Source of the DNA: Halogeometricum sp. S3BR5-2
Lineage (GTDB): Archaea > Halobacteriota > Halobacteria > Halobacteriales > Haloferacaceae
Length of the DNA: 64,000 bases
Reading direction: 5' to 3'
NCBI RefSeq assembly: GCF_031624635.1
Contig: NZ_JAMQOQ010000003.1
Coordinates: forward strand, 1 to 64,000
The notes beneath the pieces are model-generated. The model had not been told where the DNA came from, made no database searches, and worked only from the letters and a program-made list of their open reading frames with translations. Positions 1 to 64,000 of this stretch are shown piece after piece; the first letter of the stretch is position 1, and every line of letters starts with the position of its first letter. A program made the position numbers and the translations under genes.

Positions 1-115
1 ACAGCTGCAAAAGGCACTGAGCAACCGATTCTTTGACTCACTCGACGAGCTAACAACAGCGATCGACACCGCTCTCGACAAACTCTCCGTCCCTAAAGTG
101 AGCAATTACTTCTAG
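1..115 (+). CDS. IS630-type transposase, C-terminal end (partial, cut by window edge)
   Basis: Reading frame 2 (codons from base 2) gives 37 residues that end ...KLSVPKVSNYF before a TAG at 113-115. This resembles the tail of haloarchaeal IS630-family DDE transposases, where a stretch like RFFDSLDELTTAID precedes the end. Only the C-terminus is present, so the catalytic DDE residues lie outside the window and whether the element is intact cannot be judged. It marks the left edge as insertion-sequence DNA. The family assignment is from memory of the motif, not from a search. Confidence 0.6.
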   Translation, partial: QLQKALSNRFFDSLDELTTAIDTALDKLSVPKVSNYF

Positions 116-346
116 TGTCTACTATAGCGCAGTGAAGAACAGCGGACACAGTGCTGTCCGGCCCTCGCTAGCAGCACTCGCAGCGTCCCGTATCGCACAG
201 AGGAAGGGAAGTCCAAAAGACACGAGTTTCGGCTGTGTGCCCGTTGAGGTCCGATCCCAGCGAGCGACTGCTTTCGGCTCGTGCACGCCTTCTCGACTCG
301 TGTTAGTCCCGATGCGATTCTATGTGCACTTTGAACAGCGATGCTT

Positions 347-637
347 TCACTTCGAGTGTTCCGCGACGTAGACGCCAGCTAGCTCCGTGTCCTCGACCCG
401 CAACGTCACCTCGTCACCTTCTTCGTAAGGGTGCGCAGTGACGACAGTCACTGCCTCGAGAGGCTGGCGACGAACGAACGCCCAGAGAAGTTGCAGGAGC
501 GAGGGATGGCCCCCTTTCCGGACGACGATGACGTAGCGCGACTCGGCCAACTCCTGCAGACTGGACGTCAAATCGTGCTCGCCCAACTCGTTTGGAGGGA
601 CGACGTGCAGGACTTCGCCCTGAATTTCCTCGGTCAC
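347..637 (-). CDS. Small acidic hypothetical protein (96 aa)
   Basis: A 96-residue acidic protein beginning MTEEIQGEVLHVVPP. It has beta-rich segments (RYVIVVRKGG, AVTVVTAHPYEEGDEVTLRV) and ends AGVYVAEHSK. There is no signal peptide or membrane segment. The amino-acid composition (many Glu and Val) is typical of haloarchaeal cytoplasmic proteins, which supports it over the overlapping plus-strand frame. No family was recognised with certainty. It stands alone between the IS630 remnant and a non-coding stretch. Function unknown. Confidence 0.6.
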   Translation of the reverse strand: MTEEIQGEVLHVVPPNELGEHDLTSSLQELAESRYVIVVRKGGHPSLLQLLWAFVRRQPLEAVTVVTAHPYEEGDEVTLRVEDTELAGVYVAEHSK

Positions 638-1134
638 AGTCTTACGAGGAGAGCGAACAGGATGAATAACCTGCTATGGACCGAGACATCCGGGTGCAAC
701 AGGAGTTCTCAAGCGTGCGGTCTCGGAACTACTGAAATGAACCGTCTGGTTCATCGCGTAGAATCGCGGATGTATAATACTGTGGGGATGGCGTCTGTGT
801 GCTAGAAACCTCACCAACGCGGGCGTAAACTGCGGACGAGGTGGTGTCCGTACTAGAACAGCAGCACTCATCAGACCCTCTGTGGAGAAAAGCAGAAGAA
901 CACGAGACACGGGAGGCGGCTGTATACGACTCCGAGTCAAACGGTGTCTCCGTGACCCACCCAGCCAACCGACCGTTTCTCTCGACGACCCAACAGCACC
1001 GAATTAGAGTTTACGGTATAATGCGACGGTACGTGCGAAAGCATCCGCACACGGTGAGCGTATCGCTTCCGGAGGTACGGGAACAGCCGCCGATTCCACA
1101 GAGAAAATCCGACAACATCAGCCGTGGGAGAATC
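638..1134. other. Gene-poor stretch, about 500 bases
   Basis: No convincing gene on either strand. A plus-strand frame at 841-1224 is open, but its composition (many Arg, His and Ser, few acidic residues) is not haloarchaeal. Near 1117-1133 the string AGCCGTGGGAGAATC resembles the inner half of the left ends of the two tnpB elements elsewhere in the window, so a decayed insertion-sequence end is possible but weakly supported. Confidence 0.3.
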
Positions 1135-1311
1135 TCAATGACGAGCCTCCAACTCCTCAATCAAATCCGAAAGTGTATCACGGACTTCTTTGGCCTTCTC
1201 TATGTCCATCTGTTCGTAGGCTAGCTTGCTGGCGTTGATACTGATCGTGCGACCGCCAGCATCAATATTCCAGTATTCCTCTCCGACAAGATGCACGCAG
1301 AGATAGAACAT
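1135..1311 (-). CDS. Small hypothetical protein (58 aa)
   Basis: An ATG at 1311 opens a 58-codon frame ending in TGA at 1135-1137. The product starts MFYLCVHLVGEEYWNIDAGG and ends in an acidic amphipathic helix (IEKAKEVRDTLSDLIEEL then EARH). The composition and helix are typical of genuine small haloarchaeal proteins. It has no cysteine pairs or membrane segment and no recognised family. Its stop lies beside the weak insertion-sequence-end-like string noted at 1117-1133. Function unknown. Confidence 0.5.
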   Translation of the reverse strand: MFYLCVHLVGEEYWNIDAGGRTISINASKLAYEQMDIEKAKEVRDTLSDLIEELEARH

Positions 1312-1457
1312 TCTCTTAGTATTATGTCATTTGTTCGTTCTCAAATCCTCTCACTCGTTTGCAGTGTATCCAGGGAGAGCCGCGGTGATTCACGCAGACT
1401 GACGCGTGTACGACAGGGCTATCTCTTCAGCCGACCATGTTCTTGAACTGAAAAGAC

Positions 1458-2165
1458 ATGGCATCGACACCAAGCCACCCAGTCACGGGAACCGAGCAAT
1501 CGCCGACGGTGCGACGATGGAACTACTTGAGGGTCGGCGGGCTCGCGGCACTGGCTGAAGCGGCCATCTACGTCGCCGGGATCGCGTACTTCCTCGTAAT
1601 CCTCGATTTCGCGGGCGCCGCTGGGCCGCTCGAACAGATCGAACTGTTCGTCGCGAACGAGACCAGCCTGTACGCGATGTACCTGCTCATCTACGTCGTC
1701 TTTGGAATCATCCTCGTGGCGCTCGTCCTCGCACTCCACGAGCGACTCGCGACCGACGCACCGATGCTGATGCGTGCGACGACCGCGTTCGGCCTCATCT
1801 GGGCCGGACTCGTCATCGCCAGTGGGATGGTTGCCACCCTCGCAACCGGAGTCGTTGTCGACTTGTATAGTACCGACCCCGCCCAAGCGACGACGGTCTG
1901 GCTGGCGGTCAGTCCGGTTATCGACGGGCTCGGAGGTGGAAACGAAATCGTCGGTGGTCTCTGGACGCTACTCGTCAGCATCGTCGCGTTGCAGACGCAA
2001 GCACTGCACCGCGTGCTGAACTACGTCGGTCTCGTGGTCGGCACGGCCGGCATCCTCTCGGCCATCCCGGCGCTCGGAGAAATCGGCGGGGGAATCTTTG
2101 GGCTCACCCAGATCGTCTGGTTCGTCGGCCTGGGCATCCTCCTCCTGCGCACGAGTCGGAGCTGA
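1458..2165 (+). CDS. DUF4386-like integral membrane protein (235 aa)
   Basis: A 235-residue protein with about six hydrophobic segments: roughly residues 28-52, 73-96, 108-132, 144-160, 172-200 and 212-230. Length, segment spacing and the helix-rich pattern with few charged loops match the DUF4386 family of bacterial and archaeal membrane proteins, whose role is unknown. The start ATG is used because the N-terminus then reads as a short polar tail before the first membrane segment. It stands as a single gene. The family call is by pattern and moderately sure. Confidence 0.65.
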   Translation: MASTPSHPVTGTEQSPTVRRWNYLRVGGLAALAEAAIYVAGIAYFLVILDFAGAAGPLEQIELFVANETSLYAMYLLIYVVFGIILVALVLALHERLATDAPMLMRATTAFGLIWAGLVIASGMVATLATGVVVDLYSTDPAQATTVWLAVSPVIDGLGGGNEIVGGLWTLLVSIVALQTQALHRVLNYVGLVVGTAGILSAIPALGEIGGGIFGLTQIVWFVGLGILLLRTSRS

Positions 2166-2279
2166 AGCCACAGGGCGTCGACCGTCCGAATCCCACGGTG
2201 GATTCGCGCATCTTCAGGCGCGGGAAAAAGTCGACAGAAGTCGTCAGTCTTTTTTGTTACTATTCCTACCACTGCGCAT

Positions 2280-2672
2280 ATGGTCCCACTCGAAGTGTCG
2301 ACAGTCCCGCTTCAGGGCAGTGATACCGGTGGTATCGGACTTCTCCTGTTCCAGTTGGTACTCGCCGTGATTCAAATTGCCGGGATGTGGGCGGTATTCG
2401 AGAAAGCCGGCCGCGCGGGATGGAAGGCGATCATCCCGATATACAACTTCTACGTCATGCTTCAGATCGGGAAGAACGCGTGGTGGTGGTTGGTGCTCGT
2501 ATTCGTGCCGATAGTGAACATTTACGCGCTGTACAAAATCCACGCCGGAGTGGCCCGATTCTTCGGGCGAGGCATCGGCTTTGGGCTTGGACTCACGTTC
2601 CTCGGCATCATCTTCTACCCACTCTTGGGCTTCGGTGACTATCAGCCCCGCCAGTCCGGTGGGCTGGCGTGA
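2280..2672 (+). CDS. DUF5684-like small membrane protein (130 aa)
   Basis: A 130-residue membrane protein with four hydrophobic segments. It contains the block AGRAGWKAIIPIYNFYVML (about residues 43-61) followed by a tryptophan cluster (WWWLVL) and a final LGFGDYQPR region. The AGxxGWKxxIPxYNxY block is the hallmark of DUF5684, found in many bacterial and archaeal small membrane proteins of unknown role. It stands alone, 114 bases after the DUF4386-like gene on the same strand. Nothing in the sequence points to a specific function. Confidence 0.75.
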   Translation: MVPLEVSTVPLQGSDTGGIGLLLFQLVLAVIQIAGMWAVFEKAGRAGWKAIIPIYNFYVMLQIGKNAWWWLVLVFVPIVNIYALYKIHAGVARFFGRGIGFGLGLTFLGIIFYPLLGFGDYQPRQSGGLA

Positions 2673-2939
2673 CTACTCTCCTATCGAGGGTCTGAGGTCC
2701 ATCACTAACTAAGGCAAGCGAGGACCACCGCATGTGTCTTCAATTATATAACTAGTTGAAAGAACTCTGCTCGTTTCAGACTCGGTGTACGATCAATGAA
2801 GTGAAGTCGAGCAGCGGGTATCAACGCAGGTCCGAGCTATGTCGCCCACTGCAGCGGAATTCTTTTGTGATGATACGCCGTCGATTCGGGTATAAGAGCC
2901 GACGAGAGTTCGGCATTATTCGTCTCCCTCAAAGAGGTC

Positions 2940-3443
2940 GTGTGCTCCGACCAGGATATCAAATTCGTGGTCACGTTTGGGTCTCAGATCACGGGAGAAG
3001 CGACTGACGCATCCGATCTCGATATCGCCGTCAAATTCTCTGACGATCTCTCGAGCAGCGAACGATTCGAAGAGCGGTGTTTCCTGTCGGGAGACCTCCA
3101 ACAAGAGAGATGGCCATTTATCGACATCTCTGACATTGAAACGCTTCCTCTCGACGTCGCACACGACCCCGTCAACGGAACACTCGTCTGCGGTGACGAG
3201 CACGCGTTTGGACGGTTCAAGGAAACTATCGAAGCGACGTTCGATGACCAACGTGATGACCTTCGCCGACAGCAACGTGCTGTGATTTCGGATACGACGG
3301 GTACGAGGACGGAGTTCGGCGTTCTGTTGGAAAGCTTATATCGGTTCGGCCACGCAAGGAGCATATGTCAATGGGAAATCAGTACTCCGATCTTCGATAT
3401 CCGCTCGGAGTTGTCGGACTCATCATCGTCTCGCTCTTCCTGA
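2940..3443 (+). CDS. MNT-type minimal nucleotidyltransferase, probably degenerate at both ends
   Basis: The central part is a minimal nucleotidyltransferase (MNT) domain: FVVTFGSQITGEA followed by SDLDIAV gives the GS...DxD catalytic signature near residues 12-29. In haloarchaea such proteins are often antitoxins of HEPN/MNT pairs, which AMPylate the HEPN partner. No HEPN gene lies beside it. The frame is open upstream of the GTG start (to a stop at 2871-2873) with plausible residues but no earlier start codon. After RRQQRAVI (about residue 115) the sequence no longer looks like the family, which usually ends some 10 residues later. I infer an ageing gene with a damaged C-terminus. Confidence 0.55.
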   Translation: MCSDQDIKFVVTFGSQITGEATDASDLDIAVKFSDDLSSSERFEERCFLSGDLQQERWPFIDISDIETLPLDVAHDPVNGTLVCGDEHAFGRFKETIEATFDDQRDDLRRQQRAVISDTTGTRTEFGVLLESLYRFGHARSICQWEISTPIFDIRSELSDSSSSRSS

Positions 3444-3625
3444 GAGCAGGCATCAGGAGGATTGTTGATGGCCTGGTTACTGACTCGGTCTCGTGGGTCC
3501 CACTGTTCGGTACGGTTGGGCGGACCGTGCTGATCTACAGTTGGGCTGTATCCCTGTTCGCGTTCGTTCTCGTTCCCATAGTGGCTTTCTGGTTCGGGAC
3601 GAGGTACGGACAGAGATCAGGATGA
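3365..3625 (+). CDS. Small two-segment membrane protein (86 aa)
   Basis: An 86-residue protein with two hydrophobic segments (about 10-30 and 52-77) and a short basic tail (RYGQRSG). The start ATG at 3365 overlaps the tail of the nucleotidyltransferase frame, which itself looks degenerate there. No family was recognised. It is followed within 30 bases by a pseudogene, so it lies in a decaying accessory stretch. Function unknown. Confidence 0.5.
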   Translation: MSMGNQYSDLRYPLGVVGLIIVSLFLRAGIRRIVDGLVTDSVSWVPLFGTVGRTVLIYSWAVSLFAFVLVPIVAFWFGTRYGQRSG

Positions 3626-3650
3626 GTATGGCCACTCACCGGGCTGTATC

Positions 3651-4078
3651 GGTGACAGCTCCCTCCTCGGCCGTCGTATGCACGAGACGATGCAAGTATG
3701 GGACACCTTTGACCTCGACGGCCTACCCGAAGTACAACGCGAGTTCTCCGAGGCGTGGCGGGATACCGACGAAATCATCTGCTCAGCCACCCTGGAACAC
3801 CGTGCCGGAAGCGGACTCGCCCAGAGCAGACGTTCGACCCCGACAGGAGACAGGCCATGAGAGACCAAGCTGATCGCGACCTGTCAATCGGTGGCGCCGA
3901 CCCCGCTGCCGAGGCCATCCGGGCAGACCCGGTCGACCGGTGCGTACTGCGCTTAGTCCCGACGATTGTCGGTGGGGGAACCCGACTCCTCCCCGACGCA
4001 ACGCGGGTTGACCTGGCTCTCAATACGACGCGCCGTTTCGACGATGAGTCCGCCCTAGTCGACTACAGCCTCCGATGA
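3651..4078 (+). pseudogene. Broken dihydrofolate-reductase-like (RibD C-terminal domain) protein
   Basis: Two frames together resemble the C-terminal two thirds of haloarchaeal RibD-C/dihydrofolate-reductase family proteins. The first frame, from about 3651, reads GDSSLLGRRMHETMQVWDTF and runs to ...DEIICSATLEH near 3800. The match then continues in another frame with RDQADRDLSIGGADPAAEAI, VPTIVGGGTRLLPD and ...RRFDDESALVDYSLR, ending at 4078. The GGG-TRLLPD block and the GRRMxETM block are typical of the family. The first 40-60 residues are missing and a frame change sits near 3800, so no functional reductase can be made. Confidence 0.7.
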
Positions 4079-4157
4079 CGAAACCGATCCCCAAACAGGC
4101 ATCGAGAAAGACCACCAGTCAGAGCACCGGAACGGATTGCCTTCACCTAGGAAACTA

Positions 4158-4320
4158 CGCGCCCTCTATTCGGCACGTCCGCAGCAACCTCACCAAACCC
4201 TGCCAAGAACCACGTGCTGACTACAGAGGATGGATTCAGCACGGAGGGCTCGTTTATTCCACTCTGCCCAGACTGAACTAACCGCTGAGTAGCGCCTGCA
4301 TATTCAGCACCACCCCACAA
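4158..4320 (+). repeat. Dispersed non-coding repeat, copy A
   Basis: One of four related intergenic sequences (others near 5615, 6666 and 37180). The core begins GCGCCCTCTATTC and continues through an ACCTCACC block to CGTGCTGACTACAGAGGATG. Its downstream part (to about 4280) also lines up with copy D at 37262-37320. It contains no open frame. Confidence 0.6.
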
Positions 4321-4353
4321 AATGGAGAGTTGCAGGTTGTCTATAGTACAACG

Positions 4354-5337
4354 TCACCTACTTGTGTCGGATTCCTCCTCGGGTCCACCACCGTTTTCCG
4401 GTAACTGGATGCCCGGTCTCGGCGTTTCGAACGGGCGACCGCCTTTCAAACTAAACAGCATCTCCCGGGTCGACAGAACCCGAATCTCCGGATACCGGCG
4501 TCTCTCGGCTTGCGCGTAGCTCGCGAGCGCGACCAATACGACGCCACCAGTCGTGTTGCCAAGCAAAATCGGAAGCCAGAACTCGTAAATCAGGGTGAGT
4601 ACCCCCGGACTCGGCGTCTTGAGGAACATGACGAAGAGTGCTTCAGCGCCTGAACTCACGACGTGGTACAGGCCGAGGACGGGAATCGTGAAGAAGACGA
4701 GATAAGTGATTACGACACGCGAAATTGTATCTTGCACAGCCGTATGGAGCCACACCACGCCAGCAACAAGCCACCCCGCGAACAGGGCCTTGAAGAACAG
4801 GTCCCACCAGCCCAGTTCGAGGCCGTGCTGGAGGAATTCGGCTCCGACCTCCATCTCTGCCGGCGTAAGTACGTGCGTGTTTGCGAGGATGAACGCGCCG
4901 AACGCGGCACCGATGACATTCGCCAGCAGGACGACGCTCCACATGCGTAATAGCAAGGGGAGACTGGCCAACCGGGTTAGGACTAGCTTGACAGGTGGGA
5001 GAGTGGTCTCGGTGTACAGTTCGTACCGTCCGAGAATGATGTACATGAACCCGATCGGATACAGCACTGCGGCGAGGAATCTATTGTTTGGGAACGTCGC
5101 GGTCCCGACCGTGTAGCCGATGAACGTCAAGACGATCGCGAAGCCGGCGGTGAAACCGCTGAAAAACAGTTCCGAGAGCGTGCTGTCGATTTCCTCATCG
5201 GCGGACGCAAGTAGCCGTTGATGGATTTCATCCCATGAGAAGCGATCGCCGAGTGCCCAGCCCGCTGCCGGGACGCCGGAAGCAGCCCGGTCCTGGGACC
5301 GGACGACTGGTGGCGAGTCCTCGGATTCGTCGCTCAT
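4354..5337 (-). CDS. Formate/nitrite transporter (FNT) family protein (327 aa)
   Basis: An integral membrane protein with six or seven hydrophobic segments between residues about 55 and 280, preceded by an acidic, Ser-rich cytoplasmic N-terminus and followed by a polar tail. The region GRYELYTETTLPPV aligns with the FNT loop that follows the first broken helix, and NTTGGVVLVAL resembles the second re-entrant loop. FNT proteins are pentameric channels for small monovalent acids such as formate or nitrite; the substrate here is unknown. I place the start at MSDESEDS (5337) because the longer frame adds 46 residues without haloarchaeal character. It stands as a single gene. Confidence 0.75.
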   Translation of the reverse strand: MSDESEDSPPVVRSQDRAASGVPAAGWALGDRFSWDEIHQRLLASADEEIDSTLSELFFSGFTAGFAIVLTFIGYTVGTATFPNNRFLAAVLYPIGFMYIILGRYELYTETTLPPVKLVLTRLASLPLLLRMWSVVLLANVIGAAFGAFILANTHVLTPAEMEVGAEFLQHGLELGWWDLFFKALFAGWLVAGVVWLHTAVQDTISRVVITYLVFFTIPVLGLYHVVSSGAEALFVMFLKTPSPGVLTLIYEFWLPILLGNTTGGVVLVALASYAQAERRRYPEIRVLSTREMLFSLKGGRPFETPRPGIQLPENGGGPEEESDTSR

Positions 5338-5801
5338 GAATACCCTCCAGACAGCAACTGCTGTGGTTCGACTATATTCGGAGTCGGGTCCGCTCGTTGG
5401 ACGTGGATAATCCGGGATCCCGAGCCAAGATGAAATGGTGGTACCATAATGTCTCTCCCTGAATATGGGTGACAATCTGTAGCATTATGAGTTTTATCAG
5501 CGGTAAGCGGGAGACGGCTTCCGGCGTTCGGACGTATAGCGTTCCGTTATCCCGTGCATGTGAGTCAGGGCCAACTAACTGGTGACTATTCCTCTGAAGC
5601 TGCCATTCTGTTGACTACATCCTCTATACTCAGCACGCGACTCTTGACAGTGTTCGGTGAGGTCTCTGCAATCATGTTGAATAGAGGGCGCGAATCGGTC
5701 ACTGGCACAGCATCCAGTATGTGCGAGTCGGATTGCTCAGAACAGAGCGTGTAGTTCGCGTCAGTGCTGACGTTTACAAATACGGGAACTCACATCGAAG
5801 T
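5338..5801. other. Intergenic stretch containing repeat copy B
   Basis: About 460 bases between the divergently transcribed FNT-type gene and the RCK_C membrane protein. The middle (5615-5745) is repeat copy B on the minus strand. No supported gene; promoter elements for both neighbours are expected at its ends. Confidence 0.5.
5615..5745 (-). repeat. Dispersed non-coding repeat, copy B
   Basis: Read on the minus strand it runs GCGCCCTCTATTCAACATG, then an ACCTCACCGAACACTGTC block, then CGCGTGCTGAGTATAGAGGA. Upstream on that strand, CTGTTCTGAGC...CATACTGG also matches copy D at 37151-37175, so the unit is longer than the core. Confidence 0.65.
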
Positions 5802-6560
5802 ATGGTTGCCACGTATCCAATACTGTCACTACTGGTCATCTTCGCACTCTCATTGTTGATTGTGCGTATTGGTTCAATTGCGCTGGAGATGACGGGCCTC
5901 TCACCAGATGTGGCCTCCTTCCAAGCTACGTCGGCATTTTCTGGGGCTGGATATACGACCGAAGAGGCTGAACAGGCCGTCACCACGGCAGGCCGCCGCA
6001 AAACCGTGAAGGCGCTTATTCGGCTTGGCAGTATCGGACTCCTCGGTGCAATTTCGTCGCTTGTCCTTTCGTTCACCCGTACTGGTGGCGGAAACCTGCT
6101 GAACTTGTTGTACATTCTCGGTGGTGCCGGTGTGATTATTCTGTTCGCACGGAGTCGGTGGTTCAACCGACTCGTTACGCCATTCATCGAGTGGACACTT
6201 AGCAAGACGACAGAGTTGGAGGTCACGGATTATGCCCAATTACTTGGGTTACGACGCGAGTATCGTGTGGCAGAGGTAGAAATCAGCGCGGGTGATTGGC
6301 TGGCAGAGAAGACTATTACTGAGTTGGATTTACCAGGTGAAGGTGTGTCGATACTCGGCATCCGCCGGGACGACTCATACATAGGTGCGCCACAACCAGA
6401 TGTGAAGGTAAAACCGGGAGACACACTTGTCCTCTATGGGAAACAAGACCGTCTAAAAGAATTGTCAGGACGTCTTAGTGGAGATACAAAAGCCCGAGGG
6501 GATGCTGTTGAAGACCATGAAGAAACACTTGAAGAGCAAAAACAACTCATCGAGCAATAA
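5802..6560 (+). CDS. Membrane protein with C-terminal RCK_C (TrkA-C) domain (252 aa)
   Basis: The N-terminal half has about three hydrophobic segments (residues 5-28, 72-92, 97-117) and the loop SAFSGAGYTTEEAE, which faintly recalls potassium-channel filter loops. Residues about 145-215 form an RCK_C/TrkA-C domain (VAEVEISAGDWLAEKT, LPGEGVSILGIRR, VKVKPGDTLVLYGKQD), which usually binds a ligand that gates ion transport. The charged tail may be a coiled coil. The start at 5802 begins directly before the first membrane segment; the longer frame adds 27 unlikely residues. Base composition is less GC-rich than its neighbours, suggesting transfer. Role in cation transport is inferred. Confidence 0.7.
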   Translation: MVATYPILSLLVIFALSLLIVRIGSIALEMTGLSPDVASFQATSAFSGAGYTTEEAEQAVTTAGRRKTVKALIRLGSIGLLGAISSLVLSFTRTGGGNLLNLLYILGGAGVIILFARSRWFNRLVTPFIEWTLSKTTELEVTDYAQLLGLRREYRVAEVEISAGDWLAEKTITELDLPGEGVSILGIRRDDSYIGAPQPDVKVKPGDTLVLYGKQDRLKELSGRLSGDTKARGDAVEDHEETLEEQKQLIEQ

Positions 6561-6812
6561 GCACCCTCTTCTAATCGATTCGTTCGGCCCATCCAGTGTG
6601 AACTAAAGGATGACGGTCTGCTGAATACATCCTCTGTCCGTAGCATCGTGACCGGGAAGTTCGAATGACCGATTCGCGCCCTCTGTTCAGCACGACCACA
6701 CGGACCTCACCGAACGCTGTCAGAAACGAGTGCTGACTCTTGCGGAGCCCGTCTCTTCCCCGTTCGTACCGAGCAATCGTCCGCAGAGACTCACATAGAT
6801 GCAAGGAGGAAG
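6561..6812. other. Intergenic stretch with repeat copy C
   Basis: Between the RCK_C protein and the first tnpB element. Repeat copy C occupies most of it; no gene is supported on either strand. Confidence 0.5.
6605..6745 (+). repeat. Dispersed non-coding repeat, copy C
   Basis: The core at 6666-6738 reads GATTCGCGCCCTCTGTTCAG, then an ACCTCACCGAACGCTGTC block and GAGTGCTGACT. About 45 bases upstream, CTGCTGAATACATCCTCTGT is the inverted form of the ACAGAGGATG-type end of the other copies, so this copy seems rearranged head to head. Confidence 0.6.
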
Positions 6813-6902
6813 CCCACAGCTTCAGCCGTGGGAGGAATCCGACAGTCCATTCTACCAACCACGAACGATAGGAGTCCGACTCCCCCACGCCAGCCAGGGG
6901 GG

Positions 6903-6910
6903 TTTATAAA
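6903..6910 (+). promoter_or_regulatory. TATA box before tnpB
   Basis: TTTATAAA lies 27-34 bases before the ATG at 6937, the spacing of haloarchaeal leaderless promoters, and supports that start over the GTG at 6925. Confidence 0.5.
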
Positions 6911-6936
6911 ACACCACTCTATACGTGAAGTTACAG

Positions 6937-8190
<1,254 letters not shown>

Positions 8191-9041
8191 CACTTCGGTA
8201 ACCGAGATCGCGTTGAGTGGTGTCCGCCCACCATGAGGCTCGAATCGTATCGTCATCCCCGCCTTCTATCCCGACGACGATATCTGATGAGAGAGATGGG
8301 GTTCACGCCGTCCTGCGGACGCGAGTGGGTCGACGTGTCGATATTCGGAATAGAGTTTTATTTCCTAGACATACACTTGTGAAATCGATATCCTGAAGAT
8401 TTATTTACAGATGTGGTCTCAAAATCGGGCAATACATAGGCAGAGGTTTGGGCAGATTCCACAGTATCTGTTTGTCGGAGCATACTGGTACATTCGGTGC
8501 ATAAATCGGAGAAAAAGACCGATCGATTTCGCGACGCCGAGGCCCAAGTCCGTAACCGTCCGACTCGTACTTCAACGAACCAAATTGCCATCCATTACAC
8601 ATCTATATATGTAATATCCCGATAGCGACATCCAGAGGACTGAGATTGTGACCGCTTATCGCTCATCAGCTTCAGGGAGTACAACGACGGCACTCACTCG
8701 CGCTCCCTCCGACCAAGTGCACGAGACTGTTTACCGAAGCGCGGAACCTTATATAGGCGAGATTGACCTCACCTACGGTCGATGAGAGCAGAGACACTTC
8801 ACCTGGGTTCCGATTCAGAGATAACTATCGCTTGGTTGAACTGTGTTGTGTGGTAACTCGTCCTTCCCGAGATACAGAACATTATAAGTCGAACTACCAG
8901 AGCTCATCAGTGCTGACATCGAGGCTGAGGCGCCGGACAGACGAAAATAGCATACGGGGTGGGACCCCGTACCTCGAACAGCACAGTTTAGCGGAAAACC
9001 CACGAGAATTCGACCCCGAGACAGCCGAGCGGTTTCGACCG
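8191..9041. other. Gene-poor, AT-richer stretch, about 850 bases
   Basis: No supported gene. Several short frames end here but none has haloarchaeal composition. The last 60 bases read like a peptide tail (ENPREFDPETAERF) in a plus frame that stops at 9057-9059, which could be a gene remnant. TATA-like runs occur near 8605-8615 and 8748-8755 with no gene after them. It separates insertion-sequence DNA from the catabolic block. Confidence 0.4.
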
Positions 9042-11417
9042 TTACTCGGTTCGGCGTAGCCCCGACGCGATTTTCTCGGCGGTCACGGGGAGGTCGACCA
9101 CGCGCACGCCGCAGGCGTTGCGAACGGCGTTCGCGACGGCGGCCGGCGGGGCGATGTTACACGTCTCCCCGACGCTCTTCGCGCCGAACGGGCCGGACGG
9201 TTCGTACGGTTCGACGAGGATGCCCGTCGTTCGCGCGGGGATGTCCGTGGCTCGGGGAGACTCGTACTCCCGAAGCGTCGTCACTTCGGGGCGGCCGTCC
9301 TCGTCCCACGTGACCGCTTCGGATACCGCCTGTCCGTATCCCATGACGGCGGCACCGATGACTTGTCCGCGGCAGTTCTCGGGGTGGATGGCGTAGCCGA
9401 CGTCGGCGGCGCTGACCAGTTGCATCACCTCGAAATCGCCCGTCTCCAGGTCGACTTCGACCTCCGCGACCTGTGCGGCGAACGGTTTCGGCGAGAGTTC
9501 CGGCGCGGCGTCGCCGTGGCCGATGATTCGTTTCTTCCGCCCATCGATACCGGTGAAGATGCGTTCCGCGAGGTCGGCGACTCGAATCTGGTCGCCGGAC
9601 GGACCGGTGATGGCCCCTTCCGAGAGCGCGAGCGACTCGCGGCTATCCTCGAGGTAGTCGGTCGCGGCGTCGCACAGTTTCTCGGCGGCTTCTTCCGCGG
9701 CGCGTCGGACCGCCGTTCCGGAGACGTACGTCGTCGAGGAGCCGTAGGCGCCGTTGTCCCAGGGCGTCGCGTCCGTGTCGTCGCTCTGGACGTGGATGTC
9801 GCTCGTCGGGATACCGAGGACGCCCGAAGCGATCTGCGCCATCGTCGTGTCGGCACCTTGTCCGATGTCGCCGACGCCGACCCGAAGCGTCGCGGTGCCG
9901 TCGTCCTCGATGGTTATCTCCGCACCGGCGAACTCGTCGCCTGCGACACCGGATTTGTGCATCGCGAGTCCGATACCGAATCCGCGAGCGTACCGCCCGT
10001 CCTCCGTCTCGACCGTTCGCGGTTCGTCGCGCCAGTCGGCGTCCGCGGTCGCCTCGTCGATACACTCTTCGAGTCCGATGGCGGCGAAGGGACGCTTGCT
10101 CTCGGAGAATCCGGGGTCGAACGCCTTCAGACCGTCGTGGACGATGTTCCGCCGTCTGAGTTCGAGCGGCGGTATTCCGACCGCTTCGGCCACTTCGTCG
10201 ATGTGACTCTCGACGGCGAACGCGCCCTGCGGCGACCCGTACCCGCGCATCGCGGCGGCGGGCGTGATATTGGTGTAGACGGCGCGCCCGGTGAATCGCC
10301 GGTTTTCGAGGTCGTACACGGACAGCGGTTCGTGCCCGCCGTTCGACAGTACGGTCAATGCGTGGTTTCCGTACGCGCCCGTGTTCGACGTAATGTCCAC
10401 GTCCATCGCCGTGAGTTCCCCGTCCTCGGTGACGGCCGTTTTGACGGTGATATCCATCGCGTGCCGGCAGTGAGTCGCGTACAGGTCTTCTTCCCTCGAC
10501 GTGACGAGCCGAACCTTCGCGTCGGCCTTCCGCGCGAGTGCCGCACAGTAGTACTGCGTCGGGAGCGTGTCCTGCTTCCCGCCGAATCCCCCGCCGACGC
10601 GTGGCTTTACCACTTTCACCTTCGCTCGCGGCAGGCCGAACGCGCGTGCGACGTTGTCGCGGACGAGATGAGGCGTCTGCGTGCTGGTGCGGAGGACGAG
10701 GCGGTCGCGGTCGTCTATCCACGCGATAGTGGCGTTCGGCTCCAACTGGGCGTGCTGAACGGTCTGCGTCGAGTACTCGCCCTCGACGACGATATCGGCC
10801 TCGGCGAAGGCGGCGTCCACGTTTCCCTCGCTCGATTCGACCTCGGCGACCACGTTCCGGTCGCGGTCACAGCCGGGTTGTGGGTTCTCGTACTCGTCTT
10901 CGTCGTGAAGCGTCGGTGCCTCCGGTGCCATCGCCTCCTCGGGCGCGAGGACGTGGTCGTGCACCTCGTACTCGACCTCGATGGCGTCGAGTGCCGCGGC
11001 CGCGATGTCGTCGGTGTCGGCGGCCACTGCCGCCACGGGGTCGCCGACGAATCGAACCGTCGGGTCGTTTCCTCCCTCGTCGTACGGTGCCGGCTGCGGG
11101 TGCGGGACGCCCTGCCTGCAGTAGCGGTGGGGAAAGTCCGCTGTTCGGGTGACGACGGCGCGGACGCCCTCCATCGACGCTGCCTCGGACGTATCGATGT
11201 CGCGGACGGTCGCGTGAGCGTGTGGGCTGTACAGGACCTTCCCCGCGAGTGCGTCGTCGGCCACCACATCGTCCGTGTAGGCCGCCTTTCCGGTGACGAG
11301 TCCGCGACCGTCGACCTTCTCGACGCTGTCGCCGACGTCGCCCGGGGCCGACGCTCGTCTCTCGTCGCGGTCGCTCACGCTACTCTCCGCGGGCGGCGTC
11401 CGGGTCTGCTCACTCAT
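9042..11417 (-). CDS. Xanthine-dehydrogenase-family molybdopterin-binding subunit (791 aa)
   Basis: A full-length large subunit of the xanthine oxidase family: an N-terminal hammerhead domain (VDGRGLVTGKAAYTDDV), the Mo-pterin segments KVVKPRVGGGFGGKQ and AAAMRGYGSPQGAF, and the C-terminal GAKSVGE whose Glu (about residue 751) is the usual catalytic base. Such enzymes hydroxylate aromatic or heterocyclic carbon with water, or reduce aromatic CoA esters. The start at MSEQTRTP (11417) overlaps the stop of the 2Fe-2S gene by 8 bases, so the two subunits are translationally coupled. No FAD subunit gene is present. Substrate is unknown. Confidence 0.9.
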   Translation of the reverse strand: MSEQTRTPPAESSVSDRDERRASAPGDVGDSVEKVDGRGLVTGKAAYTDDVVADDALAGKVLYSPHAHATVRDIDTSEAASMEGVRAVVTRTADFPHRYCRQGVPHPQPAPYDEGGNDPTVRFVGDPVAAVAADTDDIAAAALDAIEVEYEVHDHVLAPEEAMAPEAPTLHDEDEYENPQPGCDRDRNVVAEVESSEGNVDAAFAEADIVVEGEYSTQTVQHAQLEPNATIAWIDDRDRLVLRTSTQTPHLVRDNVARAFGLPRAKVKVVKPRVGGGFGGKQDTLPTQYYCAALARKADAKVRLVTSREEDLYATHCRHAMDITVKTAVTEDGELTAMDVDITSNTGAYGNHALTVLSNGGHEPLSVYDLENRRFTGRAVYTNITPAAAMRGYGSPQGAFAVESHIDEVAEAVGIPPLELRRRNIVHDGLKAFDPGFSESKRPFAAIGLEECIDEATADADWRDEPRTVETEDGRYARGFGIGLAMHKSGVAGDEFAGAEITIEDDGTATLRVGVGDIGQGADTTMAQIASGVLGIPTSDIHVQSDDTDATPWDNGAYGSSTTYVSGTAVRRAAEEAAEKLCDAATDYLEDSRESLALSEGAITGPSGDQIRVADLAERIFTGIDGRKKRIIGHGDAAPELSPKPFAAQVAEVEVDLETGDFEVMQLVSAADVGYAIHPENCRGQVIGAAVMGYGQAVSEAVTWDEDGRPEVTTLREYESPRATDIPARTTGILVEPYEPSGPFGAKSVGETCNIAPPAAVANAVRNACGVRVVDLPVTAEKIASGLRRTE

Positions 11418-12000
11418 CGCTCTCACCACCGAATCCGCAGTCACAGCCCGGACACCCGCCGTCGGTAACGGCTGACGACTGCTCGGACGTCTCCGTCTCG
11501 CCTCGTATCCGCGCTGCGGCGTCTTCGACGGCGTCGAACTGTTGGACGTATCCGGTGCACCGACAGATGTTCCCGTTCAACGCGCTCGCGATCTCCTCCC
11601 GCGTCGGGTCGTCGTTCTCGCGGAGGAGTTTGGCGGCGGAGACCATCATTCCCGGAATACAGAAACCGCACTGCGCCGCGCCGTGGTCGAGGAACGCGGC
11701 CTGTACCGGATGGAGTTCGCCGGTCTCGTCGTCGACGAGTCCAGCCGCGGTCGTCAGTTCTGCCCCGTCGAAGCGGTCGGCCGGAAACAGACAACTCCGG
11801 ACGACCCCGCCGGTGTCCTCGTTCAGGACGTTGCACGCGCCACAGACTCCCTCGCTACAGCCGTTGAGGACCGAATCGATTCTGTTGTCTCGGAGCGCTT
11901 GCATCAGGCTGCTTCCCTCTCGGTACGTGATCGTCCGGTGCTCGCCGTCTACGGTCAACTCTACGGACGACTGGCCGGTCACCTCGTCTCCCATTGACAT
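11410..12000 (-). CDS. 2Fe-2S subunit of the molybdenum hydroxylase (196 aa)
   Basis: The small iron-sulfur subunit that passes electrons from the Mo site. Plant-type ferredoxin cysteines are C48, C53, C56 and C70 (CSEGVCGAC...C); the second, helical cluster uses C111, C114, C146 and C148 (CGFC...CRC). Both clusters are complete. An extra tail after residue 180 carries three more cysteines (CPGCDC), which the usual 150-170-residue members lack. It precedes the Mo subunit gene with an 8-base overlap and follows the transporter genes by 122 bases on the same strand, so it may be part of their transcript. Confidence 0.9.
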   Translation of the reverse strand: MSMGDEVTGQSSVELTVDGEHRTITYREGSSLMQALRDNRIDSVLNGCSEGVCGACNVLNEDTGGVVRSCLFPADRFDGAELTTAAGLVDDETGELHPVQAAFLDHGAAQCGFCIPGMMVSAAKLLRENDDPTREEIASALNGNICRCTGYVQQFDAVEDAAARIRGETETSEQSSAVTDGGCPGCDCGFGGESDE

Positions 12001-12122
12001 AGGATTCGGTCACTCGCACATAAGCGTACTGCCGTCTCGAAGATGTAACGGCCCTGACCGTCCGGTTCGGCAAGAGGCGCGGTCCCGGGCGGCCGGGAGC
12101 AAAGAGGGCCGACAGTCGAAGC

Positions 12123-13610
12123 TCAGGCGTCACCGCGCTCCGTGCGGAGACGCAGAACGATCGGCGAGAAGAACATCACGAGAGAGAGCACGAGCAGGAA
12201 TCCGCTGATGGGGCGCGTGACGAACACGGAGTAGTCGCCCCCGGAGATGAGCAGTGCGCGCTGGAAGCCGCGTTCGGCGATGGGTGCGAGGATGAACCCC
12301 ATGATGAACGCGACGAGCGAGTACCCCCGTCTGTCGAGGACGAACGCGAACAAGCCGATCAACACCGCGACCATGACGTCCGTGATGTTCGTGCGGACGG
12401 CGTATGCGCCCATCAAGGCGAAGCTGATGATGGACGCGAGCAGGATGTCGTCCGGGAGGTCGTTGACGCGGGCGAAGTACTTCCCGCCGAGCAACCCCCC
12501 GAGGAGAAAGACGACGTTTCCGAGGAGGATGCTGATGTAGATGACGTAGGGGAGCGCGGTCCCCTCGAACGCTTGGGGGCCGGGTGAGATTCCGTACGTC
12601 ACCATCACGCCGATGAACACCGCGGCCGACGCGCCGCCGGGGATGGCGAGCGCCATCGCGGGGACGAGCGCACCCATCGTCGAGCCGTTGTTGGCGGACT
12701 CGGCGGCCACGACGCCCTCGGGATTGCCGGTGCCGAACGACTCGGGTTTGTCGGACAGTCGGACTGCGACGAGGTAGGAGAGGAAGTTCGCCGCCGAGAT
12801 ACCGACACCGGGTATCGATCCGACGAACGTTCCGATGAGGCCGCCGCGGAGCATCCCGGTCCAGTCTCTCATCGCCTCGCGGACGCCCTCCCAGACGTTG
12901 CTGCCGGCGGCCGACACTCGGACCACCGAGTCAGTGGACAGCGTCATCTCGATGGCCTGCGAGACGGCGAACAGGCCGACGAGTAACACCACGAGGTCGA
13001 TACCGCCCTGCAGATAGAACGTGTCGAACACGTACCGCGGACTCGCGCGGATGGGGTCGGTGCCGACGGAGGCGAACACGACGCCGATGGAGACTGCGAC
13101 GAGCGACTTCAGGAGCGACCCTCGGGTGACCGCGGAGATGATCGACAGCCCGAACACCGCGAGCATGAAGAAGTCCGCCGGACCGAACTCCAGCGAGAAG
13201 TCCGCGAGGACCGGCGCGAACAGGGCGAGGAAGAAGAGGCCGATGACCGCGCCGACGAACGACGAGAGCGTGGCCGTTCCGAGTGCGACCGCGGCTTTCC
13301 CCTGTTTCGTGAGCGGATAGCCGTCCAACAGCGTCGCCGCCGACCCGGGCGTCCCGGGGATGTTGACGAGAATCGCCGACACCGACCCGCCGAACGTCGT
13401 CGACCCGTAGAGAACCGCCATCAACGAGAGGCCCACCTCGGGTTCGAGGACGAACGTGAACGGGAAGAACAACACCAGCGCGAGCGTCGGACCGATCCCC
13501 GGCGTCGCCCCGAGGAGGATGCCGATGAGAGAGACGGCGAGGATGAGTCCGAGCAGTTCCGGTGTTAGTACCGTCGCCAGCGCCTCCTGGATGTACCCGA
13601 GAGCAGTCAT
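12123..13610 (-). CDS. tctA: Tripartite tricarboxylate transporter, large permease TctA
   Basis: A 495-residue membrane protein with about ten to twelve hydrophobic segments. The motif LGATPGIGPTLALVLFFP near the N-terminus and FVGSIPGVGISAANFLSY in the second half are the duplicated glycine-rich loops of TctA. With TctB and TctC it forms a secondary transporter that uses an external binding protein and an ion gradient. The start codon overlaps the tctB stop by one base (TGATG). In bacteria these systems import citrate, terephthalate and other di- or aromatic acids; the local genes point to an organic acid. Confidence 0.9.
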   Translation of the reverse strand: MTALGYIQEALATVLTPELLGLILAVSLIGILLGATPGIGPTLALVLFFPFTFVLEPEVGLSLMAVLYGSTTFGGSVSAILVNIPGTPGSAATLLDGYPLTKQGKAAVALGTATLSSFVGAVIGLFFLALFAPVLADFSLEFGPADFFMLAVFGLSIISAVTRGSLLKSLVAVSIGVVFASVGTDPIRASPRYVFDTFYLQGGIDLVVLLVGLFAVSQAIEMTLSTDSVVRVSAAGSNVWEGVREAMRDWTGMLRGGLIGTFVGSIPGVGISAANFLSYLVAVRLSDKPESFGTGNPEGVVAAESANNGSTMGALVPAMALAIPGGASAAVFIGVMVTYGISPGPQAFEGTALPYVIYISILLGNVVFLLGGLLGGKYFARVNDLPDDILLASIISFALMGAYAVRTNITDVMVAVLIGLFAFVLDRRGYSLVAFIMGFILAPIAERGFQRALLISGGDYSVFVTRPISGFLLVLSLVMFFSPIVLRLRTERGDA

Positions 13611-14242
13611 CAGAGCACCCCTCCGAGAATCGGAAGCTCGTACACGCCCTCGGTGACCGGCACGTGCAGAACTTGACCGAACAGGACGTAGATGGCGGCC
13701 ATGACGAGGAGGCTGGCCACGATGCCCGACCGCCAGTCGCGACGACCCAAGAGACCGACGGTACCGAGGATGAGCAGGGGAATAGCGTAGAAGAAGCCGA
13801 CGAGGTACGCGACACCGACGAAAACGACGAGCAATCCGATGATACCCACGCTTCGGGTAGTCCGGGAGGTGAGAATCGGCTCGACCGTCGGCCCCTCCGC
13901 GCGGGATGCGTCGTCGGTAACGCTCCCGCTCTCGGTTCGCCCCTCCTCATCGACCAGTTCCTCGCGATCCGTCTCCATCTCGTTGGCCATCCCCTGCGTC
14001 AGCACCTTGATGCGCTCGCCGTACGCCGGCGGAAGCACCTCCGAGGAGAACTGCACCACCAGAAAACAGAAACCCGCGACGAGGAACACCAGCGGGAATC
14101 GACGGGCGCTGTCCGGGTACTGCACCGTGACGGAGATAAGGTAGCCGAACACCGCCAAGAGCACCAACTGGTCCCACGTCGCAGCGAGGACGCCGCGCGC
14201 GTCCCTGCTCTCTCGCCTCTCTTCGTCGTATGCGTCGGTCAT
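13610..14242 (-). CDS. tctB: Tripartite tricarboxylate transporter, small subunit TctB
   Basis: A 210-residue protein with four hydrophobic segments: two near residues 22-60 and two near 130-200, split by a long acidic linker (about residues 80-120, rich in Glu, Asp and Ser). This matches the TctB arrangement, though the linker is longer than in most bacterial members. I start at MTDAYDEE (14242); the longer frame adds 55 Arg-rich residues that do not fit. It lies between tctC (29-base gap) and tctA (one-base overlap). Confidence 0.75.
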   Translation of the reverse strand: MTDAYDEERRESRDARGVLAATWDQLVLLAVFGYLISVTVQYPDSARRFPLVFLVAGFCFLVVQFSSEVLPPAYGERIKVLTQGMANEMETDREELVDEEGRTESGSVTDDASRAEGPTVEPILTSRTTRSVGIIGLLVVFVGVAYLVGFFYAIPLLILGTVGLLGRRDWRSGIVASLLVMAAIYVLFGQVLHVPVTEGVYELPILGGVL

Positions 14243-14271
14243 GGAGATGTGTGTGATGGATTCCGGTCGGC

Positions 14272-15351
14272 TTACTGGGTGAGTTCTCGATAGCGGTCCG
14301 CCGCGGCTTGGAGGTCGTCCATCTTCTGTCGCGTCTCCTCGGCGCCGACGCCGACCACGGAGAGCCCGTTGTTCTCGACGAACCCCTGGTACTCTTCGTT
14401 CTGGCACGCCGCCGTGATGGCGTCGGAGACCACGGACACGTTCGCCTCGTCGACGCCGGGCGGGCCGTGGATGGCCATCTCACCGGCGACGACCGGGATA
14501 TCCCACTCGGAGATGTCGTTCACCGTCGGCGCGTCCGGGTAGCGTGGCGACGGACTCGGTCGGTCGACGAGCAACACGTCGATGCGGCCGTCCTGAACGA
14601 GACCGGTGAGATCCGAAGAGGAGTACGCGATGTCCACGTCACCGGACGCGGCCGCGGCCCCCGCCTCTGAACCGCTGTCGTATGGGACGGCGCTCACCTG
14701 TTCGCGGTAGTTGATACCGAGCGAGTCGAGAACGCTGACCGCGCTGAAATGCGTGGTCGACCCCGTCCCCGTGGAGGCCATCGTGAACTCCGAATCGCCG
14801 AGCTGACTCATCATGTCACTGAGGTCTTCGTACCTCCCCGCGGGCGCGACGAGCAACGAATAACCCGCGTCGACGGTCCCCATCGGCGTCAGCTCCGAGG
14901 GGTCGTACTGGGTGTTGAACAGCGCCGCCCCCAGAATCGTCGTCGGGAGGTACTGCGCGATGAGCGAGTAGCCGTCCGGGTCCTGTCCGTAGAGGTAGTT
15001 CATCCCCGTACGACCGGACGCGCCGCTCCGGTTCTCGACGATGGTGTTCCCGCCGAGTTCCTCCTCGAAGTAGGGCTTGAACCCGCGGTAGCGCGTGTCG
15101 TTGCTTCCCCCGGCCCCGAAACCGACGACCATCGTGATCGTCTCCGACGGGTACGACCCCGACTCCGAGGACGTGTCGGTACTCGATTCTTCGGAGGTCG
15201 ACGACTCGGTCGTCCCCTCGCCGCCGCTGTCGCCTCCGTTGCCGTTACCCTCGCCGCCCCCCATACACCCGGCGAGACTCGCGATGCCGGCGAGCCCGGT
15301 TGCTTTGATAACCGATCGTCTATTCATGATACTGCTGTGATTGTCATTCAT
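14272..15351 (-). CDS. tctC: Tripartite tricarboxylate transporter, substrate-binding lipoprotein TctC
   Basis: A 359-residue extracytoplasmic binding protein. The N-terminus has a twin-arginine start (MNRRSVIKATGLAG) and lipobox (LAGC), then a Gly/Ser/Glu-rich linker; it is thus probably a Tat-exported lipoprotein anchored outside the cell. YPSETITMVVGFGAGGSND marks the Bug/TctC fold. The start used is MNDNHSS (15351), 26-35 bases from a TATA-like box; MNRR at 15327 is a possible internal start. First gene of the tctCBA cluster. Bug-type proteins bind carboxylates; the ligand is not known. Confidence 0.88.
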   Translation of the reverse strand: MNDNHSSIMNRRSVIKATGLAGIASLAGCMGGGEGNGNGGDSGGEGTTESSTSEESSTDTSSESGSYPSETITMVVGFGAGGSNDTRYRGFKPYFEEELGGNTIVENRSGASGRTGMNYLYGQDPDGYSLIAQYLPTTILGAALFNTQYDPSELTPMGTVDAGYSLLVAPAGRYEDLSDMMSQLGDSEFTMASTGTGSTTHFSAVSVLDSLGINYREQVSAVPYDSGSEAGAAAASGDVDIAYSSSDLTGLVQDGRIDVLLVDRPSPSPRYPDAPTVNDISEWDIPVVAGEMAIHGPPGVDEANVSVVSDAITAACQNEEYQGFVENNGLSVVGVGAEETRQKMDDLQAAADRYRELTQ

Positions 15352-15376
15352 CCGCACACGTATGAGACCACAGCAG

Positions 15377-15386
15377 TAAATATAAT
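15377..15386 (-). promoter_or_regulatory. TATA box for the tctCBA (and hydroxylase) transcript
   Basis: On the minus strand ATTATATTTA lies 26-35 bases before the tctC start at 15351, as expected for a leaderless archaeal promoter. The divergent PLP-enzyme gene starts 250 bases away on the other side. Confidence 0.5.
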
Positions 15387-15603
15387 CATTTCCCTTCGTG
15401 CGGGACTCACCGCCGATATTCACGCGAAACGGTGGGTCAACCCTATGAACATCCAGTTCGTGGTCCGGTCGGTCGACACGCTCGGGCTGTCGGCACCTGT
15501 GCACGCTCGCTGTCGTCGGACGACACAACGGTTATCACAGTGGAGGAACGTGTGACAAGGTGACAGTCGAACACAGCGCGGCGAAACCACCGAACTCAGC
15601 ACG

Positions 15604-16569
15604 ATGACAAGCGAACACAGCTACAACAACACGCTCAGCGTCGTCGGCGACACGCCGATGATCGAACTCCCGTCAATGCGTCCCGAGGGGGGCGCGTCCA
15701 TCTACGTGAAGTGGGAGGGGGCGAACCCGACGGGGAGTCTCAAGGACCGAATGGCGCTCGCGATGATCGAACGGGCGAAGGAGCGCGAGGAACTCGGGCC
15801 GGGAGATTCGGTTGTCGAGTTCACCGGCGGGAGCACGGGGTCGAGTCTCGCGTTCGTCTGTGCCGTCCTCGACCACCCGTTCTCCGTCGTGACCGCCGAC
15901 TGCGTCGCCGACGAGAAGATCGCGTCGATGCGAGCGCTCGGCGCGCACACCGTCGTCGTCGAGACGCCCGACGGGGAGATGTACGACGGTCTCTCGGACG
16001 ACCTCAGAGCGGAAGCCGAGCGTATCGAAGAGGAGACCGGCGCGTACTTCACCGACCAGTTCAACAACCCCGACCAGCTCGACGGCTACGGGGCACTCGG
16101 ACGAGAGATACTCGACGACAGACCCGACCTCGACGACTTCGTGATGGTCGTCGGAACCGGTGGCTGTGCGATGGGCACCTCGCGGTCGTTTCGGGAACGG
16201 GGTGCCGACGTTGCCGTCACGCTGGTCGAACCCGAGGAGTCCCCCGTCATCTCCGCCGGGACGACCGGGTCTCACAGCGTTCAGGGGACGGCCATCCTCG
16301 GCTCGCCGCCGCTCGTAGAGCGAGAACTGTACGACCGAGTCTGTACGCTCTCCAACGCCGAAGGAGTCGAGTGCGTCCGGCAACTCGCCCGCGACGAGGG
16401 GCTGTTAGTAGGGACCAGCACCGGCATGAACGTGGCCGCGGCGAGACGCGTCGCGGCGGACCGCGACCCCGAGCAATCGGTCGTCACGGTCGCGTGCGAC
16501 ACCGGTCTCAAGTACCTCTCGGACGGGCTGTACGAGGGAATAGCCGAGTCGAAGTTCTGTTTTTCCTGA
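15604..16569 (+). CDS. Cysteine-synthase-family PLP enzyme (321 aa)
   Basis: A fold-type II PLP enzyme. Lys47 in NPTGSLKDRMA is the cofactor lysine, FTGGSTGSSLA (about 73-83) is the carboxylate-binding loop and GTGGCAMGTS (about 180-190) the phosphate-binding glycine loop. Family members make cysteine or cystathionine, or act as beta-eliminating lyases or amino-acid dehydratases. The asparagine loop is TGGSTGS rather than TSGNTG of cysteine synthases, so a different substrate is likely. It heads a plus-strand series (creatininase, dehydrogenase, CoA-synthetase-like), suggesting catabolic work rather than cysteine synthesis. Exact reaction unknown. Confidence 0.8.
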   Translation: MTSEHSYNNTLSVVGDTPMIELPSMRPEGGASIYVKWEGANPTGSLKDRMALAMIERAKEREELGPGDSVVEFTGGSTGSSLAFVCAVLDHPFSVVTADCVADEKIASMRALGAHTVVVETPDGEMYDGLSDDLRAEAERIEEETGAYFTDQFNNPDQLDGYGALGREILDDRPDLDDFVMVVGTGGCAMGTSRSFRERGADVAVTLVEPEESPVISAGTTGSHSVQGTAILGSPPLVERELYDRVCTLSNAEGVECVRQLARDEGLLVGTSTGMNVAAARRVAADRDPEQSVVTVACDTGLKYLSDGLYEGIAESKFCFS

Positions 16570-16634
16570 CCCGCCCCTCGTCCGTCCGGACTAAGCGGTA
16601 ACGTTTTGCCCACCGCCGTCCGTGCTCTTGACGT

Positions 16635-17483
16635 ATGTCAGCGGACACCACGTTTCAGTCGGTGTGGATGCAGGACCTGACCTGGCAGGACATCGAGTCG
16701 TACGTCGAAGCGCGCGACGACCCGACGGCAATCGTCCCCATCGGGTCCACCGAACAACACGGCCCGCACCTCCCACTCGGCGTGGACGCCTACCAGGCGA
16801 TCGGTATCGCCGAGGAGTCCGCCGAAGCCGCGGACGTGCTCACCACGCCGCCGATATGGTACGGCGACGCGAATCACCACCTCGCGTTTCCGGGGACGCT
16901 GTCGCTGTCGACGCAGACGGTCATCGCCGTGTTGAAAGACGTGTACGCGAGCCTCATCCACCACGGCTTTACGAACATCGTCACCGTCAACGGGCATCGT
17001 CTGGCGAATCTCCCGGCGATCGAAATCGCCTCGAAACAGACCAAAGAGGAACACCCGGACACGTTCTTCGCCACGGTCGACCTCGTGCGCGCGGCGGTCC
17101 GCCTCCACCGTGAACTCCGCGAGGGCGACGAGGAAGCGGGCTTTCACGGCGGGGAGTTCGAGACGTCGTTCATCATGGCTCGACACCCCGAACTCGTCAA
17201 GGAAGAGAAGATACAGAAATCCGAGGAGACGTCGTCTTGGACGCGATTCGCGTCGAACGACTACGTCAACATCGACGACAGCATCCAGACGGCGAGCGCG
17301 CACCAAGACTGGGCCGAAGACGCGATGGGACATCAGGGCGACCCGACGTTCGCATCGCCGGAGAAGGGCGAGAAACTCATCGCCGGCATCGTCGCGAACG
17401 TCGTGGAGTTTCTCGGGGACCTCGAAGACCTGCGGGCGGCGCAGCGGAGCGACGACGGGGAGTCGCTCGGCCTCACCTACTGA
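16635..17483 (+). CDS. Creatininase-family amidohydrolase (282 aa)
   Basis: Creatininase-fold metal hydrolase. Likely metal ligands are Glu40 and His42 in GSTEQHGPHLPLGVD, Asp51 and His121 in VNGHRLAN, with Glu174/Glu176 in HGGEFETS. The family's usual NGHGGN is NGHRLAN here, a change next to a ligand. Known members open cyclic amides (creatinine), cleave formamides in cofactor synthesis or process small peptides. It begins 65 bases after the PLP-enzyme gene on the same strand. In this setting it may open a nitrogen-containing ring or amide, which is inference. Confidence 0.82.
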   Translation: MSADTTFQSVWMQDLTWQDIESYVEARDDPTAIVPIGSTEQHGPHLPLGVDAYQAIGIAEESAEAADVLTTPPIWYGDANHHLAFPGTLSLSTQTVIAVLKDVYASLIHHGFTNIVTVNGHRLANLPAIEIASKQTKEEHPDTFFATVDLVRAAVRLHRELREGDEEAGFHGGEFETSFIMARHPELVKEEKIQKSEETSSWTRFASNDYVNIDDSIQTASAHQDWAEDAMGHQGDPTFASPEKGEKLIAGIVANVVEFLGDLEDLRAAQRSDDGESLGLTY

Positions 17484-17552
17484 GAGACAGTCCTCGCCGG
17501 AGGCGACAGCGTTGCTTCGACCGCATTTTCGAGAACTCGGCTCGACGCGACT

Positions 17553-17585
17553 GAGTGCGGACGCACTCATCACGAACGTTTATTA
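17553..17585 (+). promoter_or_regulatory. Inverted repeat and TATA box before the MDR dehydrogenase gene
   Basis: GAGTGCG-GA-CGCACTC (17553-17568) is a perfect 7-base inverted repeat with a 2-base centre. Eleven bases further on, TTTATTA (17579-17585) lies about 50 bases before the ATG at 17635. The pair looks like an operator next to a core promoter. Confidence 0.4.
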
Positions 17586-17634
17586 CCGCCGTGAGTGACT
17601 CTCAGCCGTTAGCCGGCCACCGGCAGAGAGTACC

Positions 17635-18675
17635 ATGCACGCAGTAGCATTCCACGAACACGGAGAGATCGACAACTTAGAACTGATGGACGTCCCCCGT
17701 CCGACACCCGAATCCGACGAGGTGATCGTCGCCGTCGAGGCGGCGGCGCTCAATCACCAAGACCTGTTCGCGGTGCGAGAACTCGACCACTACGTCCCTC
17801 AGTATCCTTTCTGGGGCGGGGGCGACATCGCGGGCGTCGTTGACGAACTCGGCGACGAGGTCACCGGATGGGAGGAGGGCGACCGAGTCGCCGTCAATCC
17901 CGCCATCTCCTGCGGCGAGTGCGAGTTCTGTGTCCGCGGCGAGCACTCCCAGTGTGCGAACTACGCGGTGTTCGGCGAGCACCGACTCGGCGGGTTCGCC
18001 GAGTACGTGGCCGTCCCCGCGGAGAACCTCGTCCGCGTCCCGGACGGCTACGAGATGACGAAGGCCGCCGCTGCACCGATGGCCGCCGGGACGGCGTGGC
18101 GCATGTTGGTCACCCGTGCGGACGTCGACCCGTGGGACGACGTGCTCATCGTGGGCGCGTCCGGCGGTGTCGGTTCGTACGCCGTCCAGATAGCGAAGAA
18201 CGTGTTGAACGTGGGGACGCTGTACGGGACGACGTCGAGTGCGGCGAAAGCCGACTTCCTCCGTGAGTTGGGCGTCGACGAGGTCATCGACTACACCGAG
18301 GAGGATTTCAGCCGGGTCGTCTGGGAGGCCACCGACAAACGCGGCGTCGATGTCGTCGTGAACAACGTCGGGGGCGAGACGTGGGTGCCGTCGCTTCGGA
18401 CGCTCCGAAACGGGGGGACCCTCGTCACGTCCGGAGCGACCGCCGGTCCGAACCCCGAAACCGAGATCCGACTGCTGTTCGTCCGGCAGTTGAACGTCCT
18501 CGGGAGCACTACGCACACTCGCGACTCGTTCGCGACGATGATGGAGTACGTTTTCGACGGCACCATCGACCCCGTGGTGCAGGAGACGTATCCGCTCGAA
18601 GAGTTCGAGGAAGCGTTCCGCAAGATGGCCGACCGGGAACTGTACGGGAAGGTCGTCTTGACGGTGGGGGAATGA
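17635..18675 (+). CDS. Zinc-type MDR alcohol dehydrogenase / quinone oxidoreductase (346 aa)
   Basis: Medium-chain dehydrogenase with the structural zinc cysteines C93, C96, C99 and C107 (CGECEFC...C) and a Rossmann motif GASGGVGSYAVQ near residue 178. The residue where many alcohol dehydrogenases have a catalytic-zinc cysteine is in LNHQDLF, as in zinc-free quinone-oxidoreductase-like members, so it may act on an enoyl or quinone-like substrate. The final codon overlaps the ATG of the next gene (ATGA), giving a coupled pair with the CoA-synthetase-like protein. Cofactor NAD(P) is inferred from the fold. Confidence 0.85.
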   Translation: MHAVAFHEHGEIDNLELMDVPRPTPESDEVIVAVEAAALNHQDLFAVRELDHYVPQYPFWGGGDIAGVVDELGDEVTGWEEGDRVAVNPAISCGECEFCVRGEHSQCANYAVFGEHRLGGFAEYVAVPAENLVRVPDGYEMTKAAAAPMAAGTAWRMLVTRADVDPWDDVLIVGASGGVGSYAVQIAKNVLNVGTLYGTTSSAAKADFLRELGVDEVIDYTEEDFSRVVWEATDKRGVDVVVNNVGGETWVPSLRTLRNGGTLVTSGATAGPNPETEIRLLFVRQLNVLGSTTHTRDSFATMMEYVFDGTIDPVVQETYPLEEFEEAFRKMADRELYGKVVLTVGE

Positions 18676-20195
18676 CGAGCGACGAGACGGCGGCCTTCGC
18701 GAATCGACCGTCCGTGACGCCGCCGCCGGGCGAGACCGAAGCGTGGGAAACGGCGACCAGAGAGGTTGGGTCGCTGCTGGACCCGGAGGCTGTCGCGGTC
18801 GTCGGTGCGTCGAACACCGAGGGGAAACCGGGGTACGCGCTGGTCGAGAACATTCGTATCAACGGCTACGACGGAGCCGTCTACCCGATCAATCCGAAGG
18901 AGACCGAGATTCAGGGGCTGAAGGCGTACCCGTCCATCGAAGACGTGCCGACCGACGTGGACACGGCGCTGTTCGTCGTGCCGGGCCACATCATCCCCGA
19001 TATCGTTCCCTCCTGCGCCGAGAAGGGCGTCACCAGCATCGTCGTCGTCTCGGCCGGGTTCGGTGAGGCGGTGGACGCGGACCGCCAGGAGATGCAGGCC
19101 GAGATAGCCGAGGCGTGCAGACAGCACGGTATCCGCGCCATCGGGCCGAACACGACCGGCATGGTGTCGATGAAACGTGACTTCGTCGCGAGTTTCGTCC
19201 CGTTCCCGCGGTGGCACGACGGGAACGTCGCGCTCGCCGCCCAAACCGGTATTTTCGCCGGCGTCTACATGGAGGAGTTGATGGCCCGAGAGGTGCAGAA
19301 ACTCGGTTACAACTACAGTCTCGCCCTCGGGAACAAGATGGACTTAGACGAGACGGAGTTCGTCAAGTACGCCGGACAGGACGACGACGTGGACGTGGTC
19401 CAACTCCACCTCGAATGCATCCGGAAACCCGCCGAGTTCTTCCCCGCGGCCGGTCACGTCGCTTCCTCGAAACCCGTCGTCCTGCTCAAGACCGGACGCA
19501 CTCCCGAGGGCCGCGCGGCGTCGCGGTGGCACACCGCGTCGACGCCCGGGCCGGACGACGAGGTGACGAACGCCTGTCGCGCGAACGGTGTCGTGCGCGC
19601 CGATACCGTCCCGGAATTCATGAACTACGCGAAGGGGTTCTCCTACCAACCCGCACCGCGCGGCCGAAACGTCGCGGTGTTGTCGCTGTCGGGGGCGAAC
19701 GCCGTGATGGCCGCCGACTACGTGAGCGACTCGATGCTGGACCTCGCGTCGCTCTCCGAGGAGACGCTCGAAACGGTGAAAGCGCTCGTGCCCGACTGGC
19801 AACCGGTCCGCAACCCAATCGACCAGTGGCTCGCGCTTCCGAGCGGTGCGCGCGAAGCGCAGGAAGTGCCGCTGAACGCCGTCCTCGCCGACGACAACGT
19901 CGACGCCGTGGTCACCATCCACCTCGCGACGGACGAACCCGACTTCGACGGCATCGGCGACGTGTACCGCGACGCGATGGCGGACCATCCCGAAAAGCCG
20001 GTTCTCTCGTACGTCATGGGGGCGGAAGTCAAAGACGGCTGGATCGAATCGATGGAGGGGACCGGCGTTCCGGTGTACGAATCGGCCGTCGAGGCCATCA
20101 AAACGCTCGAGCAGATGTACTGGTGGCGCCGGTACACCGACGGCGAGGCGGCGTACGATTCCTCGCTCCCGACCCGCAACGACCGAGTTCTCTGA
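18672..20195 (+). CDS. ADP-forming acyl-CoA synthetase, alpha-subunit-like CoA-binding protein (507 aa)
   Basis: The N-terminal CoA-binding Rossmann domain (AVAVVGASNTEGKPGYALVE) is followed by two succinyl-CoA-synthetase-type domains (GPNTTGMVSM, LKTGRTPEGRAASRWHTAS). The His in SRWHTAS sits where the phosphohistidine loop is expected. The ATP-grasp beta domain of single-chain enzymes is absent and no beta-subunit gene is nearby, so it needs a partner encoded elsewhere or has another role. Translation is coupled to the dehydrogenase by the ATGA overlap. It would interconvert an acid and its CoA ester with ADP/ATP. Confidence 0.75.
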   Translation: MTSDETAAFANRPSVTPPPGETEAWETATREVGSLLDPEAVAVVGASNTEGKPGYALVENIRINGYDGAVYPINPKETEIQGLKAYPSIEDVPTDVDTALFVVPGHIIPDIVPSCAEKGVTSIVVVSAGFGEAVDADRQEMQAEIAEACRQHGIRAIGPNTTGMVSMKRDFVASFVPFPRWHDGNVALAAQTGIFAGVYMEELMAREVQKLGYNYSLALGNKMDLDETEFVKYAGQDDDVDVVQLHLECIRKPAEFFPAAGHVASSKPVVLLKTGRTPEGRAASRWHTASTPGPDDEVTNACRANGVVRADTVPEFMNYAKGFSYQPAPRGRNVAVLSLSGANAVMAADYVSDSMLDLASLSEETLETVKALVPDWQPVRNPIDQWLALPSGAREAQEVPLNAVLADDNVDAVVTIHLATDEPDFDGIGDVYRDAMADHPEKPVLSYVMGAEVKDGWIESMEGTGVPVYESAVEAIKTLEQMYWWRRYTDGEAAYDSSLPTRNDRVL

Positions 20196-20203
20196 GACCC
20201 CGC

Positions 20204-21214
20204 TCAGAGGTCGAACAACTTCGCTGCGGTTCCGCCGAGGACGGCCTCGCGCTCCGAATCGGTCAGGCCGAGTGCTTCGAGGTCCTCGAACGTCCCCGCG
20301 GCGTCCTCGGCCTCGAACGGATAGTCGCTGGCGAAGAGTAAGCGGTCCGCGCCCACCGTGTCGACCGCGCATCGAAGTGCCGGGACGTGGTGGGCGATGG
20401 CGTCGTAGTACAGCGTTTCGAGGTAGTGAGTCGGGCGGTGCTCGGGCAGGTCGTCCGCGTCGGCGTCGCCCGCGACCCGTTCTTTCGCGATGTCGTAGGC
20501 GGTTTCGAGTCGCCCCGCGAGGTACGGAAGCGCGCCGCCGAGGTGTGCCACGACGAACGGAATCTCGGGGAAGCGGTCGAAGAAGCCGTCGAAGACCAGT
20601 CTCGAAATTTGGACTGTCGTCTCAGTAGGGAAGATGACCATCGGCTTCAGCATCCACTCGTCTTCGCCCATCGACTCGGTGAGAGCGTTGTACCGCGGAT
20701 GGACGAACACCGAGAGGCCGCGGTGTCGGATGCGTTCGAAGACGGGGACGAACGACGGGTCGGACAGCGGCGTCCCGCGAACGGTCGTCTTGAGGGCGAT
20801 ACCCGCGAGGTCCAGTTCGTCGGCAACGCGGTCGACCTCGGCGACGGCCGCTTCGGGGTCGCGCATCGGCAGGCAGGCCAATCCGTTTATCCGACCGGGG
20901 TGGGCGTCGCGGGCGGCGGCGTAGCCGTCGTTGAGGGCGCGCGCGAGTTCGACCGACTCTTGGACGGTGAACGGACCCTCGTTCGGCGACGGCTTCGAGA
21001 CCGAAAGGAGTCCGACGTCTACGTCGTGTTCGTCCATCCACTCGATGCGGGTGTCGAGGTCGGTGAATCCCGGATAGAGCGGAAACGAGTCGTGTTCGTG
21101 GCTAATGTAGGGCATCCCGTCGCGTTCGGTGACGCGGACCGACCGCGCTTTCGCGCCGAGGGCTTCGAGGTACGCTTCCGGCAGGAAATGCGTTTGCACG
21201 TCGACGGTTTGCAT
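20204..21214 (-). CDS. ACMSD-type amidohydrolase / decarboxylase (336 aa)
   Basis: TIM-barrel amidohydrolase of the 2-amino-3-carboxymuconate-semialdehyde decarboxylase group, which includes non-oxidative decarboxylases of aromatic acids. Visible metal-site motifs are QTHFLP (residues 7-12), FVHPRYN, VVAHLGGALPYLAGR and FASDYPFE. The first ligand position, His or Glu in characterised members (HxH or ExH), is Gln7 here. The gene is convergent with the CoA-synthetase gene and diverges from ubiD with an 87-base shared promoter region. The start at MQTVDVQ (21214) fits a TATA-like box near 21237-21245. Probably a decarboxylase or ring hydrolase; substrate unknown. Confidence 0.8.
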   Translation of the reverse strand: MQTVDVQTHFLPEAYLEALGAKARSVRVTERDGMPYISHEHDSFPLYPGFTDLDTRIEWMDEHDVDVGLLSVSKPSPNEGPFTVQESVELARALNDGYAAARDAHPGRINGLACLPMRDPEAAVAEVDRVADELDLAGIALKTTVRGTPLSDPSFVPVFERIRHRGLSVFVHPRYNALTESMGEDEWMLKPMVIFPTETTVQISRLVFDGFFDRFPEIPFVVAHLGGALPYLAGRLETAYDIAKERVAGDADADDLPEHRPTHYLETLYYDAIAHHVPALRCAVDTVGADRLLFASDYPFEAEDAAGTFEDLEALGLTDSEREAVLGGTAAKLFDL

Positions 21215-21244
21215 ACGTCGAACGGGCGGCCGCAGGCGATAAAT

Positions 21245-21279
21245 GTGGTGGATGGTCTCATGGACCACAACTGATAAGA
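21245..21279. promoter_or_regulatory. Shared promoter region with inverted repeat, amidohydrolase / ubiD
   Basis: Between the divergent genes, TGGTC-TCATG-GACCA (21253-21267) is an inverted repeat, with outer GTGGT / ACCAC steps at 21245-21249 and 21264-21268. A TATA-like ATAAAT faces the amidohydrolase side and TGATAAGA the ubiD side (23-32 bases before 21302). A regulator bound here could control both genes. Confidence 0.4.
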
Positions 21280-21301
21280 GCGACCCTGTGAATACCGAGA
21301 C

Positions 21302-22768
21302 ATGGTCAAGGACCTACGGGACTTTCTCGCCGAAGTGGATGCAATCGGCGAACTGGAGACGTTCAAGGGTGCACACTGGAATCACGAAATCGGCGCCGTA
21401 ACCGAACTCGTCGCGGAGAAGGGAAGCGGCCGAGGGGGTCCGGCGTGTCTGTTCGACGACATCGAGGGATATCCGTCCGGATTCCGCGTCCTCTCGAACA
21501 CGTTCGGGTCGATAGAGCGCTCACGGATCACGCTCGGAAAGCCGGAGGGGACGACGGCGATGGAGATGGTCGATCAGTGGCGAAAGGACATGAAGGCGGA
21601 ACCGTGGAGCGACGAGGGTGGAAGCGGCGACGGGACGACGCTCGTCGAGGACCCGACGCCCGAGGTGGCACCGATACTGGAGAACGTGGACGCCGGAGAC
21701 GACGTGGATGTGACGAAGTTCCCCGTCCCGGTGTGGCACGCGCAGGACGAGGACAACCGCTACATTGGAACGGGATGCACCATCCTCACGAAAGACCCCG
21801 ACACCGGGTGGGTCAACCTCGGGGTCTACCGCTCGTCGATCATTGACGAACAGACCGTGACGATGGGTATCTGGCCCGGCAAAGACGGTCTCGTGACGAT
21901 GCGGAAGTACCACGAACGCGGCGAGGACTGCCCTATCGCGATGGTGGTCGGGTTGGACCCGTGGACGTGGCTCGCGTCGACCATCACGCTACACAGACAG
22001 GAGTCGGAGTACGAGGTGGCGGGATGGCTCCAAGGCGAACCGATTCCGGTCATCGAAGCCCCCGACACCGGTCTCCCCATCCCGGCGAACGCGGAGATAG
22101 CCCTCGAAGGCTACCTGCCACCGCTCTCGGAGGAACGCTGTACCGACGGCCCGTTCGGGGAGTGGCCGGGGTACTCCACCCCGCCGCACCCGGACCTCCC
22201 GGTGATGCACGTCACGAACGTGATGCACCGCGACGACCCCATCCTACTGGGTCAGCCACCGCTTCGGCCGCCTGCGCTGTACACCCTCGGCGTTCCCGTC
22301 CGGACAGCGGGCGGCGTCTGGAATCAACTCGAAGACGGCGGCGTCCCGAGCGTCACCGGCGTCTGGAGCCACGTCATCGAACGTCCGATGTTCCTCGTGG
22401 TGTCGATAGAGCAAGAGTATGCCGGTCACGCGAAGCAGGCGGGCCTCGGTGCCGTCAGCACGCCCAACGGGTCCTATGGCGGGCGGTACGTCGTCGTGGT
22501 CGACGACGACGTGGACGTGACCAACCTCGACGAGGTGCTGTGGGCGATGTGCACGCGGTGCCGCGCGGAAGACGTAGAGATAGTAGAAGGAGTATACACC
22601 AGTCCGCTCGACCCGTTGGTGCAGGACCGCGAACGCCCCACCAGCGGTCGCGTCATCGTCGACGCAACTCGTCCGTACGACGAGGAGTTCCCCGAAGCCA
22701 TCGCGTTCCCTGACGACTACCGTGAGGAAGTTCGGGAGAAGTGGGGGCTCGACGCGGTCGGAATCTGA
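21302..22768 (+). CDS. ubiD: UbiD-family prenylated-FMN decarboxylase (488 aa)
   Basis: Full-length UbiD family enzyme. Typical blocks are NLGVYRSSIIDEQTVTMG, PANAEIALEGYLPP and DGPFGEWPGY, which surround the prenylated-FMN and acid-base residues. These enzymes carry out reversible decarboxylation of aromatic, heteroaromatic or unsaturated acids and need prenylated FMN made by UbiX. The ubiX gene follows 37 bases downstream, so the pair is self-sufficient. In a catabolic block with a hydroxylase and acyl-CoA ligase it more likely degrades an aromatic or furan-type acid than makes a quinone. Substrate is inferred only. Confidence 0.88.
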   Translation: MVKDLRDFLAEVDAIGELETFKGAHWNHEIGAVTELVAEKGSGRGGPACLFDDIEGYPSGFRVLSNTFGSIERSRITLGKPEGTTAMEMVDQWRKDMKAEPWSDEGGSGDGTTLVEDPTPEVAPILENVDAGDDVDVTKFPVPVWHAQDEDNRYIGTGCTILTKDPDTGWVNLGVYRSSIIDEQTVTMGIWPGKDGLVTMRKYHERGEDCPIAMVVGLDPWTWLASTITLHRQESEYEVAGWLQGEPIPVIEAPDTGLPIPANAEIALEGYLPPLSEERCTDGPFGEWPGYSTPPHPDLPVMHVTNVMHRDDPILLGQPPLRPPALYTLGVPVRTAGGVWNQLEDGGVPSVTGVWSHVIERPMFLVVSIEQEYAGHAKQAGLGAVSTPNGSYGGRYVVVVDDDVDVTNLDEVLWAMCTRCRAEDVEIVEGVYTSPLDPLVQDRERPTSGRVIVDATRPYDEEFPEAIAFPDDYREEVREKWGLDAVGI

Positions 22769-22805
22769 CCGGAAGAGCGAAGAGCTAACGCTCTATTACC
22801 ACGGT

Positions 22806-23417
22806 ATGCAGTCCTCTAACAGGGTCGTCGTCGGCGTCACCGGCGCGACTGGGCAACTGTACGCCATCAAGGCGCTCGAATTTCTCGCGAACGCCGATGT
22901 CGAGACTCATCTCGTGCTCTCAGACGCTGCCGGACTGAATATTCGACAGGAGTCGGAGTACACCGTCGAAGACGTCCGCTCGCTCGCGGACTACGTCCAC
23001 GACAACCGTAACATCGGCGCACCGACCGCCAGCGGCTCGTTCCGAACGCGCGGGATGCTCGTCACGCCGTGTTCGATGAAGACGCTCTCGAACATCGCAC
23101 ACGGCAACTCGACGAACCTCATCGCACGGTCGGCGGACGTCGCGCTCAAAGAGCGCCGTCCGCTCGTGTTGATGCCCCGAGAAAAGCCCTTCAACCGTAT
23201 TCACCTCAAGAACATGCTGGACGCCACTGACGCCGGTGCCATCGTGATGCCGCCGCTACCCTCCTTCTACAACCGCCCGGCCTCCATCGAGGAGATGGTC
23301 GCCAGAACGATAGCCCGGACGCTCACCTACTTCGACGTCGATGTGGCATTCGACGAGTGGGACGGCATCTCTTCGGTGGCCGATTCAGAATCGAACGGCG
23401 GAGGGGACGGCGATTGA
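22806..23417 (+). CDS. ubiX: UbiX flavin prenyltransferase (203 aa)
   Basis: Makes prenylated FMN from FMN and a dimethylallyl donor for the UbiD enzyme encoded just before it. The N-terminal VGVTGATGQLYAIKALEFL is the UbiX flavin loop; TPCSMKTLSNIAHG, ERRPLVLMPREKP and PLPSFYNRP are further family blocks, complete here. A Glu/Asp-rich tail is haloarchaeal. I begin at MQSSNRVVVG (22806); the longer frame lacks a convincing N-terminus. The 37-base gap from ubiD implies co-transcription. Confidence 0.9.
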   Translation: MQSSNRVVVGVTGATGQLYAIKALEFLANADVETHLVLSDAAGLNIRQESEYTVEDVRSLADYVHDNRNIGAPTASGSFRTRGMLVTPCSMKTLSNIAHGNSTNLIARSADVALKERRPLVLMPREKPFNRIHLKNMLDATDAGAIVMPPLPSFYNRPASIEEMVARTIARTLTYFDVDVAFDEWDGISSVADSESNGGGDGD

Positions 23418-23424
23418 ACGGTCG

Positions 23425-23811
23425 TTACAGCGGCTCTGAGAGTTCGAGCGTATACCCGTCCGGGTCGGTGACGAGGACGAGGCGCCGGCCCCAGTCCACG
23501 TCGCGCGGTCCGGCGAGTAGCCTTCCCCCGTGACCGTCCGTCGCCGCTCTCACGCGTTCGGCGACGGCGTCGACGTCTGGAACCTCGACGACGACGACGA
23601 CTCCCTCGCCGCGGGCGTCGCCGGGCGGCGAGAGACCGAACTGCGAGAGCGTCTCGGAGTCGAAGTCGGCCTGTAGTTTGAGCAGAGTCGCTCCGGTGTC
23701 GAATTCGACAGACCGGCTCCCCTCGTCAGCGACTGTGAAACCGAGCGCTTCGTAGAACGCTCGGGCGCGCTCTAAGTCCCGCGTCATCAGAAACAGTTGC
23801 GCGATGTCCAT
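23425..23811 (-). CDS. VOC-family (glyoxalase/bleomycin-resistance fold) protein (128 aa)
   Basis: A single-chain VOC protein. MDIAQLFLMTRDLERARAFYEALGF is the opening strand and helix of the fold, and VTDPDGYTLELSEPL the closing strand, with a possible metal-ligand Glu in the last motif. Family members include lyases, isomerases, ring-cleaving dioxygenases and binding proteins; the short length fits a non-dioxygenase. It is convergent with ubiX. The start is MDIAQLF (23811). The role in the block is unknown. Confidence 0.75.
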   Translation of the reverse strand: MDIAQLFLMTRDLERARAFYEALGFTVADEGSRSVEFDTGATLLKLQADFDSETLSQFGLSPPGDARGEGVVVVVEVPDVDAVAERVRAATDGHGGRLLAGPRDVDWGRRLVLVTDPDGYTLELSEPL

Positions 23812-23917
23812 ACCGCTTCGGTGGGCGCTTAACGCAAAAATCCTCCGCTGAGTCGGGAAAACGGCGGGAAACGGCTGGGAGCGCAAGCGCTAAACCACCT
23901 CAGCGATATCGAGACGT

Positions 23918-25528
23918 GTGCACATTGGTCGTACTCTCGCTCGGACCGCCCAGCGCCATCCCGGCGCGACGGCGCTCGTCGCCCCGGCTTTCGGCGACCA
24001 TTCGCGTCGCGAACTGACGTACCGAGAACTCGATAGCCTCGTGGACCGCCTCGACGGTGGACTCGCCGAGCGAGGGATCGGACCCGGCGACGCCGTCGGA
24101 CTGTTCACCGATAACTGCGTCGAGCAAGTCGCGGCGTACGTAGCCGTGCAACGACTCGGCGGTGTCGCCGTCCCGGTCAATCACCGCCTCGCGGGCGCGG
24201 AACTCGCAGCCATCCTCGACGGCGCGGATGCCGCCGCCCTCCTCTTCGATACGGAGCGTATCGACGTCGTGGCTGCCGTCCGCGACCGTCTCTCCGTCGA
24301 CCAACTGGTGTGCGTCGACGGCCCCGAGGGCGCGAACGACGTCCCCGATTGGGCGACGCCGTTCTCCGCGGTCACGGACGCCGAGCCCCCCTCCGAGAAG
24401 CCGGGTGCTGACCCGGAAGCGCTCGCTCTCTCGATGCACACCTCGGGGACGACCGGAACGCCGAAACTCGTCGAGACGACCGGTCGCGCCCAGTGGGCTA
24501 ACAGCCTCGCCTGCGTCGGCGAGTTCGGGTATCGGTCTCTCGACGTCGCGCTCAACGTCGCGCCGCTGTCACACTCTGCGGGCTATCTCAATCTCCTCCT
24601 TCCCGCGATACACGTCGGTGCGACGAACGTCCTCCTCCGCGGGTCGTTCGACCCCGAGACGATGCTCCGTCTCGTCGATTCCGAGCGCGCGACGCTCACG
24701 CTCGGCGTTCCGACGCACTTCCAACTGCTCCGCCGCGCCGTCATCGACGGTGACGTGGATCCCGCAGCGTACGACCTCTCGTCGCTTCGGACCGTGTTCA
24801 CGTCCGGGGCACCGCTGGCGGAGGATACCGCGGCGTGGGTCGCCGACACGCTCTGTCCGTCGCTCGTCAACGTCTACGGCCTCACCGAGACGACTGGATT
24901 GCTCACCGTTCACCGGTGGTCGCCCGACGGGGACGACGACGCGGGTTACGCCATCGGCGAACCCTTCCTCGACGTGGAGATACGGCTCGTCCGACCCGAG
25001 GAAGACGGGCGGGAGGTCGGTCCCCACGAGACGGTCTCGCCCGGCGAACGGGGCCACCTCGTCGCCCGCGCGCCGAAGCTCATGACCGGCTATCGCGGCC
25101 GCCCCGAAGCTACGGCCGCCACGCTCCGCGACGGGTGGCTATTCACCGGTGACGTCGCCGTTCGACGGTCGGACGGGACGTACGCGCTCGTCGACCGCCT
25201 CGACAACGTCATCGTCACGGGCGGGGAGAACGTGTATCCGGCCGAAGTAGAGCGGGTTCTGTCCGACCATCCGGACGTGTTGGACGTCGCCGTCGTCGGT
25301 GAACCCGACGAAACCTTCGGCGAACGCGTCGCAGCGTACGTCGTCGCCGAACGCGACAGCGGCGGACAGTTGACCGTTGACGACCTAACGCGCTACTGGC
25401 GTGAGACGCGAAACGCCGCTGACTTCAAGCGACCGCGTTCGATTCGGTTCGTCGACGAACTCCCGCGGAACAGTTCGGGGAAACTCCAGCGTGACCGCAT
25501 CCGAGACGACGAGCGTCACAGCGACTGA
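23918..25528 (+). CDS. AMP-forming acyl-CoA ligase (536 aa)
   Basis: Class I adenylate-forming enzyme. MHTSGTTGTPKLVETTGR is the ATP-binding P-loop, VYGLTETTG the motif closing the adenylate site, LFTGDVAVRRSDGTYALVDR holds the ribose-binding Asp, and RNSSGKLQRD carries the C-terminal catalytic Lys. The best reading of the start is the GTG at 23918, which gives HIGRTLARTAQRHPGATAL, a normal N-terminus. It should convert a carboxylic acid to its CoA ester with ATP, the activation step of the block. Chain or ring specificity cannot be read from sequence. Confidence 0.87.
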   Translation: MHIGRTLARTAQRHPGATALVAPAFGDHSRRELTYRELDSLVDRLDGGLAERGIGPGDAVGLFTDNCVEQVAAYVAVQRLGGVAVPVNHRLAGAELAAILDGADAAALLFDTERIDVVAAVRDRLSVDQLVCVDGPEGANDVPDWATPFSAVTDAEPPSEKPGADPEALALSMHTSGTTGTPKLVETTGRAQWANSLACVGEFGYRSLDVALNVAPLSHSAGYLNLLLPAIHVGATNVLLRGSFDPETMLRLVDSERATLTLGVPTHFQLLRRAVIDGDVDPAAYDLSSLRTVFTSGAPLAEDTAAWVADTLCPSLVNVYGLTETTGLLTVHRWSPDGDDDAGYAIGEPFLDVEIRLVRPEEDGREVGPHETVSPGERGHLVARAPKLMTGYRGRPEATAATLRDGWLFTGDVAVRRSDGTYALVDRLDNVIVTGGENVYPAEVERVLSDHPDVLDVAVVGEPDETFGERVAAYVVAERDSGGQLTVDDLTRYWRETRNAADFKRPRSIRFVDELPRNSSGKLQRDRIRDDERHSD

Positions 25529-25665
25529 CCGAGGACTCGGACCAACGAGTCGTACGTGAACTCACACTGCGTGCAGTACCGCTCGCCGTCCGCAGTCTCG
25601 GCGAACTCGTGGTCGTCCGGACCGCAGGCGCGGCCGACGTAGTAGGGTCGGTTGTCGATCGGCAT
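25516..25665 (-). CDS. Small zinc-ribbon-like protein (49 aa)
   Basis: A 49-codon frame from ATG at 25665 to TGA at 25516-25518. The peptide has Cys14 in RACGPDDHEF and the pair Cys31/Cys34 in RYCTQCEFTYDS, with His19 as a possible fourth ligand, a layout common in small haloarchaeal zinc-ribbon proteins. It overlaps the 3' end of the acyl-CoA ligase by 13 bases, tail to tail. Role unknown; such proteins often bind nucleic acid or partner proteins. Confidence 0.6.
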   Translation of the reverse strand: MPIDNRPYYVGRACGPDDHEFAETADGERYCTQCEFTYDSLVRVLGQSL

Positions 25666-25781
25666 GGGTCACGTTCGGTAGAGACGGATATATGCCTTTC
25701 TCGCCCCCGCCGTACGGAACGTTATATGCGCGTACATGCAGGAACTTCTGCAAGTCCGCGCTGACTCTCGGGTGCCTTCGG

Positions 25782-26540
25782 TCACCGATACCGCACGTTC
25801 AGTTCTAGCTCGTCCGCCGCGCCGAGCAAGATGTCGGGAAGCGTCTCTCTGTACCACTCGCCGCGCATTCGCCCGGCGGGAGCGGAGACGCTGAGTGCGC
25901 CGAGAACCTGACCCGCGACGCCGAGGACCGGCACACCGACCGAGCAGAGTCCCTCAACGCGGCCTTCGCGGTTGAACGCGTACCCCTGTTCACGAATCGT
26001 CGCGAGCTCCTCGCGTAACTCCTCCTCGTCGGTGATCGAGCTCTCGGTGAGCCTCGGCAACCCGTGTTTTTCGATCACTTCTACGAGTTCTCTCTCGGGC
26101 AAGTTCGCGAGAATCGCCTTGCCGCACGCGGTAACGTGGAGGTCGAAGCGTTGGCCGCCTTGCGTGTCCGTTTCTACTCCGCGGTCCCCGCTCGCGACGT
26201 GCACGTAGACCCCGCGGTAATGTTCTTTGACGACGAACTGACACCGCTCTTCGGTCTCGACTGCCAGTTTCTCGACGATCGGTTTAGCCATCCGGTAGAC
26301 CGGTTCACGGTGCTGAGCGTAGTATCCGTGTTCGAGAAATTTCAGGCTCAGGTAGTAGATATCTCCCTGTTTGACTACGTACCTGTTCTCCTGGAGTGCG
26401 GAGAGATGGCGATAAACGGTACTCTTTCCGATATCGAGGTTATCGGACAGTTCGCTCACCCGTGCCCCGTCGAACTCTTGCAGAGCGTCGACGATACGAA
26501 ACATCGTATCGGCCGTCTTCACGCTCGCCTTCGAGCACAT
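25782..26540 (-). CDS. IclR-family transcriptional regulator (252 aa)
   Basis: N-terminal winged helix (about residues 10-65: ASVKTADTMFRIVDAL, GKSTVYRHLSAL) and C-terminal IclR effector domain (about 80-250, with ACGKAILANLPERELVEVIE and GVPVLGVAGQVLGALSVSAPAGRM). IclR proteins respond to small acids and control catabolic genes. It lies at the end of the first catabolic block and is the best candidate regulator of it. Its own promoter has a partial inverted repeat over the TATA box (26557-26581), consistent with autoregulation. The start ATG at 26540 sits 22-32 bases from that box. Confidence 0.88.
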   Translation of the reverse strand: MCSKASVKTADTMFRIVDALQEFDGARVSELSDNLDIGKSTVYRHLSALQENRYVVKQGDIYYLSLKFLEHGYYAQHREPVYRMAKPIVEKLAVETEERCQFVVKEHYRGVYVHVASGDRGVETDTQGGQRFDLHVTACGKAILANLPERELVEVIEKHGLPRLTESSITDEEELREELATIREQGYAFNREGRVEGLCSVGVPVLGVAGQVLGALSVSAPAGRMRGEWYRETLPDILLGAADELELNVRYR

Positions 26541-26556
26541 GGATAGTACAAGACCG

Positions 26557-26581
26557 CCACGATATATAATATTTCGTATGG
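26557..26581 (-). promoter_or_regulatory. TATA box with overlapping imperfect inverted repeat before the IclR gene
   Basis: CCACGATA (26557-26564) and TTTCGTATGG (26572-26581) form imperfect arms around the AT-rich TATAATA centre. The TATA element lies 22-32 bases before the start codon at 26540. A bound regulator would cover the core promoter. Confidence 0.4.
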
Positions 26582-27285
26582 TGGGAACACCCTCGCCGCC
26601 AGAAAGCGAACCCCTCAGTGCCAGAACGCCACGGATTCACCTCTAATACGCTGATACTGTTCGTCTCTCGTCCGAACCCTCTAAGTCGTTGCTTCGGTCG
26701 TGAAGTCAGTTCCATTACAGTATTAGTTTTGAAATGGATTCTGGGAACACTCATGGCCTGCGTTGTATCCCCAGGGGTCAGAACTACTCGTGTGTCCGAA
26801 TCCAATCCGATGGTACGAGAGATGTATCTCGAAGACGGTGGATGTATCTATCTTCGATAAGGGGAGCTCGCTTGGGTCGATGTGAATATGATAATCCGCA
26901 GATGGTTGTTACACCAGCATTTGTGAACTACAAATTCGGATAAAGAGTATCAAGATGGCTTGTTTGCATCTATATTTTAGGACGAGGTACACGGCTGACC
27001 GTCCGGGAAATAGCTCCGAGGCTCCGTAGTCGAGTCATGTGAGCGCCGAGAGTCACTCGGCTCTACGAAACGGGTCGTCGCCGCGCCATCGATACAGGTC
27101 GGCGAACTACTCCTGTCGCTCTCGAACGGCTCTACCAAGGGGTATCGCACATCTGTCGAAGAGGAAACAACTATGTGCGCGACTGAGTTCTGCAACAGTA
27201 TGTCGAGTGGTCCTCGTATGAGCAATCCCCTCCTGAACGACGCTCGGCCACCAACGAGCGAAGTAGCCTCGATTCGAGAGGGATC
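26582..27285. other. Gene-poor, AT-richer stretch, about 700 bases
   Basis: No supported gene on either strand. A minus frame at 26440-26805 is open and has a protein-like piece (ELTSRPKQRLRGFGRETNS), but it overlaps the IclR gene in the wrong frame and lacks acidic composition. The stretch separates the catabolic block from the ABC transporter pair and could be a site of past insertion. Confidence 0.35.
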
Positions 27286-28116
27286 ATGACCCACGCCATC
27301 GAAGCGCAAGGACTGACGAAACGGTTCGGAAGCGAAGTCGCCGTCGAAGGTCTCGACCTCACAGTAGCACCCGGGACGGTGTACGGCTTCCTCGGGCCGA
27401 ACGGCGCCGGGAAGACGACCACGATGCGGATGTTGACCTCACTGACTCGCCCGACGAATGGTGAGGCGTGGATCGACGGACAGTCCGTCTCCGACCGCGA
27501 CGCCGTCCGTGCGTCGATCGGCTATCTACCCGAGGAACCGCCGGTTTTCGACGAACTGACGGGTCGCGAACAACTGGAGTACTTCGGTCGGCTCCGAGAC
27601 CTCCCTCCCGAGATCATAGATCGGCGAATCACGAACTGGTTGGACCGATTCGATCTGACGGACGATGCGAACAAACGAATCGAGGACTACTCGAAGGGAA
27701 TGCGGCAGAAAGTCGGACTGATACAGACGCTGCTGCACGAACCCGACGTCGTCTTCCTCGACGAACCGACCAGCGGGCTGGATCCGCGCGCCGCCCGGAC
27801 CGTACTGGACGTCATCGCCGAACTCACCGACGAGGGTCAGACGGTGTTTCTCTCGACGCACATCCTCTCCGTCGTCGAAGAACTCGCCGACGTGGTGGGC
27901 GTCCTCTACGAGGGTGACCTCGTGACCGAGGGGTCGCCGGCGGAACTCACGGCGCGGATGGAATCCGAGGACGGAACGACGCTCGAAGACGTGTTCCTCT
28001 CGGTCACGGCCGAACGGGAACGGACGCCGACCGGGAGGGGAGCGAAACCGGAATCGAGCGTGGCCCGCTCGGACGGAGCAACTGATTCGACGAAGCCGGA
28101 CGCGGACGACCGATGA
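27286..28116 (+). CDS. ABC transporter ATP-binding protein (276 aa)
   Basis: Single nucleotide-binding domain: Walker A GPNGAGKT (37-44), signature YSKGMRQKVGLIQ, Walker B VVFLDEPTSGLD and the switch His in STHILS. It resembles ABC-2 type export or membrane-associated ATPases rather than binding-protein-dependent importers. A Ser/Asp/Lys-rich tail follows the domain. The stop overlaps the start of the permease gene (ATGA at 28113), so they form one transporter. Substrate unknown. Confidence 0.9.
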   Translation: MTHAIEAQGLTKRFGSEVAVEGLDLTVAPGTVYGFLGPNGAGKTTTMRMLTSLTRPTNGEAWIDGQSVSDRDAVRASIGYLPEEPPVFDELTGREQLEYFGRLRDLPPEIIDRRITNWLDRFDLTDDANKRIEDYSKGMRQKVGLIQTLLHEPDVVFLDEPTSGLDPRAARTVLDVIAELTDEGQTVFLSTHILSVVEELADVVGVLYEGDLVTEGSPAELTARMESEDGTTLEDVFLSVTAERERTPTGRGAKPESSVARSDGATDSTKPDADDR

Positions 28117-29726
28117 CGTGGCTGAACCGATCCCGGCTGGTTGCTCGGACCGAACTTCGGCGTCGATGGCGGACGATACGGGACAACGACACGCAGATGG
28201 TGGTACTCGCGTTCGGATTGCTGCTGTTCTTGCCGTTCTCCCTCGGCGGGTTGGTCGGCGCGTACGCCGCCGGCGAGTTCGTCGCCGGGAGTGAGACCGA
28301 CCGGATCGTCGAGTGGAGCCGAATGGGATTCGTCTACGCGTGGATCGGCGTCACAGCGCTCGGCGGCTATCGAGCGTACTCCGTCGCACTGCGACCGGAC
28401 AACCTCGACGGGCTCTTGACGACGGTCTCACACCGAGTCGTCATCAGCGGGCTCGTGGGGGCGGAGCTTGCGCTGTGGTCTGCGTTCGGACTCACGGCCG
28501 GAAGCGCGGCGGCGGTCACCTTCGCAATCGGGGCGGGCTCGGTTCTCACGGTGCCCGTCGTGTTGCTTACGCTCTGTCTCGTACTCGGTACCGGACTGCC
28601 CGCCGGCTTCCTGCTGGCCCTCGGCGTTCGGAACGCGGGTGTCCGATCGGTGCTACTCAGTCGGCTCCGGACACTGTTCGTCGTCCTGCTCAGCGTCGGA
28701 TACTTCGCCGTGATCTTCACGAACTCGTTTGCGTCGGTCTTAGAACCCGTGTACCGGGTGCTCGCGCTGACGCCGGTGGCCTGGTTCGGGGACCTCGCGG
28801 CGGTCGGCCTCGCTGCCGGTGCGTCGCCGCTCCGCGCGGTCGGGAGCGTGGTATTCTCGGCCGTGTTCATCACCACGACGGTCGCGGCGCTGTTTCGGCT
28901 CTCCGAGTCGCTGTGGTACGCCGACGGCGTCCACGTCACTCACGAAGAGGATCGGTCGTCGGCTGTCGCATCGCGATTCGCGGGACTCTCGAGCGTCTTC
29001 TCTCAGCCCGTATTCGGGGTTGTACAGGCCGACTGGAAGCGTGCGCGGCGCTCACCGCTCTCGCTCTCGTTCGCGCTGTACCCGCTCATCTTCCTCGTGA
29101 ACCCACTCGTCACGGCCGTACGGACCGGTGTGGTCGGACCCGGACTGCCGCTGTGGGTGCTCGTCTGTGGAACGTGGGTCACGGGCTCGTTGTTCGCGCT
29201 CAACGTCCTCGGCCAAGAGGGCGCGGCGCTGCCCGTCACGCTGCTGTCCGAGGTTCCCGAACGAGCGCTGCTCGTCGGTCACGTCGTCTCCGGCGCCGTT
29301 CCGATGGTGCCGATGACCGTCGCGGCAACCGTCCTCACGGGCGTCCTCAGTCCGCACTCGCCGCAGACCGTCGCGACGCTCGGCGTCTCAGCGCTCGTTC
29401 TGTCGGTCGGGTCGGGAGCGATCGCTACGGGTATCGGCGTCGCGTTTCCGCGCTTCGAGGCTGTCAGCGTCTCCCGAAGCACGAAAGCGATCGTACCGAG
29501 TGCCTTCGCGTTCGGGTTCTACTCGCTCGCTGTGCTCGGCGTTGCGCTCCCGACGGTGGCCGCTCACTTAGACGTCCTCGGACACGCGCTCGCCTCGCTG
29601 TTCGGTGTCGACCGATTCGTGATCGGAATCGGTGGGACGCTCGGCTCCGCCACTCTCGCGTGTATCGTCGGTGCCATCTCCGTATCCAACGCCCGGAAGG
29701 GAATCGGCGGGTATCAGTTCGGATGA
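28113..29726 (+). CDS. ABC transporter permease, large membrane subunit (537 aa)
   Basis: About twelve hydrophobic segments and two short soluble loops; near the middle an acidic loop (HEEDRSSAVASRFAGL) separates two halves, and PVFGVVQADWKRARRSP precedes the second half. Arg-rich patches near the cytoplasmic N-terminus (SRLVARTELRRRWRT) fit an ABC-2-like exporter subunit. It is coupled to the ATPase by a 4-base overlap. No family name beyond ABC permease can be given. The next genes face the other way. Confidence 0.8.
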   Translation: MTWLNRSRLVARTELRRRWRTIRDNDTQMVVLAFGLLLFLPFSLGGLVGAYAAGEFVAGSETDRIVEWSRMGFVYAWIGVTALGGYRAYSVALRPDNLDGLLTTVSHRVVISGLVGAELALWSAFGLTAGSAAAVTFAIGAGSVLTVPVVLLTLCLVLGTGLPAGFLLALGVRNAGVRSVLLSRLRTLFVVLLSVGYFAVIFTNSFASVLEPVYRVLALTPVAWFGDLAAVGLAAGASPLRAVGSVVFSAVFITTTVAALFRLSESLWYADGVHVTHEEDRSSAVASRFAGLSSVFSQPVFGVVQADWKRARRSPLSLSFALYPLIFLVNPLVTAVRTGVVGPGLPLWVLVCGTWVTGSLFALNVLGQEGAALPVTLLSEVPERALLVGHVVSGAVPMVPMTVAATVLTGVLSPHSPQTVATLGVSALVLSVGSGAIATGIGVAFPRFEAVSVSRSTKAIVPSAFAFGFYSLAVLGVALPTVAAHLDVLGHALASLFGVDRFVIGIGGTLGSATLACIVGAISVSNARKGIGGYQFG

Positions 29727-29727
29727 C

Positions 29728-29985
29728 TCACTCCCAGTATGAATCAACCGGTTCACCAGCGAGTCGTGCGCGGGCGAACAGATACGTGTAATGAACGAGA
29801 ATGTAGCCGAGACAGAGAAACCACCCCTGCGGCTCCGAGACTAAGTCCCAGGTGCGTTCCGCGCCTCTTGTAGTTTCCATGGAGAGCGTTTCCAGACCGG
29901 TAACTGATTCGAGATCCGGCCCGACGACCAGCACAAACACGCACATGTAGAGAAAAATCACGGTGCGTGCTCGATTCTGTATCAA
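29728..29985 (-). CDS. Small two-segment membrane protein (85 aa)
   Basis: Two hydrophobic segments (about residues 8-22 and 55-69) joined by an acidic loop. The start codon overlaps the stop of the preceding sensor-domain gene (ATGA at 29982-29985), so both are made from one transcript and may act together. Its stop lies one base from the converging permease stop. No family recognised; it could be a small subunit or a regulator of the sensor-like protein. Confidence 0.6.
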   Translation of the reverse strand: MIQNRARTVIFLYMCVFVLVVGPDLESVTGLETLSMETTRGAERTWDLVSEPQGWFLCLGYILVHYTYLFARARLAGEPVDSYWE

Positions 29986-30653
29986 GAGTGTTCTGATCCT
30001 GCTGTCGGAGTTCCCAGAAGGGCCGTCGCCATCCGTTCAGCAACGTAGCCGAATCCGTTGGCCAGGTGTAGGGTCAGAACGATGAGGCAGAGGCCTGCTC
30101 CCGTCGCGAGTACGGTCTCCGGGACCGTCTCGACCGTCCAGGTCACGGGCTCACCGTTGACCTCCCCGAACCCGATTTCAGTCGGTCGACTGACCACGGC
30201 CGAGACCAACGACAGACCCTGCGCTACTCCGTACACGAGAACGCCGCCGACGATACCGAGAAAGGATTTCAGGGAGAGGAACCCGAACCCTCGCCAAGTG
30301 CTCGGTGCGTCGAGATACCCTCGGAGTTGCCCGCCGATTCCGTCACCGAAGTCGACGTCGTTCGTCTGAGCGAGGGAAACGTCGAGCAGCGCACCGGCCA
30401 GTCGGCGCTCCAGCGCGGTCAGCAGACGGACGAGGAGAACCATGAGCAGCAGGATAGCGACCCCCACGAGCAGTATCGAAAGCACCGCTCCGAAGACCAT
30501 CCCGAAACTGAACAGCGTCCAGTAGAACATCGCGAGCGGCAACGCGACGATGAGATACGCCAGCCGTTTGTACGTCCGCTTGGCAAACACCGGGCTGACC
30601 GCCGCTCGAACGGCCCCCACGAGAGGGGTGTGAGAGCTGGAGAGGGAGGGCAT
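29982..30653 (-). CDS. Putative sensor-domain membrane protein (223 aa)
   Basis: Four hydrophobic segments: a pair at about residues 30-80 (YLIVALPLAMFYWTLFSFGM, VLSILLVGVAILLLMVLL) and a second pair at about 140-200. The arrangement, with an ALERRLAGALL segment after the first pair and a RGFGFLSLKSFLGIVGGVL block, matches the 'putative sensor' domain found in haloarchaea and actinobacteria, often next to transport or two-component genes. No kinase or output domain is attached. The start at MPSLSSSH (30653) is preferred over the 10-residue longer form. Confidence 0.65.
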   Translation of the reverse strand: MPSLSSSHTPLVGAVRAAVSPVFAKRTYKRLAYLIVALPLAMFYWTLFSFGMVFGAVLSILLVGVAILLLMVLLVRLLTALERRLAGALLDVSLAQTNDVDFGDGIGGQLRGYLDAPSTWRGFGFLSLKSFLGIVGGVLVYGVAQGLSLVSAVVSRPTEIGFGEVNGEPVTWTVETVPETVLATGAGLCLIVLTLHLANGFGYVAERMATALLGTPTAGSEHS

Positions 30654-30959
30654 TGTCAGGTATCTGTCTACTAGACAGGCCAATCAAGATTCCGGATGGC
30701 CCGTTTCGACCCGTGTGTTACCTGAATCAAAGAGAGTCCCGCCGTTCACGGGGGACGTAAATCCGACAACCACGCAGACCTGCTGAAACTGTCGATGCAG
30801 GCGTTCTATCCGATGATATTCAACGCCGCCGAGCGGAGTCGCGTCACTCCGGTGACCGATAGTCGGAGGCCCCATTTCCGGACCGTTCGGGTGCTGGCTG
30901 ACTCATCCCCGACACGGAATGGGACTCGACCAGCGGTTCTCCTACTTCCGGCGTGTCAC
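30654..30959. other. Intergenic stretch, about 300 bases
   Basis: Lies upstream of the sensor-domain gene and downstream of trkH. No gene is supported; it should hold the promoter of the minus-strand pair near its left end. Confidence 0.4.
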
Positions 30960-32456
30960 CTACGACCGCCAGTAGGACGGCGTCAACAACACCAACACCG
31001 GGATGATCTCGATCCGACCGATCCACATGAGGAACGTCATCACGAGTTTCGTCGACGTCGGAAACGGGTCGTAACTTTCGAGCGGGCCCGCGATCCCGAA
31101 CGCCGGTCCGACGTTGAAGAACGTCGCTGCTGCTGCGCTCATCGCCTCGAATTCGGAAACCGTCAAGCGTACTCGAGATGCGTCGACGACGACGAAAATC
31201 GTGGCGAGGATGAAGAAAACGAGGCTGACAAGCGTGTAGGCGTAGATGTCTCGAATCGTCTCCTCGTCGACGACGTTTCCGCTCAGGCGGATCGGTCGAA
31301 TCGCACTCGGATTGGACGCGGTGAACAGATCCCGTCGAAACGCCTTTATGACGACCAACCAGCGGAGCGCCTTGATCGAACACGTCGTACTTCCGGCCAT
31401 CCCGCCGATGAACATACAGACGAACAGGAGATGCTTCGCCCCCGACGACCAGAGATTGAAGTCCGTACTCGCGTAGCCGGTCGTCGTCACGATGGAGACG
31501 ACTTGAAAGAGCGAGTGACGGGCAATCGCTTCGAGGCTGGTGTACGGCGCACCGTCGGCGAACAGCATCCCCCCGACACCGAGGGTGAAGAACGCCAGAA
31601 TTCCGACGTAGAATCGAAATTCGTCGCTCTGTCGGAGTCGCTCGAAGTTTCCGTGGACGACGAAGTAAATCAGAATGAAACTCGTCGCCCCGATGGCCAT
31701 GAAGGGGACGATCGCCCACTGAACGGCGGGGGAAAACGCAGCGATACTGTCGCCGCGCGGCGAAAACCCGCTCGTCGAAATCGTCGTGAATGCGTGAGCC
31801 ACGGCGTCGTACAGCGTCATCTCGGGTGCGTATCCGACGAGGTGCAGCCCGTAGAGCACTGCTACTTGCAGGCCGGTCAGACTGATGTAGATCTTCCAGA
31901 GGAGAGCGGCGGTTTCAGAGATGCGGGGCGTGAGTTTGTTCACGTCTTGCGTCTGCGTCTCGGTCTCCATGAGTTGGGCACCACCGACCGAGAGCTGAGA
32001 GAGCACCGCCGTCGCGAGAACGAGGATTCCGAGCCCGCCGATCCACTGTAGCATCGCCCGCCACATGAGAACCGCTCGTGAGTGTCGGTCGAAGTCGACG
32101 ATGATCGTCGCCCCCGTCGTCGTGATCCCGCTCATACTCTCGAAGACCGCGTTTACGGGCTCCGCAAGCACCCCTTCGCCGGCGAGTACGAACGGGGCTG
32201 CGCCGACGAGCGAGAGAAACAGCCACGTCAGCGACACCATCAGAAACGCCTCGCGCGTCCGCAGGTCCCGATCCTCGGTCAGTTGTTCGAGTCCGAGACC
32301 ACCCACGACTGTGCCGATCATCGGCAGGACGAAGGGGAGCAGCGGCGTTCCATCGTAGAGTGCGAGTCCGAGCGGAAGGACGAGCGGGATCCAGAGCCAC
32401 TTGAGTATCGTCCCGACCAGTCGGCAGCTGACCCGCCAGTCGACTCGCACTCTCAT
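30960..32456 (-). CDS. trkH: TrkH-type potassium uptake channel subunit (498 aa)
   Basis: A four-fold pseudo-repeat potassium transporter. The four filter loops are visible as ITTTGATI, ISTSGFSP, VTTTGYAS and FFNVGPAF, the last being the usual weaker one. About ten hydrophobic segments surround them. It takes up K+, needed in bulk by salt-in haloarchaea. The start overlaps the stop of trkA (ATGA at 32453-32456), so channel and regulator are co-translated. The ending PSYWRS is typical. Full length and intact. Confidence 0.93.
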   Translation of the reverse strand: MRVRVDWRVSCRLVGTILKWLWIPLVLPLGLALYDGTPLLPFVLPMIGTVVGGLGLEQLTEDRDLRTREAFLMVSLTWLFLSLVGAAPFVLAGEGVLAEPVNAVFESMSGITTTGATIIVDFDRHSRAVLMWRAMLQWIGGLGILVLATAVLSQLSVGGAQLMETETQTQDVNKLTPRISETAALLWKIYISLTGLQVAVLYGLHLVGYAPEMTLYDAVAHAFTTISTSGFSPRGDSIAAFSPAVQWAIVPFMAIGATSFILIYFVVHGNFERLRQSDEFRFYVGILAFFTLGVGGMLFADGAPYTSLEAIARHSLFQVVSIVTTTGYASTDFNLWSSGAKHLLFVCMFIGGMAGSTTCSIKALRWLVVIKAFRRDLFTASNPSAIRPIRLSGNVVDEETIRDIYAYTLVSLVFFILATIFVVVDASRVRLTVSEFEAMSAAAATFFNVGPAFGIAGPLESYDPFPTSTKLVMTFLMWIGRIEIIPVLVLLTPSYWRS

Positions 32457-33790
32457 ACGACGCTCATAACGGCGGACAGTGCATCTGCAGACACGAAGAG
32501 AACGACGTGATCTCCGGGTTCGATGACGGTATCGCCGCGGGGGACGACGAACTCCTGGTTTCGCGTGATCGCCCCGATCACGACCTCAGACGGGAGTTCA
32601 CCGACGCACTCGCGGATTGGACGGCCAGTGAGGACACTCGCTTCGTCGACCTCGATCTCCAGTACTTCCGCCTGCCGTCCCTCGATAAGCGAAAGATTCT
32701 CGATCTGTCCCTCCTGGGTGAAACGGACAATCTCTTCGGCCGTCGCCTCACGCGGGTTGATCGCGACGTCGATTCCCACCGTCTCGAAGAGGTTTGCGTA
32801 CTGCCCCTCTTCGATGACGGCCACCGTTCGCCGAACGCCGAGACTCTTCGCGAGCAGGGAGACGAGGAGGTTCTTCTCGTCGCTGTCCGCCACCGCGATA
32901 ACCGCGTCTGCTCGGTCGATATGTTCACCGACGAGAAATTCCACGTCCGTCGCGTCGTGTTTCATCACGATCGTCCCCGGGAGGGCCTCGGCGAGCTGCC
33001 GACCGCGTTCCGCATCCTGTTCGATCAGACGCGATTGGAGACCTCGCTCTTCGAGCAGTTTGGCCGTATGATACCCGATATCGCTTCCGCCGACGATGAC
33101 GATATCGCGGGCTTCGTCGGGCGTTTTCGCCGGGGCGACGGTTCTCGAAAACGCTTGGACGCTCTCCGGACTGCCGATGACGATGGCTTTGTTCCCGGCT
33201 TCGATCGGAGTCTGCCCTCGGGCGATTGCGACGTCGCCGTTCTGAACCAATGCAGCGAACGTCAGTGCCTCGAACGTGTCGACTTCTTCGACGGTACGGC
33301 CCGCGATTTCGCTGTCCGCAGCCACCTCGAACTCGGCCATCTGGACGATTCCACCGGCGAACGGGTCGACGTCGACCGCCGCCGGAAGCCCGACCACGCG
33401 CACGATATCGTTCGCCGTGAGGAGGTTCGTCGACACCATGAAGTCGACGCCGAACGCGCCTTCCGACCGGGTCCACGTGGCGAGGAAGTTCGCGTTCCGG
33501 ACGCGAGCGATAGTGAAGATGTCTCCGACGGTCTTTGCCGTTCCGCAGGAAAGTATGTTGGTCTCGTCGTCGTCGGTACTGGCGATGAGCATATCCGCCT
33601 CACCGAGACCAGCGTCTTCGAGCGTCTCTAGCGACGTTCCGTCGCCTTCGATCGCCAGGATGTCGCTCGAGTAGGTGAGTTCCTCGACCGTCTCGGGATC
33701 CACATCGATGACGATGACGTCGTGACTCTCGGCGAGGCTGGCTGCGATATTGGAACCGACCTCGCCGGCTCCGACGATGATGACTCGCAC
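32453..33790 (-). CDS. trkA: TrkA-type NAD-binding regulator of potassium uptake (445 aa)
   Basis: Two RCK halves. Rossmann motif 1 is IIVGAGEVGSNIAASL (about 4-19), motif 2 is IVIVGGSDIGYHTAKLL (about 230-246); each is followed by an RCK_C domain (VEEVDTFEALTFAALV; EIEVDEASVLTGRPI). TrkA binds NAD(H) and nucleotides and gates TrkH. The gene precedes trkH with a 4-base overlap. Length (445) is normal. A separate membrane protein with an RCK_C domain occurs at 5802-6560. Confidence 0.93.
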   Translation of the reverse strand: MRVIIVGAGEVGSNIAASLAESHDVIVIDVDPETVEELTYSSDILAIEGDGTSLETLEDAGLGEADMLIASTDDDETNILSCGTAKTVGDIFTIARVRNANFLATWTRSEGAFGVDFMVSTNLLTANDIVRVVGLPAAVDVDPFAGGIVQMAEFEVAADSEIAGRTVEEVDTFEALTFAALVQNGDVAIARGQTPIEAGNKAIVIGSPESVQAFSRTVAPAKTPDEARDIVIVGGSDIGYHTAKLLEERGLQSRLIEQDAERGRQLAEALPGTIVMKHDATDVEFLVGEHIDRADAVIAVADSDEKNLLVSLLAKSLGVRRTVAVIEEGQYANLFETVGIDVAINPREATAEEIVRFTQEGQIENLSLIEGRQAEVLEIEVDEASVLTGRPIRECVGELPSEVVIGAITRNQEFVVPRGDTVIEPGDHVVLFVSADALSAVMSVV

Positions 33791-34078
33791 TAGCTCTCCC
33801 TCAAGCTATCCATCACGTGCGGTAAAAGAGGGAGCTATACAAAAAAGTCGTTCTAGGGGAACAACGTACGAATAGTTCGTCTGAGGGACTTACACCGCTC
33901 ACCCGTTTTTCGTCCGTCAAGACCGGGCTTGGCTGTCGACAGCACCGGTAATTCAGTTATTCGGCAAACGTTAGCACGCTCTTGCGACGGTACGGATACG
34001 GAACACGCGTCCGGGCGACCGCATCTCGGCACCCGGAGAATCCATTACCGAGCAACGACAACGTCGTGCGACGTACAC

Positions 34079-34540
34079 ATGCAGGACAAACCGCTCTTCC
34101 GAGAAGTACAGCAGTTCCGTCAGCCGTGGGTTTGGGCGCTTCTCGGCGGTGTCGCACTGCTCATGCTCGCACTAGGACCCCTCGCGTGGAGCGGACTCAT
34201 CGTCGTCGGTGCGGTCGCGGGACTGCTCTACGGCCTGCGACTCGAAACCGAGGTGAGACCCGACGGAATCTACGTCAAAATGTGGCCGCTGCACCGGTCG
34301 GCCCGTCGAATCGCGTGGGCGGACGTCGAACGTTGCGAGACGACGGAGTATAGCCCGCTCCGTGAGTTCGGTGGCTGGGGCATCCGCTGGGCGCCCGGAA
34401 AGGTGGCGTACAACGTGCGTGGCAATCGGGGCGTGTGGATCGAGCGGACGAACGAGCGTGACGTACTCGTCGGGTCACAGCGTCCCGAAGCGTTGCTCGA
34501 AGCCATCGAGGAAGCAGTACCGTCATCTACCCCCGAGTAG
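34079..34540 (+). CDS. DUF6141-like membrane protein (153 aa)
   Basis: Two hydrophobic segments (about residues 17-52) precede a soluble beta-rich domain with the blocks YSPLREFGGWGIRWAPGK and YNVRGNRGVWIE, ending SQRPEALLEAI. This pattern, a membrane hairpin followed by a PH-like domain, matches DUF6141, common in haloarchaea and of unknown role. The start at MQDKPLF (34079) is chosen because the longer frame adds 50 Arg/Ser-rich residues. Confidence 0.65.
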   Translation: MQDKPLFREVQQFRQPWVWALLGGVALLMLALGPLAWSGLIVVGAVAGLLYGLRLETEVRPDGIYVKMWPLHRSARRIAWADVERCETTEYSPLREFGGWGIRWAPGKVAYNVRGNRGVWIERTNERDVLVGSQRPEALLEAIEEAVPSSTPE

Positions 34541-34608
34541 CGGGACAGACCGAACGTGGAATGTTCGCGGAGGCTATCGAACGTGGTTCGTGGAGCGGTT
34601 GTCGGCTG

Positions 34609-34633
34609 TATTCCCGCCCTGAAGGCGGGTTTA
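34609..34633 (+). repeat. Orphan insertion-sequence-type hairpin
   Basis: TTCCCGCCCTGAAGGCGGGT has the arms CCCGCC (34613-34618) and GGCGGG (34624-34629). It closely resembles the end hairpins of haloarchaeal IS200/IS605-type elements, but no transposase gene is attached. Probably a solo end left by a lost element. Confidence 0.45.
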
Positions 34634-34759
34634 GCCTCGAATTGTCCATGACGAGTTCTATCCGTAGACGGTCGAGAGAAGCCCTCGTGTTCGAGTCCGT
34701 CTCACTGATATCTAGCGCCGAGACGGACCACACAAGGAGTATTTCGACAGTGTTGGAGA

Positions 34760-34766
34760 TTTATAC
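34760..34766 (+). promoter_or_regulatory. TATA box before the GH3 gene
   Basis: TTTATAC lies 20-26 bases before the ATG at 34786, supporting that start and a leaderless transcript. Confidence 0.5.
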
Positions 34767-34785
34767 ACGAGTAGAATACATCCAC

Positions 34786-37014
34786 ATGGAAGTGCAGACA
34801 CAATCGTTACTCGACCAAGTCTCCGAGGAAGAGCGAGCCGAGGTCGAAGAGCGCGTCGAAACGGTGCTCTCGGAACTCACGCTCGAGCAGAAAGTGGGGC
34901 AGCTCAATCAGCTGAACGCGGACTTCGCGACGGGGACCGCCGCTGGCGAGATGGATATCGAGCAGGGCATTCTGGATGGCGACATCGGTTCGGTTCTCAA
35001 CTTCAGAGACCTCGAAGAGGCCCGGCGATTCCAACGGCTCGCGGTCGAGGAGTCCGACCACGGAATTCCGCTCGTGCTGGCGCTGGATGTTATCCACGGT
35101 TACCGGACGATTTTCCCGATTCCGCTCGGCGAGGCGGCATCGTGGAATCCGGAGGTCGCAGAGCTCTCGGCCCGCGTGGCTGCGACCGAGGCGGCCGCCA
35201 GCGGGGTTCACTGGACGTTCGCGCCGTCGGTCGACGTCAGTCGCGACCCGCGCTGGGGCCGCGTCATGGAGGCGGCGGGGGAGGACCCGTATCTCTCCGC
35301 TACGATCTCGAGCGCGCGAGTTCGGGGGTTCCAAGGTGACGACCTTTCGGCCGCCGACACCGTGCTTGCGTGTGCAAAGCACTTCATCGGCTACGGTGCT
35401 ACTGAGGCCGGTCGCGAGTACAATACCGTCGATATCTCCGAGACGAACCTCCACGAGATTCACCTGCCGCCGTTCGAGGCCTGTTTGCAGGCGGGCGTCG
35501 GCAGCGTGATGAACGCCTTCAACCTCTATGAGCGCATCCCAGCAAGCAGTAACGAGGAACTCGTCGACGGGCTACTGCGCGACCGACTCGACTTCGAGGA
35601 CCTCGTCGTGTCCGACTGGAACTCCTTCGGTGAACTCTCCACGCACGGAGTCGCCGAGGACCTGCGTGAGATCGCACGAGCGTGTATCGAAGCGGGCTCC
35701 GATGTCGACATGGTCAGCGGTGCCTACGTGACAGAACTCGTCGCCCTAGTCGAAAGTGGCGTCGTCGACGAGTCACTCGTCGACCGAGCGGTGAAACGGC
35801 TGCTAACCGTTAAAGCCGTCTTGGGGCTGTTCGAGGACCCCTACCGGCACTTCGACGAGGAACGCCAGACCCAGCGGCTCCTCACCGACGAACACCGGCA
35901 AGCCGCCCGCGACGTCGCCCGCGAGTCGCTGGTCCTGTTGAAAAACGAAGCCGACCTGTTGCCACTGGAGGATGGCAGAGATGTCGCACTTGTCGGCGGA
36001 CTCGCGGGTAGCGCCACCGATATGCTCGGTGCCTGGCGGGCCGAAGGGACGCCGGACGACGTGACCACACTCGAAGCGTCACTCACAGACCGCGTCGAGA
36101 ACCTGACGTACGCCGAGGGCTGTGCGACGGACGGGACCGCCAGCGACGAACAGTTGGAGACGGCGGTGGAGACCGTCGCATCTGCGGATGTCGCTGTCGT
36201 CGCCGTTGGCGAGCGCTACGACCAAAGTGGCGAGGCCGCGAGCCGCGCTCACATCGACCTGCCCGGTGACCAGCGGGCGCTGCTCGAAGCGCTCGTCGAG
36301 ACGGGGACGCCAGTCGCCGCCGTGCTGTTTAACGGCCGGCCGTTAGCAATCGACTGGGAGGCCGAACACGTTCCTGCGATTCTCGAAGCCTGGTTCCCGG
36401 GTGTCGAGGCCGGACCCGCCATCGCAGACGTACTCCTCGGGGAGTACAACCCATCGGGCCGACTGCCGATGTCGTTCCCCATCACGGAAGGACAGATTCC
36501 GATCTACTACGACCGCCTGAAGACCGGCCGACCGGCCGAGGACGTCGACGTGGACCTGACGGAGCCGCCGGAGAACCCCGCCGAGAAGTACTTGTCCCGG
36601 TATCTCGACATCCCAAACGAGCCACTGTACGCCTTCGGCCACGGTGAGAGCTACACCGAATTCGCGTACACCGACGTGTCCCTCGACGTACCGGCGATTA
36701 CACCTGAGGACTCCCTCTCGGTCGACGTGACTGTCGAGAATACCGGTGGTCGGGCCGGAACCGAGGTGGTACAGGTGTACGTCAGAGACTTAGTCGGGAG
36801 TCGGGCACGGCCGATCCGAGAGTTGGTCCGGTTCGGGAACGTCGAGCTTGAGGCCGGCGAATCCGAGACCGTCTCGTTCGAGTTGACCACGGCTGATCTC
36901 GCGTTCTGGACCGCCGACGAAGAGTACGCCGCAGAACCCGGTGAGTTCGAGGTACAGGTCGGTCACGCGGCCGACGATATCGCTGCGGTGGCGACGTTCG
37001 AGCTGGTCGAGTGA
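34786..37014 (+). CDS. Glycoside hydrolase family 3, beta-glucosidase-like (742 aa)
   Basis: A full GH3 enzyme: TIM-barrel domain (about 30-340) with nucleophile Asp277 in LVVSDWNS, an alpha/beta sandwich (about 380-600, with RESLVLLKNEADLLPL) and a fibronectin-III-like C-domain (about 640-735, VDVTVENTGGRAGTEVVQVYV). The block VDVSRDPRWGRVMEAAGEDP is typical of BglX-like beta-glucosidases and beta-xylosidases. There is no signal peptide, so it acts in the cytoplasm on imported oligosaccharides or glycosides. The start at MEVQTQS (34786) fits the TATA box; the longer frame crosses an insertion-sequence-like hairpin. It stands alone. Confidence 0.9.
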   Translation: MEVQTQSLLDQVSEEERAEVEERVETVLSELTLEQKVGQLNQLNADFATGTAAGEMDIEQGILDGDIGSVLNFRDLEEARRFQRLAVEESDHGIPLVLALDVIHGYRTIFPIPLGEAASWNPEVAELSARVAATEAAASGVHWTFAPSVDVSRDPRWGRVMEAAGEDPYLSATISSARVRGFQGDDLSAADTVLACAKHFIGYGATEAGREYNTVDISETNLHEIHLPPFEACLQAGVGSVMNAFNLYERIPASSNEELVDGLLRDRLDFEDLVVSDWNSFGELSTHGVAEDLREIARACIEAGSDVDMVSGAYVTELVALVESGVVDESLVDRAVKRLLTVKAVLGLFEDPYRHFDEERQTQRLLTDEHRQAARDVARESLVLLKNEADLLPLEDGRDVALVGGLAGSATDMLGAWRAEGTPDDVTTLEASLTDRVENLTYAEGCATDGTASDEQLETAVETVASADVAVVAVGERYDQSGEAASRAHIDLPGDQRALLEALVETGTPVAAVLFNGRPLAIDWEAEHVPAILEAWFPGVEAGPAIADVLLGEYNPSGRLPMSFPITEGQIPIYYDRLKTGRPAEDVDVDLTEPPENPAEKYLSRYLDIPNEPLYAFGHGESYTEFAYTDVSLDVPAITPEDSLSVDVTVENTGGRAGTEVVQVYVRDLVGSRARPIRELVRFGNVELEAGESETVSFELTTADLAFWTADEEYAAEPGEFEVQVGHAADDIAAVATFELVE

Positions 37015-37453
37015 ACGCTGTCTCGTCTCTCTACTACGCTACTGGTCGTTCCGCTCCCTGCGTTGCTGCTCGAGCGTCTAGAGCAGGGGGGTTCTCCTGG
37101 CACCTCGTTGGATGTCGAACTCGGATAAGCACAGTGACCGAGTTACGCTCTCTTCTGAGCGATTCTCTCATACTGGGTGCCGAACCCGTGACTGGCTTGC
37201 GCCTTCTATTCAGCACGACCACAGAGACCTCACCGAGCGCGGTCAAGAGCGACGTACCGGGTACAGAGCGTGTGTTCATCACAGAGGGTTCGTGTATTTC
37301 CAACTCAACTACGCTGAACTGGCTGCAGAGTATTACATATGAACTAACCACAATACGCGGTGATTTCGTTGGAGGGACAGTTCGTCGACGGCGGCCTCTC
37401 CGAACAGTCGCTCGTGTTCCTCTCTCGACGGATCCGGAAGTGGCAGCTCAGTC
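37015..37453. other. Intergenic stretch holding repeat copy D
   Basis: About 440 bases between the GH3 gene and the converging YihY gene. Repeat copy D fills 37148-37345. The remainder shows no supported gene; a minus frame ends ...PLPDPSREEHERLFGE, which may be a degenerate coding remnant. Confidence 0.45.
37148..37345 (+). repeat. Dispersed non-coding repeat, copy D (longest)
   Basis: Core from GCGCCTTCTATTCAGCACGA (37200) through a GAGACCTCACCGAGCGC block. Upstream CTCTTCTGAGCGATT...CATACTGGG matches copy B, and downstream CAGAGGGTTCGTGTATTTCC matches copy A near 4240. This copy therefore joins the features of A and B and best shows the unit length, about 190 bases. Confidence 0.65.
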
Positions 37454-38569
37454 TCAGCTCTTGTCGTGAGACTGCCAGCGTAATCGTACTTCGTGAGTCT
37501 TCGCTTCCCCGTCTGCTCGAACGGCCTCGACGACGGAGACTGTCTCACGGGGGGGATCGCGCTTCGGGGGCGAGTCAGTCCGCGTGGAACGCGACCCCTC
37601 GAACCGGCCGGTGAGATCCTCGCGAAGCTGGCGAAAATACGCTGCGGCCTCGTCTCGGTCCATCGTCGTGTCTACGATCGAGGGTCCGCTCTCGCCCTCG
37701 AGTATCTCATCAGTACGGCCGATAGCGACGGCGTTGACGACCGCACCTAACAGCAGAACGACGCCGCTGAAGTACAGCCACGTGACCAACAGCAGAATAC
37801 TCGCGATGAGGTTCCCACCACCGCCACTCACAGAGACATAGAGTTGAAACAGCACCTGCAGGAGAGCCCACCCCACCGCACCGACGAGCACCCCGGGGAG
37901 GACCGCTCGCGGTTCGACGTCGATATCGGGGAACAAGTAGTACATCGGAAAGAACGCCACGATGAGGCCGACGACGAGCAACAGAGGCACTACGAGTCCG
38001 ATGAACGGGACGAACGAGAAGAACGCGACGACGCTGGTGGCGCCGACCATCGCGATGACCCCCAGCGTCAGGGTGAGGAGCACGAGGACGCTCTTTTTGA
38101 GTTGACCCACGAACGACTCCCGGGTGGTCGTCTCGTAGATCTCCGAGAAGGCGGTGTCGAGTCCGCGGAACACCTTGATCGCCCCCCAGACGAGTGTGAG
38201 CACGCCGATGATCGATGCCCCGACCGCCGACCCGGTTCCGGCGCTGCTCTGCTGTGTGATCATCACCTCGATGACGCCGCCGACCGACGGTGAGACGTTG
38301 TCCGTGGCGAGCGTGATGATCTGCTGCTGCAGTTCGGGAACGCCGAACAGAGAGACCGCCAACAGAAAGAACATCACCAGCGGAACCAGCGAGACGAACG
38401 CGCTGTAGGCGATACTCCCGGCGAGGAAGGTGACGTTCTTCTCGCTGAAGATTTCCTTCGTCGCTTTCGCACCGGAAGTCAGCGATTGAAGCTGCATGTT
38501 CACAGTACTCCACTGAGGAACGTAACTCAGGGGGTCGACGGTCTTCGACCCAGCAGGAGCCGATGACAT
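37454..38569 (-). CDS. YihY/BrkB-family membrane protein (371 aa)
   Basis: Six hydrophobic segments, with the entry block FLAGSIAYSAFVSLVPLVMF and the SGVVLLLGAVVNAV ending typical of the YihY/virulence-factor BrkB family (once mislabelled ribonuclease BN). The role is unknown, perhaps lipid or solute transport. A charged tail of about 90 residues follows. The start at 38569 has GGAG six bases upstream; an internal ATG at 38497 (MQLQSLTSG) would give 347 residues and is the usual family length, so the start is uncertain. Confidence 0.8.
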   Translation of the reverse strand: MSSAPAGSKTVDPLSYVPQWSTVNMQLQSLTSGAKATKEIFSEKNVTFLAGSIAYSAFVSLVPLVMFFLLAVSLFGVPELQQQIITLATDNVSPSVGGVIEVMITQQSSAGTGSAVGASIIGVLTLVWGAIKVFRGLDTAFSEIYETTTRESFVGQLKKSVLVLLTLTLGVIAMVGATSVVAFFSFVPFIGLVVPLLLVVGLIVAFFPMYYLFPDIDVEPRAVLPGVLVGAVGWALLQVLFQLYVSVSGGGGNLIASILLLVTWLYFSGVVLLLGAVVNAVAIGRTDEILEGESGPSIVDTTMDRDEAAAYFRQLREDLTGRFEGSRSTRTDSPPKRDPPRETVSVVEAVRADGEAKTHEVRLRWQSHDKS

Positions 38570-38895
38570 CGTCTCCGTGACGATTCTCGCCGGCGTCGCG
38601 TAGCTCTACGCGTGATATCGAAACTCGGACTGCGGTAGGCCGTAGCGCCGAAGGACAATCGGGCCCGGTCGTGTTCTCTCGAGGCCGCAGGAACAGTAAT
38701 AACGTCTACTCAATTTCTACTACTATATTGGTCGAATATAGAACTAAATTCGAGAATTAAAATATATACGCGATAAAATAGGTCCGGGGAGAGGGATATA
38801 CCCCCGTTGAGAGGGTATATGTGCGGTAGATATCTGCGTGTCAGCATCTTCTCCCCGTCGAGAGTCGAGAACCGAGCAGCGCCACTCGGGCCGCA
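38570..38895. other. AT-rich intergenic stretch
   Basis: About 325 bases upstream of the YihY gene, very AT-rich from 38700 to 38790 (many TATA-like runs). No gene seen. Confidence 0.4.
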
Positions 38896-39009
38896 CTATT
38901 CGGACGTTTGGCGGGTCTTCACGCCTTCGATGAGCGCCTGGTCCTCGACGGGCCGCACATCGGCGAACCCTTCGTCAGTGAATGGCTCCGTCTCGCCAGG
39001 AGTTTGTTC
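38896..39009 (-). pseudogene. Possible gene remnant, 37 codons
   Basis: A minus frame, blocked upstream by a TAG at 39010-39012, reads EQTPGETEPFTDEGFADV and ends ALIEGVKTRQTSE at a TAG (38896-38898). The acidic composition is haloarchaeal but there is no start codon. It looks like the C-terminal end of a lost gene; family unknown. Confidence 0.25.
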
Positions 39010-39013
39010 CTAA

Positions 39014-40471
39014 TCACCGCTCCGAGATGTTGAGACAGACGTTCTTTATTTGGGTGTAGTTGTGGATAGCTTGCGTTCCGTTTTCCCGACCGATGCCGCT
39101 ATCTTTGAAGCCGCCAAAGGGAGTCTCGTTGCCGCCAGCGAACCACTCGTTGACGTAGATCTGGCCGGCGTCGACGTCGCGCGCGAAGCGGTGGGCTCTG
39201 CCCATGTCGGTGGTGATGACGCCGGCGACGAGCCCGTAGTCCACGTCGTTGGACCGCCGGATGGCCTCGGGTTCGTCGTCGAAGGTGCTCACGGTCAGTA
39301 CCGGCCCGAAGACTTCTTCTTGGAGAATCCGTGCGTCCTGAGGAACGTCCGCGAATATCGTCGGTTCGACGTAATACCCTTCGCGGTCAAGCACCGCCCC
39401 TCCGGTGAGCGGGTCGCCCAGCTCCTCACGACCAATCTTCAAGTACTCCGCAACCGTATCCAGGTGGGTCGCCGAGACGAGCGGACCGACGTCGCAGTCG
39501 TCGATACCCGGCCCGATGGAGAGAGCCTCGACGGCGCTGACGAGTTTGTCGAGATAGGCGTCGCGTATCTCGGTCTGCACGATGACGCGGGAGGACGCCG
39601 AGCAGACTTGACCGGAGTTCGTCGCGAAGATTCCTTTGATCGTCTCGTCAACGGCGACGTCGAGGTCGGCGTCGTCGTAGACGACCAGCGGGCTCTTGCC
39701 TCCGAGTTCGAGGTGTGGCTCGGTGAGATTCTCGATTGCGGCCTTCCCGACCTCGCGACCGGTCGCGCTCGACCCGGTGAACGTCACACTCCCAATGTCG
39801 GGGTGCCCCGAGAGCGCCGACCCCGCGGAAACGCCCTCACCGGGAACAACGTTAACCGCGGCCGGTGGGACGCCGTTCTCGTGGAGCAGTTTCGCGAGTT
39901 CGAGTGCTCCGATCGGCGTCTCCTCGGCCGGCTTGACCACCGCCGCGTTCCCGGCTGCGAGCGCTGGAGCGACGCTCCTTGCGAAGAGATAGGCCGGGAC
40001 GTTCCACGGGACGATGTGGGCGGTGATACCGAGTGGTTCCCGAACCGTGTAGTCGACATGACCGTCGTCGAGCGGAATGCTCTCCCCTTCGATTTTGTCG
40101 GCTAGACCGCCGTAGTACTCGAAGTGGCGCGCGCAACGCTCCACCTGTCCGATAGCCTCAGAGATCGGCTTTCCGTTCTCGAGGGTTTCGATGCGGGCGA
40201 GTCGCTCCTTCTCGTCTCGAATGGCTCGGGCGACGTCGTTCAGTATCTCACATCGTCGGGCGGGGGTGTACCCATACCAGGTCTCGAAGCCGTCCCGGGC
40301 GACATCGACGGCCTCGTTTACGTCGGCTTCGGTCCCCGAGGCGACCGTCGTCAACGGTTCACCTGTCGCCGGGTCGTGGACGGTGAGTGTCTCGCCGGAC
40401 GATGCCGAACGCTCGGTACCGTCGATCAATACCCCGTACTCATCAGCAATTGCTGGTGGGTCTGTTTGCAT
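39014..40471 (-). CDS. NAD(P)-dependent aldehyde dehydrogenase (485 aa)
   Basis: Complete aldehyde dehydrogenase. Cys290 in NSGQVCSASSR is the nucleophile, ELGGKSP holds the general-base Glu, and FTGSSATGREV is the cofactor loop. It oxidises an aldehyde to an acid in the cytoplasm. The start at MQTDPPAI (40471) is used because the longer frame adds 54 residues of poor composition. It is the first gene of the second catabolic block but is transcribed alone. Substrate unknown; phenylacetaldehyde- or betaine-aldehyde-like are possible. Confidence 0.9.
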   Translation of the reverse strand: MQTDPPAIADEYGVLIDGTERSASSGETLTVHDPATGEPLTTVASGTEADVNEAVDVARDGFETWYGYTPARRCEILNDVARAIRDEKERLARIETLENGKPISEAIGQVERCARHFEYYGGLADKIEGESIPLDDGHVDYTVREPLGITAHIVPWNVPAYLFARSVAPALAAGNAAVVKPAEETPIGALELAKLLHENGVPPAAVNVVPGEGVSAGSALSGHPDIGSVTFTGSSATGREVGKAAIENLTEPHLELGGKSPLVVYDDADLDVAVDETIKGIFATNSGQVCSASSRVIVQTEIRDAYLDKLVSAVEALSIGPGIDDCDVGPLVSATHLDTVAEYLKIGREELGDPLTGGAVLDREGYYVEPTIFADVPQDARILQEEVFGPVLTVSTFDDEPEAIRRSNDVDYGLVAGVITTDMGRAHRFARDVDAGQIYVNEWFAGGNETPFGGFKDSGIGRENGTQAIHNYTQIKNVCLNISER

Positions 40472-40654
40472 CGTATATCGACGATGCACGCAGACGCTCA
40501 TAATAGTTCTTGTCAATGTCGGAATAGGGGGGCGAGAGCCACGACTGAGAAGGTGAACTCGTTGAAAGCAGCGTCCAGTTCGTCGAGCGCACCACACGGC
40601 CGACGATGAACTGAATCGTCTTGTGGCGAGCACCGGACCGATTCGTCGGGCGGT

Positions 40655-41050
40655 TCAGTTGACTCCAACGATAGTTACTGGGACCGGTGAATCGAGGGCC
40701 ACCGACTGGGTGACACTCCCGAAGAGCGCTTTACCGGTGGGTGAGCGTTTCCGTCCGCACACCACGATCTCGTCTGCGTCCATCTCGTTCGCCAGATTCA
40801 CGATCGACTCCGCGACTGGAACGTACAGCTCGGTCTGTTCGACCGTGACGCCGGCATCGGAGAGGATGTCCACTGCTTTGATGACGCCCGGACTCTCCTC
40901 GTCGAAGCTGTTGTCACCTGCATCATCGCGATAGGCGTGAGCGACCGTCACGGTGACCTCGTCCGTCTCACCGGGGAGCCCTAGGACGTACCGGGCCTGA
41001 GCGGCCGCCCGGTCGGGTTCGTCGTCTACAGGGAGGAGTATCTGATACAT
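40655..41050 (-). CDS. Universal stress protein (UspA) family (131 aa)
   Basis: Single Usp domain: the N-terminus MYQILLPVDDEPDRAAAQAR and the C-terminal ATP-loop GRKRSPTGKALFGSVTQSVALDSPVPVTIV. The G-2x-G-9x-G-like loop suggests nucleotide binding. I take the ATG at 41050 as start; the longer frame reaches into the neighbour's promoter. It is divergent from the thiolase gene. Role in stress response is by family. Confidence 0.85.
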   Translation of the reverse strand: MYQILLPVDDEPDRAAAQARYVLGLPGETDEVTVTVAHAYRDDAGDNSFDEESPGVIKAVDILSDAGVTVEQTELYVPVAESIVNLANEMDADEIVVCGRKRSPTGKALFGSVTQSVALDSPVPVTIVGVN

Positions 41051-41270
41051 CGCATGGAACACGATACCTCGTGTCGATAAATAGGTTCCCCCGGACTGCG
41101 GTCGGAAACGTCGGTTATCACAGCCAGCGGGACGTTTTCCACGGCGTGTGGGATAGCCGGTCGCGGGCGACGAGATGCTGAAGGGGCGCGGACGACACCG
41201 GACGAGAGTACGATAGTTCGGTGGTAGGGGACCGCAACACATACAACCGGGACGGGAATAATCGTAACGT

Positions 41271-42437
41271 ATGCATGCAGTTCGCATAGCCGGTGCTGGC
41301 TCAACAGCGTTCGGTGCGTCCCCCGGACGGACCGGGCGCGACCTCTTCGGGGAGGCGGCCCGTATCGCCATCGAAGATTCAGGCGTCCCGAGGGCGGACA
41401 TCGACCGCCTCTGTTACGCGAACTTCGTCGGAACGCTCACCGAACGGCAGGGACATCAAGGACCACTGATGGCAGAGGCCGCGGGCGTGACCGCACCAGC
41501 GACACGGTACGAGAGTGCGTGTGCGTCGGGCGGCGTCGCACTCAAGAGTGGCGTTGAGGCGGTCCGGTCGGGAGCGGTTGACGCGGTCCTCGTCGGCGGA
41601 ATGGAGCGGATGCACAACGTTACGACGGAGCGAGCGACCGAGGGACTGGCGATGGCGGCGGACGACCTCTACGAGAGCCGTGCCGGCGCGACGTTCCCCG
41701 GTGCGTACGCGCTCATGGCACGCGCGTACTTCGAGGAGTTCGGCGGGACGCGAGCGGACCTCGCCGCGGTCGCGGTGAAGAACCACCGCAACGCTCTCGG
41801 GAACGAGAAAGCCCAGTTCCAGCGGGAGATATCCACGACCGACGTCCTCGAAGCGCCCACCGTCGCCGACCCACTCGGACTGTACGACGCCTGTCCGATC
41901 ACCGACGGGGCAAGTGCGTGTGTCTTGGTCAGCGAGGAATACGCGGAGAACCACGACCTGAACGCCGCAGTCTCGATCACGGGGTCCGGACAGGGGACCG
42001 ACTCGCTCGCCTTGCAAACCCGAGAGTCGCTCACTCGGACCCCCGCGACGGAGCGAGCGGCCGCGGTCGCCTACGACGACGCCGGGATTGCCCCGGCGGA
42101 CGTCGACCTGCTCGAAGTCCACGACTGCTTCACTATCGCCGAGGTATTGGCGCTCGAAGGGTTGGGGCTGTACGACCAGGGTGACGCTATCGACGCCGCG
42201 ACGCGCGGTGAGACGACACGAGACGGCGAGCTCCCGGTGAATCTCTCGGGTGGGCTGAAGGCGAAAGGTCACCCGGTCGGGGCGACCGGCGTGAGCCAAG
42301 TCGTCGAGCTGACGAAGCTTCTTCGCGGCGACCACGTCAACAGCGGCGCGGCCCCCGACGCCTCCGTCGCCGTCGCCCACAACGCCGGTGGAACGGTCGC
42401 GAGTGCGACGGTTCACGTCCTCGAGGTGTGTCCCTGA
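41271..42437 (+). CDS. SCP2-type thiolase family acetyltransferase (388 aa)
   Basis: Thiolase fold with nucleophile Cys84 in ESACASGG, His284 in VHDCF and His334 in KGHPVGATG. As in SCP2-type members, the second catalytic cysteine of classical thiolases is absent. It shortens or builds acyl-CoA by one acetyl unit, or has a related decarboxylative role. The stop overlaps the start of the DUF35 gene by one base (TGATG); thiolase-DUF35 pairs are standard in archaea, where the DUF35 protein supports the thiolase complex. Confidence 0.9.
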   Translation: MHAVRIAGAGSTAFGASPGRTGRDLFGEAARIAIEDSGVPRADIDRLCYANFVGTLTERQGHQGPLMAEAAGVTAPATRYESACASGGVALKSGVEAVRSGAVDAVLVGGMERMHNVTTERATEGLAMAADDLYESRAGATFPGAYALMARAYFEEFGGTRADLAAVAVKNHRNALGNEKAQFQREISTTDVLEAPTVADPLGLYDACPITDGASACVLVSEEYAENHDLNAAVSITGSGQGTDSLALQTRESLTRTPATERAAAVAYDDAGIAPADVDLLEVHDCFTIAEVLALEGLGLYDQGDAIDAATRGETTRDGELPVNLSGGLKAKGHPVGATGVSQVVELTKLLRGDHVNSGAAPDASVAVAHNAGGTVASATVHVLEVCP

Positions 42438-42820
42438 TGCGGGAACCGAGAGAAGAAGGCTACGACGACCTGCTCGACGCGCTCGAATCCGACACCGGCT
42501 ACTACCTCTCCTGTCCGGCGGGCCACGCGTCGCTCCCCCCTCGGCAGGTGTGCCCGCGCTGTGGCGACGACGAGCTATCGGAAGAAACGCTGCCCGCCAC
42601 GGGAACGGTCGTCACGTTCACCGAGGTGGCTGTCCCGGCCCCGGCGTTCGCCGGCCAGACACCCGTCGTACTCATCGCCGACTTCGGACCCGTCCGACTC
42701 ACCGGGAGGCTCTTGGATGGCTCGGACACGCTCGATGTAGAGAGCGAAGTAGTACCGACCGTCGCGTCGTCTCCGAGCGGTGACCGTCACGTCGGCTTTC
42801 GGCTCGCGTCCGAACGCTGA
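42437..42820 (+). CDS. DUF35 OB-fold / zinc-ribbon partner of the thiolase (127 aa)
   Basis: A rubredoxin-like zinc ribbon at the N-terminus (Cys26, Cys39 and Cys42 in SCPAGHASLPPRQVCPRCG) followed by an OB-fold (ATGTVVTFTEVAVPAPAF). The second cysteine of the usual CxxC pair is missing; His30 may replace it. These proteins associate with thiolases and HMG-CoA synthase in archaea, bridging CoA intermediates. Start ATG at 42437 overlaps the thiolase stop. Confidence 0.82.
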   Translation: MREPREEGYDDLLDALESDTGYYLSCPAGHASLPPRQVCPRCGDDELSEETLPATGTVVTFTEVAVPAPAFAGQTPVVLIADFGPVRLTGRLLDGSDTLDVESEVVPTVASSPSGDRHVGFRLASER

Positions 42821-42921
42821 CCTCGACTTCACTGTCGCGTCACGCTCCGGACCGCTCGATACCGTCTCGAGTCTCGAGCGGTCCCGATAGCAATATGCCG
42901 TCCTACCCTCGTATTACGAGT

Positions 42922-43422
42922 ATGCAACGGACTTTCGATGAGGCGACACCGACCGTCGCGGAGTCGGCCTTCGTCTCGGAGCAGTCGTACCTGATCGGTG
43001 ACGTCGTGGTGGGAGACCGTGCGAGCCTCTGGCCGTTCACGTGTCTTCGGGGAGACGGTGGTTCCACGGTCGTCGGCAGGGAGACGAACGTCCAGGAGTT
43101 CACCATGCTCCACGGCGCGATTCTCGGCGACGAGGTGACTATCGGTCACAACGCCGTCGTCGACTACGCGACCGTAGCGGACCACTCTCTCGTCGGTATG
43201 GGGAGCCGTGTCCTCCGGGACGCGACGGTCGAATCCGACTGCATCGTCGCCGCCGGTGCAGTGGTTCTACAGGAGCAGACGATCCCCGAAGGGCACCTCG
43301 CCTACGGCGCGCCGGCCGAGACGAAACCGCTCACGGACGACCAGCGTGACGAGATTGACCGCGTCCACCGGCACTACGTCGACCTCGGACGTCGGTACAA
43401 AACGACCGGTCGGTTCGAGTGA
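42922..43422 (+). CDS. Gamma-carbonic-anhydrase-like left-handed beta-helix protein (166 aa)
   Basis: Hexapeptide-repeat protein with the gamma-carbonic anhydrase layout. Two of the three zinc histidines are present, His64 (MLHG) and His76 (GHNA), but the third position, normally in a LHG step five residues on, is Asp81 (VVDYAT). It therefore may bind metal differently or be a CoA/acyl-related scaffold as in the caiE/paaY subgroup. It lies just after the thiolase-DUF35 pair on the same strand. I start at MQRTFDE (42922). Confidence 0.78.
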   Translation: MQRTFDEATPTVAESAFVSEQSYLIGDVVVGDRASLWPFTCLRGDGGSTVVGRETNVQEFTMLHGAILGDEVTIGHNAVVDYATVADHSLVGMGSRVLRDATVESDCIVAAGAVVLQEQTIPEGHLAYGAPAETKPLTDDQRDEIDRVHRHYVDLGRRYKTTGRFE

Positions 43423-43534
43423 CCGGAGAGTCCGCCTGATCGACTGCGGCCTTCCACCCGGAGTCTCGGCGAATCCGCCACGCTGACCCCGATATTTTAT
43501 ACCTATTGCTGCAGCAACCTAGAGACGCGCAACC

Positions 43535-45529
43535 ATGACAGAGGACACCCCTGAAGAACCATCCATCGTCCACGAACCGACCCGAGAGTTCGTCGAGTCG
43601 ACGAACGTCTACGAGTTCATGCAGACGTACGACATCGACGACTACGACGAACTCATCCGTCGAACCACCGAGGAGGTCGACGGTGTCGAAGCGTCGGGCA
43701 TCGAGTGGTTCTGGGACACCATGCCGGAGTACCTCGGTATCGACTTCTACGAACCGTACGAGACGATCCGCGACGACGCCGACGGCCCCCAGTTCACCGA
43801 GTGGTACCCGGGCGGTGAACTCAACCTCGCACACAACCTGGTGGACCGCCACGCCGCCGCCGACGTCGAGACGAGAAACTCCGTCGCGTGTCTCTTCGAG
43901 GGCGAACCCGGCGACACCAGAGAGGTGACCTACCACGAACTGTCTCGACAGTCGAACAAGGTTGCGAACTACCTCGAATCGGTCGGCGTCGAGACCGGTG
44001 ACACCGTTGGAATGTACATGCCGATGGTCCCCGAAGTCATCGCTATTCTGTACGGCTGTTTCAAAGTCGGCGCAATCGCGGTTCCGATATTCTCCGGGTT
44101 CGGCGTCGAGGCGACGGCCACGCGGATCGAAGACTCGGAGTGTTCGGTGCTGTTCACGGGTGACGGCTTCTACCGGCGCGGCAAGTCGCTCACGCTCAAG
44201 GAAGCGGCCGACGACGCCATCGACGAAGCGGGTTACGTCGAGCATACGGTCGTCTACGACCGCCTCGGCGACGACGCCGAGGTTCCGATGGGAGAGCGTG
44301 ACGAGTGGTGGGACGACGCGGTCGAGGGCCACGACGACGAGTACGACACCAAATCGCTGCCCTCCTCACAGGAGTCGATGCTGCTGTACTCCTCGGGGAC
44401 CACCGGTAAACCCAAAGGCATCGTTCACACTCACGCCGGCGTACAGCTACAGTGTGCGAAGGAGATCTACTTCGGCTTCGACCACAAACCCTCGGACCGC
44501 TTCTTCTGGGTGTCGGACATCGGCTGGATGATGGGCCCGTGGACGCTGATAGGGAACCACACCTTCGGCGGGACCGTGTTCATGTACGAAGGGGCGCCCG
44601 ACTATCCCCAGCCGGATCGGTTCTGGGAGATGATCGATCGACACTCGCTCTCGACGTTCGGTATCTCCCCCACGGCCATCAGAGCCCTGCGCAAACACGG
44701 CGACGAGTGGGTCGAGGGACACGACCTCTCCTCGCTACGCCTGCTCGGGTCGACGGGCGAACCGTGGGACCCCGAATCGTGGCAATGGTTCTACGAGCAC
44801 GTCGGCGGCGGCGAGACGCCCATCATGAACATCTCCGGCGGAACCGAGATATGCGGCTGTTTCCTCATGCCGATGCCGAACCAGCCACTGAAGCCGTGTT
44901 CGCTCGGCGGACCGGGGCTAGGGATGAACGTCGACATCGTCGACGACTCCGGGAACTCTATCGCCGACAGTCACGAGCGCGGCTTCCTCGTCGCCCGCGA
45001 CTCCTGTCCCTCGACGACCAAGTCGCTGTGGTCCGGCGACGACCGGTATCTGGAGGAGTACTGGTCGACGTGGGACGACCTCTGGGACCACGGCGACTGG
45101 GCACAGAAGGACGAGGACGGCTTCTGGTTCCTCCACGGGAGAGCTGACGACGCGCTCAACGTCGCGGGCCGGAAGGTCGGCCCCGCGGAGATAGAGAGCG
45201 TTCTCGCCGAACACGAGACGGTGAATCAGGCCGCGGCCGTCGGCGTCCCCGACGAGACGACCGGCACGGCGGTCGTGGCGTACGTCGTGCTCGAAGGCGG
45301 CTACGAGGGAAGCGACGATCTCCGAGCCGAACTGTCGACGCTCGTCGGCGAGGAGCACGGCAAACCGTTCCGCCCGCGCGAGATCCTTTTTGTCCCCGAG
45401 TTCCCGAAGACCCAGTCCGGCAAGGTGATTCGGCGGGCCATCTCGTCGATCTATCAGGGCAAGGAGCTGGGAGATATGTCGAGCATCGAAAACCCCGAGT
45501 CGCTCGACGAGATCGAAGCGGCGTCGTAA
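43535..45529 (+). CDS. AMP-forming acyl-CoA synthetase, acetyl-CoA-synthetase-like (664 aa)
   Basis: Full-length adenylate-forming enzyme. YSSGTTGKPKGIVH is the ATP loop, WDHGDWAQKDEDGFWFLHGR holds the ribose-binding Asp, DDALNVAGRKVGPAEIES is the hinge region and KTQSGKVIRRAI carries the catalytic Lys. The N-terminal domain (YEFMQTYDIDDYDELIRRT) resembles acetyl-CoA-synthetase-type enzymes. It activates a short acid or a beta-oxidation product to its CoA ester. It follows the gamma-CA-like gene by 112 bases on the same strand. Confidence 0.88.
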   Translation: MTEDTPEEPSIVHEPTREFVESTNVYEFMQTYDIDDYDELIRRTTEEVDGVEASGIEWFWDTMPEYLGIDFYEPYETIRDDADGPQFTEWYPGGELNLAHNLVDRHAAADVETRNSVACLFEGEPGDTREVTYHELSRQSNKVANYLESVGVETGDTVGMYMPMVPEVIAILYGCFKVGAIAVPIFSGFGVEATATRIEDSECSVLFTGDGFYRRGKSLTLKEAADDAIDEAGYVEHTVVYDRLGDDAEVPMGERDEWWDDAVEGHDDEYDTKSLPSSQESMLLYSSGTTGKPKGIVHTHAGVQLQCAKEIYFGFDHKPSDRFFWVSDIGWMMGPWTLIGNHTFGGTVFMYEGAPDYPQPDRFWEMIDRHSLSTFGISPTAIRALRKHGDEWVEGHDLSSLRLLGSTGEPWDPESWQWFYEHVGGGETPIMNISGGTEICGCFLMPMPNQPLKPCSLGGPGLGMNVDIVDDSGNSIADSHERGFLVARDSCPSTTKSLWSGDDRYLEEYWSTWDDLWDHGDWAQKDEDGFWFLHGRADDALNVAGRKVGPAEIESVLAEHETVNQAAAVGVPDETTGTAVVAYVVLEGGYEGSDDLRAELSTLVGEEHGKPFRPREILFVPEFPKTQSGKVIRRAISSIYQGKELGDMSSIENPESLDEIEAAS

Positions 45530-45667
45530 CGGGCGGTGTGCGCCGCGTGTGTTGGTGCTTTCGTGTTTCGGCGGGGCGGGTCGCTCCTATCCAATCGGGT
45601 GTGAAGTTGCAAAGAACGTAGAGTGGGCGAGTCTGACGAATCGAACCAGTCGACTCCGCTCCGGCGG

Positions 45668-46111
45668 TCAGTCCGAGCGCTCGGCGTAGGGGGTGACGCC
45701 AGCGGCGTCCATCTGGTCGTGGAACCGCTGCCGTCGGGCCTCCCGTTCCTCGGTCGACATCCGGTCGTTGGTCCATATCTGGCCGCTGGTGTCTTGGTGG
45801 ACCTCGCAGCTGTCGACCTCGTCGAGCGACTCGACGCGTTCGCGCACCTCGTCGTTGATGTCGAGGAAGTACGTACATCGCTGCGAGGTCAGGAGGAGCG
45901 TCACCTCCACGTCGCGGCCGTCGACCGCGATAGACTCGACGAGGCCGAGGTCGAGGATGCTGATCGGGTGGTCGCTCATACAGCTACAGGGGTCGAGCAC
46001 CTCGTCCAGTTGCGCTTTGACCTTCGTTTTGCGCTCATCGTCGAACTCCGTACTCGGCGTGACGTGCGTTGCCTCTTCGGTCCGCGCGTAGGGGTCGGTG
46101 TGCGCAGACAT
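45668..46111 (-). CDS. DUF59/MIP18-type metal-sulfur cluster assembly factor (147 aa)
   Basis: DUF59 domain at about residues 35-105: SILDLGLVESIAVDGRDVEV and a hydrophobic strand followed by a conserved Cys (TSQRCTYF). Two more cysteines (Cys42, Cys44 in DPCSCMSD) lie at the start of the domain. Such proteins help insert Fe-S clusters, and PaaD-like members serve oxygenases. It begins two bases after the amidohydrolase gene, so the two are one transcript, which is an unusual pairing. Confidence 0.75.
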   Translation of the reverse strand: MSAHTDPYARTEEATHVTPSTEFDDERKTKVKAQLDEVLDPCSCMSDHPISILDLGLVESIAVDGRDVEVTLLLTSQRCTYFLDINDEVRERVESLDEVDSCEVHQDTSGQIWTNDRMSTEEREARRQRFHDQMDAAGVTPYAERSD

Positions 46112-46113
46112 GG

Positions 46114-47244
46114 TCAGTCGTCAGATGCGAGAGCCAAGTCGGCCTCGTACGTCGACCACGGCTCGACGGGGAAGTCGCCGGTCTCCTCGCGCTCCGCGCG
46201 GAGCTGGTCCCACTTGTCGCCCTCGATGTCTTTCTTGATCTGCTCGGGGTCCTTTCCGAGGAGCCGGAGCGCGTTCTTGCCGAGGATCTTCTCTTTCATC
46301 TCCTGTGTGACTTCGGGGTAGTCGTAGTCTTCGATGAGGTTTTCGGGCATCTCGAAGTTCCGGATGCCGTCGATGGGGGGCTGGGGATGCAGCGCGGTCG
46401 CACCTCCGGCGTAGACGATGCGGTCCGGGCCGGCCCAGTAGAGCATCTCGCCGAGCGCTTTCGCGAACTTCCGTGGACGGGTGTTGACGAGACAGGCAGT
46501 GTTCTCGAGGTTGGCGTAGACGTTGTCGTGGCTCGCCATCGCGAGCACCGTCTCCTCGACGAACGAGAAGCCCGCGTGGATGATCTCGAAGTTGACATCG
46601 GGGAACGAGTTGGCCGCATCCTCGACGTCGTCGGGCTTGAAGTAGCGAACGGGCGCCGTCGCGAACGGGATGAATTTGTGGATGGCCAGCGTGTCGACCT
46701 CGGAGTCGGCGACCCGCTGAAGGAGAGGCCAGACGGCCTCTTCGGTCAACTGGAGCGAGAGGTCGTTGCCGTTCTGGTAGCGCGCGGGGTAGAATTTGAT
46801 GCCCTCGACCCCGTCTTTCGCGGCGAACTCTTCTATCTGGTCGCCCGCGTCGTCTTCGAGGGGGTTGACGTCGACGTACATCGACACGCGCTCGGGGTTC
46901 TGCTCCATGAACTCGAAACCCTTCTCGCGGGAGACGTACCCGTCGTGGAAGTAATCGTCGAGCGGCAGGGAGTGATAAACCGAGTAGTCGATCTGACTTT
47001 CCAGGAAGAGGAGACGAGCGAGCTCTTCGGGCTGATGGTCGCGGTAGAAGACCTCTTCGGACGGCACGTAGCCGTCAGGGAGGAGCTTCGCACCGAGTTC
47101 GTACGTCTCGTCGTCCCAGATCTGTGCGTGGGGGTGTTTGTGATTCTCTGGCGTGTGGTTGAAGCAGTGTGACACGGAGTCCACTACGAGTGAGCCACTG
47201 TCTAACATCTCGTGGTGTAGGTCAATAGAACCATTATTAAACAT
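46114..47244 (-). CDS. Amidohydrolase-family (TIM-barrel) enzyme (376 aa)
   Basis: A TIM-barrel metal hydrolase or decarboxylase. Visible pieces are the N-terminal VDSVSHCFNHTPENH, GIKFYPARYQ, LAIHKFIPF, EIIHAGFSFVEE and the late RIVYAGG; metal ligands probably include the His of HAGFSF, but a canonical HxH at the start is not clear. I use MFNNGSID (47244), since the longer frame adds only 12 residues. It heads the amidohydrolase-DUF59 pair. Reaction unknown; ring opening, decarboxylation or lactone hydrolysis are possible. Confidence 0.75.
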   Translation of the reverse strand: MFNNGSIDLHHEMLDSGSLVVDSVSHCFNHTPENHKHPHAQIWDDETYELGAKLLPDGYVPSEEVFYRDHQPEELARLLFLESQIDYSVYHSLPLDDYFHDGYVSREKGFEFMEQNPERVSMYVDVNPLEDDAGDQIEEFAAKDGVEGIKFYPARYQNGNDLSLQLTEEAVWPLLQRVADSEVDTLAIHKFIPFATAPVRYFKPDDVEDAANSFPDVNFEIIHAGFSFVEETVLAMASHDNVYANLENTACLVNTRPRKFAKALGEMLYWAGPDRIVYAGGATALHPQPPIDGIRNFEMPENLIEDYDYPEVTQEMKEKILGKNALRLLGKDPEQIKKDIEGDKWDQLRAEREETGDFPVEPWSTYEADLALASDD

Positions 47245-47417
47245 TTGGGTACGCGGCGGCAGTGCACGTGTCGGTAGCAATCGCCTGACTGGTCGCCAAC
47301 TCGAAATCGGTCACCACGCGACACCTGAGCCGGCGGGCGAGATTGGACCAGAGAGTGGAAATCTGGGCCCGAGCGCGAGAAACACTTAATTGAGCGGCAG
47401 GAGCATCTTAGCGTGTT

Positions 47418-48173
47418 ATGTCCGAGCGACTGCAAGGGAAGACAGCACTGGTCACCGGCGGTTCCTCCGGCAACGGACGGGCCATCGCCCGACGGTTCGC
47501 CGAGGAAGGTGCGCGCATCACCGTCGCCGACGTCCGCGAAGACCCACGGATGGGCGGAGAACCGACACACGAACTCATCGCGAGCGAGGGTGGAGACGCA
47601 CAGTTCGTTCAGTGCGACGTCAGCTCGGTCAACGACCTCCGCGCGGCGGTCGATGTCACCGTCGAGGCCTTCGGTTCGCTAGACGTAATGGTCAACAACG
47701 CCGGGGTCGAGCGTCAAAAGCCTCTGGAAGACGTCACGGAGGAGGACTACGAGTGGCTCATGGACATCAACCTCAAGGGCGTGTTCTTCGGAAGTCAGGC
47801 GGCCGTCGAAGCGATGCGCGACCAAGACGACGGCGGCAGCATCATCAACATGTCTTCGATTGGTGGCATCCGCGGCTTGGAGAATTCCTCCCTGTACTGT
47901 ACTTCAAAGGGTGGGGTGACGAACCTAACCCGAGAGCTGGCAGTCGAACACGGCGAGAACGGCGTTCGCGTCAACGCCCTCAATCCGGGATTCATCGAGA
48001 CGGCGATGACGATGGAAGACGGCGACACAGCCGGTGGTATCCTCGGTCAGACGCCGCTGGGGCGCGCAGGCCAACCCGAGGAGGTTGCGGATGCGGCACT
48101 GTTTCTCGCGAGCGACGAGTCGTCCTTCGTCACGGGGCACAACCTCGTCGTGGACGGCGGCTTCACTTCCTAA
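47418..48173 (+). CDS. SDR-family oxidoreductase (251 aa)
   Basis: Short-chain dehydrogenase. TGGSSGNGRAIA is the cofactor loop, NNAGV the conserved strand, and Tyr-Lys catalysis appears in SLYCTSKGG with the preceding Ser in MSSIGG. The C-terminus NLVVDGGFTS is normal. It oxidises or reduces a hydroxy or keto group with NAD(P). Set between the amidohydrolase and the ABC importer, it is a plausible hydroxy-acid dehydrogenase that feeds the BKACE enzyme, which is inference. Confidence 0.88.
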   Translation: MSERLQGKTALVTGGSSGNGRAIARRFAEEGARITVADVREDPRMGGEPTHELIASEGGDAQFVQCDVSSVNDLRAAVDVTVEAFGSLDVMVNNAGVERQKPLEDVTEEDYEWLMDINLKGVFFGSQAAVEAMRDQDDGGSIINMSSIGGIRGLENSSLYCTSKGGVTNLTRELAVEHGENGVRVNALNPGFIETAMTMEDGDTAGGILGQTPLGRAGQPEEVADAALFLASDESSFVTGHNLVVDGGFTS

Positions 48174-48497
48174 ACCGAACGGGGGTAGGCGATGCTCATC
48201 GTTTCGTGCGCGCGAAGACGCCGCGTTCGTCAGCAATCCCGTTGCCCCTGAAAGTAGTTCCTTAGCGTTCTCCGTCGACTTCCGAAATCAGCCATCCGGC
48301 CGCCCTCGACCGCCACGATTGGGGCCGGTGGTGGATTCGATGTAATCGACAACGTCGACGAGCACGAACTCGTCGTCGGTGTGGGTCGGAAGGATGTGCT
48401 CGAGCGCCTGCCGTGCCGTACAGTTCTGTGGACGTGGATCTGCGGGTCGCACGGAGGGGGGGGCAGAGACAGAAAGGAAAAACGGAGAAGAGTCGCT
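48174..48497. other. Intergenic stretch with a UspA-like remnant
   Basis: About 320 bases after the SDR gene. It holds a likely UspA-type fragment (48288-48458, minus) and a G-rich tract near 48460-48475. No intact gene. Confidence 0.4.
48288..48458 (-). pseudogene. UspA-like N-terminal remnant
   Basis: A minus frame reads TARQALEHILPTHTDDEFVL followed by VDVVDYIES, which matches the opening alpha-beta-alpha of universal stress proteins. It then runs into low-complexity residues (RGGRGRPDG) and stops at 48288-48290. The first ten residues and the ATP-loop are missing, so it is a decayed fragment. The match is by pattern only. Confidence 0.35.
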
Positions 48498-49490
48498 CTA
48501 CTTCACCACATCAATCTTCTCACGGTCGATCGACAGGGCGACCGCCGCGACAACCACGAGCCCCAGGATTATCTCTTGGACGAACGAGTCGATGCCGAGC
48601 AGGTTCATCCCGTTGTTCAGGACCGCGATAACGAGTACGCCCAGAATGGTCCGATGGGGTCCGCCGACGCCGCCGGTCAGCGCCGTCCCGCCCATGACGA
48701 TGGCGGCGATGCTGGGTAGTAAGAGCCCACTCCCGATGTTCGGAGAGGCCGACGAAATGCGCAGCGTCAGCAGGACGCCGGCAGTGCCGCAGAGCAGTCC
48801 CGACAGCACGAAGGGGTATATCTTGTAGCGGTCGACCTTCGCACCGGCCAACTCAACGACGCGTTCGTTCTCACCCAGCGCGAAGCAGTACCGGCCGAAC
48901 TTCGTCCGGAAGGCCAAGACGATGGTGCCCACGTAGATGAGGAGCCCCCAGAGCACGAGGTTGGGGATACCGAGGACGTCCCCGGTCGAGATGGTGCGAA
49001 TGGCGGAATTCCGGAAGGTGATGGTTGAGCCACCGGTGATGATCTTCCCCACTCCGGCCATCACCGAGAGCGTCCCGAGCGTGACCAGGAACGAGGGCAC
49101 TTTGAGCTTCGTGAAGACGATGCCGTTGAACAGGCCGGCGAGCATCCCGACGCCGATGGCGAGCGGGATGGCCGCCAGACCCAGACCGAACTGCGAGATC
49201 AGGACGACGGTTACGACTCCCGTCAGCAGCACGACCGACTCGACCGAGAGGTCGATACTCTGCTGGAGGATGGGAAAGGTCCCCGCCAGAGCCACTAACA
49301 GCAACGTAACCGCGTTCTTCGCCACGTTGTCGAGCAGGTTCCCCTCGGTGAAGAAGCGCTCCGTCGTGAACGTGAATATGAGTATCAGCCCGAACAACAT
49401 GACGAACGGGCCGAGGTCCTGTATCCAATCGTGAAGGGTGCGCTGCTCTCGTTGGGCGGTTATCCAATCGCTCAAATTACTTGTACTCAT
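48498..49490 (-). CDS. ABC importer permease, RbsC-like (330 aa)
   Basis: About nine hydrophobic segments; the blocks LSVESVVLLTGVVTVVLIS, LVTLGTLSVMAGVG and GSGLLLPSIAAIVMGGTALT are typical of the ribose/autoinducer (RbsC) permease family. It ends just inside the membrane with a short DREKID tail. Third gene of the importer cluster (binding protein, ATPase, permease), starting one base after the ATPase stop. It forms the membrane pore, probably as a dimer. Confidence 0.9.
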   Translation of the reverse strand: MSTSNLSDWITAQREQRTLHDWIQDLGPFVMLFGLILIFTFTTERFFTEGNLLDNVAKNAVTLLLVALAGTFPILQQSIDLSVESVVLLTGVVTVVLISQFGLGLAAIPLAIGVGMLAGLFNGIVFTKLKVPSFLVTLGTLSVMAGVGKIITGGSTITFRNSAIRTISTGDVLGIPNLVLWGLLIYVGTIVLAFRTKFGRYCFALGENERVVELAGAKVDRYKIYPFVLSGLLCGTAGVLLTLRISSASPNIGSGLLLPSIAAIVMGGTALTGGVGGPHRTILGVLVIAVLNNGMNLLGIDSFVQEIILGLVVVAAVALSIDREKIDVVK

Positions 49491-49491
49491 T

Positions 49492-51066
49492 TCAAATCAT
49501 CTCCTGTATCAGGTCTTCTTCGGTCGGTTTGTTGCCCGGCGAGGCGTCGAAGGGCTCGCCGACGAACTCGCCTTTCGCCATCACGGCGATACGGTTGGAC
49601 ATACCGATGACTTCGGGCAGTTCGTCGCCGATGAAGACGATCGAGACGCCCTGGTCGGTCAGTTCACGGCAGAGACGGTACACCTCCTCTTTGGCACCGA
49701 CGTCGATGCCCCGAGTCACGTTGTCCATCACGAGCACCGGGGTCTCTTGCGCTAGCCAGCGAGCGATAACGACCTTCTGCTGGTTCCCGCCGCTCAGGCC
49801 GTGCACCAGCGCGTCGGGTCCCGGCGTCTTGATCGACAGCTCCTCGATGGCGTCGAGGGTCGCTTTCTCCTCGGCGTCCAGATCGAGCAGCGGCATGTTG
49901 CCGTGCATGTCTCGAACCATCGCCAGAGAGGTGTTGACTAACACCGACTGGTAGAGTAGCAAGCCCTCCGATTTCCGGTCTTTCGGAATGTAGCCGACGC
50001 CCGCGTCGACCATGTCGGAGACCGTCGGGCTCTGCAGTGTGGTGCCGTCGACGGATATCGAGCCATCAGCCGTGCTGAGATCTCCCGCAAGGAGGCGGCC
50101 TAACCGCTGCTTGCCCGAGCCCTCGACGCCGACGATACCGAATATCTCCCCCGCACGGACTGAGAAGGATATCGGACCGACCGCGTCTTCGTGAACGACC
50201 TCGTTGACGGTCAGCGTCGTCTCGCCGAGGTCGGTCTCACGCTGTTGGTCGGGGACTCGATAGTACTCGTCGGCGGTCTCCCGGCCGACCATCGCCTGCT
50301 GCAGCGAATCCGTGGTCGCTTCGGCCGCAGTGGTGTCGTCGACGCGCTCCCCGTCCTTGAGGACGTAGATCCGGTCGGAGATCTGCAACACCTCGTCGAG
50401 TTCGTGGGAGACGAAAACGAACGTCGCCCGGTCTCGGAGGTCGTCCACGAGATCGAAGAGAATCTCCCGGCCGCTCTCCTCGAGCCCGGCCGTCGGCTCG
50501 TCGAGGAGGATGACGGGGTTCTCGGACTTCTGAGAGACGTGGAACGCCTTCGCGATCTCGAGCATCTGGCGCTCGTTGAACGTATAGTTGCGCACGCGCT
50601 CGTCCACGTCGATGTTGATGCCCAAGTCGTCGACGAAGGCCTGGGCCTCCTCGCGCATCTGTTCTTTCTTGAGGACCCCGAACTGCTCCATCTCGCGCCC
50701 GAGGTAGAGGTTCTCGTACCCCCGCATGGTCGTGATAACGTCCTGTTCTTGGTGGACGAGCGAGACGCCGTAGTTCGCTGCCTCGCGCGGACTCGTGAAC
50801 GTGACCGCTTCCCCGTCGACGTACAACCGGCCCTCGTCGGCCTCCAACACGCCGGTCAGGATGTTCAGTAGCGTGCTCTTGCCTGCGCCGTTCTCTCCGA
50901 CCAGACCGATGACCTCGCCGTGGTCGACCGCCAGCGACACGTCTTTGAGAGCCTGCACGTGGCGAAACGACTTCGAGATGCCCTCGACGCGGAAGCTGTG
51001 ATCGTTCCCGCCAGTCGGACTGTCTCGGTCTGCGTCCGCGACGTTAGTGTGTGTCTGTGATGCCAT
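49492..51066 (-). CDS. ABC importer ATPase with two nucleotide-binding domains (524 aa)
   Basis: RbsA-like fused ATPase. Domain 1 has Walker A GENGAGKST, Walker B VILLDEPTAGL and the odd signature FNERQMLEIAKAF; domain 2 has Walker A GVEGSGKQR with a non-standard Gln, signature LSGGNQQKVVIARWL and VLVMDNVTRGIDVG where Asn replaces the usual catalytic Glu. Thus each site is probably completed by one good and one weak half. It starts at MASQTHT (51066), 17 bases after the binding-protein stop; the longer frame in this region is not coding. It powers import. Confidence 0.9.
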   Translation of the reverse strand: MASQTHTNVADADRDSPTGGNDHSFRVEGISKSFRHVQALKDVSLAVDHGEVIGLVGENGAGKSTLLNILTGVLEADEGRLYVDGEAVTFTSPREAANYGVSLVHQEQDVITTMRGYENLYLGREMEQFGVLKKEQMREEAQAFVDDLGINIDVDERVRNYTFNERQMLEIAKAFHVSQKSENPVILLDEPTAGLEESGREILFDLVDDLRDRATFVFVSHELDEVLQISDRIYVLKDGERVDDTTAAEATTDSLQQAMVGRETADEYYRVPDQQRETDLGETTLTVNEVVHEDAVGPISFSVRAGEIFGIVGVEGSGKQRLGRLLAGDLSTADGSISVDGTTLQSPTVSDMVDAGVGYIPKDRKSEGLLLYQSVLVNTSLAMVRDMHGNMPLLDLDAEEKATLDAIEELSIKTPGPDALVHGLSGGNQQKVVIARWLAQETPVLVMDNVTRGIDVGAKEEVYRLCRELTDQGVSIVFIGDELPEVIGMSNRIAVMAKGEFVGEPFDASPGNKPTEEDLIQEMI

Positions 51067-51083
51067 GGGGTGTGTGGTGAAAG

Positions 51084-52409
51084 TTATTCGAGGGGGTTCG
51101 ATTGGAATCGATCCGTGTATAGCTGGGTCGTTTCCTTCTGGGCGGCGTCGTCGGTGTAAACGCCCGGCAGGCTGTAGTCGTTCGGCTTGTCTGCCTCCTT
51201 CCAGTCGAGGACCTGCTTCATGTCCTCGAGACCCATGGGCTGCATGTCGATCTGGGGGTCCCAGGCGTCCTCGCCGGATTCTACGACGGACATCTTCTTC
51301 CAGTCGTAGGGCGTCTCGCCCGAGAAGATGGCCTCGTTGTAGTCGGCGGCGTCGACGACCGGAAGCCGGTCGACCGTGTCGGTCCACTCGTCCGGGTTCT
51401 TTACACAGACCGGCGCGTTGAACGACATCATCTTCTCCGCGGGGCTGAGCGCGTGTCCGTTGATGTAGTCGTGACACTTCGCGACCGACCAGCCGGCCTG
51501 CCACGGACCCATGCCCGAGACGGTGCCGGTCATCCGCTCCTCGGCGACGGCCGCAAGCCCGGGCTCGCTGGCGTCGATGCCGACGACGGGCACATCGATG
51601 TCGTTCTCCTCGAGGATAGTGAGCCCGCCCAGCGCGACGGCGTCGTTCTGGCCGAAGTAGCCGTCGATATCGTCCCCGAACTGGGAGACCTTGTCGTTCA
51701 TGACCGAGCGAGCGTCCGAGCGGATGAAGTTGCCCGGCTGGCGTGGTCCCGCCATCTCGATGTCGGGATACTCCTCCATCGCCAAGTCGACACCCTTGTT
51801 CCGGCCGATGTTCGGGGCCGTGCCCCGGTTGCCCTCGATGTGGACGAACGTCCCGCTGCCGCCCATCGCCTCGAACAGCATCTTTGCGGCGCTGTAGGCG
51901 TGGTTGACGAAGTGGGGCGTGAAGAACGTCACGTACTCGTTGCCGGCATCCTGCGGGACGTACCAATCGGCGATTGTGACCGCAAGTACACCCGGAGTGC
52001 CCGACTCCACCAGCGTCTCCGCGAGCGTGATTGCGGCGGCGTTGGTGTAGGTCTGCCCGACGATGAAGTCCGCGTTGTTCGACACCGCTGTGTCGAACTG
52101 CTGTTGCTGCGTCTGAACCTCGCCGTTGTTCGTTTGGACGTTCGTCTCGTAGCCGAAGGCCTCGCAAGCCTCGAGATAACCCTTCTCCCAGCTGAGCCAG
52201 TAGGAGTTCTGTCGGTTGGCGATGGACCCCATCGAAGTCGACGACCCGCCACCGCCCGAGCCACCTGAACCGCCCGAGGACGTCGACGACCCGCCACCGC
52301 CCGAGCCACCTACACATCCGGCCAGGCCGCCCAGTGCGATCGCGGACCCGCCAACGGCGCTTTTCCTGATAAACTGGCGCCTCGACTGATTACTGCTATC
52401 TCGTACCAT
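51084..52409 (-). CDS. ABC importer substrate-binding lipoprotein (441 aa)
   Basis: Periplasmic-binding-protein type I domain. SRRQFIRK (twin arginine) and LAGC (lipobox) mark a Tat-exported lipoprotein. A Gly/Ser linker (residues about 35-60) contains a direct repeat at the DNA level. Blocks YFGQNDAVALGGL and VPVVGIDASEPGLAAV are hinge and ligand-pocket segments of ribose-type binding proteins. First gene of the importer cluster. Ligand is unknown; despite sugar-type family, the block suggests a hydroxy acid, polyol or similar. Confidence 0.88.
   Translation of the reverse strand: MVRDSSNQSRRQFIRKSAVGGSAIALGGLAGCVGGSGGGGSSTSSGGSGGSGGGGSSTSMGSIANRQNSYWLSWEKGYLEACEAFGYETNVQTNNGEVQTQQQQFDTAVSNNADFIVGQTYTNAAAITLAETLVESGTPGVLAVTIADWYVPQDAGNEYVTFFTPHFVNHAYSAAKMLFEAMGGSGTFVHIEGNRGTAPNIGRNKGVDLAMEEYPDIEMAGPRQPGNFIRSDARSVMNDKVSQFGDDIDGYFGQNDAVALGGLTILEENDIDVPVVGIDASEPGLAAVAEERMTGTVSGMGPWQAGWSVAKCHDYINGHALSPAEKMMSFNAPVCVKNPDEWTDTVDRLPVVDAADYNEAIFSGETPYDWKKMSVVESGEDAWDPQIDMQPMGLEDMKQVLDWKEADKPNDYSLPGVYTDDAAQKETTQLYTDRFQSNPLE
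52236..52315 (-). repeat. Direct repeat coding for the Gly/Ser linker
   Basis: A unit of about 30 bases starting GTCGACGACCCGCCACCGC (plus strand) occurs twice, near 52236 and 52281. It makes the linker sequence GGSGGGGSSTS appear twice in the binding lipoprotein. Likely arisen by slippage. Confidence 0.6.
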
Positions 52410-52439
52410 GTTTCCGTCACTGTGATTTCGTGAGTGCCC

Positions 52440-52450
52440 CAATATATAGT
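52440..52450 (-). promoter_or_regulatory. TATA box for the importer operon
   Basis: AATATATAG (plus strand) lies 31-41 bases before the binding-protein start at 52409, as expected for the transcript of the three importer genes. Confidence 0.4.
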
Positions 52451-52533
52451 TTATTATTGTTCATGCGATACATCCCCTCAGCCGTTACTCTCACCGAGCG
52501 TATTCCTTCGGGCGGCTCGCGCGTCGGGGTTTG

Positions 52534-53310
52534 TCAGTACATCACTTTGCCCGCTGAGACGTTGAGGTCCTGTCCAGTCATCCGGTCGGCGTCGGAGGAG
52601 CAGAGGAACGCGACCGTGTTCGCGACGTCCTCTCTGTTGACCAGTTCGTTTCGAGGGCTCTGACTCTCGGCATCCGATCGGACCGCCCCGTAGGATCGGC
52701 CCGTCGCCTCTGCCTTCTCCTCAAAGACTCGCTGGATACGAGGGCCGTCGACCGACCCCGGACAGATCGCGTTGACGTTGATGTCGTGGTCGCCGACCTC
52801 GGCCGCGAGCGTCCTCGTGAATCCGATGAGCCCCATCTTCGAGGCCGCGTACGGTGTCCGCTGTGTGAGCGGTCGTTTTCCCGTCACCGAGGCGACGTTG
52901 ACAATGCGGCCGTACGACCGTGCTTTCATCGATGGAAGCAGCGTTCGACAGGTGTAGAACGCCCCCCGAAGGTTCACATCGAGGGTATCGTCCCACTCTT
53001 TCGAGTCGATGGACTCACACAGCGCGGTCGGTCCCGCAATACCGGCGTTGTTGACGAGGTACTCCACGCTGCCGAACTCTTCGAGTGCGGTCTCGACCGT
53101 CGATTCGACGGATTCGAGGTCGGTAACGTTGGTCTCGACCGCGCAAGCACGCTGGTTTTCGGTGTCGACGAGGTCGACGGTCTCCTGCATCTCGTTGGGG
53201 TTGAGATCGGCGACGACGATGTCGGCCCCGCGTCGTGCCAGCTCGACGCAGATGGCTTGGCCGATACCACGGCCGCCACCGGTAACTAGGGCTGTGCTGT
53301 CTTCCTGCAT
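52534..53310 (-). CDS. SDR-family oxidoreductase, second copy (258 aa)
   Basis: Short-chain dehydrogenase with TGGGRGIGQAI, NNAGI, Ser in VASVTG, and TPYAASKMG (Tyr-Lys). Residues 190-215 (DGPRIQRVFEEKAEATG) form the flexible substrate lid. It is divergent from the BKACE gene, across 176 bases. Only partly similar to the first SDR, so it probably handles a different hydroxy compound. I start at MQEDSTA (53310); the longer frame lacks sense. Confidence 0.88.
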   Translation of the reverse strand: MQEDSTALVTGGGRGIGQAICVELARRGADIVVADLNPNEMQETVDLVDTENQRACAVETNVTDLESVESTVETALEEFGSVEYLVNNAGIAGPTALCESIDSKEWDDTLDVNLRGAFYTCRTLLPSMKARSYGRIVNVASVTGKRPLTQRTPYAASKMGLIGFTRTLAAEVGDHDINVNAICPGSVDGPRIQRVFEEKAEATGRSYGAVRSDAESQSPRNELVNREDVANTVAFLCSSDADRMTGQDLNVSAGKVMY

Positions 53311-53486
53311 ACACTCACATCCCGAACGATGATTGATAAGCATTAGGGTTCTACCGGGGTCAGCCCCTCGCACGCGCACCCGGGCATTACTAATCAGAAG
53401 CGGAGTGAAACCGAGCCGCGCTCCGAAACAACCGTCCCAGACGCGCTCCCGGAAGAATTAACACGATGAAATAGGTGGGTTAGAGT

Positions 53487-54341
53487 ATGCCGTACAGTGG
53501 CTACGAAGATTACTTCGACCGAAAGCTCATCATCTCTGTCGCGACGACCGGTGGACACCACGGAAAGGAGGCGAACCCGAACCTCCCGACCCAGCCCGTC
53601 GAAGTGGCACAGGACGTCGCCGCCTGCGAGGAGGCAGGGGCGTCCATCGTCCACCTCCACGCCCGTGACGAAGACGGCGAGAAGACGAAATCGGTTGCCA
53701 GGTACCAGGAGCTCGTGGACGCGATTGACGAGTACTGCGACGACATCATCGTCAACTTCACTACAGGCGGTGGTGGCATCTACCCGCGGGAAGAGCGCAT
53801 CGCTCCGGTGCTCGAGACGGAGCCGCGCCCGGAGGTCGCGACCGTCGACTTGGGCCCCATCAACTTCGGCCAGACGCGGACAGCCGAGAACACGCGCGAG
53901 CAGAACGAGGAATACGCCGAGCGAATGCGCGAGGCCGGTGTCAAGCCCGAACTCGAACTGTTCAACCCGGGTCACATCCCGGAGGCCGAACACCTCATCG
54001 ACCAGGGTCTACTAGAGGAACCCTACTGGGCGACGGTCATCTTCGGGATGCAAAACGGGATGCCGCCCGGCCCCCGGAACCTGGAGGCCTTCGTCGACAA
54101 CCTGCCCGACCCCGTCGAGTGGCAGTGTCTCGCAGTCGGCAAGCACCAACTCCCGATGACAACCGCGGCCATCACGATGGGGGGCCACGTCCGCGTCGGG
54201 ATGGAAGACAACGTCTACTACCGGAAAGGTGAGCTCGCCGAGAGCAACGCACAGCTCGTCCGCCGTACCGCTCGTATCGCGGACGAACTTGAACGACCTA
54301 TCGCGTCTCCCACAGAGACCCGAGAGATGCTGGGGCTCTGA
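53487..54341 (+). CDS. BKACE-family beta-keto-acid cleavage enzyme (284 aa)
   Basis: TIM-barrel zinc enzyme. His56 and His58 in VHLHAR, and Arg236, Glu240 and Asp241 in GGHVRVGMEDN, match the metal and catalytic positions of 3-keto-5-aminohexanoate cleavage enzyme. It condenses a beta-keto acid with acetyl-CoA to give acetoacetate and a new CoA ester, as in lysine fermentation and carnitine degradation. It needs a beta-keto acid, which a neighbouring SDR could supply, and its CoA ester product could enter the thiolase steps. Start ATG at 53487. Confidence 0.92.
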   Translation: MPYSGYEDYFDRKLIISVATTGGHHGKEANPNLPTQPVEVAQDVAACEEAGASIVHLHARDEDGEKTKSVARYQELVDAIDEYCDDIIVNFTTGGGGIYPREERIAPVLETEPRPEVATVDLGPINFGQTRTAENTREQNEEYAERMREAGVKPELELFNPGHIPEAEHLIDQGLLEEPYWATVIFGMQNGMPPGPRNLEAFVDNLPDPVEWQCLAVGKHQLPMTTAAITMGGHVRVGMEDNVYYRKGELAESNAQLVRRTARIADELERPIASPTETREMLGL

Positions 54342-54682
54342 ATTCCGGACGCTCCGCGAAACCTCGGAGAAGCGACCGGGGTTCGCCCTGATTCGGGAGG
54401 CGCGAATCGCACCTTGATCGACGACGTGTGCCGAGACCCTATCTTCTGCACCCGATCCGTTCAGTTTGCTGCTTAAATTAAGCCCAGTACTGTGGTTTCC
54501 CGGCAGCCGCCGGGGTTTTTGCACCAATTCGTCGTCGGAGCCGTTTGCGCAAGAGCGAATTTTATATATCGTGGCACCGAGTAACATACAAATACGGTCT
54601 TCATTTCAGGGGCTACGTTTGAAGATTATCTGATGATTTGGGACACGCGAATTTTATATAGTGGCTACGGTATATGTAACGT
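54342..54682. other. Intergenic stretch with two copies of a promoter-like motif
   Basis: About 340 bases between the BKACE and IclR genes. It contains a G/C-rich inverted-type run (CAGCCGCCGGGGTTTTT, near 54500) that may end the BKACE transcript, and the two identical promoter-like motifs listed separately. No gene. Confidence 0.45.
54555..54660 (+). promoter_or_regulatory. Duplicated TATA motif before the second IclR gene
   Basis: GCGAATTTTATATA occurs exactly twice, at 54555-54568 and 54647-54660, 92 bases apart. The second copy is 23-36 bases before the ATG at 54683 and fits a leaderless promoter; the first may be an upstream promoter or operator. Confidence 0.5.
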
Positions 54683-55450
54683 ATGAACATCAACAATGGC
54701 GGTCGGCAGCTGCGGACCACGATGACCTCGCTCGAGGTCATAGAGAAGTTACGCGAGTTGGACGGCGCTCGAGTAACGGAGCTCGCGGAGGTACTCGATC
54801 TCTCACCGAGCACCGTTCACGCACACCTCTCGACCCTCGCCGGCGCGAATTACGTCGTCAAGTCGGGCGACATCTACCACCTCGGCCTCCAGTTCCTCGA
54901 ACTGGCGGACTACGTTCGCAACAGGAGAAACGCCTACAGGACCGCCGAATCGTACACCGACCGACTCGCACGGGAGACGGAGTGTCGGGCTGTCTTCGCC
55001 GTCGAAGAGAACGGACGAGGCGTCTACATGTACACTTACTCCGGGGAACACGCCGTCTGGAAGTACTCCACCGTTGGCAAGCGGTTTTACCTTCACCAGA
55101 CCGCCGTCGGAAAGGCCATCCTCTCTCGTCTCCCCGAAGAACGAGTCATCGCTATCATCGAAGAGTGGGGACTCCCGACGGGCACAGCGAACACCATCAC
55201 CGACCGGTCCGACCTGCTCGAGGAACTGAAGGTCATTCGGGATCGGGGCGTCTCGTTCAATAACGAGGAACAACTGGAGGGGGTAAAGGCAGTCGGCGTC
55301 CCCGTGGACGGCTCTGACGGTCGTGTCGCCGGTGCCTTCAGCGTCGCCAGTCCCGCGAATCGGATGACCGAAGATCGGTTCGAAGAGGAAATCCCGAAAA
55401 TTCTCCTCGGTGTCGCCAACGAGTTCGAACTCGAGAACTCGATGTCCTGA
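54683..55450 (+). CDS. IclR-family transcriptional regulator, second copy (255 aa)
   Basis: Winged helix near residues 12-65 (TTMTSLEVIEKL, LSPSTVHAHLSTL) followed by the IclR effector domain (HQTAVGKAILSRLPEERVIAII, GVPVDGSDGRVAGAFSVAS). It shares general structure with the first IclR gene (25782-26540) but only moderate sequence. It follows the BKACE gene and is the probable regulator of the second block. Its promoter carries the duplicated motif described above. Confidence 0.88.
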   Translation: MNINNGGRQLRTTMTSLEVIEKLRELDGARVTELAEVLDLSPSTVHAHLSTLAGANYVVKSGDIYHLGLQFLELADYVRNRRNAYRTAESYTDRLARETECRAVFAVEENGRGVYMYTYSGEHAVWKYSTVGKRFYLHQTAVGKAILSRLPEERVIAIIEEWGLPTGTANTITDRSDLLEELKVIRDRGVSFNNEEQLEGVKAVGVPVDGSDGRVAGAFSVASPANRMTEDRFEEEIPKILLGVANEFELENSMS

Positions 55451-56145
55451 CGTCGACTCTGCGCGCCCAATTCTTGACAGTTTTATATCTGTAATGGCTC
55501 CGCGTCCGAACTGTACGTCCGCGATAGTTGTTATTACATACCTACTATTGTGAGGATAATCCGCCTGCTGTCGTCAAGACTTCCGAGCAACTCCCACGAG
55601 GGCACTATTCTGCAATCGATGTCTTTTGCCGGTCGACGGCCACCTTACAGCGGTCAGTTTACCGGTTCTTCCTCCAGTTCAGGCTTCTTCTATACATAAT
55701 AGATTGGATAGCTTCGTATCATATAACCGTTGCTATACGAATAACGCACCTCCGAAGTATCGACGAAAACTCGGACGGACACAAGGTCGCCCTAGACCAC
55801 GAGTTCCGGTCAACGGTTGAAATTGCGGCGCACTCTCCAGCCCAACGCTCAGTTTCTCTCAACGGTTCGGTAAGCGAGAAAACTAAGTGTGTCGCGTATT
55901 CGATACAGGATTTTGCTTACTGTACGGTTATCTGACGTTATTCCTAACGATGTGATAAAGCGAGCGCGATATCACATCGTCAATGCCGGCTCGATATCCT
56001 GTTCCCTCATCGAACGGTGACCGCTCAGAGGAACTAACGGAGGTCGTGGGAGTCTCCGAGAGATCAATCGAGAAATCGGCCTCCACCGAATCCATCACAT
56101 TAACCGTTAGTCCCATTCAGACGAGAGCTCTCTAATTTACTTTGT
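55451..56145. other. Gene-poor, AT-richer stretch, about 700 bases
   Basis: No supported gene. Short frames on both strands end here but none has haloarchaeal composition. The lower GC from 55480 to 55760 sets it apart from the flanking blocks and suggests old insertion-derived DNA. Confidence 0.4.
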
Positions 56146-56322
56146 TCAATTTGGCATTCGAGTGTTTAGTCGTCTGTGAGCGTAACAGTCGATCGCAGCC
56201 CATTCAAACGCCTCGTCATCGGGGCGAACGACGAGCGGCTCGGCGCGCTCGGCCCCGCTCACGGCTACGATCGAATGGAAATCCTCCGTTGACGGGACGT
56301 ACGACCGGGCTGACGCAGTCAT
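56146..56322 (-). CDS. Small hypothetical protein (58 aa), low confidence
   Basis: An ATG at 56320-56322 opens a 58-codon frame, reading MTASARSYVPSTEDFHSIVA to ...IDCYAHRRLNTRMPN. The middle part (EPLVVRPDDEAFEWAAIDC) is acidic and hydrophobic in a protein-like way. It is the terminal part of a longer minus frame that has no coding character further up. It may be a true small gene or a remnant. Confidence 0.35.
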   Translation of the reverse strand: MTASARSYVPSTEDFHSIVAVSGAERAEPLVVRPDDEAFEWAAIDCYAHRRLNTRMPN

Positions 56323-56504
56323 CCCACTCGAAGCGCGGCCTTGCTGGTCGTTCTCAGCGCGTTTCGGTTCCAAGGGAAAGATATCCGAATAGGACGGCGG
56401 AGACGAACGCAGACGGCGGCAAAACGAGCGAATCCGGAGGCGCAGCCGCGAAACAAGGTCAGTCGGCGGACGACGGCGTCCGGCGGTCGATATCGGGTAT
56501 CGGC

Positions 56505-57806
56505 TTACGGCCAGAGCCCGCGTGCCTCGTGCGCCTCGGCGATTCGAGACAGTGCGACGATGTAGGCCGCGTCCCGCCAGGTGACGTCGCGACGCTCGAA
56601 CTCCGTCTGGACGGCGTTCCAGGCGGTCTGCATCTCCGCTTCGAGTTCGTCGTTCACTCGGTCGAGCGACCACGCTCGTCGGTTGATGTCCTGTAGCCAC
56701 TCGAAGTAGCTCACCGTGACGCCGCCGGCGTTCGCGAGAATATCGGGGATCACGGCGATATCTCGCTCCGCCAGGGTCGAATCGGCCGCGGACGTCGTCG
56801 GACCGTTCGCGCCTTCGACGACGAAATCCGCGGCGATCGCCGCTGCGTTCTCGGCGGTGATCACGTTCCCGAGTGCCGCGGGAATGAGGACGTCGACGTC
56901 GAGTGTGAGTAGTTCCTCGTTCGAGATGACCTCGTCCGCGTACGTCGTGACGGCCTCGGGTTCTTCGTCGTGTGAGGGGACCGCGGCCGTATCGATACCC
57001 GAGGGGTCGTACATGGCGCCGTTCACGTCGCTGATGGCGACGACGGTCGCTCCCCACTCGTCGAGGAGTCGAGCGGCGTTCGCCCCGACGCTCCCGTAGC
57101 CTTGGATTGCGACCGTCGCGTCCCCGAGCGGGCGGTCGTAGTGTTCGCACACGAGCTGCGTGATAATCGCGACGCTCCGACCGGGTGCTTCTTCACGTCC
57201 CTCGCTGCCGCCGATCACCGGGGGCTTGCCGGTGACGACGCCCGGTATCGTCTCGCCCTCCTGCATCGAGTAGGCGTCCATCAACCACGCCATCGTCTGG
57301 GGATCCGTCCCCATGTCGGGCGCCGGAATATCTTGATTGGGACCGATGACGTCGCGAATCTCTTGGGCGAATCGCCGAGTGAGACGCTCTTTTTCGGCCG
57401 TGCTCAGCTCTTTCGGGTCGATGGCGATACCGCCCTTGGCACCCCCGAACGGGATGTTCATGACGGCACATTTCCACGTCATCCACATGCCGAGTCCGAC
57501 GCACTCGTCTCTGGTTACGTCGGGATGGTACCGAAGCCCGCCTTTGAACGGACCTCGAACGCTATCGTGCTGGGCCCGATAGCCGCTGAAGACTTCGACG
57601 GTTCCGTCGTCTCGTTTGATGGGGACCGTCACCTCGTGGACCTTCTTCGGATGCTTGAGCCGTTCGACGATACTCGGGTCGATATCGAGGTAGTCGGCGG
57701 CGTGGGACAACTGTCGGCGGGCCGTCTCGAGCGTCGACTCCGATTCGGTCGAGACTGCCGCCGCATCGTCTGTCTCACCGCGGGTCGTCTCTGGTTGGGA
57801 GGCCAT
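56505..57806 (-). CDS. Glutamate dehydrogenase (Glu/Leu/Phe/Val dehydrogenase family, 433 aa)
   Basis: Complete hexameric-type [22 protein letters not shown], the Lys-containing [13 protein letters not shown] (active site Lys) and the Rossmann motif [16 protein letters not shown]. It interconverts glutamate and 2-oxoglutarate with ammonia. The N-terminal 35 residues are an acidic haloarchaeal extension. Start is MASQPETT (57806); the longer frame adds 34 Arg-rich residues. It begins two bases before the stop-codon region of the small zinc peptide upstream, which overlaps closely, implying one transcript. Confidence 0.92.
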
Positions 57807-57808
57807 GG

Positions 57809-57952
57809 CTATTCGAGCGGTATTCGGCGGTTTCGCATCTGCCCCCCGCAGTCGGGACACTGACCGGGGCTGTTCCGTTCGACGACGATGTTGCCGCACT
57901 CGAAACACTCGTACGGGGTTTCCGCGCCGGGTTCGGATTCGACATCTCTCAT
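57809..57952 (-). CDS. Rubrerythrin-like zinc-ribbon peptide (47 aa)
   Basis: A 47-residue protein with CFECG (Cys16, Cys19) and CPDCG (Cys32, Cys35) in a two-CxxC zinc ribbon, as in the haloarchaeal 'rubrerythrin-like domain' family. No ferritin-like iron-binding domain is attached, so it is an isolated ribbon. It ends two bases before the GDH start on the same strand, hence almost certainly co-transcribed. Role unknown. Confidence 0.8.
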
Positions 57953-58028
57953 AGTGAGTTCACGAGCGCCAGCGGGGAGACCCGGGCACTCGGGGAGAAC
58001 GTAATAGGTGTATTAGGGAGTATTCGGT

Positions 58029-58075
58029 GGTTGATTATCGAACTACAGTTGAAATCGGGGGTTAATTATTGAACC
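58029..58075. promoter_or_regulatory. Two direct repeats upstream of the zinc-ribbon/GDH transcript
   Basis: GGTTGATTATCGAAC (58029-58043) and GGTTAATTATTGAAC (58060-58074) are direct repeats 31 bases apart, about three helical turns. Each is also near-palindromic (GGTT...AACC). They lie 77-123 bases upstream of the start at 57952, and look like binding sites for a dimeric activator or repressor. Confidence 0.45.
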
Positions 58076-58089
58076 ACTCCGGTCGCATC

Positions 58090-60951
58090 TCAGGTGGAGA
58101 GCGTCGTCTCCTCGAAGAGCGTCTCGAACAGTTTTCGCTGGACGGTCCGAACGTGCTTGTAGAACGCGGGCGGGGAGATACCGAGCGTCGTCGCGATATC
58201 TTCGCCGGTGTTCTCGCGCGGTGACTCGAAGAAGCCGCTGTAGTAGGCCGTCTGGACGACTTCGAGTTGCCGGTCGGTCAGCCTATCGAGGAACGTCGAG
58301 TAAAGGTCGTGTTCGATCGATTGATCGAGCGTCTGCTTCGACCGGAGTTCGACGCTGGAAAACGTCTTGCGAACGAGTTGCGTGATCGTTCTCAGATCGC
58401 TGCTGCTCGGAATATCGATGACGAGCGTCGTGGTGGTGGGGTCGGCGGTCGCCTCGCGGAACACGGCGCCGTGATCGGCTAATTCCAAGGCGAGAAACGG
58501 CTGCGTGAGACGCAACCGGAGGACGCCGCCGTCACGGTCGGCGCTGATCTGCTGGACGTCGTCGATCGCGACCAGTTGCGATGCGGCGTCGGCGACGTCT
58601 TCTAACGGTGCGTCTTCGACCGTGACGAACACGTAGCTCCCCTCGGTGGACTGCTGGACGCCGCCTTGATACGAGAGCGTGCACGACGCGTTCTTCGCGA
58701 GCCGTGAGAGAACGAACGCCGAGTCGTCGACCGCGAACTCGACGCGAGTCATCGACGTGGTGAGCAGTGCGTTCTTCCGTTCGATCGCACTGAGCGCCGA
58801 CGCGATGGTTTCGCCGAGTTCGGCCAGCACGGCCTTCGCCGTGTCGTCGAACGCGTCTCGAGTCGGCGCGTAGACTGTGAGCACCCCGTGCGTGAGGTCG
58901 TTGTACGCGAGAGGGATACTCAATACGGAGAGATAGTCGCGAGCGAGCGCATCCTTTCGCCACGCGTCCTCCCGAAGGCCGGCAGCGACGTTCGAGACCG
59001 TTGTCACCTCGCCCGTCGCCGCGGTCTGTCCGGCCGGGTCGGTCCCCGAGGCGGCGATCGCGAACGAACGGCTGTCCAGATACCCCTGATCGGTACCCGC
59101 CCAGGCTCGCGGCTCGACGGTCCCCGTCGTCGAGTCGATCGTTCCGATCCACGCGAATCGGAATCGGTCGTCGGCCGTCAGCAGTTCACAGACCGTGTGA
59201 TCGATCTCTTCGCGCGTCTCCGCTTGGACGATAGCTTGGTCGATCTCTCGAATCGTCTCGTTCGTTCGGTTCAGGGCGGTCAGTTGTTCGTTTTGCGCGT
59301 GGAGCGTGCGGTCTTGCGCTCGGAGTCGCGATTCGCGAGAGACGCGGTCGAGCGCCGCCTCGGCGGTCGCCGCGAGCAGGTCGGCTAGCTCTCTGGTCAC
59401 GTCGTCGAAGATACCGACCTCGTTCGATCCCGCGACGAACACGCCGTGATCGCCGAGTGGAATGTAACTCACGCTCCGGAGGTCCGTCGCCCGGTTCTCG
59501 AGGAGATTCGCGTCGTGGACGTCGTCGAAGAAGAGGGCTTCGTCCTCGACGAAGCTGTAGCTCGGAAGGGTTGCTCCATCGGCGTGGACAGTCGGGAGCG
59601 GACCGTTCAGTTCCCGCATCGTCTCGGAGTACGCGACGGGTTCGAGGTCGTTGGCGTCAGCATCGAAGAGATAGACCGCGCTGGCGTCGAGGTTGAGCAC
59701 CCCGAGCGTGTCGTCGACGACGTGTTGGGCGATTTCGCGGTGCGTTTCGGCGTACAGGAAATCCCGGGCGGTCTCTTGGAGCGTCGCCAGCGCTTCCTCG
59801 CGTTGCTTGCGTTTCGTGATTTCGCGACAGCTGAAGAGAAGCGTGCCGTCCTGAATCGAGACTTCGCGAACGTTGACCAACAGCGTGTGCTCGCGACCGG
59901 CTTTGTCGATCGCGGTCGTCTCGATGTTCTTGAGGACGCCCTCCGCTGCGAGCTCCTCCCGGGCGAAGAGGTCGTCACCGAGGAGTTCGTCGACCGTTCC
60001 TAGTTCGCGGATCTCCGCGGCCGTGTAGCCGAAGATGAAGTGGACGTTAGGGCAGACGTACGTGTACTCCCCGGATTCGTCCGTGATGAGGACGGTATCC
60101 GTCATGTTGTTGAGCGTCACACGGTGGAGTTCCTCGGATCGACGAAGGTTACGTTCGAGGTCGACGCGTTCGGTGATGTCCACGCCCTCGACGACGATGG
60201 AAACGAGGTCGCCGCGCTCGTTCTCGACCGGTCGTACGGAGAGGTCGACGACGCGCGGGTCGTCGAGACGTGACGACTGGGAGACGACGACGTTACCGAA
60301 CGTACCGCCGAGCGCCTCGTCGATGATTCGGTGAATCTCCGCCTCCGTCGTGTCGGTCTGCGACCACCACGGAAGCGTCCAGAACGGTTCGCCGACGATG
60401 GCGCCGACGTCCTCGTCGATCATCTCTCGCGCCGTCTGGTTCACGCGGGCGAGCGAGCCGTCGGGGTCGAGGACCCACGTCGCCGTCCGCGAGTCGTTGA
60501 AAATCGCGTCGAACTGTCTGGCGCGGTCGCTTCGCGTGGTCGATCGCTGCGCGGATCGGATCGCGCGCTCCGTCCGTTCGAGTAGCTCCGTCGTCGTCCG
60601 CTCGGATGAGTCCGTCAGCGCGACGTAGTCGGTCACCCCGGCACCGATCGCCTCGCTGGCGATGGCTTCACTCCCGGAAGCGGTGGCGACGATCACCGGG
60701 AAGACGGTGGTCTCGGTGCGAATCTCTCTGAGCAGTTCGAGCCCGGTCGCTTCGCCGAACGCGTACTCGGTGACGAGACAGTCCAGGGTTCGATTCCGAA
60801 AGGCGGCCAGCGCGTCGGCCTTGGTTTCGACTCGCCGGACGGTCGCAGCCGTTCGCGTTTCGAGCGCCGTCGCAAACTGGGCGAGCCAGTCGCTCGTTCC
60901 GACGAGCAGCACGGACGACGTATCGAGGATGGAATCCGAAGACGGCATCAT
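58090..60951 (-). CDS. Bat-type sensor-regulator with receiver-like, PAS, GAF and HTH_10 domains (953 aa)
   Basis: Domains in order: a receiver-like domain (about 13-125) whose phospho-acceptor position holds Glu62 instead of Asp (CLVTEYAF); two PAS domains (about 143-265 and 268-385); two GAF domains (about 395-550 and 590-740); a bacterio-opsin-activator (Bat) domain and a C-terminal HTH_10 (about 890-950; TGEDIATTLGISPPAFYKHVRTVQ). It is a cytoplasmic one-component regulator sensing light, redox or small ligands. The Glu mimics a phosphorylated state, so the receiver is likely constitutive. Transcribed toward the gdh pair, 137 bases upstream of its start. Confidence 0.9.
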   Translation of the reverse strand: MMPSSDSILDTSSVLLVGTSDWLAQFATALETRTAATVRRVETKADALAAFRNRTLDCLVTEYAFGEATGLELLREIRTETTVFPVIVATASGSEAIASEAIGAGVTDYVALTDSSERTTTELLERTERAIRSAQRSTTRSDRARQFDAIFNDSRTATWVLDPDGSLARVNQTAREMIDEDVGAIVGEPFWTLPWWSQTDTTEAEIHRIIDEALGGTFGNVVVSQSSRLDDPRVVDLSVRPVENERGDLVSIVVEGVDITERVDLERNLRRSEELHRVTLNNMTDTVLITDESGEYTYVCPNVHFIFGYTAAEIRELGTVDELLGDDLFAREELAAEGVLKNIETTAIDKAGREHTLLVNVREVSIQDGTLLFSCREITKRKQREEALATLQETARDFLYAETHREIAQHVVDDTLGVLNLDASAVYLFDADANDLEPVAYSETMRELNGPLPTVHADGATLPSYSFVEDEALFFDDVHDANLLENRATDLRSVSYIPLGDHGVFVAGSNEVGIFDDVTRELADLLAATAEAALDRVSRESRLRAQDRTLHAQNEQLTALNRTNETIREIDQAIVQAETREEIDHTVCELLTADDRFRFAWIGTIDSTTGTVEPRAWAGTDQGYLDSRSFAIAASGTDPAGQTAATGEVTTVSNVAAGLREDAWRKDALARDYLSVLSIPLAYNDLTHGVLTVYAPTRDAFDDTAKAVLAELGETIASALSAIERKNALLTTSMTRVEFAVDDSAFVLSRLAKNASCTLSYQGGVQQSTEGSYVFVTVEDAPLEDVADAASQLVAIDDVQQISADRDGGVLRLRLTQPFLALELADHGAVFREATADPTTTTLVIDIPSSSDLRTITQLVRKTFSSVELRSKQTLDQSIEHDLYSTFLDRLTDRQLEVVQTAYYSGFFESPRENTGEDIATTLGISPPAFYKHVRTVQRKLFETLFEETTLST

Positions 60952-61429
60952 CCGAGACTCGGGACTCGATGGGGAGTCGCTGCCGCGCTCGTTCGAATCT
61001 CACGTCGGTTCGGCGCCGAATCGAGAACCACGCGTATCACTGGTAGCAGTACGACCCCCGAATCTCAAAGCTGTTTGCCACGTGACCTTCGCACTTCCGA
61101 CGACCCGGATGGGGCGGCAGACCGGACGTCTCACGCTCGAACCCACGAGTTTGCTCGTGGGAAGACGGCCAACGGTGGCGCCGGCGTTCCGAATCGAACC
61201 GGTCAGCATATCCCTCGTCTTCGAACGAAACGAACGGACGTCAATGATACTTGAGACTATCATACTTCAGAGTACGATTCTGAGAAATATTATTGCGAAT
61301 CGTTGCGTTCGTGACACACGCGTTCAGCGACGATATCCCAGCAGTCGACAACGTGCAACGGCTGACCGCCCGCTTTTTCGATCTACGTCCGGACTCGGAA
61401 GCGCTCGCTCGTCTCGCCGGAGAACGGCG
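60952..61429. other. Intergenic stretch, about 480 bases
   Basis: No gene seen; it contains one insertion-sequence-type hairpin listed separately (61142-61161). A stretch near 61260-61290 is AT-rich (ATTATTGCG). Confidence 0.4.
61142..61161. repeat. Orphan insertion-sequence-type hairpin
   Basis: CCCACGAG-TTTG-CTCGTGGG forms a perfect 8-base stem with a 4-base loop, the form of the tnpB element ends nearby. No transposase is attached; possibly a solo end. Confidence 0.4.
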
Positions 61430-61609
61430 TCAACTCCTCGCCGGCTTGGCGAGGCGGAGTAACTCGAGACTCCAGTCCGGTTTCTCACTTTCTGTCCGGA
61501 AACTGTAGCCGCCCGCGACGTCGACGCCGTTCGCTTCGGCACTCCGGATGAGTGCCTCGAGTTGGTCGGTGAGTTCGTCTCTCGTCTCCGGCGGTCGTGT
61601 TTGCTTCAT
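61430..61609 (-). CDS. Small haloarchaeal protein (59 aa)
   Basis: ATG at 61607-61609 to TGA at 61430-61432, 59 residues: an acidic helix (PPETRDELTDQLEALIRSAE) then ANGVDVAGGYSFRTESEKPD and WSLELLRLAKPARS. The block NGVDVxGG...PDW is a recurring pattern in short haloarchaeal proteins, supporting a real gene. No cysteines. Role unknown. Confidence 0.6.
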   Translation of the reverse strand: MKQTRPPETRDELTDQLEALIRSAEANGVDVAGGYSFRTESEKPDWSLELLRLAKPARS

Positions 61610-61954
61610 ATGTGTTCTCGGGGCGCAGTCACCGATGATCTGCTGGAATTTCGACTTCTACTGTTCCCGCCTCGCTGGTTCGACCGAGCGGAGAGCTACC
61701 CGGTCGCGTCCGCCGAAGCAACACCTGCTCGGTCGAGTCGGCCTCTCGGAGCACTGCGGGGACCTGAACGGTCGCGTGGGAGAGCGACTCAGTGCTGTCC
61801 CGCTCACGCGTCGGTTGGTACATAGTCGCACCTGTAGAATGGTCAGGCGAATATCTATCCGCTGCTCTCGATATCGAGACGTTTTAAATTACCCTCTCTC
61901 AGAATCGAGATAGTGGAGAAGGGAGACAGCTCTCGTCCTCACCTGAATTTCGAG
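61610..61954. other. Intergenic stretch before the second tnpB element
   Basis: About 345 bases with no supported gene. The base composition is mixed; a run of TATA-like bases occurs near 61885 (TTTTAAATTACC). Confidence 0.4.
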
Positions 61955-62071
61955 GCGGAAGCCCACCCCTTTAGGGGTGGGAGGAAGCCGACATGGTGCA
62001 AATCTATCCTCGGAGCGATTGCCTGCCGACTTCCCCATTTTAAATAACCTTGTCCTGTAATGTGAAACGTC

Positions 62072-63373
62072 GTGGAATACCGTCGAACTGCCGTCATCAA
62101 ACTCGACACGCCCTCGGACGCCAAACCAGCACTCCGAGAGACAGTCGAGCAATTCAAACACTGCGCTAACCGCGCGAGCGAATGGTGTTGGCACGGGCGT
62201 CGCCAGATTCCTCCGGAATCTGGCTGCCAGCCAGAAACGCGGAGCGTTTCTGGTGACGACGACGGATACCACGTTACCTCGAAAGCCACAGCCGAACGCG
62301 CCCTCTACGACCCACTCCGCGACGAAACCGACCTAACCGCGAATCTCGTCCAGAAAGGGATTCGCCGAGCGGTCGAAGCCGTCAAGAGCGGAGTCGAACG
62401 GCTCAAGCGCGGAGAGAACACGTCCAAGCCCCACTTCTCGGCGGACAGCGTGGTGTACGACAAGCGGAGTGCGACGTTCCACCGCGACCACGTATCCCTC
62501 TCTACCGTAGACGGACGCGTTGAGTGCGAGTACATCCTTCCCGACGACACAGAGAAACCGCCGACCAAGTACGTCTCCGATGACGACTTCGAGTTTCGCA
62601 TGGGGCACCTCCAGCACCGAGACGGTGACTGGTATCTCCACGCCTCCATGCGGAAAGTCGAAGCCGACGAGACGCCCGACCCGGACACCAAGCACAGAAC
62701 AGTCCTTGGTGTCGATTTGGGCGTCAACAACATCGCCGTGGCTTCGACCGGACGCTTCTGGTCGGCGGACGAGTTTAACCACTGGCGTCGGGAGTACGAG
62801 AAGCGTCGTGGGTCGCTCCAACAGTGCGGTTCTCGACACGCCCACGAGAACGTCCAGTCCATCGGGCGTAAAGAGGACGGTCGGTTTGAACAAGACCTCC
62901 ACACGATAGCGAACGAACTTCTTGAGGAAGCCATCGAGTACGGCTGTTCGCATATCGTGTTCGAGGACTTGACGCATATCCGCGAGAACATCCCCGACGC
63001 GACGTGGCAACATGTGTGGGCGTTCCGACGCCTCTACGAGTACGTCGAATACAAGGCCAAGGAATACGGCCTTAGCGTCGAACAAGTTCCGCCGGAGAAC
63101 ACGTCTAAGCGGTGTTCGACGTGCGGATGTACCCACGACGACAACCGTAATGGGGAGTCGTTTGAGTGCCAGAAGTGTGGGTACGAGAACCACGCGGACT
63201 ACAACGCGAGCAAGAACATCGGCTTTCGGTATCTCCGTCGTCGGCAAAACGCAGACGATGGAGGCGCACCCGTAGGTGTTGCGCTAAATCGCGGGACGCT
63301 GAACGTGAGTGGCGAGTATTCGCCCGCCAGCGATGGCTTGAACGGGAGTCCACGCGAAAGCCCACGATTTTAG
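62072..63373 (+). CDS. tnpB: TnpB, second copy, with in-frame hairpin insertion (433 aa)
   Basis: Complete TnpB: LGVDLGVNN (first Asp), IVFEDLTHIRENI (Glu), zinc ribbon CSTCG...CQKCG and the last Asp in ADYNASKNIG. Compared with the copy at 6937 it carries about 18 extra residues near positions 43-60 (RQIPPESGCQPETRSVSG), made by two DNA hairpins inserted in frame. A GTG at 62072 begins the gene. The catalytic motifs are intact, so activity may be preserved. About 40 per cent similar to the first copy by eye. Confidence 0.88.
   Translation: MEYRRTAVIKLDTPSDAKPALRETVEQFKHCANRASEWCWHGRRQIPPESGCQPETRSVSGDDDGYHVTSKATAERALYDPLRDETDLTANLVQKGIRRAVEAVKSGVERLKRGENTSKPHFSADSVVYDKRSATFHRDHVSLSTVDGRVECEYILPDDTEKPPTKYVSDDDFEFRMGHLQHRDGDWYLHASMRKVEADETPDPDTKHRTVLGVDLGVNNIAVASTGRFWSADEFNHWRREYEKRRGSLQQCGSRHAHENVQSIGRKEDGRFEQDLHTIANELLEEAIEYGCSHIVFEDLTHIRENIPDATWQHVWAFRRLYEYVEYKAKEYGLSVEQVPPENTSKRCSTCGCTHDDNRNGESFECQKCGYENHADYNASKNIGFRYLRRRQNADDGGAPVGVALNRGTLNVSGEYSPASDGLNGSPRESPRF
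62203..62253 (+). repeat. Pair of hairpins inside tnpB
   Basis: CCAGATTC-CTCCG-GAATCTGG (62203-62223) and CCAGAAACGC-GGA-GCGTTTCTGG (62231-62253). Both are perfect stems, both begin CCAGA, and together they keep the reading frame. Confidence 0.7.
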
Positions 63374-63384
63374 TCGTGGGTTAC
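63240..63384 (+). ncRNA. Predicted omega RNA of the second tnpB element
   Basis: As in the first element, a hairpin (GGCGA-GTAT-TCGCC, 63311-63324) precedes the right-end hairpin at 63361-63380. The guide would be read from about 63385 onward, inside the neighbouring regulator. Inferred. Confidence 0.4.
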
Positions 63385-63468
63385 TTACTCGTAGGGTTTC
63401 CCACCCGGACCGAAGAGCAACTCGCCGATAGCGCTCTTCGCGCCTTCTCGAAGCCGTCGGGACAGCAG
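63385..63468 (-). pseudogene. Read-through tail of the Bat-type regulator
   Basis: In the same frame as the regulator and after its TGA, the sequence continues LLSRRLREGAKSAIGELLFG and ends at a TAA (63385-63387). It matches the end of HTH_10 domains (SRRLRxGA), so the TGA at 63469-63471 is a likely nonsense mutation. Confidence 0.55.
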
Positions 63469-64000
63469 TCAATCGTTAACGCCGATGAGTTCCGCCAGCT
63501 CTTCTTGGGTGGTCTTACGAGGGACGTCCCAGTACCCGCTCTCGTAGGCCGTAGCCAAGATGTCGTGTTGTTCCGACGTGAGCGGTCCCTTTTCCGGCGG
63601 CATCAGCGGATTGTACAACTCGAGCAGTTCCACGTCGATATCCTGCCGCTGACACGCCCGACGGAACCGCTCGAGATCCGTCTGCTTTCGAAACTGGAGC
63701 CTGAAGTCCCACGACTCGGCCGTGCCCGTGGCCGTCAACACGTCGACACCCAAATCGACGAGAGTTCGAACGAGCGCGTCGACATCGGGGCTCCAATCGA
63801 CGGAGTAGAGGACCCGAGTGGGCGTTCGGGTCAGCAGGGTGATGTCCTCGACCAACGGATCGTTCGTCAGCGTCTCCGCGACGGCGCCTTCGCTCCCGCT
63901 GTCCACCCAGAACAGCGGCATAACTCCCGTCTGCGTCGGCACGAGTTGTTCGAGTTCTATCTCGACGTCCGGGTAGTCTTCGAGAATTCGTCCGAGGGGA
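63469..64000 (-). CDS. Bat-type HTH_10 transcriptional regulator, truncated at both ends (partial)
   Basis: The frame runs off the right edge of the window; the visible upstream part reads GRILEDYPDVEIELEQLVPTQ and continues MPLFWVDSGSEGAVAETL. A Bat-type domain follows, and the HTH_10 begins with LTSEQHDILATAYESGYWDV but stops at LAELIGVND, about 20-30 residues short. The recognition helix is thus probably lost or remade by read-through. The gene may be a pseudogene in this strain, or a natural short form. Confidence 0.75.
   Translation of the reverse strand, partial: PLGRILEDYPDVEIELEQLVPTQTGVMPLFWVDSGSEGAVAETLTNDPLVEDITLLTRTPTRVLYSVDWSPDVDALVRTLVDLGVDVLTATGTAESWDFRLQFRKQTDLERFRRACQRQDIDVELLELYNPLMPPEKGPLTSEQHDILATAYESGYWDVPRKTTQEELAELIGVND

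Follow-up and report, generated by a model that had tools for sequence, protein, structure and literature searches.

A 64,000-nucleotide stretch of the Halogeometricum sp. S3BR5-2 genome (hereinafter, the window) encodes an apparent molybdenum hydroxylase that consists of a [2Fe-2S] subunit and a Mo subunit only, with the small subunit ending in a short cysteine-rich tail. The question raised by this locus is how such an enzyme disposes of its electrons without a FAD subunit and whether the tail has a part in this. The explanation that, taken as a whole, appears fairly probable is that the two genes encode a Mo hydroxylase of the xanthine dehydrogenase type that has lost its FAD subunit and would deliver electrons to a mobile carrier; that its nearest kin, to judge from sequence comparison, are three-subunit FeS-Mo-FAD enzymes of purine-catabolism clusters; that the pair has come to lie in another catabolic island, where the genes of a TctABC transporter precede it; and that the tail, which is not required in the absence of FAD, is a flexible tri-cysteine arm common to several haloarchaeal Mo-hydroxylase lineages.

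Anatomy and affinities of the gene pair

Both genes (Table 1) are open, with the cluster cysteines and the active-site motifs intact. The combination of Fer2 and Fer2_2 domains, eight ligand cysteines (Cys 48, 53, 56, 70, 111, 114, 146 and 148) and MoCoBD_1/2 domains places the pair in the molybdenum hydroxylase (xanthine oxidase) family, and in an HMM alignment of 152 large subunits plus that of the window, the latter retains the Glu of the VGE loop and the Arg of the AMRGYG loop. The 8-base overlap of the two genes, for which the sequence-only reading had the coordinates and strands right, is likely to couple their translation.

Table 1. Features of the locus and its surroundings (window coordinates)
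Feature	Coordinates	Strand	Basis or remarks
IS605 OrfB/TnpB-like gene	6925..8190	+	on the side where FAD-bearing relatives have the FAD gene
Molybdenum (MoCo-binding) subunit, 791 aa	9042..11417	-	Pfam MoCoBD_1, MoCoBD_2, Ald_Xan_dh_C; active-site loops
Overlap of small-subunit and Mo-subunit genes, 8 bases	11410..11417	-	coordinates
Small subunit of 196 aa with two [2Fe-2S] clusters	11410..12000	-	Pfam Fer2, Fer2_2; eight ligand Cys
C-terminal tail, residues 177-196, TDGG linker and C183-P-G-C186-D-C188	11413..11472	-	sequence; structure prediction
TctA, tripartite tricarboxylate transporter	12123..13610	-	Pfam; directly upstream of the pair, 122-base gap
TctB	13610..14242	-	Pfam
TctC substrate-binding receptor	14272..15351	-	Pfam
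PLP-dependent enzyme (PALP)	15604..16569	+	Pfam
Zinc-dependent alcohol dehydrogenase-like	17635..18675	+	Pfam; similarity cluster shared with the gene adjoining the sister (L174)
CoA-binding/succinyl-CoA ligase-like protein	18675..20195	+	Pfam; homologue at L174:4155-5642 abuts the sister Mo gene

Hydroxylases composed of a 2Fe-2S and a Mo subunit, with no FAD gene, are represented by isoquinoline 1-oxidoreductase IorAB and by the 8gy3 type, the latter a membrane aldehyde dehydrogenase that is FAD-less and cytochrome-linked. The likeness to these enzymes that had been proposed for the window pair extends to the subunit composition, given that no FAD subunit of its own is found genome-wide, but not to the large subunit, which appears to belong to another subfamily, resembling XdhA and 4-hydroxybenzoyl-CoA reductase (1rm6; 359 bits) and scoring 54 bits with 8gy3_C, which represented the cytochrome-linked type in this comparison and was the lowest of 42 matched sequences. 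XdhABC (NF043082, NF043084) and 1rm6 are among the best-scoring relatives and have the two 2Fe-2S clusters in common with the window pair, but the latter does not reach the equivalog cut-off for either XdhA (607 of 780 bits) or XdhC (138 of 217 bits), has no FAD subunit encoded with or near it and carries the C-terminal Cys tail.

Loss of the FAD subunit

The initial observation that no FAD-subunit gene lies nearby holds up. A tblastn search of the window, with FAD subunits from relatives and from the same genome as queries, yields chance-level matches only (best E 0.12, at 57360-57614), and in the genome-wide profile search the window's contig is without a FAD_binding_5 match. The idea that a remnant of the FAD gene survives here or at the sister locus (L174) is rejected, all tblastn matches being at chance level. 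The draft genome (22 contigs, 99.87% complete) contains three Fer2_2 places against two FAD_binding_5 places, and both FAD genes belong to the operons of the other two small subunits.

The sister enzyme, from genome G332 (estimated contamination 10%), is 56-61% identical to that of the window and likewise lacks FAD, with three small-subunit matches and zero FAD_binding_5 matches in its genome. In the tree, the window enzyme pairs with L174 (support 86), on a long branch (0.61), inside an 8-row clade with support of 100, in which the other six rows (L175-L180) have the FAD gene directly behind the Mo gene, among the matches listed. A xanthine-permease-cluster gene is present at five of these six FAD-bearing loci, and so is an XdhC gene. 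Most simply, the FAD gene would have been lost in the common ancestor of the window and G332 enzymes; a single shared loss is not certain because the pairing support is only 86 and the window branch is long. Altogether, 5 of 29 genomes show no FAD match despite having small-subunit genes (G332, G004, G427, G402 and G341, the last with one row, L191, on a short contig), which indicates that FAD-less Mo hydroxylases of the xanthine dehydrogenase type are established in haloarchaea.

The likeliest electron exit would be a mobile carrier, probably ferredoxin, docking at the usual FAD position: the substrate would be hydroxylated at the Mo centre, and two electrons would pass through both [2Fe-2S] clusters and leave from the plant-type one, most likely to a plant-type ferredoxin. 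Fer2 matches beyond the small subunits are present in all six genomes tested, including that of the window; four of the five genomes without a FAD match have no Flavodoxin_1 match either, and the window genome has three partial ones. Among the 37 window proteins analysed with Pfam, there are no ferredoxin, flavodoxin or cytochrome domains besides the small subunit, and no electron carrier linked to the genes was found. According to a published account (PMC10223205), the aldehyde oxidoreductase of Desulfovibrio gigas is FAD-less and employs flavodoxin as an external carrier, a pseudo-subunit; that enzyme is a single fused FeS-Mo chain, whereas the window enzyme is encoded by two genes and its carrier is probably ferredoxin.

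Cysteine tails in haloarchaeal small subunits

The CPGCDC tail with C183, C186 and C188 is indeed present at the end of the small subunit, and the structure prediction shows no secondary structure in it (block pLDDT 62, 55 and 52). Because Cys accounts for 0.85% of residues (in crude gene calls), the binomial chance of three Cys in 20 residues is about 7e-4. At least three Cys within the last 30 residues occur in 31 of 1462 other genes, called crudely at 121 loci with some wrong-strand frames included, as also for the neighbour clusters; 21 of these 31 have, by pattern, a YHS-type C-terminus, confirmed by Pfam for one. Full-text searches on the tail and on the broader topic, judged by the titles they listed and with most subscription journals beyond their reach, found no description of the tail in the literature.

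The compared set contains 188 rows; the counts refer to 170 haloarchaeal small subunits among the matches listed, taken from longer stretches of 3-19 kb (mostly 12-17 kb), with 10 bacterial loci and eight haloarchaeal rows without a readable motif left out. The bacterial loci (33-40% identity) include five with short readable tails without Cys, three in which the motif that locates the tail is missing, and two that run into the next domain or gene, so that Cys counts there are meaningless. For this analysis, we define the haloarchaeal tri-Cys tail group by at least three Cys after the CRCTGY motif, behind an [AST]DGG linker. The window small subunit belongs to this group; among the matches listed, 60 of the 170 small subunits fall into it, FAD-bearing and FAD-less alike, all 60 with the linker before the tail Cys; the first of these lies 35-72 residues past CRCTGY. 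The claim that typical members lack the tail thus stands for the solved stand-alone small subunits, none of which aligns past residue 169, but not for haloarchaea.

Tail classes (EKII, KKIV, QKPV, CCGG and other3C) are named from the tail sequence. The C-x-G-C-x-C pattern is common to the window and EKII-clade tails and is kept in 11 other rows; some EKII rows have fewer tail Cys. In the KKIV class, at least three tail Cys are found in 10 of 17 rows, and the tail is absent from three. The AYRCSFR loop of form I CO dehydrogenases is present in 25 of 177 haloarchaeal Mo-subunit ORFs, and all 25 partner small subunits have exactly three tail Cys, with FAD kept (in both cases, among the matches listed); because the classes rest on tail sequence, the 25/25 found in the CCGG class follows in part from the way the class is defined, and this count by large-subunit motif, also 25/25 among the matches listed, is its fair form. 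The CoxSML tail resembles that of the window in having three Cys after a DGG linker but differs in spacing, mostly C-x4-C-C as opposed to C-x2-C-x-C, and the form I enzymes have FAD and AYRCSFR where the window enzyme has AMRGYG. The reading of the window enzyme as a CO dehydrogenase is rejected on the basis of its AMRGYG loop. Reports on Haloarcula marismortui pNG700 genes describe candidates for haloarchaeal selenium-dependent Mo hydroxylases (PMC2276186, PMC2432076). The KKIV/QKPV tandem pairs match the pNG700 gene setting, lack a FAD gene in the surrounding 4 kb and in many cases have Cys tails, whereas the window enzyme belongs to another clade than the pNG700-type candidates; YqeB (TIGR03309), above cut-off in 4 of 24 genomes, has no match in the window genome (G000), for which reason a selenium-dependent window enzyme is rejected.

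Alignment of tails across haloarchaea runs counter to the functional significance initially suspected for the tail, as a site for an additional metal or an electron partner: among the matches listed, it is absent from all seven nearest homologues, that is, the sister and the six FAD-bearing relatives, so that the tail as a feature conserved among orthologues is rejected. The nine small subunits of the five zero-FAD genomes include three with at least three tail Cys, two with two, one with one and three with none, among them both of G004 and that of the sister. The tail is dispensable for life without FAD. Because all 25 form I CO dehydrogenases have both, and because the FAD-less G004 is without tail Cys, the tail would seem to be a module that recurs, not something that stands in for FAD. 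As other clades have such tails too, in enzymes that possess FAD and in enzymes that do not, the data do not establish that the tail is tied to FAD loss; tail and FAD loss each recur in haloarchaea and look like largely separate traits.

Alternative explanations for the tail and the missing subunit

For the tail, a role in maturation or in metal or chalcogen binding would be preferred, with docking as the alternative. Specifically, the tail could be a flexible thiol arm that takes up or passes on the chalcogen or metal destined for the Mo centre (S, Se or Cu), or one that interacts with chaperones of the XdhC type, a possibility that we regard as tentative and, on balance, somewhat doubtful. 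It is consistent with the constant tail of the form I CO dehydrogenases (25 of 25 among the matches listed; of the Mo-Cu type by AYRCSFR), with a protein with a YHS-type C-terminus at 21 of their 25 loci and, by pattern, at none of the other loci among 121 (the one example scanned with Pfam is an XdhC/CoxI-YHS fusion), with the frequent tails in the KKIV class, where genes of the SelD, YqeB, TusA or DsrE/DsrH families lie near the four tandem KKIV/QKPV loci examined, and with the predicted disorder and variable reach of the arm. Against it are the lack of the tail in the sister, the FAD-bearing relatives and some KKIV rows, the lack of YqeB in the window genome and the absence of a direct tail-chaperone link. 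A far-reaching version, which seems improbable, is that the tail swings as a thiol arm and serves the enzyme as its own delivery device, which would receive the active-site metal or chalcogen from XdhC-type chaperones and would have been gained, lost or swapped between enzyme lineages independently of the FAD subunit; the cargo would be Cu and S for CO dehydrogenase, Se for the SelD-linked pairs and S for the window enzyme. Constant among the 25 form I CO dehydrogenases, whose loci mostly also encode a YHS-type XdhC protein, the tail offers a handle on copper or chalcogen-ligand delivery to the Mo site.

An ordinary three-subunit enzyme in the cell, with FAD supplied in trans from the C2 or C6 operon or by a gene in an assembly gap, is unlikely. 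Two FAD genes do exist in the genome, and an unlinked partner can occur because, in a neighbouring subclade (G045, G350, G435, G165, G085 and G090), FAD genes 1.4-26 kb away form one clade (support 99), mirroring that of their small subunits; moreover, as the genome is a draft, a gap may conceal such a gene. However, each of the two FAD genes is part of a complete operon, neither groups with the FADs that partner L175-L180, and the sister genome is without any FAD match.

The proposal that the tri-Cys tail replaces FAD, either by docking the partner that takes the electrons or by holding an additional redox-active metal centre, appears quite improbable, although the raw counts favour it. Among the matches listed, at least three tail Cys are found in 30 of the 53 rows that have no FAD gene within 4 kb and in 30 of the 117 that do have one (Fisher p 1.3e-4); for at least two Cys, the figures are 38 of 53 and 35 of 117 (p 4e-7). 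The 53 include L066 and a single L250 row out of two, at which missing FAD is not informative because both loci are at contig ends. The pattern common to the window and EKII-clade tails also speaks for it. On the tree, however, the association comes down to roughly a single independent contrast, which is not enough for a test, so that the tail as a marker of FAD loss is rejected, and the FAD-bearing form I enzymes and the tails of the zero-FAD genomes, at least three Cys in just three of nine, point the other way. That the tail is an appendage, neutral or in decay, without a role here, on a decaying enzyme that lost FAD by an IS-mediated deletion, is likewise hardly probable: the OrfB/TnpB-like gene stands at the expected FAD position, the window branch is long and some EKII tails have fewer Cys, but both window genes are intact, C-x-G-C-x-C is preserved elsewhere, and at the sister locus, which is FAD-less as well, no IS is present and the Mo gene is abutted by a convergent gene.

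Genomic neighbourhood

No purine-pathway gene was recognised among the window proteins scanned. A PALP gene is found near the sister enzyme as well, but it belongs to a different similarity cluster.

A two-subunit molybdenum hydroxylase lacking the FAD subunit

The genes of the small (2Fe-2S) and large (Mo) subunits in the window are both intact and overlap by 8 bases, and the small subunit keeps all eight cluster cysteines along with the additional C183, C186 and C188 within its final 20 residues. The sequence-only reading of a pair with a cysteine tail and without a nearby FAD gene is confirmed.

Features of the window discussed in the text
Feature	Coordinates	Strand	Pfam domains
Small (2Fe-2S) subunit gene	11410-12000	minus	Fer2, Fer2_2
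Mo subunit gene	9042-11417	minus	Ald_Xan_dh_C, MoCoBD_1/2
IS605 OrfB/TnpB-like gene	6925-8190
IS605 OrfB/TnpB-like gene	62072-63373
Amidohydrolase_2 gene and UbiD-like/UbiX pair	20204-23417

The absence of a FAD partner is supported at the genome level, within the limits of a draft assembly (22 contigs, 99.87% complete): profile search finds three Fer2_2 and two FAD_binding_5 places, and both FAD genes belong to other operons, FeS-Mo-FAD on C6 and FeS-FAD-Mo on C2. No FAD-gene remnant was detected within the window. In the small-subunit tree, the window protein, which has a long branch, pairs with that of L174, a locus of genome G332 (support 86), and both are nested in an eight-member clade (support 100) whose remaining six members have a FAD gene immediately after the Mo gene. 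Small subunits accompanied by no FAD match were found in 5 of the 29 genomes examined, namely G332 (three small-subunit matches, with an estimated contamination of 10% that limits the claim), G004, G427, G402 and G341. The wider group does include enzymes with an unlinked FAD partner, because in the neighboring subclade (G045, G350, G435, G165, G085 and G090) the FAD genes lie 1.4 to 26 kb away and form a single clade (support 99). The Mo-hydroxylase gene set is split in G045, G350 and G435, where 9-26 kb separate the FeS-Mo pair from a FAD gene that has an XdhC gene close by.

Distribution of the cysteine tail

The tail, that is, the small-subunit C-terminus after the CRCTGY motif, was surveyed in 170 haloarchaeal small subunits (188 rows less 10 bacterial and 8 unreadable ones). 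At least three tail cysteines are present in 60 of these. The tail is real and commoner than had been supposed; it is not shared with the nearest relatives, the window protein being the only one of the eight in its clade to possess it. The other cases fall into the classes CCGG (25/25), EKII (13/19), KKIV (10/17) and QKPV (6/15), with 5 in other rows. Since these labels of ours depend on the tail sequence, the count was also made by large-subunit loop: the form I CO dehydrogenase loop AYRCSFR occurs in 25 of 152 small-large pairs, all 25 with exactly three tail cysteines and with FAD encoded no more than 4 kb away, and at least three tail cysteines are found in 34 of the 127 pairs without this loop. 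An [AST]DGG motif precedes the first tail cysteine in all 60 rows; it also occurs in 24 of the 81 tail-poor rows, and all seven clade mates of the window protein lack it. The exact pattern C-x-G-C-x-C is limited to 12 rows, including the window, scattered over three places of the tree. AlphaFold predicts the tail without secondary structure, at low confidence.

Raw counts suggest a link between the tail and FAD: at least three tail cysteines occur in 30 of the 53 rows that lack FAD within 4 kb vs 30 of the 117 that have it (p 1.3e-4); for at least two, the counts are 38 of 53 vs 35 of 117 (p 4e-7). On the tree, the tail changes 12 times and FAD 5 times, which leaves roughly one independent contrast, almost always pointing the same way, too few for testing. 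The zero-FAD genomes encode nine small subunits, of which three carry at least three tail cysteines and three, including both of G004 and that of L174, carry none. Because FAD-less enzymes can be tailless and every form I CO dehydrogenase found has both FAD and the tail, the tail does not simply stand in for FAD.

Gene settings of tailed subunits

Among 121 loci searched by pattern, a gene whose product has a YHS-type C-terminus was detected in 21 of the 25 that encode CO dehydrogenase and nowhere else. In L081, the single example scanned with Pfam, it encodes XdhC/CoxI fused to a YHS domain (4055-5221). In this and the 20 further form I loci, all small subunits end in a three-cysteine tail; the YHS-type protein and the tail are a candidate pair for handling copper.

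FAD-less Mo-hydroxylase pairs occupy the four tandem KKIV/QKPV loci examined (L059, L187, L192 and L193), with genes of the SelD, YqeB-XdhC fusion, TusA, DsrE or DsrH families close by. YqeB scores over the cut-off in 4 of 24 genomes, exactly those of these loci, with no match in the window genome. The setting agrees with that described for Haloarcula marismortui in PMC2276186 and PMC2432076, and the tandem pairs are likely selenium-dependent Mo hydroxylases, present in several haloarchaeal families. The QKPV proteins (L192:6498-7025, L193:6779-7306 and others) are the second small subunits of tandem pairs; pattern matching shows the third plant-type 2Fe-2S ligand cysteine replaced by serine (CGAS for CGAC) in 14 of 15 rows, the pattern having matched elsewhere in the fifteenth. 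For the tail, a putative part in handling metal or chalcogen would be consistent with these gene settings.

Electron exit and substrate

The closest mechanistic precedent is the D. gigas aldehyde oxidoreductase, likewise without FAD, where the pseudo-subunit role is taken by flavodoxin (PMC10223205). Flavodoxin_1 has no profile match in four of the five zero-FAD genomes and three partial matches in the window genome, and Fer2 matches beyond the small subunits are present in all six genomes tested, although many may be parts of larger proteins; this would make a plant-type ferredoxin a more probable carrier than flavodoxin. Among 37 window proteins scanned with Pfam, no redox carrier domain besides the small subunit was found.

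The proposed analogy to isoquinoline oxidoreductase and its cytochrome acceptors is unsupported: the top solved relative of the large subunit is 4-hydroxybenzoyl-CoA reductase (359 bits), vs 54 bits, the lowest among 42 matched sequences, for the large chain of the membrane aldehyde dehydrogenase 8gy3. XdhA tops the NCBIfam ranking, under its cut-off (607 of 780), and the active-site loops read GGGFGGK, SREED, AMRGYGSPQG and SVGE. The loci of the FAD-bearing relatives (L175-L180) include a xanthine-permease-cluster gene in five of six cases and an XdhC gene also in five of six, whereas the window and L174 share a CoA-ligase-like gene and a Zn-ADH, each also having a PALP gene, so that the substrate has probably changed. 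With tctA on the same strand, 122 bases upstream of the pair, and tctC and tctB further upstream, a transporter-hydroxylase operon is likely.

The two IS605 OrfB/TnpB-like genes lie one near each window end. The Amidohydrolase_2 gene adjoins a UbiD-like/UbiX pair that resembles the VdcC/VdcB hydroxyarylic acid decarboxylase subunits, with scores under the cut-offs of those models, and this suggests aromatic-acid catabolism in the island.
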